The notes below the pieces were generated by a model that saw only the letters and a list, made by a program, of their open reading frames with translations, was not told the origin of the DNA and did no database searches. DNA of 64,000 nt from Gammaproteobacteria bacterium (GTDB lineage: Bacteria > Pseudomonadota > Gammaproteobacteria > Steroidobacterales > Steroidobacteraceae): NCBI GenBank assembly GCA_021773365.1, contig JAJFKF010000150.1, positions 1-64,000 on the forward strand, in the 5' to 3' direction. Both the position numbers and the translations under genes were made by a program. Shown here in pieces: positions 1-64,000 of the stretch; the first letter of the stretch is position 1, and every line of letters starts with the position of its first letter.

Positions 1-3000
1 GAGCGCACCGGCGGTAAACACCTTCGGATAGGTGCTCGCCAGGAAGTTGTCGAAGTCCTCGACAATGCCGGCATTGGCCGGCGCCAGGTCCTGGACGAGG
101 CCGGCACGCTGGAGCTGACTGGTGAGATTCCCCACGTTGAACCTCCCCTCGGTCATCTGCTTCTGTATGCCTGTATTGAGAGAGGTCAGTAGCCGTGCGG
201 ACTGTTGTGCATTCAGCGGTTTGGAAAGCGCGGCGGCGAAGAGCGGAATGGCCACGGCCATCCGCATGTAATTCTCGGTATCCGCACTGCCCATGTTGCG
301 CTCGAACAGATCGACCAGGTCCGCGCCCGACAACCGGTGCTTCACGTACACCATGTCGAGCATGCCCTGCATACGCGACTGCTGCCGGCCTGGCTGCGCC
401 GGCGCGTTGAGCAGGTCGCCCAGTTCGCGCTCGCTGATGGCGGGGCGGCCGGCGGCCTTCTCCACGTCGAGCAGGAGCGAGGAGGTCTCTGCCCGTCCCC
501 TGAACATCCGGAATCCGCCGGCATAGAGGAGCTTGCGCTGATACTCCGGCCGGCCGCGCACCAAGTCGATGACGTAGCGGGAAAGACTGGCGAACCCCGC
601 CGCGTCGAGCTTGCCCCTGGCCTCGTTCAGAATGGAGCCGGGATCCTGGGGCATCTCTCCCCGCATCATCATCTCCTGGGTGGGCGCCCGGTCATCCGAC
701 AAGGCGATCTTCACCCATTCGCGGTAGCTGGAGAGCGCCAGCGAGGAGTCCTGGTTGTAGAGGGCCAGCCCGACAGCGAGCTGGTAGTCCTGGCGGCTCA
801 GTGCATGGGTGGCGGCCGTTCTGGAAGGCAGCACAGCCTCGAGGCCGGAGCCCCGCGCGTCGGGTACATCCACCGCTGCTGCCTGCGCGGCCGGACCCTG
901 CGCCTGGGCAGCCAGGCGCACCGCCGATGCCGGCAGGCCCCACGCCTTGCGTTGTTGAGTCACCTCCGCCACCAGATCGGCGTCGCCACCGAAGTACCTC
1001 AGCAGACGGCTGTCCACCGCATCGGCCAGCGCGGTGCGGCCGCTACGCAGCGCCGCCTCACGCATGAAGCGCGAGAAAGCGTTCAGGCGCGGATAGAAGG
1101 CCAGCGCCTTGGGCGCCGGACCTTCCATGCCTTTCATCGATTGGCGCAGCACTTCATTGAATGATTCCTCCGCGGCCGCCAGGCGATCCTCGTCCGCCGG
1201 CAGCGTGAACAGGAAACCGGACAGCAGCCAAGCGTAATTCTCGCGGTACTCGTAGCTCGTGGTGGTATCGAAAGCCGGCGGGCGGCTCTGGTCCGTCTTC
1301 TCGATCTCCTGCGGCAGGCCGTTAAGCACCTTCATCAGTGCGCGCGTGTAGAGGGTTTCGGCTTTATCGCTGGCGCCCTGGCGTACACGCACCTCGGCGA
1401 GCTTGCGCATCACCGACGCGTTGTCCGCATCGGAGATCAGCGCTTTCTCGTACTGCGCGCTCGCCTGGCGGTTGAACCCTTCGTTCCTGAACAGGTCGCC
1501 GGTCTGTTCGACTAGGCCAGGCTCGCCGGTGCGGTCGATAGCCCGGTTGAAGGCGTCCGCGGCATTCTCTGCATCACCCATCTTCAGAAACGCCTTGCCC
1601 ATGTCGGTGTAGATTTCGGGCGGCAGCTCCTCGCCCAGCGACACCAGACGCCGGCTGTAGCGCAGGTTCCGTTGCGAATCCGGCTCACCGCCCGAACCGA
1701 TACCCATCGTCCCGTTCATCGGGGACTTCTGCGCACTGGCGGAGATCAGCTCGCGCAGCACGTTGGAGCGGCGGCTGTTGGCGTAGGCCAGGGAGTTCTC
1801 CAGGGCCGAGAAATACATGTTGGTATCGCCCGACCCTTCAGCCAGTTCGCCCAGCAGCTCGTACAGGTATAGTTTGTCGTCGCGCGCGGTCAGGCGCTCC
1901 AGCACGCGCCGCTGCGCCCACTCGATGATGCTCTTGTCCCGCGGTTTCATGTTGAGAATGCCATCCACGCCGACGATGAAGGCATCGTCCTGCTCGGCCG
2001 TCTCGATCAGATATTGCAGCGCGCCGATGGCCTCGGCCTCCTTGCCGCGTTTCTTCAGCAGGTCCGCCAGCAGCAGGTAGTTGTCGCTGTGGTCGGGGTT
2101 CTCGGCCAGCGCGTTGCGGTAAGTGGCGATCGCCTGCTCTTCCATGCCGGCCAGCACCATGATGCCCGCCTCGAATTCCGCGCCCGCGGCCGCCCCGCCC
2201 GTGCCGCGCAACTGGTCGAGCCATTGCTTGAGCTGCTCATTGCGCTCCTCGGTCGCCTCACCACCGCTCTCCAAATGGTTCAGCACCAGGGATTGCAGGT
2301 AGTCGACCTTGTTGTCCGGATCGCTCGCCAGGAGCTTCTGCATGAGCGTCTGATAAGCCTTGGTGCGGCCCAGCGCACGGTAGACATTCGCCTGCTCGCG
2401 CAGGCTTTCCACGTCCGAGACGCCCCGGCCGGCGGCCTTGAAGTACTCGCGGATCACTTCCACCGCGGAGGCGGAGTCGTTGGTGCCGGTGTAGATGCGG
2501 ATCAGGAGCCCGGCGTCCTTCCGGGTCGCGCTGCCATCGGCGAGTTTTGTTTCCAGCTCCACCACCAGATCGCCCAGCGACCCGGTTTCGGCCGCCAGCG
2601 TCACCAGCCGGTCCTCCACCAGTCGGCGGAACGCATCGGACACCTGCCCGTTCCACATGTCCTTCCACACCCCCAGCGCCTTCTCGCGCTGGCCAGTGGA
2701 GTCATACAGCCAGGCCATACGCATGCGCTCGTCGGTGCCCAGCCCGCCGGCGCGATTGCCGTCGAGGGTGGACATCACCTGCAGCGCTTCGGCAGGTTTC
2801 TTGAGACGTTCGTAGGCATCAGCCAGATCCACGCGATCCACGGAGTCCGGCGCCAGGGTGCGGTCCATCGCCACCAGCACTTCCTCCGCCTCCGCGGTCC
2901 GGCCGCGGCGCAGGGCCAGCTCGAAACGGAACAGCAGCGCCTGGCTGGCGGCCGAGGGCTGCACCGCGACCACTTTGTCCGTGGCGGCGGCCGACAGATC

Positions 3001-4197
3001 GTCGAATCCGAAGCGCGCCATGACTTCCGCGCCGGCCATCAGGGCGCCGGCATGGCTATTGCGATCAATGAAGTCCTGCCAGACCTGCCTGGCGCCCGGC
3101 CGATCGGCCTGCTCCATCAGATGCTGGGCCAGGCCCTCCGACCAGGCGGGCTGCTCCGGCTGGGAGGCAATGAGCTTGCGGTACTCGGTGACCATCTGGG
3201 CGGTCTGGCCGGCCTCGCTGTACATGCGCAGCAGCTGGCGGCGGGACGCCGGGGTGATGTCCGTGCGGTCGGCCTCGTTGAACAAACGAATGGCTTCCTC
3301 GTACCGGCCCAACTTCTGCAGCAGGTCGATACGGACGTCCTGCTCGTCGGCGGAAAGCCTGCCCTTGCGCTTGAAGCGCTCGAGCAGCTTTTCCATCGAG
3401 TCGTCCTTCTCATGCGCATCGACCAGCACACTCAGCGCATATCGCTGGTCGCGGTCCAGGGTGGCCACCTGCACCGCCTTCCAAGCCTCTTCCTGGGCGC
3501 CGGTCGCATCGCCCGCCTCCAGCGCCCACTGCGCCAGGCGCAGGTGCTGGCGGAACCGGTCGCTCCCCTCTCCATACACCTCGTAAAGGCCGGTAGCCTC
3601 GTCATAGCGGTTCAGCACCGCCAGCGCCACGGCGGCGCGGTTGCGGAAATCCCGATCCCGGTTCTGCGCCAGACGCACCAGCGCCTCTATGTTCTGCTGG
3701 CCCACGGCGACAAAGGTCATGCGCAGGCGGATCTGTTCCTTGCGGGTCCGGTCGGTGGTGAGCGCGAAGGCCTGGTCGTACCAGCGCTGGGACTGCTGCA
3801 GCTCACCGGCCGCCTCGAGCAGCCGCGCCTGCTGCAAGGCGAGATCCGCATTGGTTTCGATCTTCAGGCCCTCCTCAACCGAGCTCTGCGCGGCCTGGCG
3901 CAAACCGAAACGCCACTGCAGATGGCTGACGAGCAGCAGCGCGTTGGCGCGCTCGCGACTGTTACGCGCCGTCTCCTGCGCCATGGCCTGCAACTGCGCG
4001 ATCACCTCATCGAGCGTGCCGTCCCGCTTGATCGTTTCGCGGTACAGCGGATCGACCGTTGAGAAATCGATCTGCCGGGTGGCGACCAGTGCCTGCAGCT
4101 GCGCCTGCGGAGCTGCAGCGGACACAGCACCCGCAGCCAGCACCAGAGCCAGCCCAAAGGAAAGTGACAGGCGGCGAATGTGAGTCGTGTCGTTCAT
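1..4197 (-). CDS. Very large exported TPR-repeat protein (C-terminus beyond window)
   Basis: An open frame of at least 1399 codons runs from an ATG at 4197 off the left end without a stop. The N-terminus has a signal peptide: a short charged start with RR, then LSLSFGLALVLAAGAVSA. The rest is helical and rich in Ala, Leu, Arg and Glu, with TPR-like units such as NPDHSDNYLLLADLLKKRG (around 2100-2045) and PPEIYTDMGKAFLKMGDAEN (around 1620-1560). In related genomes such proteins often follow BatA/VWA-type membrane genes, and here a remnant of one lies just upstream. The likely role is periplasmic scaffolding or complex assembly; no catalytic motif was seen. The long plus-strand open frame at 2014-4062 is an antisense shadow. 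Confidence 0.85.
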   Translation of the reverse strand, partial: MNDTTHIRRLSLSFGLALVLAAGAVSAAAPQAQLQALVATRQIDFSTVDPLYRETIKRDGTLDEVIAQLQAMAQETARNSRERANALLLVSHLQWRFGLRQAAQSSVEEGLKIETNADLALQQARLLEAAGELQQSQRWYDQAFALTTDRTRKEQIRLRMTFVAVGQQNIEALVRLAQNRDRDFRNRAAVALAVLNRYDEATGLYEVYGEGSDRFRQHLRLAQWALEAGDATGAQEEAWKAVQVATLDRDQRYALSVLVDAHEKDDSMEKLLERFKRKGRLSADEQDVRIDLLQKLGRYEEAIRLFNEADRTDITPASRRQLLRMYSEAGQTAQMVTEYRKLIASQPEQPAWSEGLAQHLMEQADRPGARQVWQDFIDRNSHAGALMAGAEVMARFGFDDLSAAATDKVVAVQPSAASQALLFRFELALRRGRTAEAEEVLVAMDRTLAPDSVDRVDLADAYERLKKPAEALQVMSTLDGNRAGGLGTDERMRMAWLYDSTGQREKALGVWKDMWNGQVSDAFRRLVEDRLVTLAAETGSLGDLVVELETKLADGSATRKDAGLLIRIYTGTNDSASAVEVIREYFKAAGRGVSDVESLREQANVYRALGRTKAYQTLMQKLLASDPDNKVDYLQSLVLNHLESGGEATEERNEQLKQWLDQLRGTGGAAAGAEFEAGIMVLAGMEEQAIATYRNALAENPDHSDNYLLLADLLKKRGKEAEAIGALQYLIETAEQDDAFIVGVDGILNMKPRDKSIIEWAQRRVLERLTARDDKLYLYELLGELAEGSGDTNMYFSALENSLAYANSRRSNVLRELISASAQKSPMNGTMGIGSGGEPDSQRNLRYSRRLVSLGEELPPEIYTDMGKAFLKMGDAENAADAFNRAIDRTGEPGLVEQTGDLFRNEGFNRQASAQYEKALISDADNASVMRKLAEVRVRQGASDKAETLYTRALMKVLNGLPQEIEKTDQSRPPAFDTTTSYEYRENYAWLLSGFLFTLPADEDRLAAAEESFNEVLRQSMKGMEGPAPKALAFYPRLNAFSRFMREAALRSGRTALADAVDSRLLRYFGGDADLVAEVTQQRKAWGLPASAVRLAAQAQGPAAQAAAVDVPDARGSGLEAVLPSRTAATHALSRQDYQLAVGLALYNQDSSLALSSYREWVKIALSDDRAPTQEMMMRGEMPQDPGSILNEARGKLDAAGFASLSRYVIDLVRGRPEYQRKLLYAGGFRMFRGRAETSSLLLDVEKAAGRPAISERELGDLLNAPAQPGRQQSRMQGMLDMVYVKHRLSGADLVDLFERNMGSADTENYMRMAVAIPLFAAALSKPLNAQQSARLLTSLNTGIQKQMTEGRFNVGNLTSQLQRAGLVQDLAPANAGIVEDFDNFLASTYPKVFTAGAL

Positions 4198-4211
4198 AAG
4201 TTCATCCGGTC

Positions 4212-4607
4212 CTAGTTTCGAGGCCAGCGCCGATAGACCAGTTCGGCCACATACAGCAACAGTCCCAGCAGCAGGGCATGCCACCACCAGGGAGTAGAGT
4301 CTCAATGAGCCCGGGTGGCCGCGGCGAGGGCTTCAAGATTCAGCGAAAGCCGCGGATCGACCTGGTACTCATCAGCCACATCGGCCGAAGCCATCGACAC
4401 CAGGCGCGTCTCGCCGCACGGCGGCGGCGTACCACCGATATCCATTGCTCCAGCGTTGACGCGAAGCTCCTCTGAGGCGTCCGCCATCCACTGCGCGGCG
4501 AAGAAACCGGGCGCCAGCTGCTGGAACCGCAACGGCTCGTCCGCAGTGCCCTGCGGGTCCAGAACCGAGGCCTGGGGGTGCAGGGACGGAACCGGGCTAC
4601 CGCGCAT
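4212..4607 (-). pseudogene. C-terminal stub of a BatA-like membrane protein with an in-frame TGA
   Basis: The reading frame from 4607 contains LRFQQLAPGFFAAQWM, then VDPRLSLNLEALAAATRA, and meets TGA at 4304-4302. The same frame continues for 29 codons as DSTPWWWHALLLGLLLYVAE plus a basic end, and stops at TAG 4214-4212. The tail reads as a final membrane helix with a positively charged end, as at the end of BatA-like double-transmembrane proteins that sit upstream of TPR genes. A stop codon lies just before the ATG at 4607, so the N-terminal bulk is missing. The TonB receptor gene ends at 4697, so the truncation point coincides with the edge of the fecIR-receptor block. The family assignment rests on recognition of the tail only. 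Confidence 0.6.
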
Positions 4608-4696
4608 TTCGGATTAACCGGCGCGCGGCGTCCGGCCAGACCGGCGAAGTACGGACCCGGGGTATGCCCGCCGGACCCCGCTCAGCGCTGAATGCC

Positions 4697-7600
4697 CTAC
4701 TGCCCGAAGTCTTTCCTCATCTGCATCCAGACGCTGCGGCCCAAGATGCTGTCGTACGGCGCGACCCCGCGGTCTGTGCTGGGAGCCCAGAAGCGGGGCG
4801 TGCGGTCGAAGACGTTCTTCACGCCGAAGGTGAGGGAGGTGCCGGAGAGTAACCCCTGCAGGCCGCGTGAATTCTGCACGGCCGGCGCGCGGTAGTTGAC
4901 GTTCAGATCGTGGTTGAGCGCGCGCGGGGCGCGGTCGCCACCCTGCAGGAGGAACCATTGGGTCGGATTGGCCACCGGTTGCGGCACCAAGAGGTAGTCG
5001 AAGTAACGGACGCTCCAGCCCACGCTCCACTGCGGGCCCTCCCAGCGAACCTGGGCGTTGCCGTTCCAGGCAATCTGCTGGGAAAAAGCTCCGGCCGGGT
5101 TGCGCACCTGTTCCACCGCCGGGCCGGTGTTGGTGAGCTGCACCTTGAAGCTGATGTTTCTGGTCGCCGCTGCCGTCAATACCAGGCGGCCACCGACGAT
5201 ATTCTCCAACCGCTGCTCCACGGAGAAGTCCATGCTCCTGGAGGCAATCTGGCGAAAGTTGACGAAACGCCGGTCTACGAAGGCAATTTCCCCTACCCCG
5301 CTGGGGTGACCATCCGGGGCACCGCGCTGCACGATCCCGGGCAGCTCCGATTCCAGGTTGATCGCATCCTGCGCGCCCAGCGAGAAAATCGCATCGTCAC
5401 GCACGCTCTCCAGATAGTCCATCGACAACCTAAGACCCGGCACCCGGCGAGGCGTGAAAATGAACCCGAAATTGGTCGAATTCGTGGTTTCGGGCATCAA
5501 GTCGGGATTGCCTCCAGTGATGTACATTGAGGGCAGAAGAGTTACACCCTCGTTCCGTACCGGATCAGTCAGGCCGGTGGTGGTAAAGGTCGGCGGACTG
5601 GCCGCGGGGGTGATCTGGGAGATGCCCGGAGGCTTGAAACCGATGCTCTGCGTGGCGCGGAAGGCTATTCCTTCCACCGGCTCGTAGCGCAGGCCGAAGG
5701 CGTAGAGGCGTGAGGTGGTGGTGTACTTTACGGGCTCCGGCGGCACACCCGCCCGCTGAGCCGCAATACTCTGGGACCTGAAGCCGGCTCCCACCATGCG
5801 ATCGAGACGGCCCGAGCCGAACAGCTCCAGCCGCTCCACCAGAGGTATGCCCTGCATGGCGGACAGCAGGGGCATGGTCGCCTCCGCATAGCCGGCATAC
5901 GAGTCAAAAACGAATCGGAGGTTCGGGTTGCCAATCAGCGGAATCGCCACATCAGAGGCACTGCCCACCGGCACTCTGGGCTGTCCAGTCAGGCCATCCT
6001 GATACTGCCCGAACCATTCACTGCGATAGCGATCAGTACGAGACGCATCCACGCCCGCCGTCAATTGCAGTGTACCAGCCGGCAGGCTCAGCAGGGGACC
6101 GGCGGCCTTGAGCGCCGACTGATATGTGCGAGTGGCGCTGCTAAAGAGAATTCGTTCTGCGATGTACTGTTCGTAGAAGCTCGATACCGCCGGTGCGGCC
6201 ACGCGCGGATCCACGAAGGGATTGTAGGCGCCCGAGAGAAAGGCCGCGGTCCAGCCGCCATTAGGCTCAACAAATGCTGAGGACAAAGATAGATACCGAT
6301 TATTCGCGTAACTGACATCGAGGAAGCCGCGCCACTGGCCGAGCGCGCCTCGCAGGGTGGAATTCAGCTCCCAACTCACGTTGCGCGGCCAATTGCGCAG
6401 CTCTGGGCGATCCAAGTTCGGATCCACCAAGCGGACCTGAACCGGCTGATTGAAGGGATTGGTCGGAGCATCGGCCGGCACATGGGGCCCGGTAGACAGT
6501 GAGTTTGCGGAGGTAAACGTCGATGCCCCTGACGTTCGCCCTTCGCTCTCGGTCTCTGTATGACGGACATCCAACGACCAACGCCAATGCTCGCCCACGT
6601 TCCTGTCCAAACCCAGATTCAGCACCCGGCTCGAATTGGCCGTTCCGAGAGTAGAGCCTTTGGCGAACAGCGAATCTCCCGCTGCGCCCTCCGCCAGATC
6701 CAGGTTCCAAACCCCGGGCTGATAGGCGGATAAGGAATTGCTGCCGGAGGAGCCCGCCGGTACGGTGGTGTAGTTCGAAGCCTGCGCTCCTGGAAGATCT
6801 GAGAAGAGATTCCCCGTGGTGGTGATAGAGCGGACATTCGGCGTGGCGCCATAGACCCTCGAACTCGTCAGGAAGGGATTGCCTGACACCTGATTGACCA
6901 CTTGTGCCGGAACACGCTCCAGGGCCAGTCGCCGCCAGCGCGCTATGGACACAGCCGCGCGATCCCCCGCACTCAACGGCTCGCTGTCGCTGTAGCTGAC
7001 GCCGAGCCTCAGGCCAAATCCCAACGGCAACGGCAGGCCGTAGCTCAGGTTCACGCCGCGCCGGGGCGCGTGTGCGTCCGAGGGCGTCTCATAGTTCACC
7101 CCCACCTGTCCGCCCTTGAAATCCTGGCGGGTGATAATGTTGATCACCCCGCCGGTGGCGCTCACACCATAGATGGCGCTGCCGGCGGAGGAGAGAATCT
7201 CGATCCGCTCGATGGACCCCAAAGGAATGCCCCGCAGATTCGGGGTGGCGTTAGAGGTATCCGAATCTAGTTGCTGATAGTGGGCGGGCATGCGCCGGCC
7301 GTCGAGTAGAAACACGGTTTCGACGGCGCCCCAGCCGCGCAGATCCACCTGACCCGTACGAGCACTGGGGCTGGTGCCTGATCCATCCAACTCATCGAGA
7401 ACGTCAGATGTGAAATTCTGCGGCAGCCGGTTCTGCAGAAACTCCTGCAGGTCCGAGGCGCCGGAGAGTTCAATGTCTCTGGCATCGAAGACCTGAAACG
7501 GCAGTGCGTCATCCTCGGTGCGCGTAAGGTCAAGGTTGGCGGTGCTGAACGGCGCGGGACGATCCCGCTGCCCCTCGACCACCACATCCACTTTCTTCTT

Positions 7601-8023
7601 CGTACTGGTAGCTGCAACGTCCTGCTGGACGTCATCTTCCACTGCCGTCGCGAGCCGCATCTGATCCGCTGGATGCCCCGCAACCCCCGCCGACTCAGAC
7701 TCAGACAATATAATCGCGCCACTCGGCGTCGTGGAATAATTCAGCCCGGTGTCTTTCAGCAGTTGAGACAGCGCCGCCAGAGGATCGAGACTTCCCTTCA
7801 CGCCCGCCGTTTTCTTATTCGCCACCAGCTGCGTCGTATACAGAATTTCCTTCTTGGTTTGCCGAGTGAATTCGCTTAGGGCCGAAGACAGCGCCTGCGC
7901 ATTGATGTTGAACGACTGCTCCGGTCGCTGCTCCGCAGCCCGCGCCTCCGGCATTCCCGCCACCGACACGCTTACCACGCCTACCACAAGGCTTGTAGCG
8001 GCTGCTCTAATTAGATGTTTCAT
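4697..8023 (-). CDS. TonB-dependent outer-membrane receptor with N-terminal STN signalling domain
   Basis: The protein has 1108 residues. A signal peptide ends near residue 29 (ARA-AEQ). An STN (secretin/TonB short N-terminal) domain lies at about 37-107 (FNINAQALSSALSEFTRQT). The plug begins around 170-190 (FQVFDARDIELSG), with VFLLDGRRMP and the plug element GVINIITRQDF near 300, followed by a long beta-barrel ending in MQMRKDFGQ. The start is preceded by an AAGGGGGGG ribosome site. STN domains relay substrate binding to a periplasmic FecR, which matches the fecR-fecI pair directly upstream on the same strand. The substrate is unknown; candidates are a siderophore, peptide or glycan oligomer. 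The 77-bp gap to fecR holds a promoter-like element. Confidence 0.93.
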   Translation of the reverse strand: MKHLIRAAATSLVVGVVSVSVAGMPEARAAEQRPEQSFNINAQALSSALSEFTRQTKKEILYTTQLVANKKTAGVKGSLDPLAALSQLLKDTGLNYSTTPSGAIILSESESAGVAGHPADQMRLATAVEDDVQQDVAATSTKKKVDVVVEGQRDRPAPFSTANLDLTRTEDDALPFQVFDARDIELSGASDLQEFLQNRLPQNFTSDVLDELDGSGTSPSARTGQVDLRGWGAVETVFLLDGRRMPAHYQQLDSDTSNATPNLRGIPLGSIERIEILSSAGSAIYGVSATGGVINIITRQDFKGGQVGVNYETPSDAHAPRRGVNLSYGLPLPLGFGLRLGVSYSDSEPLSAGDRAAVSIARWRRLALERVPAQVVNQVSGNPFLTSSRVYGATPNVRSITTTGNLFSDLPGAQASNYTTVPAGSSGSNSLSAYQPGVWNLDLAEGAAGDSLFAKGSTLGTANSSRVLNLGLDRNVGEHWRWSLDVRHTETESEGRTSGASTFTSANSLSTGPHVPADAPTNPFNQPVQVRLVDPNLDRPELRNWPRNVSWELNSTLRGALGQWRGFLDVSYANNRYLSLSSAFVEPNGGWTAAFLSGAYNPFVDPRVAAPAVSSFYEQYIAERILFSSATRTYQSALKAAGPLLSLPAGTLQLTAGVDASRTDRYRSEWFGQYQDGLTGQPRVPVGSASDVAIPLIGNPNLRFVFDSYAGYAEATMPLLSAMQGIPLVERLELFGSGRLDRMVGAGFRSQSIAAQRAGVPPEPVKYTTTSRLYAFGLRYEPVEGIAFRATQSIGFKPPGISQITPAASPPTFTTTGLTDPVRNEGVTLLPSMYITGGNPDLMPETTNSTNFGFIFTPRRVPGLRLSMDYLESVRDDAIFSLGAQDAINLESELPGIVQRGAPDGHPSGVGEIAFVDRRFVNFRQIASRSMDFSVEQRLENIVGGRLVLTAAATRNISFKVQLTNTGPAVEQVRNPAGAFSQQIAWNGNAQVRWEGPQWSVGWSVRYFDYLLVPQPVANPTQWFLLQGGDRAPRALNHDLNVNYRAPAVQNSRGLQGLLSGTSLTFGVKNVFDRTPRFWAPSTDRGVAPYDSILGRSVWMQMRKDFGQ

Positions 8024-8051
8024 CGCTGCCCCCCCTTAGGATAACCCTTAA

Positions 8052-8087
8052 GGACTACGACGCGGCTCTTCAGAAAAGGGGAACTCC
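8052..8087 (-). promoter_or_regulatory. Putative ECF-sigma (FecI) promoter of the TonB receptor
   Basis: Read toward the receptor, the element carries GGAGTTCCCC, then about 15 bases, then CGTCGTAGTCC. This has the layout of an ECF promoter, with a GGAAC/GTTCC-type -35 and a CGTC-type -10. A near copy lies in opposite orientation at 9733-9768, on the other side of fecIR. The two differ at only a few positions, which supports a shared regulator, most simply the FecI encoded between them. No transcript data are available. Confidence 0.45.
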
Positions 8088-8100
8088 AATGACAAATTAA

Positions 8101-9117
8101 CTACTGACGCGCCCGCAGCGTGATCCCGCGTCGATCCAAACGCGCCACTTCAACCGGAAAATACACCATCACCGCCTCAACAAACGCCTGTGTCTTGCCC
8201 GTGGCAAATGCTCCGCTGACCTTCAACTTCTCCAATTCCGGGCTATCCAATGAAATCCTCTGCTCCGAATAGCGGTTCATCTCCGCAATCGCCTCCGACA
8301 AGGCCGTTTCCTCAAAGATCACCCGCCCCTCACGCCAGCTGATAGCGCGTTCCACACCCGCACTGCCAATGGCTCGCGGCGCTGGATCGGGGGAGGAGTG
8401 TCCGACGGAAAGCTGATCGCCCGCCTTGATGAGCACCGCCTCTGCTCCGGCTGTGCCAGCCGGCACCTTCACCGACCCCTCCACCATGGTCACCTGCACC
8501 CTCTCTCCATTCACCCGGACATCAAATGCCGTTCCCACAGCGATGAACTGACGCCCAGCCGCTTCAACAATGAACGGACGTCGAGGATCTTTGCTAACCT
8601 CAAACAGGGCCTGCCCTTCCTTCAGAACCACCCGCCTTTCGTCGGCAGAAAATGCCGTCTTGATGCGCGTTTGCGTATTCAGTGTCATCTGCGACTGATC
8701 CGGAAGTACGACCTGAATACGTTCCCCGATCTCGGTGGAGTAGCGGCCCTTGCCCGCCATCCATCCCGGCATATCCATAACCATCGCCAACCCCACCGCG
8801 CCCGCCATTACAACCGCAGCCACGGCGACGCGAAAGGAAGCCCGGCTCCAGCGGCCGTTCCGCTGAGTGAGCTCGATTGCCACTTGATGACGCAGCGCCA
8901 GAATGTGCGGATGACTCGCCGCCTGCTGAACGCTGCCCTGCGTCCGCGCTACAGAGTCATACGCTTCCCTGTGCCCCCGGCTCTCTGCCAGCCAGCGCTG
9001 AAAGTTTGACTGAACATCACCTGATACCTTGCCCCCGTTCATTTCGGTATACCACCAGGACGCCGCCTCCCGGAGCGAGGCGCCACGGAGCTCGACAGAG
9101 CTTTCAGGAGCGCTCAT
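8101..9117 (-). CDS. FecR-family anti-sigma/sigma-regulator
   Basis: This is a 338-residue inner-membrane regulator. Its N-terminal DUF4880-type cytoplasmic segment (ASWWYTEMNGGKVSG, FQRWLAESRGHREAYDSV) binds the sigma factor. A transmembrane helix follows (VAVAAVVMAGAVGLAMVM), then the periplasmic FecR core (LPDQSQMTLNTQTRI, LFEVSKDPRRPFIVEA, AVGTAFDVR) and a C-terminal part (WREGRVIFEE, AIAEMNRYSEQRISL) that contacts the receptor STN domain. The ATG at 9117 was chosen over the one at 9138 because GGAG sits 7-8 bases before it. The gene overlaps the end of fecI by 14 bases, so the two are translationally coupled. Confidence 0.92.
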   Translation of the reverse strand: MSAPESSVELRGASLREAASWWYTEMNGGKVSGDVQSNFQRWLAESRGHREAYDSVARTQGSVQQAASHPHILALRHQVAIELTQRNGRWSRASFRVAVAAVVMAGAVGLAMVMDMPGWMAGKGRYSTEIGERIQVVLPDQSQMTLNTQTRIKTAFSADERRVVLKEGQALFEVSKDPRRPFIVEAAGRQFIAVGTAFDVRVNGERVQVTMVEGSVKVPAGTAGAEAVLIKAGDQLSVGHSSPDPAPRAIGSAGVERAISWREGRVIFEETALSEAIAEMNRYSEQRISLDSPELEKLKVSGAFATGKTQAFVEAVMVYFPVEVARLDRRGITLRARQ

Positions 9118-9685
9118 GACGCTTCTCCATATCTTCATTCAGCGCTTCAAGCGCTTTGGCCATGTGTTTCTTGACCGACCGCACCGAGAGATTCTGCAAA
9201 CGTCCGATGTCCATATATTTCAGTCCTTCGAAAGTGCTGAGTATGTATACCTGGCGGGTCCGATCCGGGAGTCTGCGTAAGGTGGCGGCGATGATGTCTA
9301 TCGCCTCCCGACTGATCAAAACGCGCTCGGGCGAGAAGTCGGAATCGACCTCATCACGTTCAGTGATCTCGCCTAAACGATGGTCGATGACGCGCTCCCG
9401 TACTTCTTCTCGACGCCTGTAGTCCCGAAGCGTGTTCGACGCCGTCTTGAAGATATAGGCGTCCGGATTCTCGACCGTATCCTTGTCCAGATGTTGTGTC
9501 AGGCGCATGAACACCTGCTGGACCAGGTCGTCTACCTCGGAACAGTTCTGTGTGCGCTTGCGGAAGAATGCCCGCAACGGGTTGTAATACTCGCGCACGG
9601 CGGCTTCCAACCGGCCAGGAAGGATCGAGGACCTAGCTTTTGCGTCTTTGGCCATAAGGTTACGCCCCGACGATGGCCCAACCAC
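9104..9685 (-). CDS. FecI-like ECF RNA polymerase sigma factor
   Basis: The 193-residue protein has sigma region 2 (YYNPLRAFFRKRTQN, VDDLVQQVFMRLTQH, NPDAYIFKTASNTLRDYRRR) and region 4 (LRRLPDRTRQVYILSTFEGL, YMDIGRLQNLSVRSVKKHMA). The predicted start is GTG 9685, with AGGAG seven bases upstream; an internal ATG at 9655 is an alternative. It should transcribe the adjacent receptor gene when FecR releases it after substrate binds the receptor. Gene order fecI-fecR-receptor on one strand is the classic arrangement. Confidence 0.93.
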   Translation of the reverse strand: MVGPSSGRNLMAKDAKARSSILPGRLEAAVREYYNPLRAFFRKRTQNCSEVDDLVQQVFMRLTQHLDKDTVENPDAYIFKTASNTLRDYRRREEVRERVIDHRLGEITERDEVDSDFSPERVLISREAIDIIAATLRRLPDRTRQVYILSTFEGLKYMDIGRLQNLSVRSVKKHMAKALEALNEDMEKRHERS

Positions 9686-9732
9686 GCGGCTCCTGCAAGC
9701 GGTTTTACACCCTGAATAACTATATTTCGAGA

Positions 9733-9768
9733 GGGGTTCCCCTTTTTTGGAGAGCTGCGTCGTAGTCT
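9733..9768 (+). promoter_or_regulatory. Second ECF-promoter-like element, facing away from fecI
   Basis: The element reads GGGGTTCCCC, then TTTTTTGGAGAGCTG, then CGTCGTAGTC on the plus strand. It is a close match to the element before the receptor gene but faces right, into the accessory island, where no plus-strand gene starts until 10578. Either it drives an unannotated transcript or its original target gene was displaced when the island arrived. Confidence 0.4.
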
Positions 9769-9850
9769 AAATAAGGGATCATTTTTAGCCCCGGGGTGAG
9801 GCCTTTGGTCACTCTTTATATCAATTTCAGCAGCACGCTGAATACATGCA

Positions 9851-10468
9851 TCAATGGAACTGAACATACTGTTGGCTCTTCACGTTGCGTCGCCCAGGTC
9901 CGCGCACAAGCGCCGGATTGCGCGATGCCGCAGGCATTCCATGGCCGGAAGATCGGCCTTCCAACAGGCCAGCAGCCAGTCGCGCCAGAATTGCGCGTCG
10001 TCCTCCCAACGGAAGCGCGGTTGCCCTGCACGGGCGAGCCTGTGGCACGCTCATGGACGCGAACGACGCGGCGGCCGCCGCGTCCACGCCAAACATCATC
10101 TGTGCCGTGGTGCGATCGGCCTCGGCAAACTGCCGCGCAGTCAGCAGCGTATCGAGCAGCAGATCCTCGCAGGAGTCGCGCGGCGCCAGACGCACCGTCT
10201 CGGTCGCCTCAATGAGTCGCAGGTCCAAGATGAGAAAGGGAAACTCCGCGGCGCGGGCCTGCGCCTCCACATCGATTCGGCCCCACAGATCGCGGTTTCG
10301 GGCCAGGAAAGACGCTGTGACAGAAGCCCCGCCCTCGATGGCGCGCAGACACAGCCACCCAATCCATTGCACGTTGTACTCTCGCGCCCGCTCGATGGAC
10401 GACAAGCCGACCCAGCGCGGCGGGACAAAGCCAGATTCACTACTCTCGTCAGCCTTAACGGTTTCCAT
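9851..10468 (-). CDS. FlhD-like transcriptional regulator, probably frameshifted near its end
   Basis: The start is ATG 10468, with GGAGG six bases upstream, giving 205 codons. A unique N-terminal part (RWVGLSSIERAREYNVQWIG) is followed by a stretch resembling FlhD: LLLDTLLTARQFAEADRTTA, then QMMFGVDAAAAASFASMSVP, comparable to FlhD segments around LLLAQRLIxxDRASAMFRLG and LTLPQ. After MSVPQ the annotated frame becomes low-complexity. Skipping one base near 10039 opens a convincing continuation (LARAGQPRFRWEDD, FWRDWLLACWKADLPAMECL) ending at TGA 9882-9880. A single-base insertion or sequencing error is therefore likely. The FlhC-like partner is encoded divergently 109 bp away. Confidence 0.6.
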   Translation of the reverse strand: METVKADESSESGFVPPRWVGLSSIERAREYNVQWIGWLCLRAIEGGASVTASFLARNRDLWGRIDVEAQARAAEFPFLILDLRLIEATETVRLAPRDSCEDLLLDTLLTARQFAEADRTTAQMMFGVDAAAAASFASMSVPQARPCRATALPLGGRRAILARLAAGLLEGRSSGHGMPAASRNPALVRGPGRRNVKSQQYVQFH

Positions 10469-10577
10469 GCGCTCCTCCACGAACGTCGAGGCGCGCATTG
10501 TCCACGAAGTGAATAGGAGTTGACGAATCAATTTTCCGGTTACTTTTGGCAGAAACCTCGACCCAACAGGAGGATCC

Positions 10578-11084
10578 ATGGAAGTTACAGTGGGGGATGT
10601 GAGATACGACCGCTATCACCGGCGCATCAACACCGGTATTCGTTTGATGTCGCATGGCGCGCGGGCACAAGTGGCGAGCGCCTTAAGCGAGCTGACCCTC
10701 GATCAGCTGAGCACCTTGCGGAAACGCTGGATGTGTGGCGCCGATGATGGCCCGCGGGGGCCTGCGCCAAGCTCTTACCTGCCGTTCTTCAAGTCGGAGG
10801 AGCGGTCAAGCCACGCCGCGATCTTCGTCGGCATCTACCGCGCCATCGGTGGGTACCTGAAGAAGTCAGTCCTGGAGGCCGCGGAATGCTTCTGCACCGC
10901 CTTTGAGATTTACCGGGCGTGGGAACCGCGTGCCGTCCTGGAGTTCGACCAGTGCGTGCTGCTCGGTCACGGTGCCGCCAAGGGGGATGAGGTTGAGCTC
11001 ATGCGCTGTGCGGGGTGCCGCTGCGCGCTAGTGGTGGACAAGCTCAGGATTGCGCAGTTGCGGTGCGGGGAGTGCCGGGAGTGA
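10578..11084 (+). CDS. FlhC-like transcriptional activator
   Basis: The 168-residue protein resembles FlhC throughout: an N-terminal helix (IRLMSHGARAQVASALSELT), a central GPAPSSYLPFF segment, SSHAAIFVGIYRAIG, and a C-terminal zinc site with two CxxC pairs (CAGC and CGEC). AGGAGG lies six bases before the ATG. In SXT/R391-type elements and IncC plasmids, FlhDC homologues (SetCD, AcaCD) switch on transfer genes. With the FlhD-like gene opposite, this pair likely had such a role here, although no target transfer genes remain in view. No flagellar gene is nearby. Confidence 0.75.
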   Translation: MEVTVGDVRYDRYHRRINTGIRLMSHGARAQVASALSELTLDQLSTLRKRWMCGADDGPRGPAPSSYLPFFKSEERSSHAAIFVGIYRAIGGYLKKSVLEAAECFCTAFEIYRAWEPRAVLEFDQCVLLGHGAAKGDEVELMRCAGCRCALVVDKLRIAQLRCGECRE

Positions 11085-11161
11085 ATCTGAAAGAGTATCT
11101 CCTGGCGCAGCTCAACTTGCCCGACGATGAGGGCGCGGCGCTTCGGCGTGCGTTGGCGCGG

Positions 11162-11431
11162 CTACAGCCGCCGGGGTAGTCTGTCGGCGATGAACAGCGA
11201 CAGCAGCCCGTAGTACAGGAACAGGACGACACCGAACCCCAGCGACATACCGGCGATCTGGAGGAAGGGGAAGCGCGGGCCGACGGCTGACAGCTCGAAG
11301 AGGACGGCGGCCAGGACGCCGAGCACCATGGCGCCTGCGCAGAGGGTGCGGACGAGGGGTTCGAGCAGCACCAGGACGGTGCCGATGGGGGCGCGCAGGA
11401 TGTGCCAGCCGATAAGGACCGCCCTATTCAT
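11162..11431 (-). CDS. Small membrane protein coupled to csrA
   Basis: The 89-residue protein has two or three hydrophobic segments ([59 protein letters not shown]) and a basic end (DRLPRRL). Its ATG at 11431 lies inside the final codons of csrA, an 8-base overlap, so it is probably translated by re-initiation. Function unknown; the conserved-looking pairing with csrA suggests a joint role within the element. Confidence 0.7.
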
Positions 11432-11603
11432 GGGCGGCCTTTTCCATCTGGATGCGCTCGTAGACTTCGTGCCTATGCACGGGAATCTCCCTGGGGGCCT
11501 CCACGCCAAGGCGCACCTGGCCGCCCTTTACGTCCAGAACGGTCACGGTGACATTGGTTCCGATCATTACGATTTCGCCGAGACGGCGTGTCAGTACGAG
11601 CAT
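11424..11603 (-). CDS. csrA: CsrA/RsmA-type RNA-binding regulator (59 aa)
   Basis: The translation starts [20 protein letters not shown] and contains [20 protein letters not shown] followed by EVYERI, the signature of CsrA, including the N-terminal MLVLTRR strand and the GVxAPxxIxVHRxE core that bind GGA-containing RNA. An ideal GGAGGA site precedes the ATG. It is shorter than 60 residues and so easily missed by ORF callers. Sitting inside an accessory element beside FlhDC-like regulators, it is probably an element-borne paralogue of the host regulator rather than the housekeeping copy. Confidence 0.92.
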
Positions 11604-11702
11604 TGAGGATTCCTCCGTGAGTCGCTGAGAATCTGCTACCTTTAGGCAGTCTACCGGTAACTGCGTAGCCTCTCAAGTAGCCTCCCTTTAGGGTGGCTGC
11701 CG

Positions 11703-11927
11703 ATGAAAAGCCACGCCCTCCAGAAACGCATCGGTAAAGCCGTCCGCACCCGCCGGGAAGCCCTCGGAATTAGCCAGGAAGCCTTCGCCGACCAGATCAA
11801 AATGCACCGGGCCTATTATGGCGCGTTGGAGCGCGGGGAGAAGAATCTCCAGCTCTCCACCCTGGAGCGCGTCTGCGCCGGATTGGGGAGCAGGATGGCG
11901 GAAGTGATCGGGGATGCGGAAAGGTAG
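11703..11927 (+). CDS. XRE-family helix-turn-helix regulator
   Basis: The 74-residue protein is a single Cro/CI-type HTH: RIGKAVRTRREALGISQEAF, then the recognition helix region (MHRAYYGALERGEKNLQLST) and LERVCAGLGSRMAEVIG. It lies divergent from csrA and upstream of the HerA operon. It could repress itself and the element genes around it. A heptamer repeat follows immediately after its stop. Confidence 0.85.
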   Translation: MKSHALQKRIGKAVRTRREALGISQEAFADQIKMHRAYYGALERGEKNLQLSTLERVCAGLGSRMAEVIGDAER

Positions 11928-11928
11928 C

Positions 11929-11970
11929 TGAGGGGTGAGGGGTGAGGGGTGAGGGGTGAGGGGTGAGGGA
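11929..11970 (+). repeat. Heptamer tandem repeat GGGGTGA, about five to six copies
   Basis: Directly after the XRE stop codon the unit GGGGTGA is repeated head to tail. The 7-bp unit shifts the frame with each copy and is purine-rich on the plus strand. Such slippage-prone tracts vary in copy number between strains. It lies between the regulator and the HerA-NurA-methyltransferase operon. Confidence 0.9.
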
Positions 11971-12235
11971 TAAAGGACTTGGACAAGAGACCGGGAATCA
12001 CCCCACCAATAATCCCTCTCATGCATATAAATCTCAAGACTGATCGGCAGGCGCTGGCCGATTTCGACCCAGTTCTGACAGCGGACTGGTCCAAGTTGAG
12101 TGGCACAAAGCCGACGATCGTCTCGGCACGAGTATGCGTCAGCCGATTTCCGGTCCGTGCAGACGCGCGTATTTGGGTGGACGGCAGGTGGCCGGGCGGG
12201 CATCCTAACCGGATAATTGTCGGGGAGAGGGATAG

Positions 12236-14347
12236 ATGGACATCGTATCGAAAGTGTCGAAAACGCTAGCCGATGAGCTGGCGCCGGACTTGGCGCAAGC
12301 TGGCGAGCGGCTGACCGAACTACTAGACGCTGCCGCTTACGTCGGCGACGTTTATTCGCTGTCCTACGCCGAGACTCTAGTTCAGATTCACGACCACTAC
12401 CGCGCGAAGGTCGGCGGCGTCCCCGCGTTGTCTTTCCTGCTAGCAAGCCGCATCCAGCCGGCCGGGAAGACCGACGTGCGCGAAGAAGATTCGTCGGTTC
12501 TGCTGCTTCGTGTCCTGGACCATTCCGACCTGCCCAACGCAGCGGAGGCGCTACGTGTGCGCGTCGAGACGGCGCAGCGCGTGAGTGGCGAGGTCAAGAC
12601 GCACTGGGACGACAAGTCGGTGATGGATCCGACGACACACAATCTTTTGAGCTATGCCGGCGTGCGGTGTCGCGTACTCGGCACGTTCTACGTCGAGCAG
12701 TTGGCGGATCAGTACGCGCTGATCTTCGGATCCGATATCAGCAACTACTACCCGAACCGCGGCCTGAAAGTGTACAAACCCCGCGCTGACGTGCTCGCGC
12801 GTATCGTGAACTATCGTGATCCCCGCGACCCGAAGAGTTACGACCCGAGTGCGCAGGTGACCATTGGCGAGGTCCGATACGCCTCCACGAACCGTCCGTT
12901 CCAAATGATTTCGGATGTGTCCGTTGCAATCGCCCCGCGTGACCTACTGGGACAGAAGACTGCGCTGTTCGGCATGACCCGCACAGGCAAATCGAACACG
13001 ACGAAGATCATCCTGAAGTCGATATTCGAGCTGCGCTGGCGCAGTTCGAGTGAGCGGATCGGCCAGCTCGTGTTCGATCCGAACGGCGAGTACGCTAACG
13101 AAAACACCCAGGACGCGACAACGAAGGCGAAACAACCGACCGCCATCAAGAACGTGTGGGCCTGTGGCCCCACTGACAAACACGCGCAGCTCAAAAGCGA
13201 CGTGGTCACGTACGGAATCATGGCGCACCCACATGATCCAGAGCGCAGACTGATGCTGCTCAACTTCTACATGGATGCCAACCTCGAGATTGGAAAGAGC
13301 ATAATCGAAGCTGCACTCGCACCAGATCGCGGCTCCAAGTACATCGGAAACTTCTGCGACGTTCGCCTCGAAGCACCCGAGAGAACCGACCGCTCGGCAA
13401 CGAAGCGTCATGATCGGCGCGTGCTTGCGTACCGCGCGCTGCTGTTCAAGGCAGGCTTGGCGCCGCCCGCTTCCATGAAGCCAACGACCGGGGGGCTGTT
13501 CAACAAAGACCTGCTCGCAGCTCTCGCCGCCCCCCAGGGAAAGGACGAAGCGGCCTATCGGTCGTGCGGCGTCATCCTCGCCAAGAAGAATCCAGGCTGG
13601 GCCGAGCTTACGCAGGCGCTGGCGACACTCCGTGAATTCATCTTCGATAACACGTCGGCCTGGGGAGCCTTTGACCAGGAGTACGTACAGACCAGTTCGT
13701 CGGGCTCGTGGGCGGACGATGACTTCCGCAAGATTCTCGAAATGTTCGCGTACTCGAATGGCTCGCGCCTGATTGGCCGCGTCAAGACGCAGCACACCGC
13801 TGATACGAGCACCGACTACGCCGACGACATCTACCTCCAGCTGGCCGAAGGCAAGCTCGTCATCGTGGATCAGTCGAGCGGCGACCCGCAGCTCAATAAG
13901 GCGGCGGCTGACCGCGTAATGTGGAAAATTTTCGAACGGAACCAAGAACTATTTCGTACTGCTCAGGCGCCACCGAACATTCTCGTATATCTGGAAGAGG
14001 CGCACAACATCTTGCCGGCGTCGAACGAGCAAGATTTCTCCGACATCTGGGTGCGCACAGCCAAGGAAGGTGCGAAGTACAACATCGGGCTGGTCTACGC
14101 AACCCAGGAAGTCAGCACGATCCAGAAGAACATCCTGCGGAATACGGCGAACTGGTTTATCGGTCACTTGAATAACTCGGACGAGACCAGGGAGCTACGG
14201 AAGTTTTACGACTTCGCCGACTTTGAGGCCAGCATCCTGCGGGCGCAGGACAAGGGCTTCTTGCGGGTTAAGACACTTTCGAACCCATACGTCGTGCCCG
14301 TTCAGGTATCGCTGTTCTCCATTACGACGACCTCGCCGGTGGCATGA
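12236..14347 (+). CDS. HerA-like hexameric DNA translocase/ATPase
   Basis: The 703-residue protein has an N-terminal HAS-barrel-like part, a Walker A motif [12 protein letters not shown] at about residues 247-258, Walker [10 protein letters not shown] at about 582-590, and a downstream sensor YATQEVS. This is the FtsK-HerA layout. HerA forms a hexamer that pumps DNA into the NurA nuclease, and the next gene encodes NurA, only three bases after this stop. A GGGGAGAGGG ribosome site precedes the ATG. With the methyltransferase third in the operon, the set looks like a defence module with self-marking rather than archaeal-type end resection. Confidence 0.9.
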
Positions 14348-14350
14348 GCG

Positions 14351-15703
14351 ATGCCATACGAAAACGAATTCGCGGGCTACCGCTCATTGCAGCGCCTCGC
14401 TGACTCGGAGCGCGTCAAGCAACTGCTGTCGCGCTCTAGGGTGCAAGCCACCCCCGATCGGTCGGCGACCAATCCTCCGAAGGCGGCGCCGACTTTCTCC
14501 GGTACGATGCCGGAATTCGTGGTCGCAATCGACGGGAGCCAAGCAGAAGTCGATGTGAAGAACGGCTACCCCGGCGCAAAGGTTGGGTATCTGAGTGTAG
14601 CAAGCGTGCTGCTGGACCTAGCTGCAATCGATGCTCTCGATGAGCAGCGGCCGGCCGACCCGGCGGAGTTCCGTAAGACAGAGCAGGCCGCTACTATCGA
14701 CGCAGCACTGCCGGGTAGCAATGTTGTAACGCGCACGCACGCGTCGGCACGAGTCGCGTTCCGGGAAGAGGTCTATGATGTTCTACACAACAGCATTGTG
14801 GACGTGGAAGACCGCACGCCGCTGCTTGACACTTACGAGGCGCTACTTGCACTAAAACCAACTGCCCGCGAGCAGGCGTGTCCATACCGAGAGGACAGCG
14901 GTTGCTCCGAACACTTCTCGGTGCCAGCAGGACTGACGAGCTGCCCATGCAGCGAACATCGGCCGATCTGGTCGACTGACGCACTTCGCAGCCATGAATC
15001 GTTTCGGGACTCGGGTACCAACGGCGAGGCGTACGGCGAAGTGATGCAAGTGTGGGAGCGAGTCTTGCTCATTCATCTTCTGCGTGCGTTTGAGCGGCGG
15101 AACTTGCTCGGGCGCGTCCACCGGCTCGCGTTCTTCCTAGACGGCCCGCTAGCGCTGTTCGGACATCCCGCGTGGTTATCCGCAGCGATTTCATCGGAAT
15201 TAAAGCGGCTGAATGCAAAAGTCCGCGCTTCGACGGGGCAGGACATCATCATCATCGGCATCGAGAAATCTGGGCAGTTTGTCGCGCACTTCGAAGAACT
15301 TGACCAAGCTGAGGCTCCTGGCTCGGTACGGTTCAATGCGCGCGACTACTTGTTGTTGACCGACAGCTACATCAAGGAGCGAGTGATCTTCTCGAACTCG
15401 CAGAAGAGGTACGGTCTGGATACATATTTTGGGCGCAAGCTTTTCTACAAGACGCAGAGCGGCGCAAGAATCGTTGCGAGCATTCCGTTCCTCGACGATC
15501 AGCAGGACACTCTCGCCACCAATGACAGCTCGCTCTATCCAGTCCTGCCGGTCACGTTCGCACTGCTGGACAAGCTGGTGTGTTCACGGTTCCCCAATGC
15601 AATGGCACCTATCGTCTCCGCCCATGCTCAGGCGGCAATCCCATTGACTTTGGGAGCGAAGGTTCTAGAACAGCTTGCCAAAGCACTGATGCGAGGTACG
15701 TAA
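14351..15703 (+). CDS. NurA-family 5'-3' nuclease
   Basis: The 450-residue protein has the NurA hallmark FVVAIDGSQAEVDV at about residues 56-69, where the Asp binds catalytic manganese, followed by YLSVASVLLDL. A second acidic region DGPLALFGHPAWL near 265 and a C-terminal SAHAQAAIPLTLGAKVLEQL with the expected His near 430 complete the nuclease. A cysteine-rich insert at about 177-200 (CPYREDSGC, TSCPCSEH) looks like a metal-binding knuckle. The gene starts three bases after HerA and ends three bases before the methyltransferase, a tight operon. It is expected to cut DNA fed by HerA. Confidence 0.85.
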   Translation: MPYENEFAGYRSLQRLADSERVKQLLSRSRVQATPDRSATNPPKAAPTFSGTMPEFVVAIDGSQAEVDVKNGYPGAKVGYLSVASVLLDLAAIDALDEQRPADPAEFRKTEQAATIDAALPGSNVVTRTHASARVAFREEVYDVLHNSIVDVEDRTPLLDTYEALLALKPTAREQACPYREDSGCSEHFSVPAGLTSCPCSEHRPIWSTDALRSHESFRDSGTNGEAYGEVMQVWERVLLIHLLRAFERRNLLGRVHRLAFFLDGPLALFGHPAWLSAAISSELKRLNAKVRASTGQDIIIIGIEKSGQFVAHFEELDQAEAPGSVRFNARDYLLLTDSYIKERVIFSNSQKRYGLDTYFGRKLFYKTQSGARIVASIPFLDDQQDTLATNDSSLYPVLPVTFALLDKLVCSRFPNAMAPIVSAHAQAAIPLTLGAKVLEQLAKALMRGT

Positions 15704-15706
15704 GTC

Positions 15707-16822
15707 ATGGCGGGGCCTGCTGCCTATGACACTCCAGCGCGCCGCTGGGCGGGCTTTGGCCCGTACTATGCAATGTTTCCGACCGAGTTTGCAGACCAAG
15801 TGATTCGCAAGCACTCGGACGAAGGCGACCTGGTGCTCGATCCGTTCGCGGGACGCGGCACGTCAATTTTCAGCGCGGCGACACAGAAGCGAAGGGCTGT
15901 CGGAATTGAAATTAGCCCCGTTGGCTTCCTATATGCGCGGACAAAGCTACGGCCCGCCGAGAAAGAATTGATTCAGCAGCGTATCAAGGCCATCGGTAGG
16001 AAGGCTGCAAGCAGGACAATCGCAGAAGCGGCAAGTGACCTCCCGGAGTTCTTTACTAGGTGCTTCTCAGTTAATGTGCGGCGCTTCCTAGTCTCTGCCC
16101 GCCGTCATCTCGCCTGGCGCAGTTCTAGCATCGACCGGACGACGATGGCAATGATCCTCGTTTACCTCCACGGCAAAAGGGGCGCGGCACTGTCGAATCA
16201 GATGCGCCAAACGAAGTCCATGTCGCCCGACTACGCAATCCGGTGGTGGGATGAGCGCGGCTTGTCACCACCGGAGCTTGACCCAGTAGCGTTCTTCGAC
16301 TCTCGATTGAACTGGCGCTACGCACGCGGAACGCCAGATTGCGAGCAGTCGTCGGTATATCTCGGCAACAGCTTGCAGCTACTACCGCGCCTCGCCCTCC
16401 GGACGAAGCGCGGAGATTTGCCCAAGGCCAAATTGCTGTTTACCTCACCGCCGTACTATGGAGTGACCAACTATCACTACGACCAGTGGTTGCGTCTGTG
16501 GCTGCTCGGTGGGCCGCCGGGTGCGGAGCGCAGCGGCAACGGTCGATGTGGAAAGTTCGAGCATCGGGAGAACTACAAGGCGCTGCTGGAGCAGATATTC
16601 CGGCATGCGAAGGGCGTGATGCATCGCGACGCTGTCGTATACGTGCGCACTGATGCACGGAAGTTCACCCGCGACACCACCATCGACGCGCTGCGCAGGA
16701 CGTTTCCAGCAAAATCGTTGTCGATTCGGCGACGCCCAATCGAAGGCCCAAGTCAGACTCATCTCTTTGGCGACTTCGGTGAGCGAGTCGGGGAAGTCGA
16801 TCTTGTTTTGCAGCCGAAGTGA
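15707..16822 (+). CDS. DNA methyltransferase (N6-adenine or N4-cytosine type)
   Basis: The 371-residue protein has a SAM-binding motif DPFAGRGTSIFSAATQ at about 45-60 and, far downstream at about 245, the catalytic SPPYYGVTNYHYDQW. The order (SAM motif first) combined with SPPY is the reverse of the usual beta-class order and implies a permuted layout. The start YDTPARRWAGFGPYYAMFPT and the lack of an obvious separate recognition domain resemble stand-alone modification enzymes in defence clusters. The likely job is marking host DNA so that HerA-NurA spares it; this is inference from the operon. Confidence 0.85.
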   Translation: MAGPAAYDTPARRWAGFGPYYAMFPTEFADQVIRKHSDEGDLVLDPFAGRGTSIFSAATQKRRAVGIEISPVGFLYARTKLRPAEKELIQQRIKAIGRKAASRTIAEAASDLPEFFTRCFSVNVRRFLVSARRHLAWRSSSIDRTTMAMILVYLHGKRGAALSNQMRQTKSMSPDYAIRWWDERGLSPPELDPVAFFDSRLNWRYARGTPDCEQSSVYLGNSLQLLPRLALRTKRGDLPKAKLLFTSPPYYGVTNYHYDQWLRLWLLGGPPGAERSGNGRCGKFEHRENYKALLEQIFRHAKGVMHRDAVVYVRTDARKFTRDTTIDALRRTFPAKSLSIRRRPIEGPSQTHLFGDFGERVGEVDLVLQPK

Positions 16823-17113
16823 GCCCTCGTGCATCCGGTTCGCAACTGACTCTCCAATGAATGGACTTGTCTTTCCAGAACCCGCCAATTATGGCTGGCA
16901 GCAAATGGTCGAACCAGACGTTGCACATCGAACATCATCTGAGGCTTCACCTAATCGGCCGGCGTGGCGGTTTCTCCCGGCATGCACCGGAATCTATTAC
17001 CACATATAAACCGCCCCCGGTATTAGGGCCACATCTTCCAGTTTTTTAATCTGGCACCGCCACCCGTATTAGCCGAACCTCCTCGCCACACTTAACCACA
17101 AGGATTCCGGGTC

Positions 17114-17722
17114 ATGCGTGTCGAGAATCGTAAAAGAAACGAGACGTCGACCAGCCACCCCCGGCCCCGTGTCGCGCTCTCTCCCTGGGTCAACGAACGT
17201 TGTCCGCCCATCCATGACATTCTGAGCGCGCACGACGTGGCGCGGCTGACCCGCCGGCCACGGTGGGTGCTGGTGGGGCTGTGCCTTGTGGGCCGCTTTC
17301 CGAAGAAGGCGCGGTTTCGTGGTCGGGCGCTGGGGTGGCGGCGGACGGAAGTGTTGGAGTGGATGGCGCATGGGTTGGCGTTACGGCCTGAAGACAACAC
17401 GCGCGCCGATACGCACCGCCGCGCCGGGCAAATGCCTCTGCCGCTGCGCCACCAAGAACCCTGTTCTGCGCATCGAACGAAGCGTTTCAATCCGTCATCC
17501 ACACACAGCCACTCTTCGAACAAGGGAATCGCAATGAAGCTGCTAAGAGCAAAGGAAGTAGTCAAGGCGACCGGTCTTTCGAGAATGACCATCTGGCGAC
17601 TGGAGAAGGACGGCAAATTTCCCGCCCGCCGGACGCTAGGAATGAATTCCGTAGCCTGGCTGGAAGATGACGTAAATACCTGGATCGCATCGCGGCCGGC
17701 AGTACAGCCACGGCCCGCCTAG
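17114..17722 (+). CDS. Two AlpA-type DNA-binding domains in one frame
   Basis: The 202-codon frame holds two excisionase/AlpA-like winged helices. The first is ILSAHDVARLTRRPRWVLVG through GWRRTEVLEWMA (about residues 35-85). The second is MKLLRAKEVVKATGLSRMTI through NSVAWLEDDVNTWIASRP (141-198). The linker (about 90-140) is low in hydrophobics and looks like untranslated spacer. The second domain has its own ATG at 17534 and at 62 residues matches normal AlpA length. Either this is one tandem regulator or two genes whose intervening stop was lost. AlpA proteins control integrase expression or excision of prophage-like elements. Confidence 0.65.
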   Translation: MRVENRKRNETSTSHPRPRVALSPWVNERCPPIHDILSAHDVARLTRRPRWVLVGLCLVGRFPKKARFRGRALGWRRTEVLEWMAHGLALRPEDNTRADTHRRAGQMPLPLRHQEPCSAHRTKRFNPSSTHSHSSNKGIAMKLLRAKEVVKATGLSRMTIWRLEKDGKFPARRTLGMNSVAWLEDDVNTWIASRPAVQPRPA

Positions 17723-17831
17723 ATGTGACACGGATCAAGATCCTCAGCCAAAACGCTTGCAGGAGTTCACAGAAGAGCCAGATATCGGCGCGTAAAGTGA
17801 TCGAACTCTGACGATGTGGGGTGCAGGGATC

Positions 17832-19451
17832 ATGGCTAAGAAGGCCGCAGCAGCCAAAAAGACTGAGAAGAAAAAGGTTGTTCCTCTAACAATTATCCTC
17901 CTAAAGGAGGAAGTGACCGAACATGACGCTCTTGATCCGCTTGCAGAGGGGGGCGTCAAAGCGCTGACAATTGAGCTTGACGATAAGAAGATAGGAACGT
18001 TGTCCATCAAGCAAACACCCGAACACCCACCAAGCTGGACGAAATTCTTTGCCGAAGCCGCAGACCTGAAGAAGCGCAATGTCCGCAGCGCTTCAGTATC
18101 TGCCGTTTTTCTTACACATGCATCTGGCCGACTGTTCGCGGTTTCTTTTGGGCACGGACGGCACCTGCTTAATCCCAACGGGATTGAGGAGCGCTTCGGT
18201 TTGCGAGTTACGCTCAACTCTGTCAACCCGGACGAGCTTCGGAGTGTCGATGTAACCACACTGGACGCAAATCCAATACACGGAAAGAGACAACCCTCCC
18301 AAGCCGCCCCACTCGGCGACTTCGGCCTCAATTTGGATCAGGATGTATTGCGTGGCGTCACAGGAAAGCCCATCGAGGAAAGCCTTGCGACACAGATGAC
18401 AGGAGCGGATTCGCTGTCCGTCCGTGTTCGCACCGATCTACGTGGCCTGCAAAAACTGCTATCCAAGTACCTGGCAAAAAGCAAGGAAGATAAATACAAA
18501 GAACGATTTTCGTGGATAGATCATATTGCCGAAGTGCGAGATGCGGCGTTAAAGCAGAAACTGTTCAACAAGCTCGTTGACGAGCTTGGAGCCGGACAGT
18601 CAAACGTATGGGCTGCAATTCCTGTTGTAATCGACTGGACTAGCTTTGACCACTTCCGGTTCGGGACGTTTCACTCCGAAATTGAGCACGACGACGTTAC
18701 TCTCGGGCGATTGCTAGACGCGCTCGGTGATGGGACACCCACGCTCGACTTACTCAAGCGCAAGCGCGTGTTCTGCATTTCGAAGGGCAGCGCGCAGCCG
18801 GTAATGGAATGGACGTTCCTGGACTGCTTAACAGCGGATATATCGCTCGATGGCGAAAGTTATCTATTGAATTCGCGCGTCTGGTACAAAGTAGATGCAG
18901 ATTTTGCGGCTAAAGTGAGAGCGGACATCGACGAGATACCGCAAGCGTCCCTCAAACTGGGAGATTGGGGCGATGAGACCGAGGCTGCTTATAACATTCG
19001 AATCGCGGCCAAGAGCGCCGGAAAGTTCCATCTAATGGACCGTGTCATGGTAATGCACCCCGGAATGGCCAGTCCGGTTGAGTTCTGCGACCTATTTTCA
19101 TCGTCAGGGGAAATGGTGCATGTTAAGCGTTACGGCCAATCCAGTGTACTCAGCCATCTGTTTGCTCAAGGTACCGTAGCCGCCGATGCCGCCTTGTCGG
19201 ATGCTGACTTCAGGAATGCCGTAAATCAAAAGCTTCCAGCAACCCACCGCTTCCAAGACCCAAAGGTTCGAATTGACCCAGAAGAGCATGAGGTTTGTTT
19301 CGCCATTGGCAGCTCACAACCCGGGCCTTTGAAGCTACCATTCTTTAGCCAAGTCACGCTCAGAAATGCATATAGGAGATTGCGATATGCGCTTGGCTAT
19401 CGAGTTTCACTAATGAAGGTTACTGTGAGTAAGCTCACTGATGTCAATTGA
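17832..19451 (+). CDS. TIGR04141/DUF6119-family sporadically distributed protein
   Basis: The protein has 539 residues from ATG 17832 (MAKKAAAAKKTEKKK), chosen because AGGGA precedes it. Family features are visible in order: a lysine-rich start, SAVFLTHASGRLFAVSFGHG, HLLNPNGIEERFGLRVTLNS, SQAAPLGDFGLNLDQDVLRG, ADSLSVRVRTDLRGLQKLLS, WIDHIAEVRD and, later, GESYLLNSRVWYKVDADF. The biochemical role is unknown; members are scattered across genomes and usually lie in defence or mobile regions. The gene is clearly more AT-rich than its neighbours, which points to separate acquisition. Confidence 0.8.
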   Translation: MAKKAAAAKKTEKKKVVPLTIILLKEEVTEHDALDPLAEGGVKALTIELDDKKIGTLSIKQTPEHPPSWTKFFAEAADLKKRNVRSASVSAVFLTHASGRLFAVSFGHGRHLLNPNGIEERFGLRVTLNSVNPDELRSVDVTTLDANPIHGKRQPSQAAPLGDFGLNLDQDVLRGVTGKPIEESLATQMTGADSLSVRVRTDLRGLQKLLSKYLAKSKEDKYKERFSWIDHIAEVRDAALKQKLFNKLVDELGAGQSNVWAAIPVVIDWTSFDHFRFGTFHSEIEHDDVTLGRLLDALGDGTPTLDLLKRKRVFCISKGSAQPVMEWTFLDCLTADISLDGESYLLNSRVWYKVDADFAAKVRADIDEIPQASLKLGDWGDETEAAYNIRIAAKSAGKFHLMDRVMVMHPGMASPVEFCDLFSSSGEMVHVKRYGQSSVLSHLFAQGTVAADAALSDADFRNAVNQKLPATHRFQDPKVRIDPEEHEVCFAIGSSQPGPLKLPFFSQVTLRNAYRRLRYALGYRVSLMKVTVSKLTDVN

Positions 19452-19509
19452 ACATGGATTCGTACCGCGATCGAATCTATCAGGCTCTTGAATTTTATCT
19501 GGGATATCC

Positions 19510-20724
19510 CTAACGAGCACCAGCGATCCTGGCCTCGGTTCGATCAAGATCCTGCGCCACAGCGAGCGCCCAATCCTTCCATTCCTTCAGCGCCGCTGTT
19601 TGTTCAACGGCAAGCGCCCGCGCCTGTGCATCGATGTGTCGCACGTAAGCCCGAATCTTTCGAGCTTCGAGCCATTGGGAAGCCTCGGCGAGCAATGCAT
19701 TCCGCCGCTTCTGCTCCTCCGCCACTTTCCGCTCCCGCTCAAGCCGGAGTCGCTCTGCCTCTGCCCTCCGGCGCTCGCTCTCTTCCCATTCACGGCGCCT
19801 TATCTCGGCTGCACGCGCCCTATGCCAGCACTGGACAACCTGCCTGTGAATGGCGATGAACACTCGGTTCAACATGGAATCGAGTTTTCCCCTCTCTGAG
19901 TCCTCGAAGGTCCGCGACTCATCGAGGGTGATCCGTAGCCGTCCGGTTGGAACCAAATAGTTCTGCGCCTCCATAGCACCGTCATATCGACGGCGCTGGC
20001 GTGTCTTTCGCTCAAGTTGCTCGGTAATGCGAAGCCGAATTTCTGCCTGATGCCCAACCAGCATCACTTCTCCGCTCGGACTGTCACACAAGTCGAATCC
20101 CCGCACCGTGGCCGCCGAGGCAATGGCATTGAGGATCGCCAATGCCCGTTCATAAGCGCCCAGGGACGCGGCGATCACCGTCCGGCCGCGGTCATTGCCA
20201 ACACGCTGGCCACGATCCTCTCGCGAGGCCCAGTACGACCCTTCCGAATTGCTTTGGATACCGCGCAGACGATCCGAGAGTTTTTCGTACCGCTCGTTGG
20301 CTTTCTTCGAGGCCAGGAGCTTCTTCGCTTCTGCCCGAATCCTGTCCCGGTGGGGGCGGACCACGGGATGCCAGCGCGAAGGCGCGGGCTCCACAACGAT
20401 CTGGTTGTCGGGCTGGTCCTCGAAGGCGATCCGCTGCGCCAGCCATGGAGCATCCTCGGGTTCCGCGAAACGCTCCTGCTTCGGCGGCGGATGGCTGAGG
20501 TAGGTCGTAAGATCCGCCTTCGCCGGTAGCGGCGGCTGGTATACCCGCTTCCCCACCGCCACCTTGGCCCAGTGGCCAGCGGAAGGCAGGGGAATCTTCA
20601 TGGCCTTGCAGATTTTCCGGATTCCGTTGTCCGAGAGACCGTACTTTTCACCGAGCTTGGTCAGCGGGGTCTGCCAAACCTCCGTATAAAGCTCCTCGCG
20701 CTTGAACTCGACTGGCACCTGCAA
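19510..20724 (-). CDS. Uncharacterised element-associated protein with HTH-like start and coiled coil
   Basis: The 404-residue protein begins FKREELYTEVWQTPLTKLGE followed by KYGLSDNGIRKICKAMKIPL and AGHWAKVAVGKR, which looks like a short HTH with a conserved GHWAK tail. The centre is mixed alpha/beta, and the last third (about 310-370) is a highly charged coiled coil rich in Arg and Glu (ESERRRAEAERLRLERERK). I recognise this N-terminal pattern from uncharacterised proteins in integrative elements but can name no function. It is convergent with the TIGR04141 gene, 58 bp apart. Confidence 0.7.
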   Translation of the reverse strand: MQVPVEFKREELYTEVWQTPLTKLGEKYGLSDNGIRKICKAMKIPLPSAGHWAKVAVGKRVYQPPLPAKADLTTYLSHPPPKQERFAEPEDAPWLAQRIAFEDQPDNQIVVEPAPSRWHPVVRPHRDRIRAEAKKLLASKKANERYEKLSDRLRGIQSNSEGSYWASREDRGQRVGNDRGRTVIAASLGAYERALAILNAIASAATVRGFDLCDSPSGEVMLVGHQAEIRLRITEQLERKTRQRRRYDGAMEAQNYLVPTGRLRITLDESRTFEDSERGKLDSMLNRVFIAIHRQVVQCWHRARAAEIRRREWEESERRRAEAERLRLERERKVAEEQKRRNALLAEASQWLEARKIRAYVRHIDAQARALAVEQTAALKEWKDWALAVAQDLDRTEARIAGAR

Positions 20725-21304
20725 ATCTCCCTCAATCGGATGCGTCGATTCTAAGGCGTCTCAGGAGGTCCCACGTTGTATCATGCGCGCGCAATCCGGA
20801 GTCGCACCGAGCAGCGCGCGACGGACATGGGGTACCGGTGGGGGTACGGGGAATTTTCGAATTGCCAAATTCCTTTTTGGTCAAACTCTTATCGGTATCC
20901 GTTGGATGCCGACCTCGGCACCAGAGGACCTTTTCATCGAGTTTCAGCGCGTAACACAAAATAACAATGGCTGCGCTTTTTATTCGGCTTTTATAGGCTT
21001 TCCCTGCACTGGCTGCATCACGTCATCTCGTGACAGCTTAAATCCGGACCGGGTAACTTCCTGGGTAACTCGTCGCGGACAGACCATTTTTCGGAAAAGT
21101 TACCCAGGCACGATAGAGAAGGATTTCAATGCCTCTCACCGATACTCCAATTCGCCTGGCAAGAGCCCGCGAATGGTTTGAACTGCAAGCACGCCCCCGT
21201 CAAATTCAGACCGCGCTCCCCGTCCATCTCATCCTCCGGAGTGGACAACCTTGCGCTGACCTGCCGACCGGTACTAATCTGCGTGGCGCTACCCGTTCAA
21301 TCCA
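20725..21304. other. Intergenic right shoulder of the island
   Basis: This is 580 bp without a supported gene. The first part is moderately AT-rich and encodes nothing recognisable in six frames. An inverted repeat built on CCTGGGTAACT lies at 21060-21108. The last 100 bases lead to the second fecI start and should hold its promoter, which I could not assign. A missing integrase gene would be expected in this position for an element edge. Confidence 0.5.
21060..21108. repeat. Inverted repeat CCTGGGTAACT ... AGTTACCCAGG
   Basis: Perfect 11-bp arms at 21060-21070 and 21098-21108 flank 27 bases. A further direct copy of GGGTAACTTC lies just left at 21051-21060. The arrangement resembles recombinase arm sites or an operator at the end of an element; no protein partner is known in the window. 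Confidence 0.55.
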
Positions 21305-21868
21305 ATGACAACCTGGCGAAAATCAAACCGATCTGCCGCGACTGCGCTGCCTGACATTGCACAGGATCCGGCGGCGTTCCTGACGGACCTGGACTGCCGT
21401 TATCGCCGGCCGCTGATCTCGTATTTCGACAAGCGCATCCGCGAAGCCTACGACGTCGAGGACCTGGTGCAGGAAGTCTTCACTCGTCTTGCACGTCGCG
21501 CGGCTTTCGACAGGATCGACTACCTGGAGGGTTATGTCTTCCAGACCGCAGCCAACGTCATGCGCGACCGGCTGCGGCGCCGGCTCGCGCGCCATGCAGC
21601 CGAGCATGACAGTGTCGAAGACTCCGTTCTGCCCGCCGACGATCTGTCTCCTGACCGCGTCCTGCAGGGCAGGCAGCTCCTGGCCCGGGCCATCGAGGCC
21701 TTGCAGGAGTTGCCGGCGCGTATGCGGCAGGTGTTCGTACTGCGCTGCTATGAAGGAATGAAACAGGAGGAGATTGCCACTCACCTGGGCCTGAGCGTCA
21801 GTGGCGTGCGCTTTCACCTGAAGGAGGCCAAGGCACGGCTGATCCGGGTACTGGAGCAGGACGCATGA
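21305..21868 (+). CDS. FecI-like ECF sigma factor
   Basis: The 187-residue protein has region 2 (DCRYRRPLISYFDKRIREAY, VEDLVQEVFTRLARR, YLEGYVFQTAANVMRDRLRR) and region 4 (LQELPARMRQVFVLRCYEGM, QEEIATHLGLSVSGVRFHLK). It overlaps the following fecR by four bases (ATGA). It heads a one-strand run of genes continuing to the M28 peptidase and probably activates the receptor gene in response to its ligand. Confidence 0.93.
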   Translation: MTTWRKSNRSAATALPDIAQDPAAFLTDLDCRYRRPLISYFDKRIREAYDVEDLVQEVFTRLARRAAFDRIDYLEGYVFQTAANVMRDRLRRRLARHAAEHDSVEDSVLPADDLSPDRVLQGRQLLARAIEALQELPARMRQVFVLRCYEGMKQEEIATHLGLSVSGVRFHLKEAKARLIRVLEQDA

Positions 21869-22947
21869 AGGACGGGCACGAACTGAACTTTGCAACCGCC
21901 GGGGACGATCTCAACGCCGTTGCCGCCGCCTGGCACGAGCGCATGGACGATCCTCAGACCGAACCGGAGGTGTGGGCGGAGTTTGAAACCTGGCTGGCCG
22001 CGGACCCGCGCCATCAGGCCGCCTACGAGGCCATCGACCGGATGTGGTCGCAGATGAAGGGGGCCAGCGTCGACCCGCGTGTCCTGGAGCTTCGACGTGA
22101 AGCATTGTCGGCTGCAGCACCGGCGTCGGCCGGACCTGGCGGGTGGAGGCGTGCGATCGCAGCGACAGTGGTCATGGGTATCATTGCCGGAACGGCGTTC
22201 CTGGCCATACCCGCCCTACGGGACCTCGCTCCCGATCCGGGAGATCCGGTGTCCCGCCAGGACGAGGATGGGGCATTCAGGACCGCCGTCGGCGAGCGCT
22301 CGACTGTGGCGCTGCCGGACGGCTCCTCGGTGGTGCTCAACACCGACAGCCGCATCGATGTGGCCTTCACGCCCGGGCAGCGTCGCGTACGTCTGGCGCG
22401 TGGTCAGGCCTGGTTTCAGATAGAGAAAGATCCCGCGCGCCCTTTCGTCGTTGAAGCCGCAGGGCAACGCATCACCGCGCTCGGCACTGCCTTTGACGTG
22501 CGGCTCGGCGAGCAGCTGCAATCCGTGCGGGTCACCCTGGCGGAAGGACGGGTCACTGTGGAGTCGGTGACCTCGCCGCTGGCGCAGCTGGCCACGTCCC
22601 GCAGCGCGCCGACGGAGCTTGCCCCCGGTGAAACCTATATTGTTTCGCCGTCCGCGCCGGCCGTTAAACACCGCGCCGATCTGGCGAAGATCGGCAGCTG
22701 GCGCGAGGGTCAGATCGTGTTCGATGACGACACGCTGGACAGCGCCATCGCGGAGATCAACCGCTACTCGACCGCGCAGATCATCCTGGCCGATCCCGCT
22801 CTGGCGGCGTTGCGGGTCAGCGGCGTATTCAAAGCCGGTCACAGCCAAAGCTTCGTGGAAACTGTCACCGGTCACTACCCCATCAGGGTGGCCGAACACA
22901 CCGACCGGCGCATCGTGTTCGTCGGCAAGGAGACTCCGGGCGCGTAG
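21865..22947 (+). CDS. FecR-family sigma regulator
   Basis: The 360-residue protein has a DUF4880-like N-terminus (AAAWHERMDDPQTEPEVWAE, WLAADPRHQAAYEAIDRMW), a transmembrane helix (IAATVVMGIIAGTAFLAIPA), a FecR core (ALPDGSSVVLNTDSRIDVAF, WFQIEKDPARPFVVEAAGQR, ALGTAFDVRLG) and a C-terminal receptor-contact region (SWREGQIVFDDDTLDSAIAE, INRYSTAQIILADPALAAL). It is translationally coupled to fecI and lies 128 bp before the receptor start. It is expected to hold FecI inactive or relay the STN signal. Confidence 0.92.
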   Translation: MKDGHELNFATAGDDLNAVAAAWHERMDDPQTEPEVWAEFETWLAADPRHQAAYEAIDRMWSQMKGASVDPRVLELRREALSAAAPASAGPGGWRRAIAATVVMGIIAGTAFLAIPALRDLAPDPGDPVSRQDEDGAFRTAVGERSTVALPDGSSVVLNTDSRIDVAFTPGQRRVRLARGQAWFQIEKDPARPFVVEAAGQRITALGTAFDVRLGEQLQSVRVTLAEGRVTVESVTSPLAQLATSRSAPTELAPGETYIVSPSAPAVKHRADLAKIGSWREGQIVFDDDTLDSAIAEINRYSTAQIILADPALAALRVSGVFKAGHSQSFVETVTGHYPIRVAEHTDRRIVFVGKETPGA

Positions 22948-23075
22948 GGCGGGCCTGGCGCGACGCCGGTTTACTGTCACTTTCCCAATCCCCTGCGTCT
23001 TACCGGATGAGGGCAGGCGCGTTCGAATCGCCGCCCATCGCACGTGTACGGCGAAATCATTCGAGGGGGACAGCC

Positions 23076-26000
23076 ATGTATACCCGATCCGCAGCGACAG
23101 CCTCCCTGGCCGCGCTTGCAGCGTCACTCGTTCTGACCCTGGGCAGCCTACCGGCAGAGGCAGCCGAACCGGCCCCGCGAACCTTCAGGATCGAGGCCCA
23201 GGACCTCGGCAGCGCCCTGAAGGCTTTCGCCTTCCAGAGCCAGCGGGAGATATTCTTCGCCCCTGAGCTGATCCGCGGCAAACAAACGCACGGCGTCAAG
23301 GGCAATCACGACGACCTCGCCGCCCTGAACGCCATCCTCGCTGATACCGGCCTGACCTATACCATCACCGAATCCAACGCCATTCTCGTGCGCGATGCTG
23401 CCGACCGGAAAACGACTGCGACCATTCTGCAGGAGATCGGGCAGGGCGACCGCAAGGCGCAGGAGGGAACCGGGGGATATCGGGCGATCCATCTGACGAT
23501 GCAGGACCCGGGCGCCGCCGGGGAAGCGGTTGCGGCTGACAGCCAGCAAAATCCCGGCGACCATGCAGAGATCACCGTGACCGGCTCGCGTATCGCCCGC
23601 AGGTTGGGTGACGGATTACTGCCGACGACCACGATCGACCAGAAGTTCGTCGACGAGCGAGGCTACTTCAATATCGGCGAGGCCATCGACGACCTGCCGA
23701 TGTTCTCCCAGTCGAGCAACAGCGATACCGATTTCAACCAGAATCGGGCGGACGTCGGCTTCACCTTCGTCGATCTGTTCGGACTGGGCACACAGCGGAC
23801 CCTGACGCTGGTCAACGGCAGGCGTGTTCCGTCCTCCGCGTCGCCGATCGGCGGCAGGACGGCCGGCGCGCCGGGCCTGCAAGTGGATCTGAATGCGATT
23901 CCCAGCGCGCTGGTACAGCGGATAGAGACGGTCACGATCGGCGGTGCGCCGATCTACGGCGCCGATGCGGTCGCCGGAACGGTCAACGTCATTCTCCGCG
24001 ACGACTTCGAAGGCCTGGACTTCGACGCGCAGTACGGCATGACGGACGAGAGCGACGTGAAGCACTATAGGTTGCGCGGCCTCTACGGTACGAGCTTCAT
24101 GAATCAGCGCGGCAATATCACCTTTGCCGCCGAGTACTCCAATCGCGAAGGTCTGCGGCAGACCGATCGTCCCGGCGCCAACGATATACACACCAGCCCG
24201 TTGATGGGCGCTCCCGGCGGGCCGGTGCAGACGTACCAGCGCAACACGGGTTTCCCGGGGCTGTCCGCGTTCGGCGTGCCGACCAGTTCTCTCACTGCCA
24301 TTGCAGGCGTCACCGCCGGCGGCCCGCTGGGATTCGCGGTGAACGGCGCGGGCCAGCCACTGGCCTTCAACGCGGCCGGCGACCTTGTGCCTATACCGTT
24401 GGGCGATCCCAACGGCACCACTGTTCTCACTCAGGATCAGCCCGATTTCCCCGGGCTGTACCGGTTGCGTGATCATGTCGCGCTGCTGAACGAGTCTGAA
24501 AGGCTCACTCTTTCCACCATCGGCCATCTGGATCTCACCGCCGCGGTGCGCGCCACGTTCCGGGTGAATTACTCCGATCTGCAGGCCCGCCAGCCCATCG
24601 GCGAGCCGGTGTTCCGCTTCGCCGATCTGCCGACCTCGGTCAACAATCCCTTCCTGTCGGCGGCTTCGCGCGCGACTTTGCTCGGCGCGGACACGGCGGG
24701 CGTGCCGGCCGCGTTCATCGCCGATCCGGGCGGGACCTTTTTTCTCGGCAAGACGCTCGATGAAATCTCGGAGCAGGGCGGCATGGCCGACTCGCGCAAC
24801 TGGTCGGCTGTCCTCGGACTGGACGGGGACGTCAACATCGCCGGTCGCCCATTGAGGTGGGATCTCAATTACAGTCGCGGCACGGTTGACACGGAAAACA
24901 GCGTGATCGGCATCTTCGCCGCCGGTTTCAATCAGGCTGCCGATGCGGTCATGGTCAACAGTAGCGGCGCCATCATTACCGACAGCGCGCTATACGCGCC
25001 GCCCGGCAGCTTCAGCTTCGATGCCGCCGCCAGCGGTTTCGTCAATACAGGCGCCGGACAGCGCATCTGGTGCCGCGGCCGCGTGACCAACGCCGCATCG
25101 GCCTGCCTGCCGTTCAATATCTTCGGCGCCGGCAATCCCGCCGCGGTCCTGGATTCGGTCTCCGGCAGATCGATCCTGAGGACCACGATTGATCAGCAAT
25201 ACGCTCAAGCCAACCTGACCGGCGAACTGGTCACTTTGCCGGCCGGCGCACTCAGCTTCGGGATCGGCGCCGAGTGGCGCGAAGAGAAGAGCGCCTTCGC
25301 AGCGGACGCCGACACCGCTGCGGGTCGCTTCTCCCAAGTGACCGCGACGCCCCCGGTGAAAGGCGAGTTCACATCGAAGGAATACTACGCCGAGACAATC
25401 GTTCCCGTGCTCACCGGCGACATGATGCAGCGGACGATGAATGTGCGGCTGTTCGATTCGCTGCAGTTCGAAGGCGCCTACCGGATCATCGACAACAGCC
25501 AGGCCGGGACCGATGACGTCTGGACGTTAGGTGGGCGGTTGCGCTTCAACGACAGCCTCATGCTTCGCGGCAACAGGACCCGCTCGGTGCGCGCGCCTTC
25601 GGTGACGGAGTTCTTCTCCGGCATGACGCCACAGTTCCTGGGGTTTCCCGATCCGTGCCAGAGCGGAATCATCGACACTGGACCGAACCCCGCAATGCGG
25701 CGCGCCAACTGCATCGCCGATGTCATCGCCCGCGGTCTCGCGGCCAACCAGGCCGGCGCGGAAGCCTTTCTGGCGGGCTATGTCGGGGAGATCTTGGGTA
25801 TCAACGGTTCCATCGGCGGCAACCCGGATCTTGACAACGAGACAGCCGACGCCTGGACGCTGGGTTTGATGCTGACGCCGGATTTTCTGCCGGACTTCGC
25901 CGCCAGCTTCGACTGGAACAGAATTCGCATCGAGGGCGCGATAACCAGTCGCAGCGGCAGCCAGGTAATAGCGGATTGTTACGATAACTCCGCATTCCCG

Positions 26001-26570
26001 GGTGCGGCGGTATGCAGTCAGTTCACCCGCAATCCGGCTAATTTCTTCATCAACTCCTTTCGTGGCGGATTCGTCAATGTCGGCTTCATCGACTTCGAGG
26101 CCTTGACCTCGAACCTGCAGTACTCGTTCGCGCTTGGCTCCGCTGGTAATCTCGGCCGGATAGCCCTGTCCAACATGTTCATTTATCTCGACCGGTACGA
26201 TATCTCGGTGAACGGCGTTGCGGTGTCGGATTCCGTCGATCTGATCGGTCGCGAGAAATTCCGCGACCAGCTCGCCCTGTCCTACAGCCGGGGACCGTTC
26301 ACCGCGATCTGGGCGGCGAACTACACCCAGGGCGCTTACGTCAGTGAAAGCGATCGGGACGGAACGACGGACTTTTTCGAATTCGATCATACCCGGGATC
26401 TGACCACGCACAATCTGTCCGTGCTTTACGATTTGAACTCCGACATCAGTCTTCGGCTCATCGTCAATAACATATTCGAGGGCGATCAAGTCGTTCAGTT
26501 GCGGCAGTTCTCCAACATCGACTCACGCCAGGGCAGGAGTTTCTTTGCCGGGTTGAGCGCGCGTTTCTAG
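23076..26570 (+). CDS. TonB-dependent receptor with STN domain
   Basis: The start is ATG 23076 (GAGGGGG eight bases before), giving 1164 residues. A signal peptide ends at about residue 30 (AEA-AEP). The STN domain lies at about 36-106 (FRIEAQDLGSALKAFAFQSQ). A TonB-box-like segment EITVTGSRIARR precedes the plug (DERGYFNIGEAIDDLPMFSQ, TLTLVNGRRVPSS, AVAGTVNVILRDDF). The barrel ends GRSFFAGLSARF with the usual terminal Phe. The downstream genes encode exported esterases and peptidases, so the imported ligand may be a peptide- or lactone-containing compound. Confidence 0.94.
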   Translation: MYTRSAATASLAALAASLVLTLGSLPAEAAEPAPRTFRIEAQDLGSALKAFAFQSQREIFFAPELIRGKQTHGVKGNHDDLAALNAILADTGLTYTITESNAILVRDAADRKTTATILQEIGQGDRKAQEGTGGYRAIHLTMQDPGAAGEAVAADSQQNPGDHAEITVTGSRIARRLGDGLLPTTTIDQKFVDERGYFNIGEAIDDLPMFSQSSNSDTDFNQNRADVGFTFVDLFGLGTQRTLTLVNGRRVPSSASPIGGRTAGAPGLQVDLNAIPSALVQRIETVTIGGAPIYGADAVAGTVNVILRDDFEGLDFDAQYGMTDESDVKHYRLRGLYGTSFMNQRGNITFAAEYSNREGLRQTDRPGANDIHTSPLMGAPGGPVQTYQRNTGFPGLSAFGVPTSSLTAIAGVTAGGPLGFAVNGAGQPLAFNAAGDLVPIPLGDPNGTTVLTQDQPDFPGLYRLRDHVALLNESERLTLSTIGHLDLTAAVRATFRVNYSDLQARQPIGEPVFRFADLPTSVNNPFLSAASRATLLGADTAGVPAAFIADPGGTFFLGKTLDEISEQGGMADSRNWSAVLGLDGDVNIAGRPLRWDLNYSRGTVDTENSVIGIFAAGFNQAADAVMVNSSGAIITDSALYAPPGSFSFDAAASGFVNTGAGQRIWCRGRVTNAASACLPFNIFGAGNPAAVLDSVSGRSILRTTIDQQYAQANLTGELVTLPAGALSFGIGAEWREEKSAFAADADTAAGRFSQVTATPPVKGEFTSKEYYAETIVPVLTGDMMQRTMNVRLFDSLQFEGAYRIIDNSQAGTDDVWTLGGRLRFNDSLMLRGNRTRSVRAPSVTEFFSGMTPQFLGFPDPCQSGIIDTGPNPAMRRANCIADVIARGLAANQAGAEAFLAGYVGEILGINGSIGGNPDLDNETADAWTLGLMLTPDFLPDFAASFDWNRIRIEGAITSRSGSQVIADCYDNSAFPGAAVCSQFTRNPANFFINSFRGGFVNVGFIDFEALTSNLQYSFALGSAGNLGRIALSNMFIYLDRYDISVNGVAVSDSVDLIGREKFRDQLALSYSRGPFTAIWAANYTQGAYVSESDRDGTTDFFEFDHTRDLTTHNLSVLYDLNSDISLRLIVNNIFEGDQVVQLRQFSNIDSRQGRSFFAGLSARF

Positions 26571-26599
26571 GTCACATGGCAGCCGGCAGGATTGACGTC

Positions 26600-27949
26600 A
26601 TGCATACGTATTCCATCCGCTTGCTGACGCTATGCGCGGCCGCGCTGGCTTCTGCCTGCTCAGGGATGAGCCCGGCAAAGCCATCGGCAAGCCAGGCGGT
26701 TATTGCGGCCATTGACGAGAGGCTGGATTTCAGCCCGCTCGATTCGATCGTCGGCGAGGCGCGTTACTTCAGCGTCGGCGAGGACTCCCATCGCATGCCG
26801 GGCGTGCATCGCTTCGTTGCCGATGCATTCAGGTATCTGGTGACGACCCGCGGCTTTCGTCTGTTCGTGTTCGAGTCCGCCTGGGGGATCGAGGAGGGAT
26901 TGCAGGAGTTCATGCATTCCGAGCGAACCGCCGTGCAGGGCGATGAAGGGTTCTTCCTGAACGCCTTCAGCTCACCGTCGACAATCGGGCTTCTGATCTG
27001 GATCAGGGACTGGAACCGCGCTCACCCGGACGATGAGATCCGCATTGCCGGCTATCAGCCCGAGCAGCCGGTGACTGACTTCACCGCACTGTGGACCTAC
27101 CTGCAGGCGCTCCCCGGGTTTGCGCGCAGTGCTCTTGAAGAGCGTGCCGCGCCCTGCCGGGCAGGCTCGGGCCAGTACCGGTCGAACATGGCGTTTATCG
27201 CCGATACTGCCGAACGCCGTGGCGCCGGGCTGGTGACCTACAACGCGGAAGATCGCACCGGCTGCCTGGCCGCCATCACAGCCATCGATGCATTTCTCGA
27301 CGAACACCGTGCCGAATTGACCGCCCGCTCCTCTGCCGACGCGTTTCGTGAAGCGAAGCTGAGGATCGTTAGCCTCGAGGCCTACGTGGGCCTGCTGACC
27401 TGGATCGCAGATCAGTGGGCGCGCAGCGAGGAGGTGACGCTGGCTGAGCAGATACAGCTGCAGGGAAAGGCCTACAACGGCGGGGATCGGGCGCGGGAGC
27501 ATATTTTCGCAACGCTGATGCAGACGCGCTACGCCGGCATGAAGGCGTTTCTGTGGATGCACAACTGGCACGCGGCCGAGCATGCTTCGGAGCTCAACCG
27601 CGACAGCTCCGGCGTGCTGACTATTCCTTACGGCACCGTTTCCCTGGGCGAGCGTCTGGCGAGACGCTACGGCGAGGGACTGGTCACCCTGGGGAACATC
27701 GTGCCCTGTGGTTCGACCTGCGCCGAGCCTCCCGGCTCGCTTGAACCGCGGTTCGCGCGGCACTTTGGGAAGTCGCCCGCCTTCGTGGATCTGCGGCTTG
27801 CGGGATCGGGCATTCGGGCGCGATCGCTTCTCGAACCCGGCACGCTCTATGCCAATCATCATAAGCTGGTTTTCGATGGCTTTGTCCTCGAGCGGCAGTT
27901 CGACGCCTTGTTCTACATGCCACCGGAGGTGGCCGGAAGGCTTCAGTAG
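26600..27949 (+). CDS. Erythromycin-esterase-like exported protein, copy 1
   Basis: The protein has 449 residues from ATG 26600, with a lipoprotein-like leader (LLTLCAAALASACSG). It carries the erythromycin esterase fold signatures: GEDSHRMPGVHRFVADAF (compare GExTHG, whose His is catalytic in EreB), FRLFVFESAWGIEEGL, LLIWIRDWNRAHPDDEI, a second histidine region FLWMHNWHAAEHASELN and a C-terminal YGTVSLGERLARRYGEGL. The Ere fold also serves enzymes with other substrates (succinoglycan biosynthesis-type), so macrolide hydrolysis is not proven. A close paralogue lies 3 kb downstream. It is probably anchored in the envelope. Confidence 0.85.
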   Translation: MHTYSIRLLTLCAAALASACSGMSPAKPSASQAVIAAIDERLDFSPLDSIVGEARYFSVGEDSHRMPGVHRFVADAFRYLVTTRGFRLFVFESAWGIEEGLQEFMHSERTAVQGDEGFFLNAFSSPSTIGLLIWIRDWNRAHPDDEIRIAGYQPEQPVTDFTALWTYLQALPGFARSALEERAAPCRAGSGQYRSNMAFIADTAERRGAGLVTYNAEDRTGCLAAITAIDAFLDEHRAELTARSSADAFREAKLRIVSLEAYVGLLTWIADQWARSEEVTLAEQIQLQGKAYNGGDRAREHIFATLMQTRYAGMKAFLWMHNWHAAEHASELNRDSSGVLTIPYGTVSLGERLARRYGEGLVTLGNIVPCGSTCAEPPGSLEPRFARHFGKSPAFVDLRLAGSGIRARSLLEPGTLYANHHKLVFDGFVLERQFDALFYMPPEVAGRLQ

Positions 27950-28063
27950 ATGATCAAAGTATATGTAACAGATGTCCGGTTGCTGCGGATCATGTTGTTG
28001 CGGCTCATGGAGGCCGCATAGGCGCCCTGGCGGTATCCGTGCGGCGTGTGTCGGTAGCAGCAC

Positions 28064-29461
28064 TTGGCGATTCCGGAATACGGCTGGCTCAGCCTGGCTC
28101 CGCCGGCGCTCACGATTGCGCTGGCGCTCGGGACCAGGCGGGTATTGCCCGCGCTGTTTGCGGGAGTGCTCGCCTCGCATACGGTACTGAGCGCCCCGAA
28201 CTTCGCCACGGTGCCGTTCGTTGCGATCGAACAGATGCTCGATACGGCGGCCAACCGCGACAACCTGCTGCTGATCGTCTTCAGTCTGATGGTGGGTGGA
28301 TTGCTGCAGCTGATCAAACAGGGGCGCGGCTTCGAGGCATTCGCCTCCCATGTGGTACGCCGCGGCAACGGCGGCAGGCGTACCGTATTCGGACTCAACT
28401 GGGTGATCGGCTGCGGCATGTTCCTGGAGGGGTGGAGCAACGTGTTGATCAATGGCGCTGCCACCTCCGCGCTGTACGACCGGCTGGGCCTGTCACGCCT
28501 GCGCCTGGCCTATTTCACGCACACAATCGGCATCTGCATCGTGTCGATGGCGGTCATGAATGGCTGGGGTGCATTTTACGTCGGCCTGCTCAACGTCCAG
28601 GGTGTCGAACGGCCGCTCGCTTTCATCGTCGAGTCGCTGCCGTTCATGATTTACCAGGGCGTGAGCCTGCTGCTGGTTGCGGTGGTCATGGCGAGCGGTC
28701 TTGCGTTCGGACCGTTGCGCCGGTTCGAGGCCGAGGCGCGCGCACGGGGTCTGGCGGCGCCCGAATCCCGTGCGACGGAGCCAAACGTCGGCGGCGTGAC
28801 GCCGCGGGTCGTTTTCATGCTGCTTCCGCTCGGCGTGCTGCTCGTTACGGTATTCGGGGCGCTGTATTTCACCGGGGGCAGGAACCTGCTGGCGGGCGAT
28901 GCCGGCTTGTCCATCACCTACGCCGTCGCGGCGGCCTCGGCAGTGGCCGCGGGACTGCTGCTTGCGTTCAAGGTCATGCGCGCCGCCGAGGTCGAGAAGC
29001 ACTTTATCGCTGGCATGGCGAAGTTCCTCGACGTCGGCATCCTGATCGTACTGGCGCTGTCGCTGGGCGAGTTGACACGTGCGCTCGGGACCGGCCCTTT
29101 CGTGGCGCAACTGCTCACCGGCGCGTTGCCCCTGTTCATCGTGCCGGCGTTGATCTTCGTGGCCGGGGCGGTGATGTCTTTCGCGACCGGCACCTCCTAC
29201 GGCACGTTCTCGATCATGATTCCGATCGCACTGCCGCTGGCGGCGGCCACCGGCCTCGATGCGCATCTGCTGTTCGGCGCCTGTATTGCCGGTGGTCTGT
29301 TTGGCGACAACACCTCTCCCATTTCCGACAGCACCATCGTCTCCGCCATGGGTGCGGAGGTACGGATCGTCGATCACGTGGCCACCCAGCTTCCGTTCGC
29401 GCTGGTGGCCGGTGCGCTGACGATCATCGTATTCCTGGTGCTCGGAGCGACGGTAAGGTAG
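28064..29461 (+). CDS. NhaC-family Na+/H+ antiporter-like transporter
   Basis: The 465-residue protein appears to start at TTG 28064, because an in-frame stop lies three codons upstream. It has about 11-12 hydrophobic helices, with family motifs VIGCGMFLEGWSNVLINGAA, SFATGTSYGTFSIMIPIALP and GGLFGDNTSPISDSTIVSAM. The last, GDNxSPISDxT, is characteristic of NhaC-type antiporters. Related carriers exchange organic solutes such as malate/lactate or amino acids, so in this operon it may move a breakdown product across the inner membrane. Confidence 0.88.
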   Translation: MAIPEYGWLSLAPPALTIALALGTRRVLPALFAGVLASHTVLSAPNFATVPFVAIEQMLDTAANRDNLLLIVFSLMVGGLLQLIKQGRGFEAFASHVVRRGNGGRRTVFGLNWVIGCGMFLEGWSNVLINGAATSALYDRLGLSRLRLAYFTHTIGICIVSMAVMNGWGAFYVGLLNVQGVERPLAFIVESLPFMIYQGVSLLLVAVVMASGLAFGPLRRFEAEARARGLAAPESRATEPNVGGVTPRVVFMLLPLGVLLVTVFGALYFTGGRNLLAGDAGLSITYAVAAASAVAAGLLLAFKVMRAAEVEKHFIAGMAKFLDVGILIVLALSLGELTRALGTGPFVAQLLTGALPLFIVPALIFVAGAVMSFATGTSYGTFSIMIPIALPLAAATGLDAHLLFGACIAGGLFGDNTSPISDSTIVSAMGAEVRIVDHVATQLPFALVAGALTIIVFLVLGATVR

Positions 29462-29470
29462 TGCCGAACC

Positions 29471-30718
29471 ATGACTGTTGAACATCTGTTGCCCTGGAGG
29501 AAGGCCGCAAAAGACGCGGTGGCCGAACTATGGTCCGACGGGACGTTGCGGCAGGTGCGGGCACAGACGCCAAGCCTGGATCGCCTGCTTCACTTCGACA
29601 ATGCCGGCGCATCCCCTGCGCCGACGCCGGTGTTCACCCGGATGGTGGAGCACCTGGAGCTGGAGCGGGAGATCGGCGGCTACGCGGCGGCCCGGGCGGC
29701 CGATGAAGAGATCACATCGCTGTACACGAGCATCGCCACGCTGATCGGCGCCGACGCCGCTGAGATCGCATTCACGGAAAACGCCACGCGTGCATGGGAC
29801 ATGGTGTTTCACGGCATCGCCTTCAGGCCCGGCGATCGCATCCTGACCAGCCGCGCGGAGTACGCCAGCAGCTACCTGTCGTTTATGCGCCTGGCGCGGA
29901 AAAGCGGCGTCACGGTCGAAATCGTACCGGATGGACCCGATGGCGCTGTCGACGTGGACTGCCTGCGTGCGCGTCTGGACGGGCGTGTGCGCCTGGTCAA
30001 CCTGTGCCATGCGCCTACGAGTAACGGGTTGCGCAACGATGCGCTTGCCGTCGGTGAGGCGCTTCGCGGCCACTCGGCGCTGTACTTCCTCGATGCCTGC
30101 CAAAGTATTGGTCAGATCGATATCGACGTGCGCCGCATCGGCTGCCACGCATTATCGGCGACCGGGCGGAAATTTCTGCGCGGGCCCCGGGGCACCGGCT
30201 TTCTGTACCTGCGAGCCGATGTGCTCGAGCAGTTCGAGCCACCATTCATCGACATCCGCTCCGCGGACTGGATCGCCCGCGACCGTTACGCATTCCGGCG
30301 GGACTGCCGGCGCTTCGAGACCTGGGACAGCTGCGTTGCCGGACGGCTCGGGTTGAAGGCCGCGATCGACTATGCGCTGACGCTGGGTCTGCCGAGAATC
30401 GAGCAGCGGGTGCGCGCCCTGGCCGGACAATTGCGCGCGGTGCTGCAGCGTATCAACGGCGTACGCGTGCGCGATCGCGGCCGGCTGCGAACCGGTATCG
30501 TGACCTTTGTTGTCGACGGCTGGGATGCGCTGCAGCTCAGAGCGGCCTTGCAGCGTGAAAAAGTAGTGCTGGGCGCGATCGAGCTGGCCGACGCACGGCT
30601 GGATCTGGAACCCGACGGCGGTGTTTCCGTGATGCGCGCGGCGGTGCATTACTTCAATACCACCGAAGAAATCGAACGCTTCGGGCGGCTGCTCGCCGCC
30701 TGCGCGCATTCAAGGTAA
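29471..30718 (+). CDS. Class-V aminotransferase-fold PLP enzyme
   Basis: The 415-residue protein belongs to the cysteine desulfurase/isopenicillin-epimerase superfamily: RLLHFDNAGASPAPTPVF at the start, AEIAFTENATRAWDMVFHGI near 100, LYFLDACQSIGQIDIDV with the PLP-contacting Asp and Gln, and SATGRKFLRGPRGTGFLYLR, where Lys is the PLP Schiff-base residue. It starts 9 bp after the antiporter stop. No signal peptide, so it is cytosolic. It could be a lyase, epimerase or aminotransferase acting on an amino acid released from the imported compound; the reaction is not determined from sequence. Confidence 0.85.
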   Translation: MTVEHLLPWRKAAKDAVAELWSDGTLRQVRAQTPSLDRLLHFDNAGASPAPTPVFTRMVEHLELEREIGGYAAARAADEEITSLYTSIATLIGADAAEIAFTENATRAWDMVFHGIAFRPGDRILTSRAEYASSYLSFMRLARKSGVTVEIVPDGPDGAVDVDCLRARLDGRVRLVNLCHAPTSNGLRNDALAVGEALRGHSALYFLDACQSIGQIDIDVRRIGCHALSATGRKFLRGPRGTGFLYLRADVLEQFEPPFIDIRSADWIARDRYAFRRDCRRFETWDSCVAGRLGLKAAIDYALTLGLPRIEQRVRALAGQLRAVLQRINGVRVRDRGRLRTGIVTFVVDGWDALQLRAALQREKVVLGAIELADARLDLEPDGGVSVMRAAVHYFNTTEEIERFGRLLAACAHSR

Positions 30719-30875
30719 CGCCAGTGCAACTTTCCACACCCTGCGGTGTTACCTGGTCGTGTCCACCCCGGGTCCAGCGTAGCGTGAGCTGCCGATGAAC
30801 TTGTGCTCTTTACGGTCGTTGCCACACTGTGGCGTGGACTGAATCCAGTCGTCATCAACGGAGATTGCCGCCATC

Positions 30876-32285
30876 ATGATTCTCAGTAACACTGTCACCG
30901 TCGCTCGCCGTGGGCCAGGTATTCGTTCCGTCGTGGTGCTGCTTGCAGCCGTAGCTGCGGTTGCGGCATCAGTCGGAGCATGTCGGAGCGCCGGCGCACC
31001 GATTCCCGACGCCGGGCAATCCGCCCAGGCAGGCAGCGGCGCCGATCTGACACAGCTTGATTCGATTGTCGGCGATGCGCGCTATGTGAGCCTCGGCGAG
31101 GACTCGCACGGCATGCCGGGCGTTCATCGCTTCGTCGCCGATGCATTCAGGTATCTGGTAGCCAGGCATGGCTTTCGTCTGTTCGTGTTCGAATCTGCCT
31201 GGGGGATAGAGGAAGGACTGCAGCAATTCATGCATTCCGATCGCACCACCATACAGGGCGACGAAGGGCTGTTTCTGAACGCCTTCAATTCACCGTCGAC
31301 CATGGAGCTGCTGATCTGGATCCGCGACTGGAACCGTGCTCACCCGGACGATGAGATCCGCATTGCCGGCTATCAGCCCGAGCAGCCAGTGACCGATTTC
31401 ATCGCCCTCTGGACCTACATGCAGTCGCTGCCCGGGTTCGCACGCAGCGGCCTTCAGGAACGCGCGGCGCCCTGCAGGGCCGGCTCCGGTCAGTTCCGGT
31501 CCAACAACGAATTTCTGGCCGATACTTTCAAGCGCCGCGGTGCTGGGAAACTCACCTACAGTGCTGTCGAGCGCGCCGATTGTCTGCAGGCCCTCGCGGC
31601 CATCAGCGCGTATCTCGAGGAGCACCGCGCCGAGCTGGTCGCCGGTTCATCCGCCGACGCGTTTGCCGAAGCCGGGCTCAGGATCATAAGCCTTGAGACC
31701 TACGTGGGATTGCTCACGCGGATCGCAGACGAGTGGGCGCGCGGCGAGGAAGTGCCGCTGGCGGAGCAGATACGCCTGCAGGGCGAGGCCTACAGCGGCG
31801 GTGACCGGGCGCGCGACCAGATTTTTGCGACGCTGATGCGCACACGCTATGCCGGCATGAAAGTCTTCTTCTGGATGCACAACTGGCATGCGGCCGAGCA
31901 CGCTTCGGAGCTGAACCGCGACAGCGGTGATCTGCCCACCATTCCCTTCGGCACGGTTTCCCTGGGCGAACGGCTCGCCAGGCGCTATGGAGACGAGTTG
32001 GTGACCATCGGCAACATCGTGCCTTGCGGTTCAACCTGTACCGAGCCGGCGGGGTCGCTTGAAGCGCCGTTTGCAGAGCGCTTCGGAAACTCCGTCACCT
32101 TCGTCGATCTGCGGCGTCCGCAATCGGGGCAACCGACCTTGCCGTTGTCCCGGCCGGGAATGCTCTATGCCAATCATCACAAGAGCGGCTTCGACGGCGT
32201 GGTTCTCGATCGTCAGTTCGATGCGCTGTTCTACATGCCGCCTGAGCTTGCCGGGAAAGTGGGGCGGGCAGGCGATCAGAAATGA
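30876..32285 (+). CDS. Erythromycin-esterase-like exported protein, copy 2
   Basis: The 469-residue paralogue of the gene at 26600 has long identical stretches, for example FRLFVFESAWGIEEGL and HNWHAAEHASELNRDS. A hydrophobic leader ends in a possible lipobox (ASVGACRS). Key histidines are kept in GEDSHGMPGVHRFVADAF and WMHNWHAAEH. The Gly after the first His (GEDSHG) matches the esterase consensus better than in copy 1, where it is Arg. The tandem copies flank the antiporter and PLP genes, so the locus arose by an internal duplication or nested insertion. Confidence 0.85.
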   Translation: MILSNTVTVARRGPGIRSVVVLLAAVAAVAASVGACRSAGAPIPDAGQSAQAGSGADLTQLDSIVGDARYVSLGEDSHGMPGVHRFVADAFRYLVARHGFRLFVFESAWGIEEGLQQFMHSDRTTIQGDEGLFLNAFNSPSTMELLIWIRDWNRAHPDDEIRIAGYQPEQPVTDFIALWTYMQSLPGFARSGLQERAAPCRAGSGQFRSNNEFLADTFKRRGAGKLTYSAVERADCLQALAAISAYLEEHRAELVAGSSADAFAEAGLRIISLETYVGLLTRIADEWARGEEVPLAEQIRLQGEAYSGGDRARDQIFATLMRTRYAGMKVFFWMHNWHAAEHASELNRDSGDLPTIPFGTVSLGERLARRYGDELVTIGNIVPCGSTCTEPAGSLEAPFAERFGNSVTFVDLRRPQSGQPTLPLSRPGMLYANHHKSGFDGVVLDRQFDALFYMPPELAGKVGRAGDQK

Positions 32286-32356
32286 GGTATGTAACCCGGC
32301 CATCCATTCCCGCCTGATCACAGATCCGATTGTTGACCGTACTGGAGAATTTCACC

Positions 32357-33517
32357 ATGAACAAAGCGTACAGCTCCCTTGGTGCAGCCCTGCTTCTGGC
32401 CGCTGCGGGAAGCGTGGTCCACGGATCGCCGGACACCACGGCCGCCCCGACCCGGCATGTGGAGCAACCCGACCTGCCGGCGCTGATCAAGCGGGTACTC
32501 TCCCCGCAAGGCTTCCTCGATCCGGTCTACGCCGCCCTCATCACAACTCCATCGCCCTACTATTCGGACGCCTGGGGTCTGCAGGCCATCAGGGACGTCA
32601 GTATCGAGCAGGTCAAGCGCGATTTCGTGCCGCGGTATGCACAGCTCGGCGAGACGACAGAGCACAGCGTCGAGCTGAAGTTTCCTGCCGGCTGGACGGC
32701 CACGTTCTGCACGCCGTGCTCCATCAGGATCATGGACAACGAACTGCCGATCAGCCATGTGCGTATCAGTGGCGAGACCTTCCGGGATTTCGTGCCGCAT
32801 GCGCGTGAGTTTCGCGCCATGCTGCGCGCGCGAAAGCTGGAGACAACCTACCTGATCCCGAATCCGGCCTATGACGCGGAACTGCAGGTCGCGCGCCGCT
32901 ACACGCCGGGTACCCAGGCCACGCCGGTGCAGGCCGATCCGCAGCTGGAGCGGTTCACATCGGCAAAGGACGCGGTGCTGATATACCCGGATGCCGTTCA
33001 CGGCAGTATCGAGCCCTACGACCGCCTGGTGGAGCTGCTGCACAGCGCCGACTACGACTGGCTGGCGCTGGAGATGCTGCCGAGCAGCGTCCAGGCCGAG
33101 GCGGATACCTTTATTACCGCTCCTGAAGGTTCCGCCGCCTACCGCGAGGCACGGGAAGTGCTGCTGAAGAACCTCTGGAAAGATCGTTTCGTGCCGGGTA
33201 CCCCCGACGAGGAGAATCACTACTTCAAGCTGCTCGAACTGATGCGCACGAAACACAAGCGCATCATCGGACTGGAAGGAGTGCCCCTGGAGTACTTCTT
33301 CTTCGGCGCCGGTGAAGTCGATGGTGCTGGAGGGGCGGCGCGTAACGTGCTTTGGGCGCGGCAGATTCCGGCCAGCGGCCGCGGGATCCTGTTCGGCGGC
33401 AGCGCACATTTCACCAGTACCTGGCCGGCGAACTTTCAGGATTTTCTGGCTATCAGCCATCCGCAGCTCGAGATTCTGAGCATCACGCCAATCAAGCCCC
33501 GCCCGATGCAGGAATGA
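32357..33517 (+). CDS. Exported protein of unknown function, possibly ChaN/Tiki-like fold
   Basis: The protein has 386 residues from ATG 32357, with a signal peptide (LGAALLLAAAGSVVHG). The N-terminal half contains a CxxC (FCTPCSIRIMD). The C-terminal half has YDWLALEMLPSSVQAEADTF, MRTKHKRIIGLEGVPLEYFF and ARQIPASGRGILFGGSAHFT, which recall the ChaN/TraB/erythromycin-esterase superfamily arrangement of a buried Glu and a late His after a glycine-rich strand. That assignment is tentative. It lies within the same run as the esterases and the amidohydrolase. Confidence 0.6.
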   Translation: MNKAYSSLGAALLLAAAGSVVHGSPDTTAAPTRHVEQPDLPALIKRVLSPQGFLDPVYAALITTPSPYYSDAWGLQAIRDVSIEQVKRDFVPRYAQLGETTEHSVELKFPAGWTATFCTPCSIRIMDNELPISHVRISGETFRDFVPHAREFRAMLRARKLETTYLIPNPAYDAELQVARRYTPGTQATPVQADPQLERFTSAKDAVLIYPDAVHGSIEPYDRLVELLHSADYDWLALEMLPSSVQAEADTFITAPEGSAAYREAREVLLKNLWKDRFVPGTPDEENHYFKLLELMRTKHKRIIGLEGVPLEYFFFGAGEVDGAGGAARNVLWARQIPASGRGILFGGSAHFTSTWPANFQDFLAISHPQLEILSITPIKPRPMQE

Positions 33518-33554
33518 GCGACAGCATGTCAGGTGTCATGATGGAGAGCAGCAT

Positions 33555-34976
33555 ATGAACAAGGTCTACCCTGCCGGCGGAAGACGGTCGATTGCCGGAG
33601 CTGTCGTCGTTGCAGCAGTCGCGTGTTTTGCGAACGTGCATGCCGAGCCGGCGGCAATCGATTCCCACTACTTCATCAGGACCGGTCTGCTCATCGATCC
33701 GGCAACCGGGCGGGTGACGAAGGATGCGGTGCTGGAGATCGCCGGCGGAAAAATCCTCGCGCTGGGAGCAGCCGATGATTTCGACATTCCTGCCGGTGCG
33801 CAAGTCCACGACTACAGTGACAAGTTCATCATCCCGGGCCTGATCGACACGCATGCGCATCTTTATACCTACCTGACCTTCGGGCATCCCACCAATCCGG
33901 CGTTACCGCCGCTGCTGCTGGCCAACGGCATCACCGCCATCCTGAGCCCGGGCTCGGGCGATCCCGAGGGGGATATCGCGCTGCGCAACCGCATCGACGC
34001 CGGGAAGACTGTCGGCCCGAGGATGTATCTGGCGGGCGAGTATCTCGACATGGAACCGTTGCGGGTGCCCTGGATGGATCCGGTCAGCACGGTGCAGGAA
34101 GCGACGACCAGGCTTGACATGTGGATCTCGCGCGGCGCCTCGGCGGTCAAGGTGTATACCGGCATGCGGGGCGATCTGCTGCGCGCGGTGATCGAACACG
34201 CGCATCTGCGCGGGGTGAAGGTCAGCGGACATCTGGAGGACACCAGCTGGGGCGAGGCAATCGCGATGGGTATCGACGTTCTGCACCATGGGATCTACTC
34301 CTTTCCCGAGATCATGCCCGCGGGAATCCCGCCGCAGACGATCGGGATGATCAATATCGCGCCGCCGGAGTACGACAAGTACTACCAGGCCATCGTCGAC
34401 ACCGATCTGCGCAGTCCGGAAATTCAGGCGGTGCTCCAGGCGGCGGCCAGGGCGAAGGTGGTTTTCGTGCCGACGGTGGTGGCGCTGCAGCCACCCGACG
34501 CGGCCCGGGATCACATGGCTGAACAAAAGAAGTTCTATACGCCTGAGGCGTGGCGGAAGGTCGAGAGCCGGTTCAACGCGGAGAAAAGAAAGTACGCTTC
34601 GCTGCTGACGCAGAAGAACATCGAGTTCGTCCGCCGGACCCATGCCGCGGGTGTGATGCTTTCCACCGGTACCGACATGACCAATCTGCAGATGCTGCCG
34701 GGGTGGAGTCTGTTTCGCGAGATGGAGCTGTTCGCGGAGGCGGGCATGGAACCCATGGCGGTGCTGAAGGCGGCGACTTATAACGGCGCCTGGGCCATCG
34801 GCCAGAGTGGTTTGATCGGCTCGCTGGCCGTCGGCAAGATGGCTGATTTGGTGGTGCTGAGCGCCGACCCGCTCGATGACATCAGCAACGTGCGCTCCGT
34901 CTTCCGGGTGGTGAAGAACGGCACCGTCTATACGCCGGCAGAAGTACTCAAGCCCCTGAAGGGCAGGATTCACTGA
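33555..34976 (+). CDS. Exported metal-dependent amidohydrolase
   Basis: The 473-residue protein has a signal peptide (SIAGAVVVAAVACFANVHA). It shows the amidohydrolase/imidazolonepropionase-like pattern: FIIPGLIDTHAHLYTYLTFG (HxH metal site), ASAVKVYTGMRGDLL (metal-bridging Lys region), VKVSGHLEDTSWGEAIAMGI (His), IDVLHHGIYSFPE (His) and MLSTGTDMTNLQMLPG (Asp). It is expected to cleave a cyclic or acyl amide, possibly an N-acyl dipeptide, in the periplasm. Its partner immediately downstream is an M28 peptidase, so the two may act in sequence. Confidence 0.88.
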   Translation: MNKVYPAGGRRSIAGAVVVAAVACFANVHAEPAAIDSHYFIRTGLLIDPATGRVTKDAVLEIAGGKILALGAADDFDIPAGAQVHDYSDKFIIPGLIDTHAHLYTYLTFGHPTNPALPPLLLANGITAILSPGSGDPEGDIALRNRIDAGKTVGPRMYLAGEYLDMEPLRVPWMDPVSTVQEATTRLDMWISRGASAVKVYTGMRGDLLRAVIEHAHLRGVKVSGHLEDTSWGEAIAMGIDVLHHGIYSFPEIMPAGIPPQTIGMINIAPPEYDKYYQAIVDTDLRSPEIQAVLQAAARAKVVFVPTVVALQPPDAARDHMAEQKKFYTPEAWRKVESRFNAEKRKYASLLTQKNIEFVRRTHAAGVMLSTGTDMTNLQMLPGWSLFREMELFAEAGMEPMAVLKAATYNGAWAIGQSGLIGSLAVGKMADLVVLSADPLDDISNVRSVFRVVKNGTVYTPAEVLKPLKGRIH

Positions 34977-35013
34977 GCGGCCGAGGCGCACAGGCGCCGG
35001 CACGTTATCTTCC

Positions 35014-36636
35014 ATGGCAACTGACAGGAAACACCGGAGGACTTCCCGCCGCGGCAGCGGCATTGCCGGGCCGCAGTGGTCGATTCCCGTGGCGATGATG
35101 GTCCTGGCCGTCCTGCCGTCGCCGCTGCGCGCCGCGCCGGAGGCCATCGACCGCGCGATGAATCTGAAGATCCGCGCCGCCGCGCAGACACATTCGCGCA
35201 TCATGCCGATCGTGCACTACCTGAGCGATGTCTACAGTCCGCGGCTCACCGGCACACCGCGGTTGAAACTGGCGCAGGAATGGGCGCTGCGGGAGCTGGC
35301 CGGCTATGGCCTAGTGCCCCTCCCCCTGGAAGCGTGGGACTTCGGTTTTCCCGGATGGCATAACGAATATTCGAGCGTGCGCGTGGTGGCGCCTTACGAG
35401 GATTCCCTGATCTGCGAAGTGATGGCATGGACACCCTCCACACCAGGTACGGTCAACGCAGAGGCCTTCAATCTGCTCCCACCCGATTCGCCGACACAGG
35501 AGGAACTGGACAGGTATCTGTCCGGGATTGCGGCCAGGGTCAAGGGGAAAATCGTCCTCACCGGCCGACACCATATTGCGCCGCTGGATGTCGCGTCGCC
35601 GCCGCCGCGGTTGAGCGATGAGGCGGCAGCGGCCATCGTCGCGCCGCGTCCGCCGGCCGCGCCGCCAGCCATACCCCCTGCGGGGAAACTGTCAACGCAG
35701 GAAATCAACAATGCGATCGACCGGTTTCTGCTGCGGCACGGAGCGTCGGTTCGCGTCTATGGCTCGCAGGAGCCTCATGGGGTCATCCGCGCAGTCTCCA
35801 ACCGGATCCTCGAGGCCGGGCAGTTTGTACCAACGGTGGTGATGCGCAACGAGGATTACGGACGGATTACCCGCAACCTGGCTGACGGCAGGACGGTGCG
35901 GCTGGAAATCGCCATCACCAACCGTTTCTTTCCGCAGGGGCGCACCGCCTATAACGCGCTGGCGGAGATTCCGGGTACCGACAGGAAGGATGAGCTGGTC
36001 ATGCTCGGCGCGCACATCGATGCGCATCATCTGGCGGGCGGCGCGCTCGATAACGCCGTCGGCTGCGCGATCATGATGGAGGCGATGAGGATCCTGCAGG
36101 CCGTGGAGGCAAAACCGCGCCGCACTGTTCGCATCGCACTGTGGAGCGGAGAGGAGCAGCGGGTGCTCGGCTCGCAGGCGTATGTGCGCCGCCATTTTGG
36201 CTCGGCAGAGAACCCCGCAGCACAGTTCGACAAGCTGAGCGCCTATCTGAATCTCGATACCGGATCGGGTCGGATCCGCGCCATGCGCGTTTTCGGCCCC
36301 GGGGAGGCAGGTCAGGTATTACGCCGGATCCTCGCGCCGTTGGCCGATCTCGGCGTCGCGGGCGCGGGCGTTTACAGTAATCGCACCGCGCCCGGCTCGG
36401 ATCATGCCGCCTTTTCCGTCAACGGCCTGCCCGGTGTCTACATCGATCAGGATCCGCTCCAGTACGCAATCGCCTGGCACTCCAATCTGGATACCTACGA
36501 GCGGGTGGATGAAGCGGACGCGAAGCAGGCGGCCGTTGTCATTGCCTCGACGATCTACCATCTGGCGATGCGTGAGGAATTGCTGCCGCGCTTCAGCAAA
36601 GAACAGATGCCGCCGCGCAACGATGCACGCAGATGA
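35014..36636 (+). CDS. Exported M28-family metallopeptidase
   Basis: The 540-residue protein has an arginine-rich leader and hydrophobic segment (IPVAMMVLAVLPSPLRA). The zinc ligands of family M28 are visible in order: LGAHIDAHHLAGGALDNAVG (His and Asp), RIALWSGEEQRVLGSQAYV (Glu-Glu), SAYLNLDTGSGRI (Asp) and YAIAWHSNLDTYERV (His). A PA-like insert lies between residues 110 and 250. M28 enzymes are mainly aminopeptidases or glutamyl carboxypeptidases. It ends the continuous run that begins with the second fecI. Confidence 0.9.
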   Translation: MATDRKHRRTSRRGSGIAGPQWSIPVAMMVLAVLPSPLRAAPEAIDRAMNLKIRAAAQTHSRIMPIVHYLSDVYSPRLTGTPRLKLAQEWALRELAGYGLVPLPLEAWDFGFPGWHNEYSSVRVVAPYEDSLICEVMAWTPSTPGTVNAEAFNLLPPDSPTQEELDRYLSGIAARVKGKIVLTGRHHIAPLDVASPPPRLSDEAAAAIVAPRPPAAPPAIPPAGKLSTQEINNAIDRFLLRHGASVRVYGSQEPHGVIRAVSNRILEAGQFVPTVVMRNEDYGRITRNLADGRTVRLEIAITNRFFPQGRTAYNALAEIPGTDRKDELVMLGAHIDAHHLAGGALDNAVGCAIMMEAMRILQAVEAKPRRTVRIALWSGEEQRVLGSQAYVRRHFGSAENPAAQFDKLSAYLNLDTGSGRIRAMRVFGPGEAGQVLRRILAPLADLGVAGAGVYSNRTAPGSDHAAFSVNGLPGVYIDQDPLQYAIAWHSNLDTYERVDEADAKQAAVVIASTIYHLAMREELLPRFSKEQMPPRNDARR

Positions 36637-36639
36637 TCG

Positions 36640-36741
36640 TGCGCTGATCAGGACGATGCCCGCTACGAAGTTGGCCACGACGTTCTGCAGGCCAAAACCG
36701 ATGCCAAGGCCCAACGCGCCGTCGCCAAGGAAGATCTCTCC
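36640..36741 (-). pseudogene. Fragment of an MscS-type mechanosensitive channel
   Basis: The minus strand reads GEIFLGDGALGLGIGFGLQN followed by VVANFVAGIVLIS, matching the TM3 pore-helix segment of MscS channels (GLGIGFGLQNxxxNFxxG). The homology stops abruptly at about 36640, where it meets the end of the M28 gene, and nothing else of the channel is present. It is a leftover of the pre-insertion sequence or of a deletion. The rest of 36637-36976 holds no recognisable gene. Confidence 0.65.
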
Positions 36742-36976
36742 AGCAAGGGAATCGTTGAGCCAAATTTTTCGATCGTGACGGCTCGTTCTTTCCCAAGGCG
36801 CCAGGTATGCTTGGGCCACATATCATCCTCATAGACGATCGGAACCGACGCTCTTCTTCCGGCGCTGCAACGAAACAGCCCCCGTCAAGATCAAGCTTCA
36901 TTGCAGCCCTATCGGCCGTTTTTCGTTGTAACGCTGTCGCCAACGCCGGGCGAAACATCTTAGAATCCCATCCTGG

Positions 36977-38101
36977 ATGACGCTCGTGACCCCGGCACTT
37001 CTGATCGACGAACCGCGCATGCAGCGCAATATCCTGCGCCTGCAGGAGCGCCTGCGTGGCTTGGGCGTGCCGCTGCGCCCGCACTTAAAGACCTGCAAAA
37101 GCATCGACGTGGCCCTGCGTCTGATGGCCGCTCCCGCGGGGCCCGCCACCGTCTCCACCCTGAAGGAAGCCGAGTATTTCGCCCTGGGCGGCGTGCGCGA
37201 CATTCTGTATGCCGTGGGCATTGCGCCCAATAAGCTGCCGCGTGTGCTGGCCCTGAGAGAACAAGGCGTCGATCTCTCCATCGTCCTCGACAGCGCAGGA
37301 CAAGCCGAGGCGGTCGTCGGAGCCTGCCGGGAAGCGCGCGACCGCATCCCGGTCCTGATCGAGATCGACTCCGACGGCCACCGCTCCGGCATCCGGCCTG
37401 ACGATCCAGAACTCATCGAGACTGGCCGCATCCTGCACGAGGGCGGCGCGGAACTGCGCGGCATCATGACCCATGCCGGTGGTTCCTACGATTGCCGCAG
37501 CCCTGAAGCATTGGAGGCGGCTGCGGAACAGGAACGTGCCGCGGCGGTGCGTTGCGCCCAGGACCTGCGCGCGGCAGGACTGCCCAGTCCAGTCGTCAGC
37601 GTTGGCTCCACCCCGACGGCCCATTTTGCCCGCGATCTCACGGGCGTCACCGAAGTCCGGGCCGGTGTATTCGTCTTCTTCGACCTGGTCATGGCCGGTA
37701 TCGGCGTTTGTTCCATCGACGACATCGCCTTGAGCGTCCTCACCACCGTCATCGGCCACCAGCAAGAAAAAGGCTGGATCCTCGTCGACGCCGGCTGGAT
37801 GGCGATGTCCCGCGACCGTGGCACTGCCAGTCAAGCTGTGGACCAGGGCTACGGTCTGGCTTGCGATGCAGACGGCCGGCCTTATCCCGGCCTCATCATG
37901 ACCGCCGCCAACCAGGAGCACGGCATTCTCTCTCTCCGTCCCGGTTCCACCGCCGCGTTGCCCAAGCTCCCTGTCGGCGCCCAGGTCCGCATCCTCCCCA
38001 ATCACGCCTGCGCCACCGCCGCCCAGCACGGCCAATATCATGTAATAGAGAGTGACCCCTCCGCTCCTAAGACCACCTGGATCCGCTGTTCGGGGTGGTA
38101 A
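36977..38101 (+). CDS. D-threonine aldolase / D-serine dehydratase-like PLP enzyme
   Basis: The 374-residue protein of the alanine-racemase-N fold starts TPALLIDEPRMQRNILRLQE, with the PLP lysine in LRPHLKTCKSIDVALRL. Substrate-pocket and barrel strands include LIEIDSDGHRSGI, GIMTHAGGSYDC and SVGSTPTAHFARDLTGVTEV. The C-terminal PNHACATAAQHGQY carries the His-x-Cys metal site of DSD1-type D-serine dehydratases and metal-activated D-threonine aldolases. It should split or deaminate a D-beta-hydroxy amino acid, which would fit breakdown of a D-residue-containing natural product by the upstream cluster. Confidence 0.87.
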   Translation: MTLVTPALLIDEPRMQRNILRLQERLRGLGVPLRPHLKTCKSIDVALRLMAAPAGPATVSTLKEAEYFALGGVRDILYAVGIAPNKLPRVLALREQGVDLSIVLDSAGQAEAVVGACREARDRIPVLIEIDSDGHRSGIRPDDPELIETGRILHEGGAELRGIMTHAGGSYDCRSPEALEAAAEQERAAAVRCAQDLRAAGLPSPVVSVGSTPTAHFARDLTGVTEVRAGVFVFFDLVMAGIGVCSIDDIALSVLTTVIGHQQEKGWILVDAGWMAMSRDRGTASQAVDQGYGLACDADGRPYPGLIMTAANQEHGILSLRPGSTAALPKLPVGAQVRILPNHACATAAQHGQYHVIESDPSAPKTTWIRCSGW

Positions 38102-38132
38102 ACAGGTGCTGCCGCCGCTCCTTGCAGGGCTG

Positions 38133-38417
38133 CTATGGCGGCGCCGGATCGGCGGCAAACAGATGGAAATCCCCGCCTCTGCGCTCCAGCCGCACGCCGC
38201 CGTTGTTGGTGAGGAAATCCAGTAGCTGCCGGGGTGCATCGGCTTCGAAGCGTCCGCTCATGCGCCGGGACGCCAGCGTGGCATCCTCGATGTAGATCTG
38301 CTCGCGGTTGTAGCGGTTGAACTCGGTGGCCACCTCGGCCACGGTGGCAGAGCGGAATTCCAGGTGGCGCTCGCGCCACGCCAGCGCACGGTGGAGAGCC
38401 GGGGAATCGACTTTCAC
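38133..38417 (-). pseudogene. C-terminal fragment of a FecR-type regulator
   Basis: Ninety-four codons read ALAWRERHLEFRSATVAEVA, then TEFNRYNREQIYIEDATLAS and RRMSGRFEADAPRQLLDFL. This is the conserved FecR C-terminal region that follows the core. The cytoplasmic, membrane and core domains are absent, and no fecI is adjacent. It is convergent with the D-threonine-aldolase-like gene. Confidence 0.75.
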
Positions 38418-38439
38418 GATGCGTCCGCCCGTTTCGATC

Positions 38440-38715
38440 GAAGTATGGCCTGGCAGGCTACAACGTGGCGGTCGACGACGATGTGGCCGATGAGAAGCTC
38501 AAGGCGCGCAGCGAGCGGTTTGTGCATGAGTTCGTGAAGCAGCAGACCGATCATGCCAATGTGCCGATCGTGGGTCAGATATTCGCGCACTCTTCAAAGG
38601 AGATTACGCTGTCGCCCGGCGCCAAGGCGCCGGAGTTCTCGCTGGTCTCCATGGAGGATCCGCAGGTGACCTATACCGCCGCGTCATTCGAGGGCAAGAC
38701 GGTTCTGCTCGACTG
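38440..38715 (+). pseudogene. Fragment of a redoxin-domain protein
   Basis: The frame reads YGLAGYNVAVDDDVADEKLK and, later, LSPGAKAPEFSLVSMEDPQV, ending FEGKTVLLD. That is the start of an AhpC/TlpA-like domain, cut just before the expected WxxWC active site. From there the sequence passes into a FecR-like frame. A start-less and end-less fragment, so not functional. Confidence 0.55.
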
Positions 38716-39465
38716 CCCTCTGCGATTGATATGGCTGGCGATACTTATGATGGCTCACGGTCAATAGCCGAATGGAACGTGGATCTCGTCAGGGCGGTGA
38801 GCACCAACAGGCGACGCTGGCGGAATACTGCAATCGCGGCTGGGCTGGCCGGCATGATATTGGGCGGCGGAGGGCTGTGGGTGCAACACCTGCGCCAGGC
38901 GCAACTCGGGGACTTCAGTTACCACACCGCTGCCGGGCAACAATGAACCGTCAGACTCCCGGACGGCTCGCAGATCACCCTGGACGCGAATTCTGCGCTT
39001 GATGCACAACTGAAGCCCGATTCAAGAACGCTGACTCTCAAACACGGTGAAGCGTTTTTCGAGGTGGCAAAGGACAGAAAGCGCCCCTTTGTCGTGCGCG
39101 CCGGCACAACACAGGTGACAGCCGTCGGCACAGCATTCAATGTGTGAATAAGTGTTGATAGAACGGTTGTTGCGGCAACCGAAGGTAAAGTGGAAGTTGT
39201 GGCAACCCAGAAGGAGAATTCTGCGCCGGCCAGCATTCACTCACCGCGTCGACCCGCCGCGGCAAAGCTGACTGTACAGGTGTCTGCAGGAGAGGCGGTC
39301 GCGTGCGCTGATGACGGCAGGTTGCAGGCGTTACCAGCCGCGGAAGCGCCGCTCGCCACCACTTGGCTCGAGGGACAGCGTCGATACCGGAATGAGCCGC
39401 TTCGCTATGTCCTAGCCGATATCGATCGCTACACAGGACGCACCATTAACATCGGTATTGCGGCG
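38716..39465 (+). pseudogene. FecR pseudogene with two in-frame TGA stops
   Basis: One continuous frame reads WRNTAIAAGLAGMILGGGGL (membrane helix), LPDGSQITLDANSALDAQL, AFFEVAKDRKRPFVVRAGTT, AVGTAFNV and finally WLEGQRRYRNEPLRYVLADI, a recognisable FecR. It is interrupted by TGA at 38944-38946 and 39145-39147; both positions would read Arg as CGA, so each stop is one C-to-T change away. The sigma-binding N-terminus is missing and the 3' end runs into a LysE fragment. Confidence 0.85.
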
Positions 39466-39467
39466 AA

Positions 39468-39595
39468 CGAAGATGCCGATGCGAAAGCGCGCCCAGACCC
39501 CCAAGCGAGACGGAAAACACCACGGCTATGCCGGTCAACAGCCCCAGCATGATGCTGACGGTACCTGCCAGGCACTGATGAATGCAGTGCGTCAT
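39468..39595 (-). pseudogene. LysE-family exporter fragment with internal deletion
   Basis: The minus strand reads MTHCIHQCLAGTVSIMLGLL, TGIAVVFSVSLGGLG, then, after a frame change, VWARFRIGIFV. These are two separate blocks of the intact LysE protein encoded at 48150-48770 (MTHGIHHGLAGTVSTMVGLL and WARFRIGVFV). The middle part is deleted and both ends are lost. Confidence 0.75.
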
Positions 39596-39654
39596 CGGCC
39601 GCGGCAAGAATCAGCTGGCATTGCGTCATGTATCTCCACGCGATACACTTCAGC

Positions 39655-39933
39655 ATGATCAAGAGCTTCCGGCACAATGGGCTTGAGCGCTTCTTCCGCA
39701 GAGGCTCAAAAGCGGGAATCCAGCCCAAGCACGCCAAGCGACTGCGATTGCAACTCGGTCAGCTGGATGCGGCTGTCGGGCCAGACGACATGAACCGTCC
39801 AGGCTGGCGTTTGCATCCGCTCAAAAGCAACCTGGCCGGACATTGGGCGGTATGGGTGGATGAAAATTGGCGGATGACCTTCAAGTTCGAAGGAACAGAC
39901 GCGGTGCTGGTGGACTACCAGGACTATCACTGA
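39655..39933 (+). CDS. higB: HigB/RelE-type mRNA-cleaving toxin
   Basis: The protein has 92 residues from ATG 39655 (MIKSFRHNGLERFFRRGSKA), with HAKRLRLQLGQLDAA, MNRPGWRLHPLKSNLAGHWA and WRMTFKFEGTDAVLVDYQDY. This is a nearly canonical HigB, which cuts mRNA on the ribosome. Its antitoxin follows 12 bp downstream, the reversed toxin-first order typical of higBA. It borders a cluster of pseudogenes. Confidence 0.95.
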   Translation: MIKSFRHNGLERFFRRGSKAGIQPKHAKRLRLQLGQLDAAVGPDDMNRPGWRLHPLKSNLAGHWAVWVDENWRMTFKFEGTDAVLVDYQDYH

Positions 39934-39945
39934 GAGGATTTGAAT

Positions 39946-40251
39946 ATGACGCGCATGTATAACCCGCCGCATCCCGGCGAAGTGCTGCAGGATACCGTCC
40001 TGCGGGACGATGGGGACCTTACGGTCACCGAGCTCGCGAAGGCCCTCGGCGTCTCCCGCGTGGCGCTCTCGCGCGTCGTGAATGGCCGGGCGGCCATCAG
40101 CGCGGAGCTGGCAATCCGTCTGGCCGCCGCGCTTGGCGGCTCGGCCGAATCGTGGCTGCAGATGCAGGCCTCTTACGATCTGTGGCAGGCCAGGAAGAAG
40201 CGTCGACCGAAGATCAAGCCCTTGCGCGAACTCGACCGCTCGGCTGCATAA
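39946..40251 (+). CDS. higA: HigA antitoxin (XRE/HTH)
   Basis: The protein has 101 residues from ATG 39946, with GAGAGGA upstream; a TTG two codons earlier is an alternative. The start MYNPPHPGEVLQDTVL and the HTH ELAKALGVSRVALSRVVNGR with AAISAELAIRLAAALGGSAE are characteristic of HigA. It neutralises HigB and represses the pair by binding its own promoter. The C-terminus is basic. Confidence 0.95.
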   Translation: MTRMYNPPHPGEVLQDTVLRDDGDLTVTELAKALGVSRVALSRVVNGRAAISAELAIRLAAALGGSAESWLQMQASYDLWQARKKRRPKIKPLRELDRSAA

Positions 40252-40499
40252 TAAAGTTCATGCTCCAAAGGTCGCCAACCATCCACTTCCCGATCTTCGC
40301 GTTCAAGTCGTGGCGTACGCCCGGCTCCACCAGCCTATCTTTGTATTGTGGTACTTGAGCAGGACAATCTATCTCTTTCCGTCCCACCGCCGCAAAATCC
40401 CCAAGTCAGGGGCGAATCGGCAAAGACGGGCTAGACGTGCAGCAGCGCGTGACAAGCGTTTCGCCTGGCGCGTGATGTGCTCTGGGCTCTTGGCGGGAA

Positions 40500-41654
40500 C
40501 TAACCTGCAGGCAGCGCGCCAATGGACTCAAAAATGGCTCGGGTGATTGCTTGGCGCTTGCGAGCGCCAGCGCCCCCTTTGGGCATGTCGATGTTCAGCG
40601 CGAAGAAGACGGCTCCCTCCGGGCGCTCCACCCAACCCACCCACCAGCCAACCTGGGGATTCATACCCGCACCCCAGCCGGTCTTTGCGCGCAGGATCCA
40701 GCCAGGCCCGGCCTCGACGATCATCAAGTCCTTGACGAGCCGTTGGTGTTCAACGCGAAACGGCAGTTCATTGCGATAGAGCCGTTTCAGGAATGCAATC
40801 TGTTCGTATGCCGAGATACGCAATCCACCGTCGAGCCAGAACCGGTCGATACCGCCGGAGGCGTCGGCATTGCCGTACTCGATACGCTTCAGGTACTCTT
40901 GTTCGCGCTCTTCACCTAGTTCCCGGGCAAAGTTCTGATAAACCCAAACCACGGAATTTCGCAGAGCCGAACGCAGATTCTGATCACCGTTCCATGACTC
41001 GATCTCACGCCGGGTCTTGTCCCAGGAGAAGATCTGGAATTCATCGCGCGCGATCCCTGCATCCAGGGAGAAAAGCGTGTGTGGAATCTTGAACGTTGAG
41101 GCCGGTATGTAACGCTGCTGCGCGCGGGTCTCATCGTAAACCCAGGCGCTTGCTTCCCGGTCGTCACTGACGACGATTGTTCCCTCTACTCCGACGTCCG
41201 AGAAATAACTGGCCCAGTCGGGCCGCGCCCGTGGCGCCTGCCGCTCGCCGGCATCGTTGAGACGAACCCCCTGGGCACTGAAGTCGCCCTCGCTGCGAGT
41301 CGCCTTGCCGACTGCCCCGCTCGCGTTCCTGACAAAAGTGACCGTGCTGGACTTGATGTTGCGAATGTCGGCCACACTGACGCCGGGCACGCGCAATGCG
41401 GCCATGCGTTCAGCCAGAGTGACGGCTTCAGGACTCTCCCCTTCGATCAGGACAGGAGGCAGAAGGCGCTTCTGAATACGCTCGATGCGTTCAGATACAG
41501 ATACGTCATCTGGAACAAGCAATGCCCCGGATAGCGAGGCCGATTCGCTCTCAAAGTTCACGGCACGCTCGACCGGCGCACCGCTGGCATTCACGCCCAA
41601 CAGACTCAGCAAGACACCGGCAACGGCAACCCTGTGCAGACTGCTGCAGGCCAT
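40500..41654 (-). CDS. Class D (OXA-type) beta-lactamase with an extra N-terminal segment
   Basis: The 384-residue protein has a signal peptide (VAVAGVLLSLLGVNASG). The last about 240 residues are a class D enzyme: PASTFKIPHTLF (active Ser186, Lys189), NSVVWVYQ (SxV, Ser234), EYGNADASGG (YGN at 260) and LRAKTGWG (KTG near 322). The first about 140 residues are extra. RIQKRLLPPVLIEGE, then LAERMAALRVPGVSVADI resembles the mature start of class C-like serine hydrolases, and STVTFVRNASGAVGKATRSE resembles their C-terminal extension. The gene could thus be a fusion to a hydrolase that lost its core. Usual class D proteins are about 260-280 residues. Confidence 0.88.
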   Translation of the reverse strand: MACSSLHRVAVAGVLLSLLGVNASGAPVERAVNFESESASLSGALLVPDDVSVSERIERIQKRLLPPVLIEGESPEAVTLAERMAALRVPGVSVADIRNIKSSTVTFVRNASGAVGKATRSEGDFSAQGVRLNDAGERQAPRARPDWASYFSDVGVEGTIVVSDDREASAWVYDETRAQQRYIPASTFKIPHTLFSLDAGIARDEFQIFSWDKTRREIESWNGDQNLRSALRNSVVWVYQNFARELGEEREQEYLKRIEYGNADASGGIDRFWLDGGLRISAYEQIAFLKRLYRNELPFRVEHQRLVKDLMIVEAGPGWILRAKTGWGAGMNPQVGWWVGWVERPEGAVFFALNIDMPKGGAGARKRQAITRAIFESIGALPAG

Positions 41655-41803
41655 CCATGGAGCATTCTTAATTCTTGTATATCATTCGCCTAACCCTGAG
41701 CCGAACCCGTGGTTCCAGCAACTCAGCGACACTATACCTCTCGTATCAGCAAAACCCGCCGCGTATCACCCCGCACCCGAGAGGCCCGAACACCACAACC
41801 GCC

Positions 41804-42355
41804 CTACCAGCCCATATATCGAACAGCCCTGATCTGAAACTCCAGCTTTGTCATTTCGCCCTCCGGATGCGCAAAGACATCGACGAAGGCGTGAGATGTT
41901 TCGTCACCGACATGCACAGAGTAGCGCGATCCACCTCCCCCATACCCATAGCTGCGGGATGGCTCCGACATGCGCCACTCGTCGGCTGCTGCCCTTGCCA
42001 CGTCACCCAGATCTTCGGGAGCAAGTTCCGCCATTGGCAGGACGCGCGTGAAAGACCGCGTGTAAATGTCCTTGGAGACCGAGGTGTTGAACCCCAACCC
42101 CTGCACGGAACCCCGTTGCTGCAGATGCCGGATGAGCAACCGGACAAACTGATCCGCAGAGGCGAAGACAGGAGGGTGATCAGGCGTTTCCGGAATCTCC
42201 TCCAGCCCTGGAATTTGCTCAAGGGCCGGGGCGGCGGCTGGAACCGGGGCAGTCTTGAACCTTACCGCGGGCACCTGCTCCGCAGCTGATCCGGAACCGG
42301 CTGGACCTGACAGGAAAAAGGCGACCACGAAAAGGGCAGGTAAAACGGATTTCAT
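41804..42355 (-). CDS. Exported hypothetical protein
   Basis: The 183-residue protein from ATG 42355 (GGAGGA ten bases before) has a clear signal peptide (SVLPALFVVAFFLSGPAG). The mature part has a proline-rich linker and a compact domain: FASADQFVRLLIRHLQQRGS, FTRVLPMAELAPEDLGDVAR and FDVFAHPEG-like C-terminal strands (SRYSVHVGDETSHAFVDVFA). No family was recognised. It lies 149 bp upstream of the beta-lactamase on the same strand and could share its transcript. Confidence 0.7.
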   Translation of the reverse strand: MKSVLPALFVVAFFLSGPAGSGSAAEQVPAVRFKTAPVPAAAPALEQIPGLEEIPETPDHPPVFASADQFVRLLIRHLQQRGSVQGLGFNTSVSKDIYTRSFTRVLPMAELAPEDLGDVARAAADEWRMSEPSRSYGYGGGGSRYSVHVGDETSHAFVDVFAHPEGEMTKLEFQIRAVRYMGW

Positions 42356-42634
42356 ACAGCGGTCCTCCAATTGACGTGCTGACTGATGCCACCCGGCGGG
42401 CAGCATAAACTCCGTATTCTGACCGGGTCAATGCCGCGTGCCGCCGGCCCGCGAATCGATTGCGTCAGCATCTGGCCCGCGCGCCCTTGCCTGCGTATTG
42501 AAGAGTTTCAGGGAGAACATGAGATGCGTCGCCTCGCCGCACCTCTCAATATCCGCCAGTGCCCGCTGCTTCATCCAGTTCCCGCCCGCAGGAAGCTCGA
42601 TCATGCGGAAAACAAAGAGGATTTCAGGGTCACA

Positions 42635-43741
42635 TCAAAGGCGCTGGCGATCGCGCACGATGAACGCTTCGGCGGTTGATTCGACGGACAAGTCATCATA
42701 CTTGCCCAGAAACAGCACCAGCGCCGCCGGGTCATCGGCGTTGAAGGTTCCAGCCAGGCGCTTGCTGCCCGCCAGCTCCCCTGCCACTACAATCTTGCGC
42801 AGGTTGTAGCGATTGAACTCCGCCGCGATATCCCGCAGCGTATCCCCGCGAAACACCAGACGCCGTTCACGCCAGGCCGTTGCGACCGTGCTCTCGGCGT
42901 TGTTGGCAGTGGTGATCTGTCCATCGCCGTCAACCTGGGCCTCTTCGCCGGCTGCCAATGTCTGCTCGGGCTGAACCCCGCGTGGTTGCGCCTTCGTCTC
43001 GTCCGTGAATCCCTCTCCGGCATCAGCAGAAACCCTGATTCTGCCTTCCAGTACGAATATCCGGGTGTTGCTGGCATGCCGCCGTACGTTGAACTGGGTT
43101 CCCAGCGCTTCAATTGTCGCCGGGCCGGCGGCCACTCGAAAGGGGCGCTTTGGCTGTTGCGCGACAACAAACAAGGCTTCGCCAGCCAGCAGGTCAAGGC
43201 GCCGCTCATGCTCACTGTAGTGAACTTCGACGCGGGATGCGGTGTTCAGGTACAGGACGGATCCATCCGCCAGGCGCACCGCGCGCTGCTCGCCGGTGGC
43301 AGTGGTATAGGCGGTCGCTTCTTCACCACCGGGCAGCCACCAGGCCAGGGCGCAGGCCGCGATCAGGACGGCGGCGGCGGCCCAGCCAGACCTGCGCCAA
43401 CGCCAGGGCCAGCGCCAGGGCCAGCGCCTGGGCCAGCGCCTGGGGCGGCGAACGGCGGTGCCTGCCGTAAGGGCAACCACTGTTTCAGCATCGCTGGAGG
43501 CCTTTGCCGCCGCTATGGCCTGTTCGATGGCTGCATCGCTGGGCGGATCTGCCTGGTCGAATGCTTTCCAGACCGAGGTGGCCAGCAGGAATTCCTCCAC
43601 GTGCCGGGGCGATTGCTTCAGCCAGGTAAGAAGCGCATGCCGATCGGCGTCGTTGCCATTCTCACCGCGCAGGTCGCACAGCCATTGCGCGGCCTGTTCG
43701 CCGATGAGCTGCCGCGAGGCTTCTTCGCGATAGGTTTTCAT
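42635..43741 (-). CDS. FecR-family sigma regulator with Arg/Trp-rich repeat before its helix
   Basis: The 368-residue protein has a DUF4880-like start (AAQWLCDLRGENGNDADRHA, LLTWLKQSPRHVEEFLLATS), a membrane helix (GWAAAAVLIAACALAWWLPG), a FecR core (RLADGSVLYLNTASRVEVHY, LFVVAQQPKRPFRVAAGPAT, ALGTQFNVR) and a C-terminal region (WRERRLVFRGDTLRDIAAEF). Just before the helix lies an unusual repeat PRRWPRRWPWRWPWRWRR encoded by 12-bp tandem units. It overlaps fecI by four bases. Confidence 0.92.
   Translation of the reverse strand: MKTYREEASRQLIGEQAAQWLCDLRGENGNDADRHALLTWLKQSPRHVEEFLLATSVWKAFDQADPPSDAAIEQAIAAAKASSDAETVVALTAGTAVRRPRRWPRRWPWRWPWRWRRSGWAAAAVLIAACALAWWLPGGEEATAYTTATGEQRAVRLADGSVLYLNTASRVEVHYSEHERRLDLLAGEALFVVAQQPKRPFRVAAGPATIEALGTQFNVRRHASNTRIFVLEGRIRVSADAGEGFTDETKAQPRGVQPEQTLAAGEEAQVDGDGQITTANNAESTVATAWRERRLVFRGDTLRDIAAEFNRYNLRKIVVAGELAGSKRLAGTFNADDPAALVLFLGKYDDLSVESTAEAFIVRDRQRL
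43401..43447 (+). repeat. 12-bp tandem units inside fecR
   Basis: Units of CGCCAGGGCCAG, the variant CGCCTGGGCCAG and a partial copy follow each other without gaps. On the coding minus strand they give the repeated tetrapeptide Trp-Pro-Trp-Arg or Trp-Pro-Arg-Arg just before the membrane helix. Unit length is a multiple of three, so copy number can change without breaking the frame. Confidence 0.85.
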
Positions 43742-44334
43742 GAGCCGCTCCGCCCGCCGCCATGCGGCTTGCGCTCATCGCCCAGCGCCTGGCGGCAGTG
43801 GCACATGGCCCGGTGCAGGTGCACCCGCGCGGTGTTGATGGAAATTCCAAGGCGACTGGCGATATCCGCATGCGACATATCACGGTGTTTGGCCAGCAAG
43901 AATACCGCCCGCTGCATCGGTGAGAGCTGCTCGACCGTGGCGGCGAGCCGTTGCTGCAGGTGAGCGAGCTCATAGACCTCTTCAGGCGTGCCGGCCTCAT
44001 CGGCTGGAATATCGCCGGTCTCCGTTGAGGCCAGCGAATCAAAGGTCACCACATCACGCCTCTGATGCAGGTTGAACTCGTTCAGGACATTGACCGCCAC
44101 CCGATAGACATACGCCTGGGGACACTTGACCTGGGAGGCATCACCGACGCGCAGCAGGCGCAAATAGATTTCCTGAGCCAGGTCCTCGGCATCCTGACGG
44201 CCGCGAGTACGGCGCAGCAGATAGCGTTGCAGCCCGGCGCTGAATTGCTTCAATGCCAGGGCTGCGAGGGTGCTGGTGCCGCTGCGGCCCGCCTGCGTGG
44301 GGCGATGCTGCTGCATCGATGATCGATCCCGCAT
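43738..44334 (-). CDS. FecI-like ECF sigma factor
   Basis: The 198-residue protein has region 2 (RYLLRRTRGRQDAEDLAQEI, YLRLLRVGDASQVKCPQAYV, YRVAVNVLNEFNLHQRR) and region 4 (QLSPMQRAVFLLAKHRDMSH, ADIASRLGISINTARVHLHR). ATG 44334 has no clear ribosome site; an ATG at 44316 is an alternative. The receptor gene is divergent here, unlike the other two sets, so the 155-bp gap carries control for both directions. Confidence 0.92.
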   Translation of the reverse strand: MRDRSSMQQHRPTQAGRSGTSTLAALALKQFSAGLQRYLLRRTRGRQDAEDLAQEIYLRLLRVGDASQVKCPQAYVYRVAVNVLNEFNLHQRRDVVTFDSLASTETGDIPADEAGTPEEVYELAHLQQRLAATVEQLSPMQRAVFLLAKHRDMSHADIASRLGISINTARVHLHRAMCHCRQALGDERKPHGGGRSGS

Positions 44335-44365
44335 ACCTATATAAGAGTGCCCGGCGCGAGAAACT

Positions 44366-44390
44366 GATTACAACACGGAGACGTGTAATC
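44366..44390. promoter_or_regulatory. Dyad in the fecI/receptor divergent region
   Basis: GATTAC and ACACG are mirrored by CGTG and TAATC around GAGA, giving a near-perfect inverted repeat of about 10 bp per arm. A second, wider pair (CTATATAAGAG at 44337 and CTCTTATATGG at 44409) brackets it. The nested symmetry in an AT-rich gap between divergent start codons suggests an operator or paired promoters. Confidence 0.5.
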
Positions 44391-44489
44391 ACTTTACGGT
44401 TGATCGGCCTCTTATATGGCAACAGGTGGTGGGGTGCAACCGCCACAGTCGTCGCGGTGGCGACCAGTGCTATATAGGGGATACGCGAT

Positions 44490-47400
44490 ATGAGCCTACA
44501 CAAGACAACCCTGGTTTTCGTGGGAACGCTGCTGCTGTGTGCAGTGGGAAGCGCCGGCAACGCGGTGGAGATCAGTCGCGAGTTTCGCATCGATGCCCAG
44601 CCGATAAGTGATGCGCTGAATGCCTTTGCCCGGCAATCGGGTCTGCAGGTGGTGATCGACTGGACCGATGGCGCTGACGTCATCACCCCCAAGGTGGCCG
44701 GTGAGCTCACGCCGCAGGCGGCGCTGCGCAAGCTGCTCAGCGGCACATCGCTGGCCTATGAGTTCCTGAACGAAAGCACCGTGGCCATCCGTCCCAGGCG
44801 CGATGCTGCGCCGGTGGAACGTCGTTCCGGCATGACGCCTACGCAGCCGCAGGCTGCGGGCAGCATCAGGCTGGTACAGACCGATAGCGAACAGGCAACA
44901 ACAGATGAGACGCCCGCCACGGTCGCCGCAGACACACAACCGTCGCAGGAGCTGGTGGTGACCGGCACACGCCTGGGGAAGCGCTTCGAGGGCATGTCCA
45001 CTGTACAGGTCATTACCGCCGAAGAGATGCGCGAGGCCGGGATCAGCTCCGTCGCCGAAGCCCTGCAACGCCTGCCGGCATCCAGCGGCATTGCCAACGG
45101 CGGTGCGGCAACGGGCAGCACGGCCCTGGGCGGCAGCGGTGATTCGGTTGTCGGCGCCAGCGGGGCCAACCTGCGCGGACTTGGCGTGGGCTCAACCCTG
45201 GTGTTGTTGAACGGTCGCCGCGTGGTGACCTACGGCTATGCCTCGGGGACCACATCGGCATTCGTCAATCTCGACAGCCTGCCGTTCGGCGCCATCGAGC
45301 GCATCGAGATCCTCAAGAGCGGCGCCTCGGCCATGTATGGTTCGGATGCCATATCCGGCGTCATCAACGTGATACTCAAATCCAGCTACGAAGGGGCGGA
45401 CATCCGCGCCGAAGCCGGTGTATCCGGGCATGGGGATTCCACAGGCGGCAACTTTTCCGGCATCGCCGGGATGGGGCATATCGACACGGACGGATACAAT
45501 CTGCTGCTGAATCTCGAGCATCGCACTGCGGATGGTTTCGATTTCGCCGACAGGGACGTGACGCGCAGCTCGGATCTCAGGCGGTTCGGACTGGATGATT
45601 TTCGCCTGCCGGGGAGCAACAGCGTCAATGCGTCAACACTGACCGGGCAGTACCTGGGCACGGTATTCCCCTGCCCTCCGGGTGCCTTGCGTGCCGATGG
45701 CGTGTGCACGCACGATCAGAATCGCGATACCGCAGCCCTCGCTGACCGGCGCAGCACCTCGGCGCTTCTCAGCGGCTCATGGTTGCGCGGGCCGGCAGTG
45801 CTGTATTCGGAGCTGAGCTACTCGCATGACGATACGCGGGTAAGCTCTTCACAGACCGATATGTTTGTCGGGCTGGCCTCGACTGACCTGCAGTCCGGGA
45901 TCTATCCTGCCACCTATGATTTTCCCGGCTCGGATACCATACCGCTGGCGTTCGGCAGCTACGTGGCGACAGAGTTCGGCAGACGGCACCTGAAAGTCAC
46001 CTCGACGAACTACCGGGCGGTAGCCGGTGCGCGCGGAGAAGGCGCGGGATGGTCGTGGGATTTCTCCGGCACGTGGAATCGGGGCGATGCCATACAAAGA
46101 TATGAGAACGTCGTGCGCTCCGAAGAGCTGCTGTATTCCGTGCTGGGTCTCACCCTTCCCGCTTACCCCTTGCAACCCACTGAGCTCAGCGACGCCCAGC
46201 GCGAGCGATTCGCACCGCCGTTCGAGAACGCCAGTCGGGCAACATTGCTTGGCGCGGATTTCAGCGCCAGCAGACCGTTGTTCGATCTGCCTGCCGGGCC
46301 GGCTGAGGTCGCGATCGGGGCAGAGTTTCGCCGCGAGGAGATCGATCTGGCCTCCGATGACGGTCTGGATGCGCGGGAGTACGTGGATATCGTCATTGTT
46401 CGGGATGTGGTCGACTCGCGCACCATCAGTTCCGCTTTCGGTGAATTCGGGTTTCCCCTGACCGCAAAATCCTCCCTGCAGCTGGCCGCGCGCTACGACA
46501 CCTACAGCAAAGCCATGCAGGCCACACGCGATCCCGGCTCGGCGGTGACCCTGAAGGCGGCAGTCAGCTTCGATCCGACCGAGTGGCTTTCCGTGCGGGC
46601 CGGATACGATGAGGGTTTTCGTGCACCATCGATGTTCGAAACCTCGCTGGCGCCCTTCGGCACTACACTGGTCAGCACGTATGATCCCGTGCGCTGCCCG
46701 GTCACTGGAAGCCAGACTGATTGTGCGCGTGTGAATGGAGTGAACGGAGCCAATCCGGATCTGAAATCGGAGAGTTCGAGCAGCACATATGTCGGGTTGG
46801 TGTTGCGGCCGACCGCGGGACTGCGACTGTCGCTGGATGTGTTCGAAATCGAGCGCGATGATGAGATCGGCAGGCCCATGCCGGCATTCCTGTTTGCCAA
46901 CGAGTCGCTGTATCCAGGCCGAATCCAGCGCGGTCCGCAGGATATTCCAGGTCTTCCCGGTCCGGTCACCTTTCTCGATCTGCGGTACCTGAATATCGGC
47001 AGAACGCAGGTACGCGGCGCTGATTTCGGGTTGCAATACAGGTGGCGCATCGGCAATCAGGGTTGGCTGCGCACAACGGTGGATGCCACGCATATTGCAG
47101 ACCACGAGAAGAAGGCATCCAATGATTCGGCGGTATCTTCCGTGGCCGGGTACTACAATAGCCCGCGCTGGCGCGGCAGTGGCGCAGTCACACTGGGCCG
47201 TAACGCGCTGTCAACGACGCTGAGTTTCAGCTATACGGGCGGATTCAAGCAGGCCGACAGCAGTCTTTCGTCCTGCGTGTACCAGCAGGAGTTCCCGAGC
47301 GCATGTCATATCGCATCGTTCACCACGCTGAACTGGACCGGGAGCTTCCAGTTCAATGAAAAGACGCGCCTGCACGTGGCGATCAGCAATCTGTTCGACA

Positions 47401-47504
47401 AGCAGCCTCCGTTCGACCTGACCTATCAACGCATCGTGAATACCTCCTTTCACGACCTGCGGGGCAGGTACTTCCGCATCCAGGTGGCTCACAGCTTTGA
47501 TTGA
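44490..47504 (+). CDS. TonB-dependent receptor with STN domain
   Basis: The 1004-residue protein has a signal peptide (TLVFVGTLLLCAVGSAGNA). The STN domain lies at about 29-98 (FRIDAQPISDALNAFARQSG, LRKLLSGTSLAYEFLNESTV). The plug begins near 153 (ELVVTGTRLGKRFEG, VQVITAEEMREAGISSVAEA, STLVLLNGRRVVTYG, YGSDAISGVINVILKSSYEG). The barrel ends GRYFRIQVAHSFD. It is one of four STN/TonB-type receptors in the window and pairs with the divergent fecIR set. Ligand unknown. A small exported protein follows within 11 bp. Confidence 0.94.
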   Translation: MSLHKTTLVFVGTLLLCAVGSAGNAVEISREFRIDAQPISDALNAFARQSGLQVVIDWTDGADVITPKVAGELTPQAALRKLLSGTSLAYEFLNESTVAIRPRRDAAPVERRSGMTPTQPQAAGSIRLVQTDSEQATTDETPATVAADTQPSQELVVTGTRLGKRFEGMSTVQVITAEEMREAGISSVAEALQRLPASSGIANGGAATGSTALGGSGDSVVGASGANLRGLGVGSTLVLLNGRRVVTYGYASGTTSAFVNLDSLPFGAIERIEILKSGASAMYGSDAISGVINVILKSSYEGADIRAEAGVSGHGDSTGGNFSGIAGMGHIDTDGYNLLLNLEHRTADGFDFADRDVTRSSDLRRFGLDDFRLPGSNSVNASTLTGQYLGTVFPCPPGALRADGVCTHDQNRDTAALADRRSTSALLSGSWLRGPAVLYSELSYSHDDTRVSSSQTDMFVGLASTDLQSGIYPATYDFPGSDTIPLAFGSYVATEFGRRHLKVTSTNYRAVAGARGEGAGWSWDFSGTWNRGDAIQRYENVVRSEELLYSVLGLTLPAYPLQPTELSDAQRERFAPPFENASRATLLGADFSASRPLFDLPAGPAEVAIGAEFRREEIDLASDDGLDAREYVDIVIVRDVVDSRTISSAFGEFGFPLTAKSSLQLAARYDTYSKAMQATRDPGSAVTLKAAVSFDPTEWLSVRAGYDEGFRAPSMFETSLAPFGTTLVSTYDPVRCPVTGSQTDCARVNGVNGANPDLKSESSSSTYVGLVLRPTAGLRLSLDVFEIERDDEIGRPMPAFLFANESLYPGRIQRGPQDIPGLPGPVTFLDLRYLNIGRTQVRGADFGLQYRWRIGNQGWLRTTVDATHIADHEKKASNDSAVSSVAGYYNSPRWRGSGAVTLGRNALSTTLSFSYTGGFKQADSSLSSCVYQQEFPSACHIASFTTLNWTGSFQFNEKTRLHVAISNLFDKQPPFDLTYQRIVNTSFHDLRGRYFRIQVAHSFD

Positions 47505-47514
47505 AGGCGGCAGT

Positions 47515-48132
47515 ATGCGCATGCATGGAAAAGTGATGACACTGGCGGCGGTGGCCGGCATGGCTTTGGGCTTGGGCCTGGCCCCGGCACCCGGCTGGGC
47601 CGGTGCGGAAGAGGATGCCAACAATTCCCGCGCCGCTGAACTGTACCGGCAGGATCAGGCTGAGCGCCATGCCATCATGGACACCGGCACGCAGGGCTGG
47701 TCGAAACAGCAGACCAACGAACTGCGCACCAATGACGCCCGCCGGCGCGAGGAAATGCTCGACCTGTTGCGCGCTGGCGGCCTGCACACCTCCAGGGACT
47801 TCCTGCATGCCGCCATGATATTTCAGCATGGGACGAATGCCGCGGACTACCGGCTCGCACACGGACTGGCCGTGGTGAGCGCTGCACTGAACCCGGACAA
47901 CAGGCTGGCGCAGTGGATGGTGGCCGCAAGCTGGGATCGGTATATGAGACACCGCGGACGGCCGCAGTGGTACGGAACGCAATACACGCTCTCGGACAGC
48001 GGCCAGAAGACACTGGCGCCGATGGATGAATCGGCCGTCAGTGATGAAGAGCGAAGCCAGCACGGAATCAGCGCGCTGCAGGAGCTGCGTAATCCACCGG
48101 AAGCGGACGGCACGCTCTCCGGCGAGCAGTAA
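47515..48132 (+). CDS. Exported DUF6624-like protein
   Basis: The 205-residue protein from ATG 47515 has a signal peptide (VMTLAAVAGMALGLGLAPAP). The C-terminal half contains FLHAAMIFQHGTNAADYRLA, then HGLAVVSAALNPDNRLAQWM and RYMRHRGRPQWYGTQYT, matching the DUF6624 pattern in which GRPQxYGTQ is conserved. Function unknown. It directly follows the receptor gene and may be co-expressed. Confidence 0.75.
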   Translation: MRMHGKVMTLAAVAGMALGLGLAPAPGWAGAEEDANNSRAAELYRQDQAERHAIMDTGTQGWSKQQTNELRTNDARRREEMLDLLRAGGLHTSRDFLHAAMIFQHGTNAADYRLAHGLAVVSAALNPDNRLAQWMVAASWDRYMRHRGRPQWYGTQYTLSDSGQKTLAPMDESAVSDEERSQHGISALQELRNPPEADGTLSGEQ

Positions 48133-48149
48133 AGCCGACAGCGCGCCAC

Positions 48150-48770
48150 CTACCGCCGAAACGCCCCCAGCATCACCCCCGCCCCCACAAACGCGGTGCC
48201 GGCGGCGCGATTGAACCAGCGCATGCGCCCGCCCTGGCGCAGCCAGTGGGCCAGCCTGGCCCCGCCGCCGGCGTACACCGTCATCCACAGCGTCTCGCTG
48301 ACGACAAAGGTTGCCAGCAGCACGGTGGCCTGGAACAGCAGCGGCTGGCTGCGATCGAGGAATTGCGGAAAGAAGGCCACACCGAACAGTATGGCCTTGG
48401 GGTTGGACAGCGAAACGAAGACGCCGATGCGAAAGCGCGCCCAGGCGCCGGGCGCGTCGGGCCTGTTGGCCGTGCTGATGCGCGTATCGGCCGCGCGCCA
48501 GGTCTTGATGCCGAGATAGATCAGGTACACCGCGCCCACATACTTGATGACATCGAAGGCGTGCGCGGAGGCGAGCAGCAGGGTGCCCAGTCCGCCGAGC
48601 GATATGGAAAACACCACGGCTATGCCGCTCAGCAATCCCACCATGGTGCTGACGGTGCCGGCGAGGCCGTGATGAATGCCGTGGGTCATCGACAGCAGCA
48701 TGTTCGGCCCGGGCGTGCCGGAAATGACAAACACCGCCACCGCGAAGGCCAGCCAGATTTCTATCGACAC
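48150..48770 (-). CDS. LysE/RhtB-family amino-acid exporter
   Basis: The 206-residue inner-membrane protein has six predicted helices: LAFAVAVFVISGTPGPNMLL (GPNM motif), GTVSTMVGLLSGIAVVFSIS, YVGAVYLIYLGIKTWRA, FVSLSNPKAILFGVAFFPQF (SNPK motif) and others. The length is normal for the family. A deleted relative of this gene sits at 39468-39595. It is convergent with the DUF6624-like gene. Confidence 0.93.
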   Translation of the reverse strand: MSIEIWLAFAVAVFVISGTPGPNMLLSMTHGIHHGLAGTVSTMVGLLSGIAVVFSISLGGLGTLLLASAHAFDVIKYVGAVYLIYLGIKTWRAADTRISTANRPDAPGAWARFRIGVFVSLSNPKAILFGVAFFPQFLDRSQPLLFQATVLLATFVVSETLWMTVYAGGGARLAHWLRQGGRMRWFNRAAGTAFVGAGVMLGAFRR

Positions 48771-48905
48771 CTGAACCTCTGTTGAACGTCAGCCTGTAGC
48801 ATTGCGCTCGCCTGCCGGATGCGAATACGTCCGGCGGCGGCGAAACTTGCACTGCGCGTACCTGTCGAACCCTGCAGGCGAGCCATTCGGCCGCCAGGAG
48901 TCGCC

Positions 48906-49355
48906 ATGAAGAAAACACCATGCCTGATGATTATTGCCGCAACGCTGGCATTTGTCGCCGGCTGCCAGAGCGTGGGCGACCGTATCGAGGAGAATCCGGA
49001 GCTGTTCGCCTCGCTGGACCGCGAAACCCAGGCCAAGGTCAGGGAAGGCATGATCGATCTGGGCTACACCCAGGACATGGTCTATCTCGCCCTGGGCGAG
49101 CCGAACCGCAAGCGCAAGACCACCACGCCCGATGGGGTCAGTGAGACCTGGATCTACAACACCCACTTTCAGCGCTACGACGGCCAGCGCATGGTCGGCT
49201 ATGACCGCACCATCTTCTACGACAAGAAGAACGACACCTACCGGGTCTTCTACACCCCGCGCTACACCGACACCTACGTGCCGGAGACCCAGGAACGCAT
49301 CCGCATCGTGTTTCAGGACAATCAGGCCGTGTCCATCGAGCAGGGCACGGACTGA
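48906..49355 (+). CDS. Small lipoprotein, possibly BamE/SmpA-like fold
   Basis: The 149-residue protein from ATG 48906 (AGGAG upstream) has a lipoprotein signal (MIIAATLAFVAGCQS). The mature part contains REGMIDLGYTQDMVYLALGE, then PNRKRKTTTPDGVSETWIYN. This I-x-x-G-x-T-x-x-x-V/L-x-x-x-L-GxP layout is typical of SmpA/OmlA-like domains, with a Tyr-rich C-terminal half. It probably faces the periplasm from the outer membrane. No partner gene is adjacent. Confidence 0.75.
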   Translation: MKKTPCLMIIAATLAFVAGCQSVGDRIEENPELFASLDRETQAKVREGMIDLGYTQDMVYLALGEPNRKRKTTTPDGVSETWIYNTHFQRYDGQRMVGYDRTIFYDKKNDTYRVFYTPRYTDTYVPETQERIRIVFQDNQAVSIEQGTD

Positions 49356-49368
49356 CGCACGCCAGCCT

Positions 49369-50421
49369 TCAGTCTCGCCCGCTCAGGCAGTGCCGCTCGC
49401 CCTCGTCGGCGACGAAATAACCCGCGGCCAGAATGGCGGCCCGTTCCTTCGACTGTGGAAAGCGCACTGGGTTGGTGTGATTCAGGTGTATGAAGCGGAC
49501 CTTGGCGCGTTCGGCGGCGGGCAGCACGGCCAGACGCTGCATGGTGTCGACGATGCGCGGATGCGGAAAGCCTGACATGTCACGACCGGCCACCTCACCG
49601 TCGGCGTAGAACGTGGCGTCGATGAAGGCCAGGTCCACTCCGGCGATGATGTCCTCGATGCGCACGCCCTGCGCGTCCCACTCCGCCCAGCTGTCGATGT
49701 CGGGCAGGAAGAAGGCCGAGCGCGCCGGGCCTGCAATGCGATAGCCCACCACCTCAGAGAACTCCTGGCGATGCGGCACCAGCAGCGCCGTCACTGCCAG
49801 GTCCTCACCAATGCTCACCGGCTCGCCCGATACCATGGGCTGCAGCACGATGTTTTCGTACTTCACCAACTGACTCCACGGACCATTGCCGGTCAGGTAC
49901 TGCGCCATGCGCGGCATGGCATACACGGCCACACCGCGTGCGCCAAGCGACTCATGCCCGAGAAACATCAGCCCGGCGTAGTGCCCGATGTGCGCATGGG
50001 TCAGAAAGATCCCGTCCAGCCCCGGTCTGGCTGCGTCCACCGGCGCGAATTCGTCAAGGCGCTGCAGCTGCTCGCGCATGTCCGGCGTGGCCTCGAACAT
50101 GAATCGCCGCCCACTGCGCCGATCCACCACGCCCAGTGACGTCGCCAAACGCCGCAGCGACGGATCACCCCAGGCCGGATCATCCGGATTGCCCATCTGC
50201 GGCGCACCACCATCCTGCGCATTGCCGAGCACGATCAACTCAACGTCACAGCGGGCGGCGGTCTCGGGAAAATCCCGTTCACCGGATGACGGTGACAATT
50301 GCGATTGCGATTGCGATTGCGGATCACGCTCACAGCCACCCAGCGCTAGCACCAGTGCACCCAGCATCCACAGCGCCAGTGGTGCCCGCGGAACATGTGG
50401 CCACTCGCGCACCACTACCAT
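49369..50421 (-). CDS. PqqB-like metallo-beta-lactamase-fold lipoprotein
   Basis: The 350-residue protein from ATG 50421 has a lipobox (LGALVLALGGCERD). The fold signatures are LIVLGNAQDGGAPQMGNPDD, MFEATPDMREQLQRLD, GIFLTHAHIGHYAGLMFLGH (the variant THAHIGHYAGL of PqqB, in place of HxHxDH), VYAMPRMAQYLTGNGPWSQL, FFLPDIDSW and KVRFIHLNHTNPVRF. PqqB homologues without other pqq genes are common; no pqqACDE is seen here. Likely an exported hydrolase of unknown substrate. Confidence 0.85.
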   Translation of the reverse strand: MVVVREWPHVPRAPLALWMLGALVLALGGCERDPQSQSQSQLSPSSGERDFPETAARCDVELIVLGNAQDGGAPQMGNPDDPAWGDPSLRRLATSLGVVDRRSGRRFMFEATPDMREQLQRLDEFAPVDAARPGLDGIFLTHAHIGHYAGLMFLGHESLGARGVAVYAMPRMAQYLTGNGPWSQLVKYENIVLQPMVSGEPVSIGEDLAVTALLVPHRQEFSEVVGYRIAGPARSAFFLPDIDSWAEWDAQGVRIEDIIAGVDLAFIDATFYADGEVAGRDMSGFPHPRIVDTMQRLAVLPAAERAKVRFIHLNHTNPVRFPQSKERAAILAAGYFVADEGERHCLSGRD

Positions 50422-50580
50422 CGAATCTTCCCCGTCAACACATCTTTGAACATCACGAAATCCCCCCACAGGCTGTAGCACGGATAGAAATCAGCAAAGC
50501 TGCCGAAGCGTTCCGGCCGCGGTGCGTTGGCGTTATGCTGCTGCATGGCCTCATTATTCAACGCCCCCAAGGAGGGTGTC

Positions 50581-51459
50581 ATGCCCTTTCTGCAGTTGAA
50601 CTTCGAAACCGGCGGCTGTGATCCCGAATTGCTGGAGTCAGCCTGCTTCGAAGCCGGCGCCCTGTCGGTCACCCTCTCCGACGCCGCCGATGCGCCCATC
50701 TACGAACCGGGCCCGGGCGAGACGCCGCTGTGGCCCAGGGTCAAGGCCGGCGTGCTGTTCACCGCCGGGACCGACCGCGCCCGCGTCATCGATGCAATCG
50801 AGAAATCACTGGGCAGCGCCCTGCCCAGCCACACCTTCCTCGAACTGCCCGACCAGGTGTGGGAGCGGGCATGGATGGTGGACTTCAAGCCCATGCGCTT
50901 CGGCAAACGACTGTGGATCTACCCGCACGGCCATGAGGTCGAGGCGGCCGACGCCACCGTGGTCCGACTCGATCCAGGCCTGGCCTTCGGCACCGGCACC
51001 CACGCCACCACCGCCATGTGCCTGCAATGGCTGGACGCCGCCGAACTCACCGACAAGGAGGTCATCGACTATGGCTGCGGCTCAGGTGTCCTGGCCATCG
51101 CGGCGCTGAAGCTAGGCGCCCGCCGCGCGCTGGCAGTGGATCACGATGCACAGGCCCTGCTGGCCACGCGCGACAATGCCGTGCAGAACGGTGTTGAGGC
51201 TCAGCTCGAGATCGTGCTGGCGCAGGAGGAGCCACGGCCGGCCGATGTGATCGTGGCCAATATTCTGGCGCTGCCCCTGATCGAACTGGCGCCGCGATTC
51301 CGCGAGTGCCTGCGGCCGGGCGGCGAGGTGGTGCTGTCCGGCATCATGAAAGAGCAGGCCCAGCAGGTGCTCGATGCCTACAGAACCGACTTCGAGATGC
51401 GCACTTTCGCGACTCAGGACAACTGGGTCTGTCTGCACGGCACCCGAAGAAAAACCTGA
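50581..51459 (+). CDS. prmA: Ribosomal protein L11 methyltransferase
   Basis: The protein has 292 residues from ATG 50581, with AAGGAGG seven bases upstream; a longer frame from 50527 lacks support. N-terminal substrate domain (MPFLQLNFETGGCDPELLES), linker WERAWMVDFKPMRFGKRLWI, then the methyltransferase: LDPGLAFGTGTHATTAMCLQ, VIDYGCGSGVLAIAALKLGA (SAM site) and VIVANILALPLIELAPRF (NILxxPL). It trimethylates ribosomal protein L11. The length is standard. Confidence 0.97.
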   Translation: MPFLQLNFETGGCDPELLESACFEAGALSVTLSDAADAPIYEPGPGETPLWPRVKAGVLFTAGTDRARVIDAIEKSLGSALPSHTFLELPDQVWERAWMVDFKPMRFGKRLWIYPHGHEVEAADATVVRLDPGLAFGTGTHATTAMCLQWLDAAELTDKEVIDYGCGSGVLAIAALKLGARRALAVDHDAQALLATRDNAVQNGVEAQLEIVLAQEEPRPADVIVANILALPLIELAPRFRECLRPGGEVVLSGIMKEQAQQVLDAYRTDFEMRTFATQDNWVCLHGTRRKT

Positions 51460-51471
51460 GGCACTCGGGGG

Positions 51472-51597
51472 GGAGGAGTTCCAGTCGGGGAGCGGTTTTC
51501 CGGGACCGGCGGTAAGACCCCATCCATGGGGGCCTTGGGAAAAACCATCCATGGTTTTTCACATCCCGGAAAACCGCTCCCCGACTGGAACTCCTCC
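51472..51597. repeat. 126-bp palindromic element with perfect 34-bp arms and two inner hairpins
   Basis: The arms at 51472-51505 and 51564-51597 are exact reverse complements (begin GGAGGAGTTCCAGTCGGGG). Between them lie two smaller hairpins, CCCCATCCATGGGG at 51518-51531 and AAAAACCATCCATGGTTTTT at 51540-51559, which share the core CATCCATGG. It starts 13 bp after the prmA stop and sits between convergent prmA and queE. It could act as a bidirectional terminator or be a non-autonomous mobile (MITE/REP-like) unit. Confidence 0.9.
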
Positions 51598-51638
51598 TGC
51601 GAGGGCGGTGGCATTTCGCTGGAGAGTACGGAGAGTAC

Positions 51639-52289
51639 TCAGGGAATTTTCAGGAGCTTGTGCGTCTGCAGGCTCAGACGCCAGCGTGGGTGGGCAAGGC
51701 AGTACTCCAGCGCCTGCTGCGTATTGCCGGCGGCATCTGGACCATCGAGCGGCTGCAGGAAAAAGTGATCGAACTGCAGGTGTTCGAAGTGTTGCGGATC
51801 CATTCCTATTTGCGGGTAGACCAGTTTCAGTTCATTGCCGTGTGTCACGCGCAGTGGTGCATTGGCCTTGGGGCTTACGGTCAGCCACAGTGCGCCGGCT
51901 GGCGGATCCTGTGTGCCGTTTGTTTCCGCCGCCACCTGCCAGCCATCTTTCACAAGCGCTGACAGCAACGGCGCGTCGAGCTGCAACAGCGGTTCGCCAC
52001 CGGTACAAACAATGAAGGGCTGCACGGCGGCGCCGGCATCGGCGGGCCAGTGGCGGCGCACGGCCTGCACCAGTTCGGCGGGCGTGCGGAACTTGCCGCC
52101 GCCGGGGCCGTCGGTGCCAACGAAGTCCGTATCGCACCAGCGGGAGCAGCCACCCGGACCTTTGTCGCGATCCCGCTCCAGTCCAGTCCACAGGTTGCAG
52201 CCGGCGAAGCGCAGGAATACCGCGGGGCGGCCGGTGTGGGCGCCCTCGCCCTGCAGCGTGTAGTAGATCTCCTTGACCGAGTACGTCAT
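51639..52289 (-). CDS. queE: 7-carboxy-7-deazaguanine synthase
   Basis: The 216-residue radical-SAM enzyme starts at ATG 52289 (TYSVKEIYYTLQGEGAHTGR). The iron-sulfur cluster cysteines lie in FAGCNLWTGLERD and GGCSRWCDTDF, the C-x14-C-x2-C spacing of the proteobacterial long-loop QueE. Further motifs are FIVCTGGEPLLQLDAPLLSA, VAAETNGTQDPP and WLTVSPKA. It makes CDG for queuosine or 7-deazaguanine DNA modification. It begins one base after queC ends, an operon. Confidence 0.96.
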   Translation of the reverse strand: MTYSVKEIYYTLQGEGAHTGRPAVFLRFAGCNLWTGLERDRDKGPGGCSRWCDTDFVGTDGPGGGKFRTPAELVQAVRRHWPADAGAAVQPFIVCTGGEPLLQLDAPLLSALVKDGWQVAAETNGTQDPPAGALWLTVSPKANAPLRVTHGNELKLVYPQIGMDPQHFEHLQFDHFFLQPLDGPDAAGNTQQALEYCLAHPRWRLSLQTHKLLKIP

Positions 52290-52290
52290 G

Positions 52291-52989
52291 TCAGTCGAAC
52301 CGGCGCAGCAACGGATCCTGCACGCCGGCCTCGGCAAAGCCCTTGGCGCGCAGCAGGCAGGAATCGCACTGGCCGCAGGGCCGGCCCTCGGGGGTGGGGT
52401 CGTAGCAGCTGCTGGTCCAGGCATAGTCCACGCCCAGTTCCAGACCGCGCGCGATGATCTGCGCCTTGCTCAGTTCGATCAGCGGAGTGTGGATGCTCAG
52501 GCGCTGCTGGCCCTGCACACCGGCGCGCGTCGCCAGGTTGGCCATGCGCTCGTAGGCCTGGATGTATTCGGGCCGGCAATCGGGATAGCCGCTGTAGTCG
52601 AGGGCATTGACGCCGATGAAGATGTCCTGCGCGCCCAGCGTCTCCGCCCACGCCAGCGCCAGAGAGAGAAACACCGTGTTGCGCGCTGGAACATAGGTCG
52701 ACGGAATGCCGTGCTCCATCTGCGCCATCGCCCGACCCTTGGGCACCGCTACATCGGCGGTGAGCGAGGAGCCGCCGAACTGGCGCAGGTCGATATCCAC
52801 CACGATATGTTCACTGGCGCCCAGTGCGCCCGCCACGCGGCGCGCCAGCTCCAGCTCCACGACATGGCGCTGCCCGTAGCGGAACGACATCGCATGGCAG
52901 GCAAAGCCCTGCGCACGGGCGATGGCCAGAATGGTGGTGGAATCCAGTCCACCGCTCAACAGAACGACTGCCTTGCGTGCTTCAGACAT
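52291..52989 (-). CDS. queC: 7-cyano-7-deazaguanine synthase
   Basis: The 232-residue protein has an ATP-pyrophosphatase P-loop [18 protein letters not shown] at the start and a zinc site [17 protein letters not shown] near the end. Internal [20 protein letters not shown] is typical. It converts CDG, ammonia and ATP to preQ0. It lies upstream of queE and is divergent from the AGCS symporter gene. Confidence 0.97.
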
Positions 52990-53135
52990 CGCGGCACTGT
53001 ACTCAAAGCCTGCGCGCCGGCCAACGTCATCTGCCGCCCCTCACCCGCACCGCCTGTCCGGACGCCCGATTCCAGCGCCATCTGTGTCATCATCGCCCCC
53101 GCCGCGAATCGCCGCTACAACAACGAGAGGTCGAA

Positions 53136-54572
53136 ATGGACCAATTCTTCGGCGCAGTCAGCACCTTTGCTCACTTCATCTGGGGTGGTAATTGGGGCGA
53201 TACCCAGATCCTGCCGGTAGGCATTGTCACCATCGCCCTCCTCGGCACCGGCCTCTACTTCATGGTCGGGATGAAATTCCGGCCGTTTCGCCGTCTCGGG
53301 CCAGCCTTCAAGGGGCTGTGGCGCGGGCGCAAGGCGCAGGGTGACGGCGAAATCACGCCGTGGCAGGCCATCTCCACCGCGCTGTCCGGCCAGGTCGGCA
53401 CGGGCAATCTGGCTGGCGTCGCCACGGCCATCACGCTCGGCGGCCCAGGCGCCATCTTCTGGATGTGGGTGACGGCCATCGTCGGCATGGCTGCAGCCTT
53501 CGCCGAAAGCGCTCTGGCGGTGCGCTTCCGCGAGCAGCATGCCGACGGGCATTTCCACGGCGGCCCGATGTACTACATCCGCAATGGCCTGGGGCGTTCC
53601 TGGGGCTGGCTGGCGGTGCTGTTCTGCCTCGGCACGGCGATTTCCGGGCTGGTTACCGGCAACATGATCCAGGCCAACTCCGTCACCCAGTCAGTGGTCG
53701 AGGCGGGCAGCAGCCTCAATCTCACCGTGCCGAACTGGACGGTGGGCGTGGCGCTGGCCTTCTTCGCGTTCCTGGTGATCATCGGCGGTATCAAGTCGAT
53801 TGGTACGGTGGCCGGGCGGCTGGTGCCGCTGATGGCAGCGGCCTATGTACTGGCGGCGCTGGCGGTGCTGGTGATGAACTTCGAGCACATCGGCGATGCC
53901 TTCGCACTGATCTTCCGCTCAGCCTTCGGCCTGGAACCGGCGGTCGGCGGGCTGGCCGGTTACGGTGTGCTGGCCGCCATCCGCGCCGGCGTGGCGCGCG
54001 GGCTGTTCTCCAACGAAGCCGGCCAGGGCTCCGCGCCCATTGCGCACGCGGCGGCAAAGACCAACAGCCCCGTGAATCAGGCGGAGATCGCAATGGTGGG
54101 CGTGTTCATCGACACCATCATCATCTGCACCATGACCGCGCTGGTGATCCTGGTGGTGGACGGCGCCTATCCGTCCGCCGGCGGCACCGCCGTGGTGGAG
54201 TACGCCTGGCAGTCCACGGACCTGCAGGCCTCGGCCATTACCACGGCAGCCTATGCGCAGGGCATTCCCGGGGGACAGTGGATCGTGCTGGCGGCGCAGA
54301 TCCTGTTCGCCTTCACCACCATTATCGGCTGGTCCTACTACGGCGAGCAGGCGGTGGGCTACCTGTTCGGCGATCGCGCGGCAGTGCCCTTCCGCTATAT
54401 CTGGGTGGTGTTCGTGTTCCTCGGCACGCTTGTCGTGCAGGTCGACGGTTTGTGGCTGCTCGGCGATGTCGCCAATGCCTCGATGCTGTTTCCGAACGTG
54501 ATCGCCATACTGGGACTGTCCGGACTGGTGTTCGCCATGGCGCGTGAGGCGGATCGCTCCGGCGTTCGCTGA
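53136..54572 (+). CDS. AGCS-family sodium:alanine symporter
   Basis: The protein has 478 residues from ATG 53136, with GAGAGG upstream; the same frame stays open leftward to 52824 only as antisense of queC. About 11 helices are visible, with family motifs ALSGQVGTGNLAGVATAITL, GPGAIFWMWVTAIVGMAAAF and GLFSNEAGQGSAPIAHAAAK. It imports alanine or glycine with sodium. The N-terminal MDQFFGAVSTFAHFIWGGNW is typical. Confidence 0.95.
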   Translation: MDQFFGAVSTFAHFIWGGNWGDTQILPVGIVTIALLGTGLYFMVGMKFRPFRRLGPAFKGLWRGRKAQGDGEITPWQAISTALSGQVGTGNLAGVATAITLGGPGAIFWMWVTAIVGMAAAFAESALAVRFREQHADGHFHGGPMYYIRNGLGRSWGWLAVLFCLGTAISGLVTGNMIQANSVTQSVVEAGSSLNLTVPNWTVGVALAFFAFLVIIGGIKSIGTVAGRLVPLMAAAYVLAALAVLVMNFEHIGDAFALIFRSAFGLEPAVGGLAGYGVLAAIRAGVARGLFSNEAGQGSAPIAHAAAKTNSPVNQAEIAMVGVFIDTIIICTMTALVILVVDGAYPSAGGTAVVEYAWQSTDLQASAITTAAYAQGIPGGQWIVLAAQILFAFTTIIGWSYYGEQAVGYLFGDRAAVPFRYIWVVFVFLGTLVVQVDGLWLLGDVANASMLFPNVIAILGLSGLVFAMAREADRSGVR

Positions 54573-54591
54573 ACGCGCCGGGGCTGACCCA

Positions 54592-54611
54592 GGGCAGCCT
54601 CAGGGCTGCCC
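54592..54611. terminator. Hairpin between convergent symporter and amidohydrolase genes
   Basis: GGGCAGCC, loop TCAG, GGCTGCCC form an 8-bp GC-rich stem that overlaps the stop of the minus-strand gene. No clear T-tract follows on either side, so terminator activity is plausible but unproven. Confidence 0.4.
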
Positions 54612-56291
54612 GGCCCGCGAGTAGACGATCTGCCCGCCGATAATCGTCATCACGGCCCGGGCCTGCAGTATCTGCGGCCCGGGAATCTGCATGATGTCTG
54701 CAGACAGCACGGTGAAGTCACCGGCCTTGCCCACCGCGATGCTGCCGCGGCTGTCCTCCTGAAAGGCCGCATAGGCGGGCCCCAGGGTGAACATGTGCAG
54801 GGCCTGCTCGCGGCTGAGCCGCTCCCCGGCACCCCAGTTCTCGTCCGCAAAGCCTTCCAGTGAACGGCGCACCACGGCGGCATAGAACTCCACCATCGGA
54901 TCGCCGCGCTCCACGGGCGCATCACTGCCACCGACCAGCGTGGCTCCAGCCTCCAGCAGGCTGCGCCAGGCGTAGGCGCCCTGCAAACGCGCCGGGCCCA
55001 GACGGGCGGGCGCGAAGAACAGGTCGCCAATGGCGTGAGAGGGCTGCATGGAGGCAATCACCCCGAGTTCGGCGAAGCGTGGAATGTCGCTTGCCGCCAC
55101 AACCTGTGCATGCTCGATACGCCAGCGTGGCTCGGCCACCGCACGCTCGCTCACCGGCACCGCGGCGAAGGCCCTTTCATACAGATCCAGCGCGATACGA
55201 TTGCCGCGATCGCCGATGGCGTGCATCTGCACCTGTATGCCACTGCGCAAGGCACGCACCAGCACCGGATACAGTGCCTTCTCCTCATTAACCAGCAGTC
55301 CACTGTTGTCGGGCGCATCACTGTAAGGCGCAAGCAGCGCCGCGCCACGCGATCCCAGGGCGCCGTCGATGTAGAGCTTGATGCCCCGCACGTCCAGCCG
55401 CCCGCCGCACTCGCCCAGCGAAGCGCCGGAAGCCAGCAGTCGGTTGGCATCCGCTCCCGGGCCACCGATGGCGTCATACAGACGCAGGCTGATCTTGTCC
55501 TGCTCGCACAACTGGCGCAGGGCACGTACTTCCTTATAGCTGTTGCCGGCGATATGCAGCTGCGTCCAGCCCATCTCGACACTGCGCCGGGCGCCCAACT
55601 CCAGCGCCCGCAGGATCTGCGTCTGATCCGGCGGCGGCACCAGACGCTGCACCAGTCCGATGGCGCCGTCGATCAGCATCCCGGTGGGCTCGCCGGTGCG
55701 CTCATCTTTCAATATCTGTCCGCCGGCCGGATCCGGCGTGCCAGCATCGATGTCGGCAAGCACCAGCGCCGCGCTGTTGGCTACGGCGCCATGCCCGTCC
55801 GCCCGCACCAGCAGTACCGGCCGGTCGGACACCGCCGCATCCAGGTCGTGGCGGTCGGGAAAGCGAGCCGGCTGCCAGCGCGATTCGATCCAGCCGCGGC
55901 CGACGATCCAGATCTCCCCCTTTGTCTGTTCGGCCTGATGACTCAGCCTCTCCTGCAGATCCTCAATGCCGGCGGTACCTTCCAGGTTGAAGCTCAGCTC
56001 GCGCTTGCCAATGCCGTACAGATGAGCATGCGCATCGGTCAGGCCCGGCAGCACGGTCAGCCCTTGCAGATCCACCTGCCTGGCCGCGGCCGGCGCGCGC
56101 CGCAGCGCCTCGGCAGAATCACCGACAAAGGTGATACGCCCGTCCTCCACCACCACGGCCTGCGCACGTGGCTGCGCCTCCTCTACTGTGTAGATATTGC
56201 CGTTGGTCAGTACCAGCGATGCGCCCGACAGCAGCGGAGAAAGCAGCAGCAGCGCTGCCGCCGCAGGAATTCGACAAACAATACAACTCAT
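54600..56291 (-). CDS. Exported YtcJ-like amidohydrolase (amidohydrolase_3)
   Basis: The protein has 563 residues from ATG 56291, chosen because GGAGG lies nine bases before it, against only three before ATG 56297. A signal peptide (IPAAAALLLLSPLLSGA) is followed by TNGNIYTVEEAQPRAQAVVV, LTVLPGLTDAHAHLYGIGKR (HxH), a Lys region (VRGIKLYIDGALGSRGAAL), QVQMHAIGDRGNRIALDLYE (His), RWRIEHAQVVAASDIPRFAE (His) and TLVGGSDAPVERGDPMVEFY (Asp). This is the complete YtcJ/N-substituted formamide deformylase-like layout. It is probably periplasmic; the substrate is unknown. Confidence 0.9.
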   Translation of the reverse strand: MSCIVCRIPAAAALLLLSPLLSGASLVLTNGNIYTVEEAQPRAQAVVVEDGRITFVGDSAEALRRAPAAARQVDLQGLTVLPGLTDAHAHLYGIGKRELSFNLEGTAGIEDLQERLSHQAEQTKGEIWIVGRGWIESRWQPARFPDRHDLDAAVSDRPVLLVRADGHGAVANSAALVLADIDAGTPDPAGGQILKDERTGEPTGMLIDGAIGLVQRLVPPPDQTQILRALELGARRSVEMGWTQLHIAGNSYKEVRALRQLCEQDKISLRLYDAIGGPGADANRLLASGASLGECGGRLDVRGIKLYIDGALGSRGAALLAPYSDAPDNSGLLVNEEKALYPVLVRALRSGIQVQMHAIGDRGNRIALDLYERAFAAVPVSERAVAEPRWRIEHAQVVAASDIPRFAELGVIASMQPSHAIGDLFFAPARLGPARLQGAYAWRSLLEAGATLVGGSDAPVERGDPMVEFYAAVVRRSLEGFADENWGAGERLSREQALHMFTLGPAYAAFQEDSRGSIAVGKAGDFTVLSADIMQIPGPQILQARAVMTIIGGQIVYSRAGQP

Positions 56292-56521
56292 GAACATGAT
56301 CCTCCAACGGCGGTTGCTGGCTATCGTCGACTATGCCGCTCAACCGCCGGATGCGGCGGCGGCACGCGAGCGCCGACAGTAAACGGCAACGCAACAAGGG
56401 CGGTCAAGAATGACACCCCGCCTGAATCAGTCAGGCGTGTAATATCGGCTTGCCGCGTCCGGTCTGCTTTCAACAGCGCCTGTCCGGCGCGCATCCGCCC
56501 CTTCTGCCCCGGGAGTAGACG

Positions 56522-57157
56522 ATGAACACCGCATTTCGATTGTTTGCCTCAATCCTGCTGCTCAGCTGTATTGGCGCCAGCCAGACCGCCCTGGCCAGCG
56601 TCCCCGATGACCCGACCGCCATCACACCGCTGGCAGCCGGCGATACTGCACCCGCCTTCACCGTCCGCCAGGCCGATGGCGCCGACTTTCACTTCGACCC
56701 GGCGCAGCTCGACAAGCCCGTCATCATGATCTTCTACCGCGGCGGCTGGTGCCCCTACTGCAACCGCCACCTGGCCGAATTGAGCGATGTCGAGCCGCAG
56801 GTGCTGGAGCTGGGCTATGACCTGCTGTTCTTCAGCGCCGACCGCCCCGGACTTCTGCACGAGAGCCTGAAAGTACCCGACCTGCCCTACACCATCTACT
56901 CGGATGCACGTATGCAGGCCAGTCGCGCGCTGGGCATCGCCTTCCGCGTCGACGATGCGACGGTGAAGCGCTACAAGACAATGGGCCTGGACCTGGAGGC
57001 AGCCTCCGGCGAGACCCACCATGAGCTGCCCGTGCCGGCGGTGTTCATCGTCGACAAACAGGGCATCATCCGTTACGCGCACACCAACCCGGACTACAAA
57101 GTGCGCCTCAGCGGTGCGGAACTGCTGGAAGCCGCGCGCGCGGCATTGGCGAACTAA
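56522..57157 (+). CDS. Exported AhpC/TSA-family peroxiredoxin-like protein
   Basis: The 211-residue protein has a signal peptide (LFASILLLSCIGASQTALA). Redoxin domain: LAAGDTAPAFTVRQADGADF, then VIMIFYRGGWCPYCNRHLAE with a WCPYC active site, YDLLFFSADRPGLLHESL, and PVPAVFIVDKQGIIRYAHTN. It is likely a periplasmic thiol peroxidase or disulfide reductase. It is convergent with the AraC-type gene. Confidence 0.9.
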   Translation: MNTAFRLFASILLLSCIGASQTALASVPDDPTAITPLAAGDTAPAFTVRQADGADFHFDPAQLDKPVIMIFYRGGWCPYCNRHLAELSDVEPQVLELGYDLLFFSADRPGLLHESLKVPDLPYTIYSDARMQASRALGIAFRVDDATVKRYKTMGLDLEAASGETHHELPVPAVFIVDKQGIIRYAHTNPDYKVRLSGAELLEAARAALAN

Positions 57158-57170
57158 CCGCGCGCAATGC

Positions 57171-58016
57171 TCACACCGGGGGCGGCATGTCAGCTGCGGC
57201 CGCCTTCCACTGCCGGGGCGAGCTGCCGCAGACGGACTTGAACGCCCGCGACAGCGCCGCCGTGCTGCTGTAGCCGACCTGCCCGGCAATGAGCTTCAAC
57301 GCATCACCCTGGCGCAGCATGTCCTGCGCCACGGAGATGCGATACCGCGCCAGGTAGTCCCCGGGCGTCACGCCCACCGTGTCACGAAACACCGCCACAA
57401 AGTGGCTGCGCGACATGCGCGCGTGTCGCGCCAGTCGTGGCAGTGTCCAGGCATCGGCGGGCTTGTCGTGCAACGCAATCATCGCCCGCGCGATGCGCGG
57501 ATGCGCCAGGCCGGCCAGCAGTCCCTGATCCACGCCCATGCGATCCATGGCAAAGCGCAGGATGTGCACCACCACCACTTCAAACAGCCTGTTGACCACC
57601 TGCTGTCGTCCGCACTTCTGACCGAAGGCCTCAACAAACAACAGCTCGAGCACGGCGCCCGCCTCCTGCAGTTCGGCCAGCGGAATAACCATGACCGGTG
57701 GCAATGCCTGCGCGATCGGACCGGCGGCCCCACCGTTGAAGGTGACGTAGGCGCAGGCCATGTCGGCACCGCGCTTGCTGTCCGTTGTAAAGCGATGCGC
57801 GAACGGTCGCGGATAGAACACCACACTGGGCTCGAGCACCTGCACCTGGCGGCGCGCGCCATGACGGACTTGCACCGGGCCGCGTTTGATCAGGTGCAGC
57901 TGACCGAGGCCCTCGGTGGCGCTGAAGTCCACGATGCCGCACAGCGGGCCGGAGTGGAACATGCGCGCGGTGAGGGAGAAACGCCGCAGCAGTGCATCCA
58001 GACGATCGGTATTCAT
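57171..58016 (-). CDS. AraC-family regulator with cupin-6 sensor
   Basis: The 281-residue protein has an N-terminal cupin_6-like sensor (TARMFHSGPLCGIVDFSATE, GLGQLHLIKRGPVQVRHGAR) and a C-terminal pair of HTH motifs (WTLPRLARHARMSRSHFVAV, FRDTVGVTPGDYLARYRISV, AGQVGYSSTAALSRAFKSVC). It is divergent from the carboxymuconolactone-decarboxylase-family gene, with 145 bp between starts; that arrangement (AraC plus AhpD-like target) is common, so it probably controls that gene. Confidence 0.93.
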   Translation of the reverse strand: MNTDRLDALLRRFSLTARMFHSGPLCGIVDFSATEGLGQLHLIKRGPVQVRHGARRQVQVLEPSVVFYPRPFAHRFTTDSKRGADMACAYVTFNGGAAGPIAQALPPVMVIPLAELQEAGAVLELLFVEAFGQKCGRQQVVNRLFEVVVVHILRFAMDRMGVDQGLLAGLAHPRIARAMIALHDKPADAWTLPRLARHARMSRSHFVAVFRDTVGVTPGDYLARYRISVAQDMLRQGDALKLIAGQVGYSSTAALSRAFKSVCGSSPRQWKAAAADMPPPV

Positions 58017-58161
58017 GCATATGCCTGTGTAGTCGCCATTGGCCTGCTATTGGCCTTCAAGTCAACTTTTTCGGATTATATGTGACCTAAAGTCCGACAG
58101 ATACCCCCACACTGCGCCCCGTGCCTCCGAGCACGCCTATCAATTCCGAAGGAGAGCTCTC

Positions 58162-58707
58162 ATGTCACGTGTAAAACTCATCGACGTCACCAGCGCGGCC
58201 CCCGCGGCGGGCAGCATTCTGCAGGCCATCAACAAGGCCTTTGGCGCCACACCGGCCATGTTCCGCGCCGTGGCCAACTCGCCGGCCGCCCTGCAGAGCA
58301 TGTGGGGCAGCTTCGGTGCGCTGGGCGGCGGGCGGCTGTCGGCGAAACTCGGAGAACAGATCGCCGTGGCCGTGGCGAATCGCAACAGCTGCGAGTACTG
58401 CCTGGCCGCCCACACAGCGCTGGGTCGCAAGGCCGGCGCCAGTGCCGATGAACTGACCGAAGCCCAGGCGGGCCGCAGCACCGATCCGCAGACCGCGGCA
58501 GCGCTGCAGTTCGCGCTGAAAATGGTCGAACAGCGTGGCCAGGTTGCCGAGAGCGACCTTGCGGCCCTGCGCGCGTCCGGCTATGACGATGAATCCATCG
58601 TGGAAATCATCGCGCACGTGGCGCTGAACCTGTTCACCAACTACATCAACATCGCGCTGGATGTGCCGGTTGATTTCCCGGTGGTGCAGCTGCGCAAGGT
58701 AGCCTGA
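58162..58707 (+). CDS. Carboxymuconolactone decarboxylase/AhpD-like protein
   Basis: The protein has 181 residues from ATG 58162, with GAAGGAGA upstream. The CxxC redox motif lies in NRNSCEYCLAAHTALGRKAG with the expected downstream His, and the helical rest matches the peroxidase-related CMD family (LGEQIAVAVANRN, DDESIVEIIAHVALNLFTNY). Likely alkylhydroperoxidase-type activity. It is paired with the divergent AraC gene. Confidence 0.92.
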   Translation: MSRVKLIDVTSAAPAAGSILQAINKAFGATPAMFRAVANSPAALQSMWGSFGALGGGRLSAKLGEQIAVAVANRNSCEYCLAAHTALGRKAGASADELTEAQAGRSTDPQTAAALQFALKMVEQRGQVAESDLAALRASGYDDESIVEIIAHVALNLFTNYINIALDVPVDFPVVQLRKVA

Positions 58708-58720
58708 GCCAGGTGGGACG

Positions 58721-58739
58721 GGGGCGGCACCGCCGCCCC
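58721..58739. terminator. GC hairpin between convergent CMD and Lrp genes
   Basis: GGGGCGGC, loop ACC, GCCGCCCC form an 8-bp perfect stem 14 bp past the CMD stop and 23 bp past the Lrp stop. No long T-run is present. Confidence 0.45.
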
Positions 58740-58761
58740 TGCTCTCGCTCACATCGAGTGC

Positions 58762-59184
58762 CTAGAGCTTGAAGGTCGACAGCATCAGATTGGTCTCGCT
58801 GTGCGAGATGCCCTCCAGCAGTCGAATGCGTCCGAGCACCCGATCGAATGCTTCCAGGTTCTCGGCTCGCAGCTCGGCCAGGACATCCCAGCGGCCGTTG
58901 GTCGTATGCAGGCCTACCACCGCCGGGTCGCCGCGCAGGTTGCTGATGACGGTGTCGAAGCGATTGCCTTCCACTGCCACCGTCATCCAGGCCCGCACAC
59001 GCTGCTCCTCGGACTGGGGGCGCAGCTGGATCGTGTAACCGACGATGGTGCCGTCGGCCTCCATCTTCTGCATTCGGTTCTGCACCGTGCCGCGCGACAC
59101 CCGCAGCGTCTTGGCCAGCGCGGCGACGGGGGTACGGGCATCACTGCGTAGCAGTGCAATCAGTTTCCGGTCCAGATCATCCAT
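58762..59184 (-). CDS. Lrp/AsnC-family regulator
   Basis: The 140-residue protein has an N-terminal HTH (MDDLDRKLIALLRSDARTPV, AALAKTLRVSRGTVQNRMQK) and a RAM ligand domain (VRAWMTVAVEGNRFDTVISN, WDVLAELRAENLEAFDRVLG). The family senses amino acids. It is divergent from ornithine cyclodeaminase with 139 bp between starts, which strongly suggests that it controls arginine/ornithine breakdown in response to one of those compounds. The gap is AT-rich (GCTAATTATGGC). Confidence 0.94.
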   Translation of the reverse strand: MDDLDRKLIALLRSDARTPVAALAKTLRVSRGTVQNRMQKMEADGTIVGYTIQLRPQSEEQRVRAWMTVAVEGNRFDTVISNLRGDPAVVGLHTTNGRWDVLAELRAENLEAFDRVLGRIRLLEGISHSETNLMLSTFKL

Positions 59185-59323
59185 TGCTGATCTCTCATTA
59201 CGCTAATTATGGCTGTCATTTTGCCAGATAAGCACGTCTTTCTGTACAGCTTTCTGACTTTTCATTACCCCGTCGCGGGCACATGATCTTCCGTCCTTTG
59301 ACGTTCCAGGGGTAGTAACCGAA

Positions 59324-60412
59324 ATGGTCGATTTCATTGGCGTACAACGGGTGCAGGAATTGCTGGCTCATACCGGAGCGGCGGCCTTCATGGAAGGACT
59401 GGCAGCGGAGATCGAGGCCGACTACCGGCGCTGGAGCGAATTCGACAAATCCGCGCGCCATGCCACCCACTCGCCCGCCGGGGTGATCGAACTGATGCCG
59501 GCCAGTGACGGCAAGCTCTACTCGTTCAAGTACGTCAACGGCCACCCGAAGAACACCGCCGAGGGACTGCTCACCGTCACCGCCTTCGGCGTGCTGGCCG
59601 ATGTCGACAGCGGCTATCCGCTGCTGCTGTCGGAGCTGACTCTGACCACCGCGCTGCGCACCGGCGCCATGTCCGCCCTCGCCGCCCGCCACATGGCGCG
59701 CGCCGACAGCCGCGTCATGGCCCTGATCGGCAACGGCGCGCAGGGGGAGTTTCAGTCCATCGCCTTTCACCGGATGCTGGGCATCGAGGAACTGCGCCTG
59801 TACGACGTTGATCCGGCAGCCACCGCCAAACTCGACGCCAACCTCGCGGCGCTGGGTCTGTCCGGGCTGCGCATCGTCCGTTGCAACTCCGCTGCCGAGG
59901 CGGTGCGCGGCGCGGATATCGTCACCACCGCCACGGCCGACAAATGCAACGCGACCATCCTGACGCCGGAGATGATCCGGCCGGGCATGCATTTGAATGC
60001 CGTGGGCGGCGACTGTCCGGGCAAGACGGAACTGCACGGCGACATCCTGCAACGGCCGGATGCTCGGGTGATAGTGGAGTTCGAACCGCAGTCGCGCATC
60101 GAAGGGGAGATCCAGCGACAGGCTGCGGACTTCCCCGTCATCGAGTTCAGCGAAGTGGCCGCAGGGCGCGCCCCGGGCAGAACGGACGCGGCGCAGGTCA
60201 CCATCTTTGACTCCGTCGGCTTCGCACTGGAGGACTTCTCCGCGCTACGCTTCCTGCACCGGCTTCACCTTGAACATCGTGGACCGCACCGGCAGATCGA
60301 CCTGGTACCCGCGCTGCCGAACCCGAAGAACCTGTTCTCACTGCTTGCCCGCACCGCGCCGCCCGTGCAGGAGTCCGACCGTGCTGCCACCCGCGAGGTC
60401 ATGCACGCATGA
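59324..60412 (+). CDS. Ornithine cyclodeaminase-family enzyme
   Basis: The 362-residue protein has a substrate region (SPAGVIELMPASDGKLYSFK, YVNGHPKNTAEGLLTVTAFG), Arg in TTALRTGAMSALAARHMARA, a Rossmann NAD site VMALIGNGAQGEFQSIAFHR and HLNAVGGDCPGKTELHGDIL with the catalytic Asp. It converts ornithine to proline and ammonia. It overlaps the arginase start by four bases (ATGA), so arginine goes to ornithine to proline through one transcript. Confidence 0.94.
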   Translation: MVDFIGVQRVQELLAHTGAAAFMEGLAAEIEADYRRWSEFDKSARHATHSPAGVIELMPASDGKLYSFKYVNGHPKNTAEGLLTVTAFGVLADVDSGYPLLLSELTLTTALRTGAMSALAARHMARADSRVMALIGNGAQGEFQSIAFHRMLGIEELRLYDVDPAATAKLDANLAALGLSGLRIVRCNSAAEAVRGADIVTTATADKCNATILTPEMIRPGMHLNAVGGDCPGKTELHGDILQRPDARVIVEFEPQSRIEGEIQRQAADFPVIEFSEVAAGRAPGRTDAAQVTIFDSVGFALEDFSALRFLHRLHLEHRGPHRQIDLVPALPNPKNLFSLLARTAPPVQESDRAATREVMHA

Positions 60413-61425
60413 GCCGGCCTGCGGTCACCCTGATCGGCGCGCCCACGGATGTGGGCAGCAGCACGCGTGGTTCCTCCATGGGTCCGGAGGCCCTGCGGGT
60501 GGCCGGGCTGCCTGCGGCCCTGGCGAAAATGGGATTTGCAGTCACCGATCGTGGTGATCTGAGGGGACCCTCCAATCCATGGCAGCCGCCGCGTGAGGGT
60601 TATCGTCATCTGCCGGAAGTCATCGACTGGAATCGCAGCGTACATGAAGCCGTGTACGAGACCCTGCAGCAGGAGCGGATGCCGGTGCTGCTGGGCGGCG
60701 ATCACAGCCTGAGTATCGGTTCGATCAGCGCGGTGGCGCGCCACTGTCGCGAACAGGATCGCAAGCTGCGGGTGCTGTGGCTCGATGCGCACGCGGATTT
60801 CAACACCAGTTGTCTGTCACCCAGCGGCAACCTCCACGGCATGCCCGTGGCCTGCCTGTGCGGCTTCGGTCCGGCGGAACTGGTGGCGCTGGGCGGTCAG
60901 TCACCCGCCATCAGGCCCGAGTGGATACGCCAGGTGGGCATTCGCAGTGTCGATGCCGGCGAGCAGGCCTTCGTGCACGAGCAGGGATTGCCGGTGTTCG
61001 ACATGCGCTTCCTCGACGAGCGGGGCATGCGCGCCACCATGGAGAAGGCTCTCGCCCTTCTCGATGCCGACACGCACCTGCATGTGAGTTTCGACGTGGA
61101 CTTTCTCGACCCGCACATCGCGCCCGGCGTCGGCACCACCGTGGCTGGCGGACCGTCCTATCGTGAAGCGCAACTGTGCATGGAGATGATCGCCGATACC
61201 GGCCGCATGCGTTCACTGGACATCATGGAGCTGAATCCGGCGCTGGATACCCGCAACCGCACCGCCGAAGTCGCTGTCGACCTGGTGCAGTCGCTGTTCG
61301 GCAAGAGCACGCTGGCGAGGGCGAGAGGCGAAGAGACGGGTCGCCCCGGCGGGGCACATCGTGAAATGGTGGGCGGCGCCGGGATCGAACCAGTGACGCC
61401 CACCAGTTTCGGAAGCGGCGCTTAG
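60409..61425 (+). CDS. rocF: Arginase
   Basis: The 338-residue protein carries the manganese ligands in LLGGDHSLSIGSISAVARHC (about residue 95), VLWLDAHADFNT (about 126) and VSFDVDFLDPHIAPGVGT (about 230). Typical arginases are about 300 residues and end soon after VAVDLVQSLFGKSTL. The last about 35 residues (GGAHREMVGGAGIEPVTPTS) read antisense through a tRNA-like 3' fragment and look like a spurious run-on, so the native stop was probably lost. It is coupled to the cyclodeaminase gene. Confidence 0.93.
   Translation: MSRPAVTLIGAPTDVGSSTRGSSMGPEALRVAGLPAALAKMGFAVTDRGDLRGPSNPWQPPREGYRHLPEVIDWNRSVHEAVYETLQQERMPVLLGGDHSLSIGSISAVARHCREQDRKLRVLWLDAHADFNTSCLSPSGNLHGMPVACLCGFGPAELVALGGQSPAIRPEWIRQVGIRSVDAGEQAFVHEQGLPVFDMRFLDERGMRATMEKALALLDADTHLHVSFDVDFLDPHIAPGVGTTVAGGPSYREAQLCMEMIADTGRMRSLDIMELNPALDTRNRTAEVAVDLVQSLFGKSTLARARGEETGRPGGAHREMVGGAGIEPVTPTSFGSGA
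61367..61394 (-). other. tRNA-like 3' fragment (T-arm and CCA acceptor end)
   Basis: On the minus strand, ACTGG-TTCGATC-CCGGC (a T-arm with one imperfect pair) is followed by GCCGCCC-A-CCA, the exact spacing of a tRNA 3' end. No matching 5' half (GGGCGGC) or sound anticodon arm is found upstream on that strand. It may mark an old attachment site or a tRNA pseudogene, and it lies inside the arginase reading frame. Confidence 0.5.
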
Positions 61426-61535
61426 GAACGCGGAAGTCGCAGATTCAGAACCCGTCACGGCTGGGCGAAGGGTGGCAGCCAGACCAGGCCGGGACCGTGT
61501 TGATGGATGGTCAGCGCGGTGCCCGGCCAACACCA

Positions 61536-62711
61536 TTACTGCTGCAGCAGCCGCTCGATCTGCGGCACCAGCTTCTCGGCGCGCGCTTCGATAGTCACCA
61601 GCAGTCCGCGCCTGTTGAACAGAAACATCGCCGGAATGCCGACGACGCCGTACTGCTCGGCAAGGCGGTTGGTATCGTTCTCCGCATCGAAGTACTGCGG
61701 CCAGGGCAGTCCATTACTGCTCACATAGTCCACCAGCTTCTGGCGGTCGTTCTTGCGATCCAGTGAGATCGCCACCACTTCAAGACCTTGATCGTGATAC
61801 CTGTTATAGACCTGCAGTACCTTGGGCATCTGCACCCTGCACGGACCGCACCAGGTCGCCCAGAATTCCAGCAGCACGACTTTTCCGCGCAGTCTGGCCA
61901 GGTCCACCTCACGCCCGTCCACGGCGGTAAATGCCAGCTCGACAGGTTCCTCGCGCAGCGCTTCGACAGCCAGTTCACCTTCGGCCCACTTTGCGATATC
62001 GGCAACCCGGTCCTGCGTGGTTGCTTCCAGATATGCCACTACGGCATCGGGCCTCAGCCGCCGTAAACGAGACAAATACGTCCATTCATTGGCGCTGTTC
62101 TGGCTCGCATCAGGAAACTTCTGGCGCACAACGTAGATTCGACGCCGGAACTCCGCCATCGACGCCGTAACCCGCTGTTCATCGCCGTCATCTATTGCGC
62201 GGCGGGAAACGCCCACCCAGCGACGGTACGCCGCTTCGCGCTGCTGCGCGGAGGCGCCCGGCGCATCCCGCATCTGCTCTGCCAGTGCATCGATCCGCTC
62301 CTCCCAGGCCCGCTCGGCGGCTTCGTCATGGATTGCCGCTTCCCAGCCCTCGGTTTGCACCGCACCGATTTCCCTGTAAATCGGACGGTACAGGTTCATC
62401 AGCCCGGCTACTGCCTCCCAACGGCGAGAGTCTGCGGGGTAACGCTCGATAAAAGTGATCAGCGCATCAGCAATGGCCGCTGAACGCGCGGCGTTACCCT
62501 CGAAATACTCCTTCGTAGGCACCGCATTCATGTTCACGACCTTCAGTTCTGGCTCGGGAACCTCCTGCAGCTTGACAACGCGATTCCACAGTTGCGCGGC
62601 GGACTCAGGCGCTGCCGCCTGAGCCGCCGCGGATACCTGCAGCATCGCCGCCAGACCCAGGACAAACCATCCATCTGCCATGCGATACTTCCTGGTGGCC
62701 CCAGGGCTCAT
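61536..62711 (-). CDS. Exported TlpA-like thioredoxin-fold protein with long N-terminal domain
   Basis: The 391-residue protein has a signal peptide (RKYRMADGWFVLGLAAMLQV, cleavage near AQA-AAP). Residues about 35-255 form a helical domain of unknown role (LWNRVVKLQEVPEPELKVVN). The C-terminal domain is TlpA-like: REVDLARLRGKVVLLEFWAT, then the WCGPC active site and VYNRYHDQGLEVVAISLDRK. ATG 62711 overlaps the receptor stop as ATGA and supplies a positively charged n-region; ATG 62681 with AGGAAG upstream is an alternative. Coupled to the TonB receptor gene. Confidence 0.88.
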   Translation of the reverse strand: MSPGATRKYRMADGWFVLGLAAMLQVSAAAQAAAPESAAQLWNRVVKLQEVPEPELKVVNMNAVPTKEYFEGNAARSAAIADALITFIERYPADSRRWEAVAGLMNLYRPIYREIGAVQTEGWEAAIHDEAAERAWEERIDALAEQMRDAPGASAQQREAAYRRWVGVSRRAIDDGDEQRVTASMAEFRRRIYVVRQKFPDASQNSANEWTYLSRLRRLRPDAVVAYLEATTQDRVADIAKWAEGELAVEALREEPVELAFTAVDGREVDLARLRGKVVLLEFWATWCGPCRVQMPKVLQVYNRYHDQGLEVVAISLDRKNDRQKLVDYVSSNGLPWPQYFDAENDTNRLAEQYGVVGIPAMFLFNRRGLLVTIEARAEKLVPQIERLLQQ

Positions 62712-64000
62712 TCAAACGACTTCTTGAATTGCAGATACACATAGCGCTGCCGTGGATCCACAAAAGGACTGGCGAAGCCGCGAATGTAGTCTGTCCACAG
62801 CGCCGGCATGGTGTCGAAAACATTCAACGCGCCAACCGTCCAACGGGTACCACCCAACCAATCCCGCAGCCCCCCGGTACCGGCCGCCGTTTCCGGCAGC
62901 CTGTACTCGAACTGCAGATCCGTAGTCCATTGGCCTTCGATCGAATCGCCATCGATGCCCGAGCCGCCAGGATTGCGCGCTGTGGCTGTGGTGGTACGGC
63001 TTTCGAACGAACTGGTGTAGTTGCCGGTCAGACTGACGCTCAGGCCGGCACGGCTCCACAGGGCCGTGGCGCTGGCCCGCCGCTCCAGCGGAAAACTACT
63101 GGTAAAGCCCGCCAGTCCCAGTTTGTCGACCTGCGCCCCGCCCGGCTGGGCCTGCGTGAAGTGCCGCTTGGTCCAGGTCCCGCTGGACATCAGTGTCAGC
63201 CGGCCCCACTGCTGTTGCGGAAAGTCGTAGCGCAGGTTCACGTCTATCCCATCGGAGAACAATCTGGCGATGTTGACCTGTATGTTGTTGAACGCCTGCA
63301 CCGGTCCCGGCCGCCCCGCGGCCAGATCCTCGACGCTCGGCTCAGCGCGTACGACCAGCCGCGGGAAATTCACAATGGCGTCGGTCAAGCTGATGTAGGA
63401 GACAACTACCCGTTTGTCATATCTGAAATAGCTGGCGTTCAGCATCAGACCAGGTATGGCACGCGGCGTAAGAATGACGCCCGCATCCCAGGTCTTGGCA
63501 GTTTCGGCCTCCAGGTCGGGGTTTCCGCCGCCATACACGATGTAGGTATCGGGATTGGTTGTTCCTGGCCGCAGAGCGTCAACATAGCTGGCGCCACTGG
63601 CTATATGTGTAGATTGCGGCGCGGACAGACTGCTCACGGTCGGCGGCTGGAACCCTTCCGCCCAGGACGCGCGCAGCGCAACGTCCGGTGTAAGGCCCAG
63701 CTTTACCGCAAACAAAGGCGGTTGCGCGGCCTTGAAGTCATCATAGTCTTCATACCGGAAGCCCGCCGAGACATCCAGCGAATACAGACCGGGCCGGCGA
63801 TTGTCCGCACCGACAAGGGGCAACGTAACCTCCGCATATGCGGCGGTAACCTCACGGGTGGTTTCGCTGTTGCCTTGGCCGGTGAGCAGGGGACCTACAC
63901 CACCAGGCAGGAACAGGTACTCGCCGATGCGCGGAATCCTGTCACCGATCAGAAACTGCTCGCGTCGCCACTCCGCACCCACCGAGAACTTGGCCGGACC
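62708..64000 (-). CDS. TonB-dependent receptor, C-terminal part (start beyond window)
   Basis: At least 431 residues of outer-membrane barrel run in from the right edge. Diagnostic parts are EGFQPPTVSSLSAPQS (the conserved SxGFRAPS-like barrel motif), YVVYGGGNPDLEAETAKTWD-like segment NPDLEAETAKTWDAGVILTP, and the end RYVYLQFKKSFE with terminal aromatic signature. Plug and any STN domain lie outside. The thioredoxin-like gene follows with a four-base overlap. Confidence 0.92.
   Translation of the reverse strand, partial: GPAKFSVGAEWRREQFLIGDRIPRIGEYLFLPGGVGPLLTGQGNSETTREVTAAYAEVTLPLVGADNRRPGLYSLDVSAGFRYEDYDDFKAAQPPLFAVKLGLTPDVALRASWAEGFQPPTVSSLSAPQSTHIASGASYVDALRPGTTNPDTYIVYGGGNPDLEAETAKTWDAGVILTPRAIPGLMLNASYFRYDKRVVVSYISLTDAIVNFPRLVVRAEPSVEDLAAGRPGPVQAFNNIQVNIARLFSDGIDVNLRYDFPQQQWGRLTLMSSGTWTKRHFTQAQPGGAQVDKLGLAGFTSSFPLERRASATALWSRAGLSVSLTGNYTSSFESRTTTATARNPGGSGIDGDSIEGQWTTDLQFEYRLPETAAGTGGLRDWLGGTRWTVGALNVFDTMPALWTDYIRGFASPFVDPRQRYVYLQFKKSFE

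Follow-up and report, generated by a model that had tools for sequence, protein, structure and literature searches.

A HerA-NurA-DNA methyltransferase operon of a gammaproteobacterium as a candidate restriction-modification-like defense system

Introduction

Do three adjacent genes encoding a HerA translocase, a NurA nuclease, and a DNA methyltransferase constitute a restriction-modification-like defense system? The question is raised by a locus in the window, the whole stretch of 64,000 nucleotides analyzed here. The original prediction, made from the letters alone, described three genes spaced by three bases each, named their products, and pointed to diagnostic motifs. The open reading frame (ORF) coordinates (12236-14347, 14351-15703, and 15707-16822) bore this layout out: the three frames are adjacent, all lie on the plus strand, and exactly three bases separate each stop from the next ATG. 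The identities agreed with the Pfam assignments (DUF87/HerA central domain, PF09376, and PF01555, respectively), and all the motifs noted, SPPY included, were found in the translations. As for the proposed defense reading, the results below support its candidacy, not its function.

Results

The HerA and NurA proteins

The first gene (12236..14347, plus strand) encodes a HerA-type DNA translocase/ATPase of 703 aa, which matched the DUF87/HerA central domain (PF01935) with an E value of 1.3e-11 and the PADLOC HerA model with 3.1e-19. The PADLOC mad8 model (MADS) also matched, at 9e-13, less well than the PADLOC HerA models. The Walker A motif GMTRTGKS (12971..12994) and the Walker B motif (13979..14005), both on the plus strand, were read from the translation; their GKS and EEAH cores were unchanged in all 68 aligned homologues, the invariant residues being G251, K252, and S253 in Walker A and E587 and E588 in Walker B. 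The best solved relative was TdpA, with an E value of 1.4e-36 for the family profile versus 1.7e-18 for the next other protein, a HerA, and of 5.8e-22 versus 4.3e-8 for the single sequence. TdpA and TdpB form a complex that acts against phages and is controlled by the phosphorothioation of DNA.

The second gene (14351..15703, plus strand) encodes a NurA-type nuclease of 450 aa with an RNase H-like fold, as assigned by PF09376 (E 2.3e-8, residues 57-429), the predicted model (mean pLDDT 88.9), and a fold match. The solved chain closest to this model was 8wfd_G of the TdpAB complex (Z 21.1, rmsd 4.0, 311 residues), whereas the best other NurA structure reached a Z of 14.7. At the sequence level, the NurA profile found only three weak unrelated matches among PDB sequences (E 0.49-0.74), and the single sequence found one (E 0.81), with TdpB giving no sequence match. 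The IDGS motif (14528..14539, plus strand) contains Asp61, probably the counterpart of Asp49 of T. kodakarensis NurA (PMC12977600). The likely catalytic positions D61, E236, D264, and K306 were unchanged in all 72 alignment rows. The cysteine knuckle of the original prediction is present in the window NurA (Cys177, 185, 198, and 200; 14879..14950, plus strand, from the translation) and is not a family-wide feature, as 55 of the 72 aligned homologues have at least four cysteines there and 17 have fewer.

The DNA methyltransferase

The third gene (15707..16822, plus strand) encodes a DNA methyltransferase of 371 aa in which motif I precedes motif IV. The assignment was drawn from Pfam (N6_N4_Mtase, PF01555, E 1.1e-15), PADLOC (MTase_II, E 2.3e-18), the alignment, and a profile comparison with solved DNA methyltransferases, in which the best match was 2zie (1.4e-21) and the cytosine-N4 enzyme 8s9n scored 1.6e-16. 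In the AdoMet-binding motif I, DPFAGRGT (15839..15862, plus strand), residues D45, P46, F47, G49, G51, and T52 were kept in 13 of 13 homologues, and the catalytic motif IV, SPPY (16445..16456, plus strand), was likewise unchanged in all 13. This motif is more usual for m4C, and m6A is possible too. The predicted model (mean pLDDT 79.1) matched many AdoMet enzymes about equally, with AviRa and Dam as the top Foldseek matches and Z values of 15 to 18 in VIA for assorted RNA and small-molecule methyltransferases; therefore, the fold does not single out the target base.

Survey of HerA-NurA loci

The survey was anchored on NurA through one short peptide pattern and covered at least 80 loci, a sample rather than a census, in which genes are ORFs picked by length rather than annotated genes. 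The counts leave out L001-L011 and L020, each either a short piece or the copy in the window itself, as well as duplicates (L017, L024, and L081), stretches without HerA (L072, L076, L092, L095, L101, and L102), and one stretch with neither gene (L100). Among the loci listed, 81 carry both HerA and NurA, including near-identical ones (L055, L057, and L060; L012 and L025). A methyltransferase lies at most two genes away in 71 of these 81 loci, on the same strand in 69 of the 71. Methyltransferases account for 68 of the 158 immediate neighbors versus 3 of the 783 genes at least three steps away, an arrangement far beyond chance. In a Pfam tally of 80 neighbors, 25 of 99 families are listed, and a methyltransferase could be hidden among the others; ten proteins were scanned singly.

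In ten of the 81 loci, a search out to two genes showed no complete methyltransferase. One Nostocales group accounts for five of these, and the others are L059, L068, L031, L067, where a 205-aa PF01555 fragment adjoins HerA, and L035, which is cut by a contig end. The original prediction would have failed had the homologues occurred mostly singly, which is not the case for the HerA-NurA pair. Conservation of the trio thus held from the HerA-NurA side and did not hold from the methyltransferase side: of 11 other genomes that carry the window-type methyltransferase family, 10 showed no HerA-NurA pair with it, on 12 stretches of which some are short or end at contig ends (L110 has 3,981 bases), the second methyltransferase match of G595 being left out of this count.

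The 73 complete pairs were sorted by the methyltransferase that occupies the slot, with the Dam-like family, like the Septu families below, defined by BLAST clustering and with Pfam or PADLOC applied to some members only. Twelve carry the window-type PF01555 enzyme with SPPY; 37 carry a second type of PF01555 enzyme, with a different motif order and mostly SPPF; 13 carry a Dam-like enzyme (PF02086); three, all cyanobacterial, carry a type III-like enzyme; and eight carry none. On the HerA+NurA tree, the class label changed nine times, against a possible minimum of four, although this quickly built tree has long branches and makes the number of swaps approximate. Judged from these sequences, the conserved feature is having some methyltransferase, not one particular kind.

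HerA and NurA diverged together (r 0.96 between their distances over the 73 pairs). The window-type methyltransferase tracked HerA and NurA closely over 12 loci (r 0.96 and 0.97), and the second type did so moderately (r 0.52 and 0.56). Locus L121 combines a window-type methyltransferase with a divergent HerA and an adjoining 381-aa gene; the candidacy of this gene as a NurA was rejected by profile comparison, and it matches no Pfam family.

Distribution and genomic context

The distribution is patchy and rare. NurA was found in 4 of 369 genomes of the class, the window's own genome included, and a full-length HerA of the window kind was found in none of the 29 other relatives searched, while homologues span 14 phylum names, one of them archaeal. 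Streptomyces, Flavobacterium, and Halorubrum are among the strain records with such loci. Nine Bacteroidota loci continue directly into the Septu genes PtuA and PtuB, forming five-gene operons in the order methyltransferase-HerA-NurA-PtuA-PtuB; the PADLOC tally behind this linkage was made without a control set. In a Vibrio prophage, HerA, NurA, and a Dam-like gene are flanked by an annotated integrase gene on one side and an annotated excisionase gene on the other, and homologues occur on five plasmid records. The tblastn searches of plasmids with the L121 HerA and the window methyltransferase returned no Thermus among the organisms listed (12 of 14 records named in the L121 HerA search).

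Around the window operon, no convincing att-like direct repeats were seen in 8500-22500, and the number of sites resembling promoters or terminators was close to that in shuffled sequence. With an E limit of 1e-100, a search with the flanking TonB receptor found relatives in no genome other than that of the window, and an empty site could therefore not be demonstrated.

Discussion

We favor, with a probability of about two in three, the reading that the three genes form a restriction-modification-like defense module in which HerA-NurA destroys DNA without the host methyl mark; such a module would be a relative of Tdp that relies on methylation. The methyltransferase would mark host DNA at recognition sites, while a HerA hexamer and a NurA dimer (presumably 6:2) would come together as a translocase-nuclease; once loaded, this machine would thread DNA through its ring to the active sites of NurA, where the DNA would be broken down. 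The host's own DNA would escape because the methyl mark blocks loading or stalls pumping; the reader of the mark might be the methyltransferase, serving as a recognition subunit, or else the translocase-nuclease. The scheme would be that of TdpAB, with methylation replacing phosphorothioation. We infer the HerA-NurA assembly and its make-up, the substrate, the methylation gating, and the defense role; the observed support comprises intact active-site motifs, the kept neighborhood, co-divergence, methyltransferase exchange, and the links to Septu and mobile DNA.

Of the activities that restriction-modification calls for, the methyltransferase is represented by a PF01555 protein with motifs I and IV intact, and the nuclease by a NurA fold with invariant acidic residues, whose methylation-dependent cutting is putative. 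Since such motor-cutter pairs recur in distant bacteria and in one archaeal group, usually with a marking enzyme next to them, they probably destroy unmarked foreign DNA. A gene dedicated to the recognition of DNA sites was not seen in the operon. This absence, the methyltransferase-less loci, the stand-alone window-type family, the moderate tracking of the second type, and the donation role of ICETh1 count against the defense reading.

The main rival is a DNA-transfer module as in ICETh1, in which donor DNA is exported by the HerA-like TdtA and trimmed by NurA, while protecting or marking the element falls to the methylase. Donation was mostly or wholly lost in tdtA and nurA mutants, according to PMC5365140 and PMC7767461, and the plasmid and prophage homologues point the same way. 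We nevertheless regard transfer as unlikely here, given that ICETh1 also requires a type IIG enzyme and that no further ORF near 1,106 aa was found within 9,000-22,000; moreover, the Dam-like, second-type, and type III-like replacements and the Septu junction fit defense better.

Prophages and plasmids might also keep the genes to exclude rival elements, or as an addiction module, rather than for host defense. Restriction-modification systems can be addictive, and the Vibrio prophage copy and the plasmid copies would suit such a role. However, no integrase was identified next to the window operon, and the biochemical prediction is the same as that of the favored reading, from which this improbable alternative differs only in the beneficiary. 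A very improbable explanation is a DNA-repair pair with a methyltransferase as a chance neighbor. End resection, in archaea and Deinococcus, is the best-known role of the two families (PMC9960219); however, the pair is rare and patchy, the closest relatives of both proteins are TdpA and TdpB rather than the HerA and NurA of repair, and the neighbor counts led us to reject a chance association.

Beyond the proposed defense module of the window, the survey tentatively suggests, at somewhat less than even odds, a widespread restriction class, as yet unnamed, built on a single HerA-NurA engine that is combined with varied modification enzymes (m4C-like, m6A Dam-like, and type III-like), Tdp being its phosphorothioate version. 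As the engine is kept while the kind of modification enzyme changes, self recognition would come from this enzyme rather than from the nuclease. If so, HerA-NurA, whose study has long centered on repair, would be linked to restriction by methylation, and Tdp would take its place within a larger family. Unlike methyltransferases on one nuclease engine pose the sharp question of whether the methyltransferase steers the engine, and the Bacteroidota operons with Septu genes would provide a second test case for layered defense.

Comparison with known systems

The original prediction, which named SIR2 and DUF4297 as HerA partners but neither TdpA-TdpB nor the ICETh1 operon, did not recognize the trio as a named system, and no named system of such composition was found in PADLOC 2.0.0 or in open-access text searches. 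The papers with HerA, NurA, and methylation terms do not anticipate it in the text checked: the pair is named there in a reference only or is listed among repair genes, or else a lone HerA with BREX is described.

SIR2-HerA and DUF4297-HerA are anti-phage systems with HerA as the motor, and their PADLOC HerA models match the window HerA. Their effector is SIR2 or DUF4297, whereas the window has NurA and a methyltransferase; membership was rejected, as no operon protein matched SIR2 or DUF4297 in Pfam at E values up to 1. DndFGH and BRC also recruited a HerA/FtsK translocase into an anti-invader system (PMC10853773 and PMC12839542), but with other nucleases, and NurA goes unmentioned in the main text of both. 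Archaeal and Deinococcus HerA-NurA pairs share both families with the window (PMC12977600 and PMC9960219) and, by inference, would share the pumping-and-cutting chemistry; they differ in that the accessible text describes no methyltransferase partner, and TdpA and TdpB lie closer to the window proteins, the former in sequence and the latter in fold.

The ICETh1 operon of Thermus thermophilus HB27 comprises a type IIG enzyme, the NurA-like TTC1878, TdtA, and the PF01555 methylase TTC1880 (PMC5365140), and loss of the methylase has only a minor effect on donation (PMC7767461). Compared through published annotation rather than sequence, it likewise groups the genes for NurA, a HerA/FtsK-like ATPase, and a methylase of the PF01555 family, but it has the extra type IIG enzyme, places NurA before the ATPase, and has a known role in DNA donation.

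Tdp (PDB 8wet, 8wfd, and 8y1k) combines a HerA-type translocase with a NurA-fold nuclease and offers the best solved match for both window proteins, TdpA as the nearest solved homologue of HerA and TdpB as a match by fold, not by sequence. The two nucleases share 13% identity over the superposition, with 450 aa in the window NurA versus 358 residues in the solved chain, and the window operon has a DNA methyltransferase where Tdp has phosphorothioation genes such as TdpC.

Gene content of the window operon

By Pfam, the three forward-strand genes were assigned to HerA (12236-14347, 703 aa; DUF87/HerA central domain, E 1.3e-11), NurA (14351-15703, 450 aa; NurA, E 2.3e-8), and a DNA methyltransferase (15707-16822, 371 aa; N6_N4_Mtase, E 1.1e-15). 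The three-base spacing claimed in the original prediction was seen in the ORF list, and every sequence motif that it had assigned to these proteins was present in the translations. In PADLOC 2.0.0, HerA models matched the window HerA (E 3.1e-19), type II methyltransferases matched the methyltransferase (E 2.3e-18), and no model matched NurA; in NCBIfam, none of these proteins reached a model's cut-off.

Downstream on the same strand, 17814-19451 encodes a 545-aa DUF6119/TIGR04141 "sporadically distributed" protein (Pfam E 5.9e-141), which has no PADLOC match. The C-terminal part of an ORF at 17114-17722 resembles by eye a short AlpA-type HTH regulator; such regulators are frequent on integrated elements. 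The G+C content in 12000-20000 (0.53-0.60) is below that in 22000-26000 (0.64-0.67). Two similar genes (26576-27949 and 30876-32285) look erythromycin esterase-like by eye from their translations. Divergent sets of sigma factor, FecR, and TonB receptor genes, also read by eye, lie on either side of the region (4697-9685 and 21305-26570), and the left TonB receptor has nine matches in its own genome at E 1e-100, itself counted.

Occurrence of HerA-NurA pairs

NurA of the window kind was found in 4 of the 369 genomes of the class, and the HerA clade, with an E-value limit of 1e-20, in 2 of the 398 genomes of the phylum, the own genome counted in both; the other HerA match was partial. At E 0.001, 9 of 30 relatives, own genome counted, had any HerA match, the best outside the own genome being partial (7.7e-13). 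A seven-row NurA alignment, used to scan a species-genome collection, gave at least 80 loci; homologues also occurred in five plasmid records and two viral contig loci, and two phage records had a HerA match. Removal of duplicates and incomplete loci resulted in 88 loci, 81 of which held both HerA and NurA among the matches listed. Among these 81, 14 phyla are named, one of them archaeal (Cyanobacteriota 14, Actinomycetota 13, Bacteroidota 11, Pseudomonadota 8, Campylobacterota 5, and others), with the name missing for 14 loci, including the five plasmid records and the window.

The methyltransferase as part of the unit

A DNA methyltransferase is part of the HerA-NurA unit. Among the matches listed, 71 of the 81 loci have one within two genes of the pair, on the same strand in 69 of the 71, and the methyltransferase share falls from 68/158 at adjoining positions to 8/149 at two steps and 3/783 at three or more. 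All four class genomes with this NurA encode a methyltransferase, which is of the window type in the window and L017, and Dam-like in L018 (by Pfam) and L019 (by clustering). The ten listed loci without a complete methyltransferase within two genes comprise one Nostocales group of five (L013, L014, L015, L034, and L037) and L059, L068, L031, L035, and L067; HerA begins at the contig end in L035, and a 205-aa PF01555 fragment adjoins HerA in L067.

The bond of the window-type methyltransferase to HerA-NurA is not exclusive. Its family occurs in 12 of the 398 genomes of the phylum, own counted. Across 12 stretches around it in the 11 other genomes, HerA was present in one (L121, divergent) and NurA of the window kind in none. 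Among plasmid relatives, those in Rhizobium and Bradyrhizobium adjoin a large AAA protein; in Allochromatium, the neighbour is a TnpB gene. Since the family is also found apart from the pair, we regard it as a modular methyltransferase recruited by HerA-NurA. L121, from the window's class, has in a row on the minus strand (6282-10789) the window-type methyltransferase, a 381-aa protein with no Pfam match, and the divergent HerA, perhaps another HerA system with an unfamiliar partner.

Methyltransferase classes and their exchange

Four classes accompany the pair. The window-type belongs to PF01555; its complete members have motif I at about residue 50 and SPPY at about 250. The second type (about 325 aa) has motif IV near the N-terminus, as SPPF except for SPPY in L061 and L069, and PF01555 is uninterrupted in the four members scanned. 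The third is Dam-like (PF02086), with DPPY in 12 of 13. The fourth, type III-like and present in three cyanobacteria, is PF01555 of 594-669 aa with DPPF, and its neighbour carries ResIII and TnsA-like domains; of these three loci, L087 was the one scanned with Pfam.

When 73 complete pairs are placed on a tree built from HerA and NurA together (window-type 12, second type 37, Dam-like 13, fourth class 3, none 8), the class label has to change 9 times, against a possible minimum of 4 and a shuffle mean of 33.1; thus, the classes were swapped a few times, yet long inherited. For the 73 pairs, the correlation between HerA and NurA distances is 0.96. Window-type methyltransferase distances follow those of HerA and NurA at 0.96 and 0.97 (12 loci), second-type distances less closely (0.52 and 0.56; 36 loci), and Dam-like distances follow HerA at 0.72 (13 loci). 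None of 2000 permutations reached any of these correlations.

Immediately upstream of HerA-NurA in L087, L090, and L091, genes pointing the same way encode a protein placed by clustering with the UvrD-like helicase of L063, the type III-like methyltransferase, and the ResIII/TnsA-like protein; a single operon may thus hold two restriction units.

Defence and mobile-DNA context

In nine Bacteroidota loci, including L083 (11149-14250), Septu is directly joined to the trio as a five-gene methyltransferase-HerA-NurA-PtuA-PtuB operon, in which the gene after NurA encodes a PtuA-like ATPase and overlaps NurA by 4 bases in 8 of the 9, and the next encodes a PtuB-like HNH protein. PADLOC matched PtuA in 8 of 77 neighbours scanned; in two loci scanned singly, the best E values were 3e-257 for PtuA and 4e-115 for PtuB, the other PtuB assignments being by clustering. 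L083 and L084 continue, with at most 2 bases between, into genes for an HNH protein and a 576/577-aa protein. Two Nostocales loci without a methyltransferase have AbiTii (L015) or DncV-like and SAVED genes (L037) next door. Vibrio phage 10N.286.55.C4_PE001 carries an annotated integrase gene, then HerA and NurA (28% identity to the window NurA, E 5e-45), with a Dam-like gene and an excisionase facing them.

Proposed mechanism and relation to known systems

TdpA (8wet) was the best match of the HerA family profile, at E 1.4e-36; HerA proteins from other defence systems and from repair scored no better than 1.7e-18. The window NurA model (mean pLDDT 88.9) fits chain G of the TdpAB translocase-nuclease complex best (8wfd; Z 21.1, 311 residues), ahead of NurA from Sulfolobus (14.7), Thermococcus (12.9), and Deinococcus (12.6), and Foldseek placed the two TdpAB chains on top. 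Therefore, both halves point to TdpAB, an anti-phage complex held back by phosphorothioated self DNA.

HerA of T. kodakarensis moves stepwise on duplex DNA and delivers it to NurA, whose cutting is stopped by one Asp change (PMC12977600). The window proteins keep invariant motifs at the sites expected to correspond. The HerA-NurA complex would degrade DNA unless it is marked by the methyltransferase. Because unlike methyltransferases serve one HerA-NurA engine, recognition more likely involves the methyltransferase than HerA-NurA alone reading the mark.

A role in DNA donation, as for the ICETh1 element of Thermus, is the main alternative and seems unlikely. In a single operon, ICETh1 carries a type IIG enzyme, NurA, the HerA-like ATPase TdtA, and a PF01555 methylase; donation depends on NurA and TdtA, the methylase being hardly needed (PMC5365140, PMC7767461). 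Compared by description rather than by sequence, the type IIG enzyme belongs to ICETh1 only; its gene is absent from the window operon in the ORF list. No named HerA-NurA-methyltransferase system was found among the papers listed in full-text searches of an open-access library, which is weak evidence of absence. We propose the operon as a Tdp-like candidate restriction system, in which methylation would replace phosphorothioation and a HerA-NurA translocase-nuclease would do the cutting.
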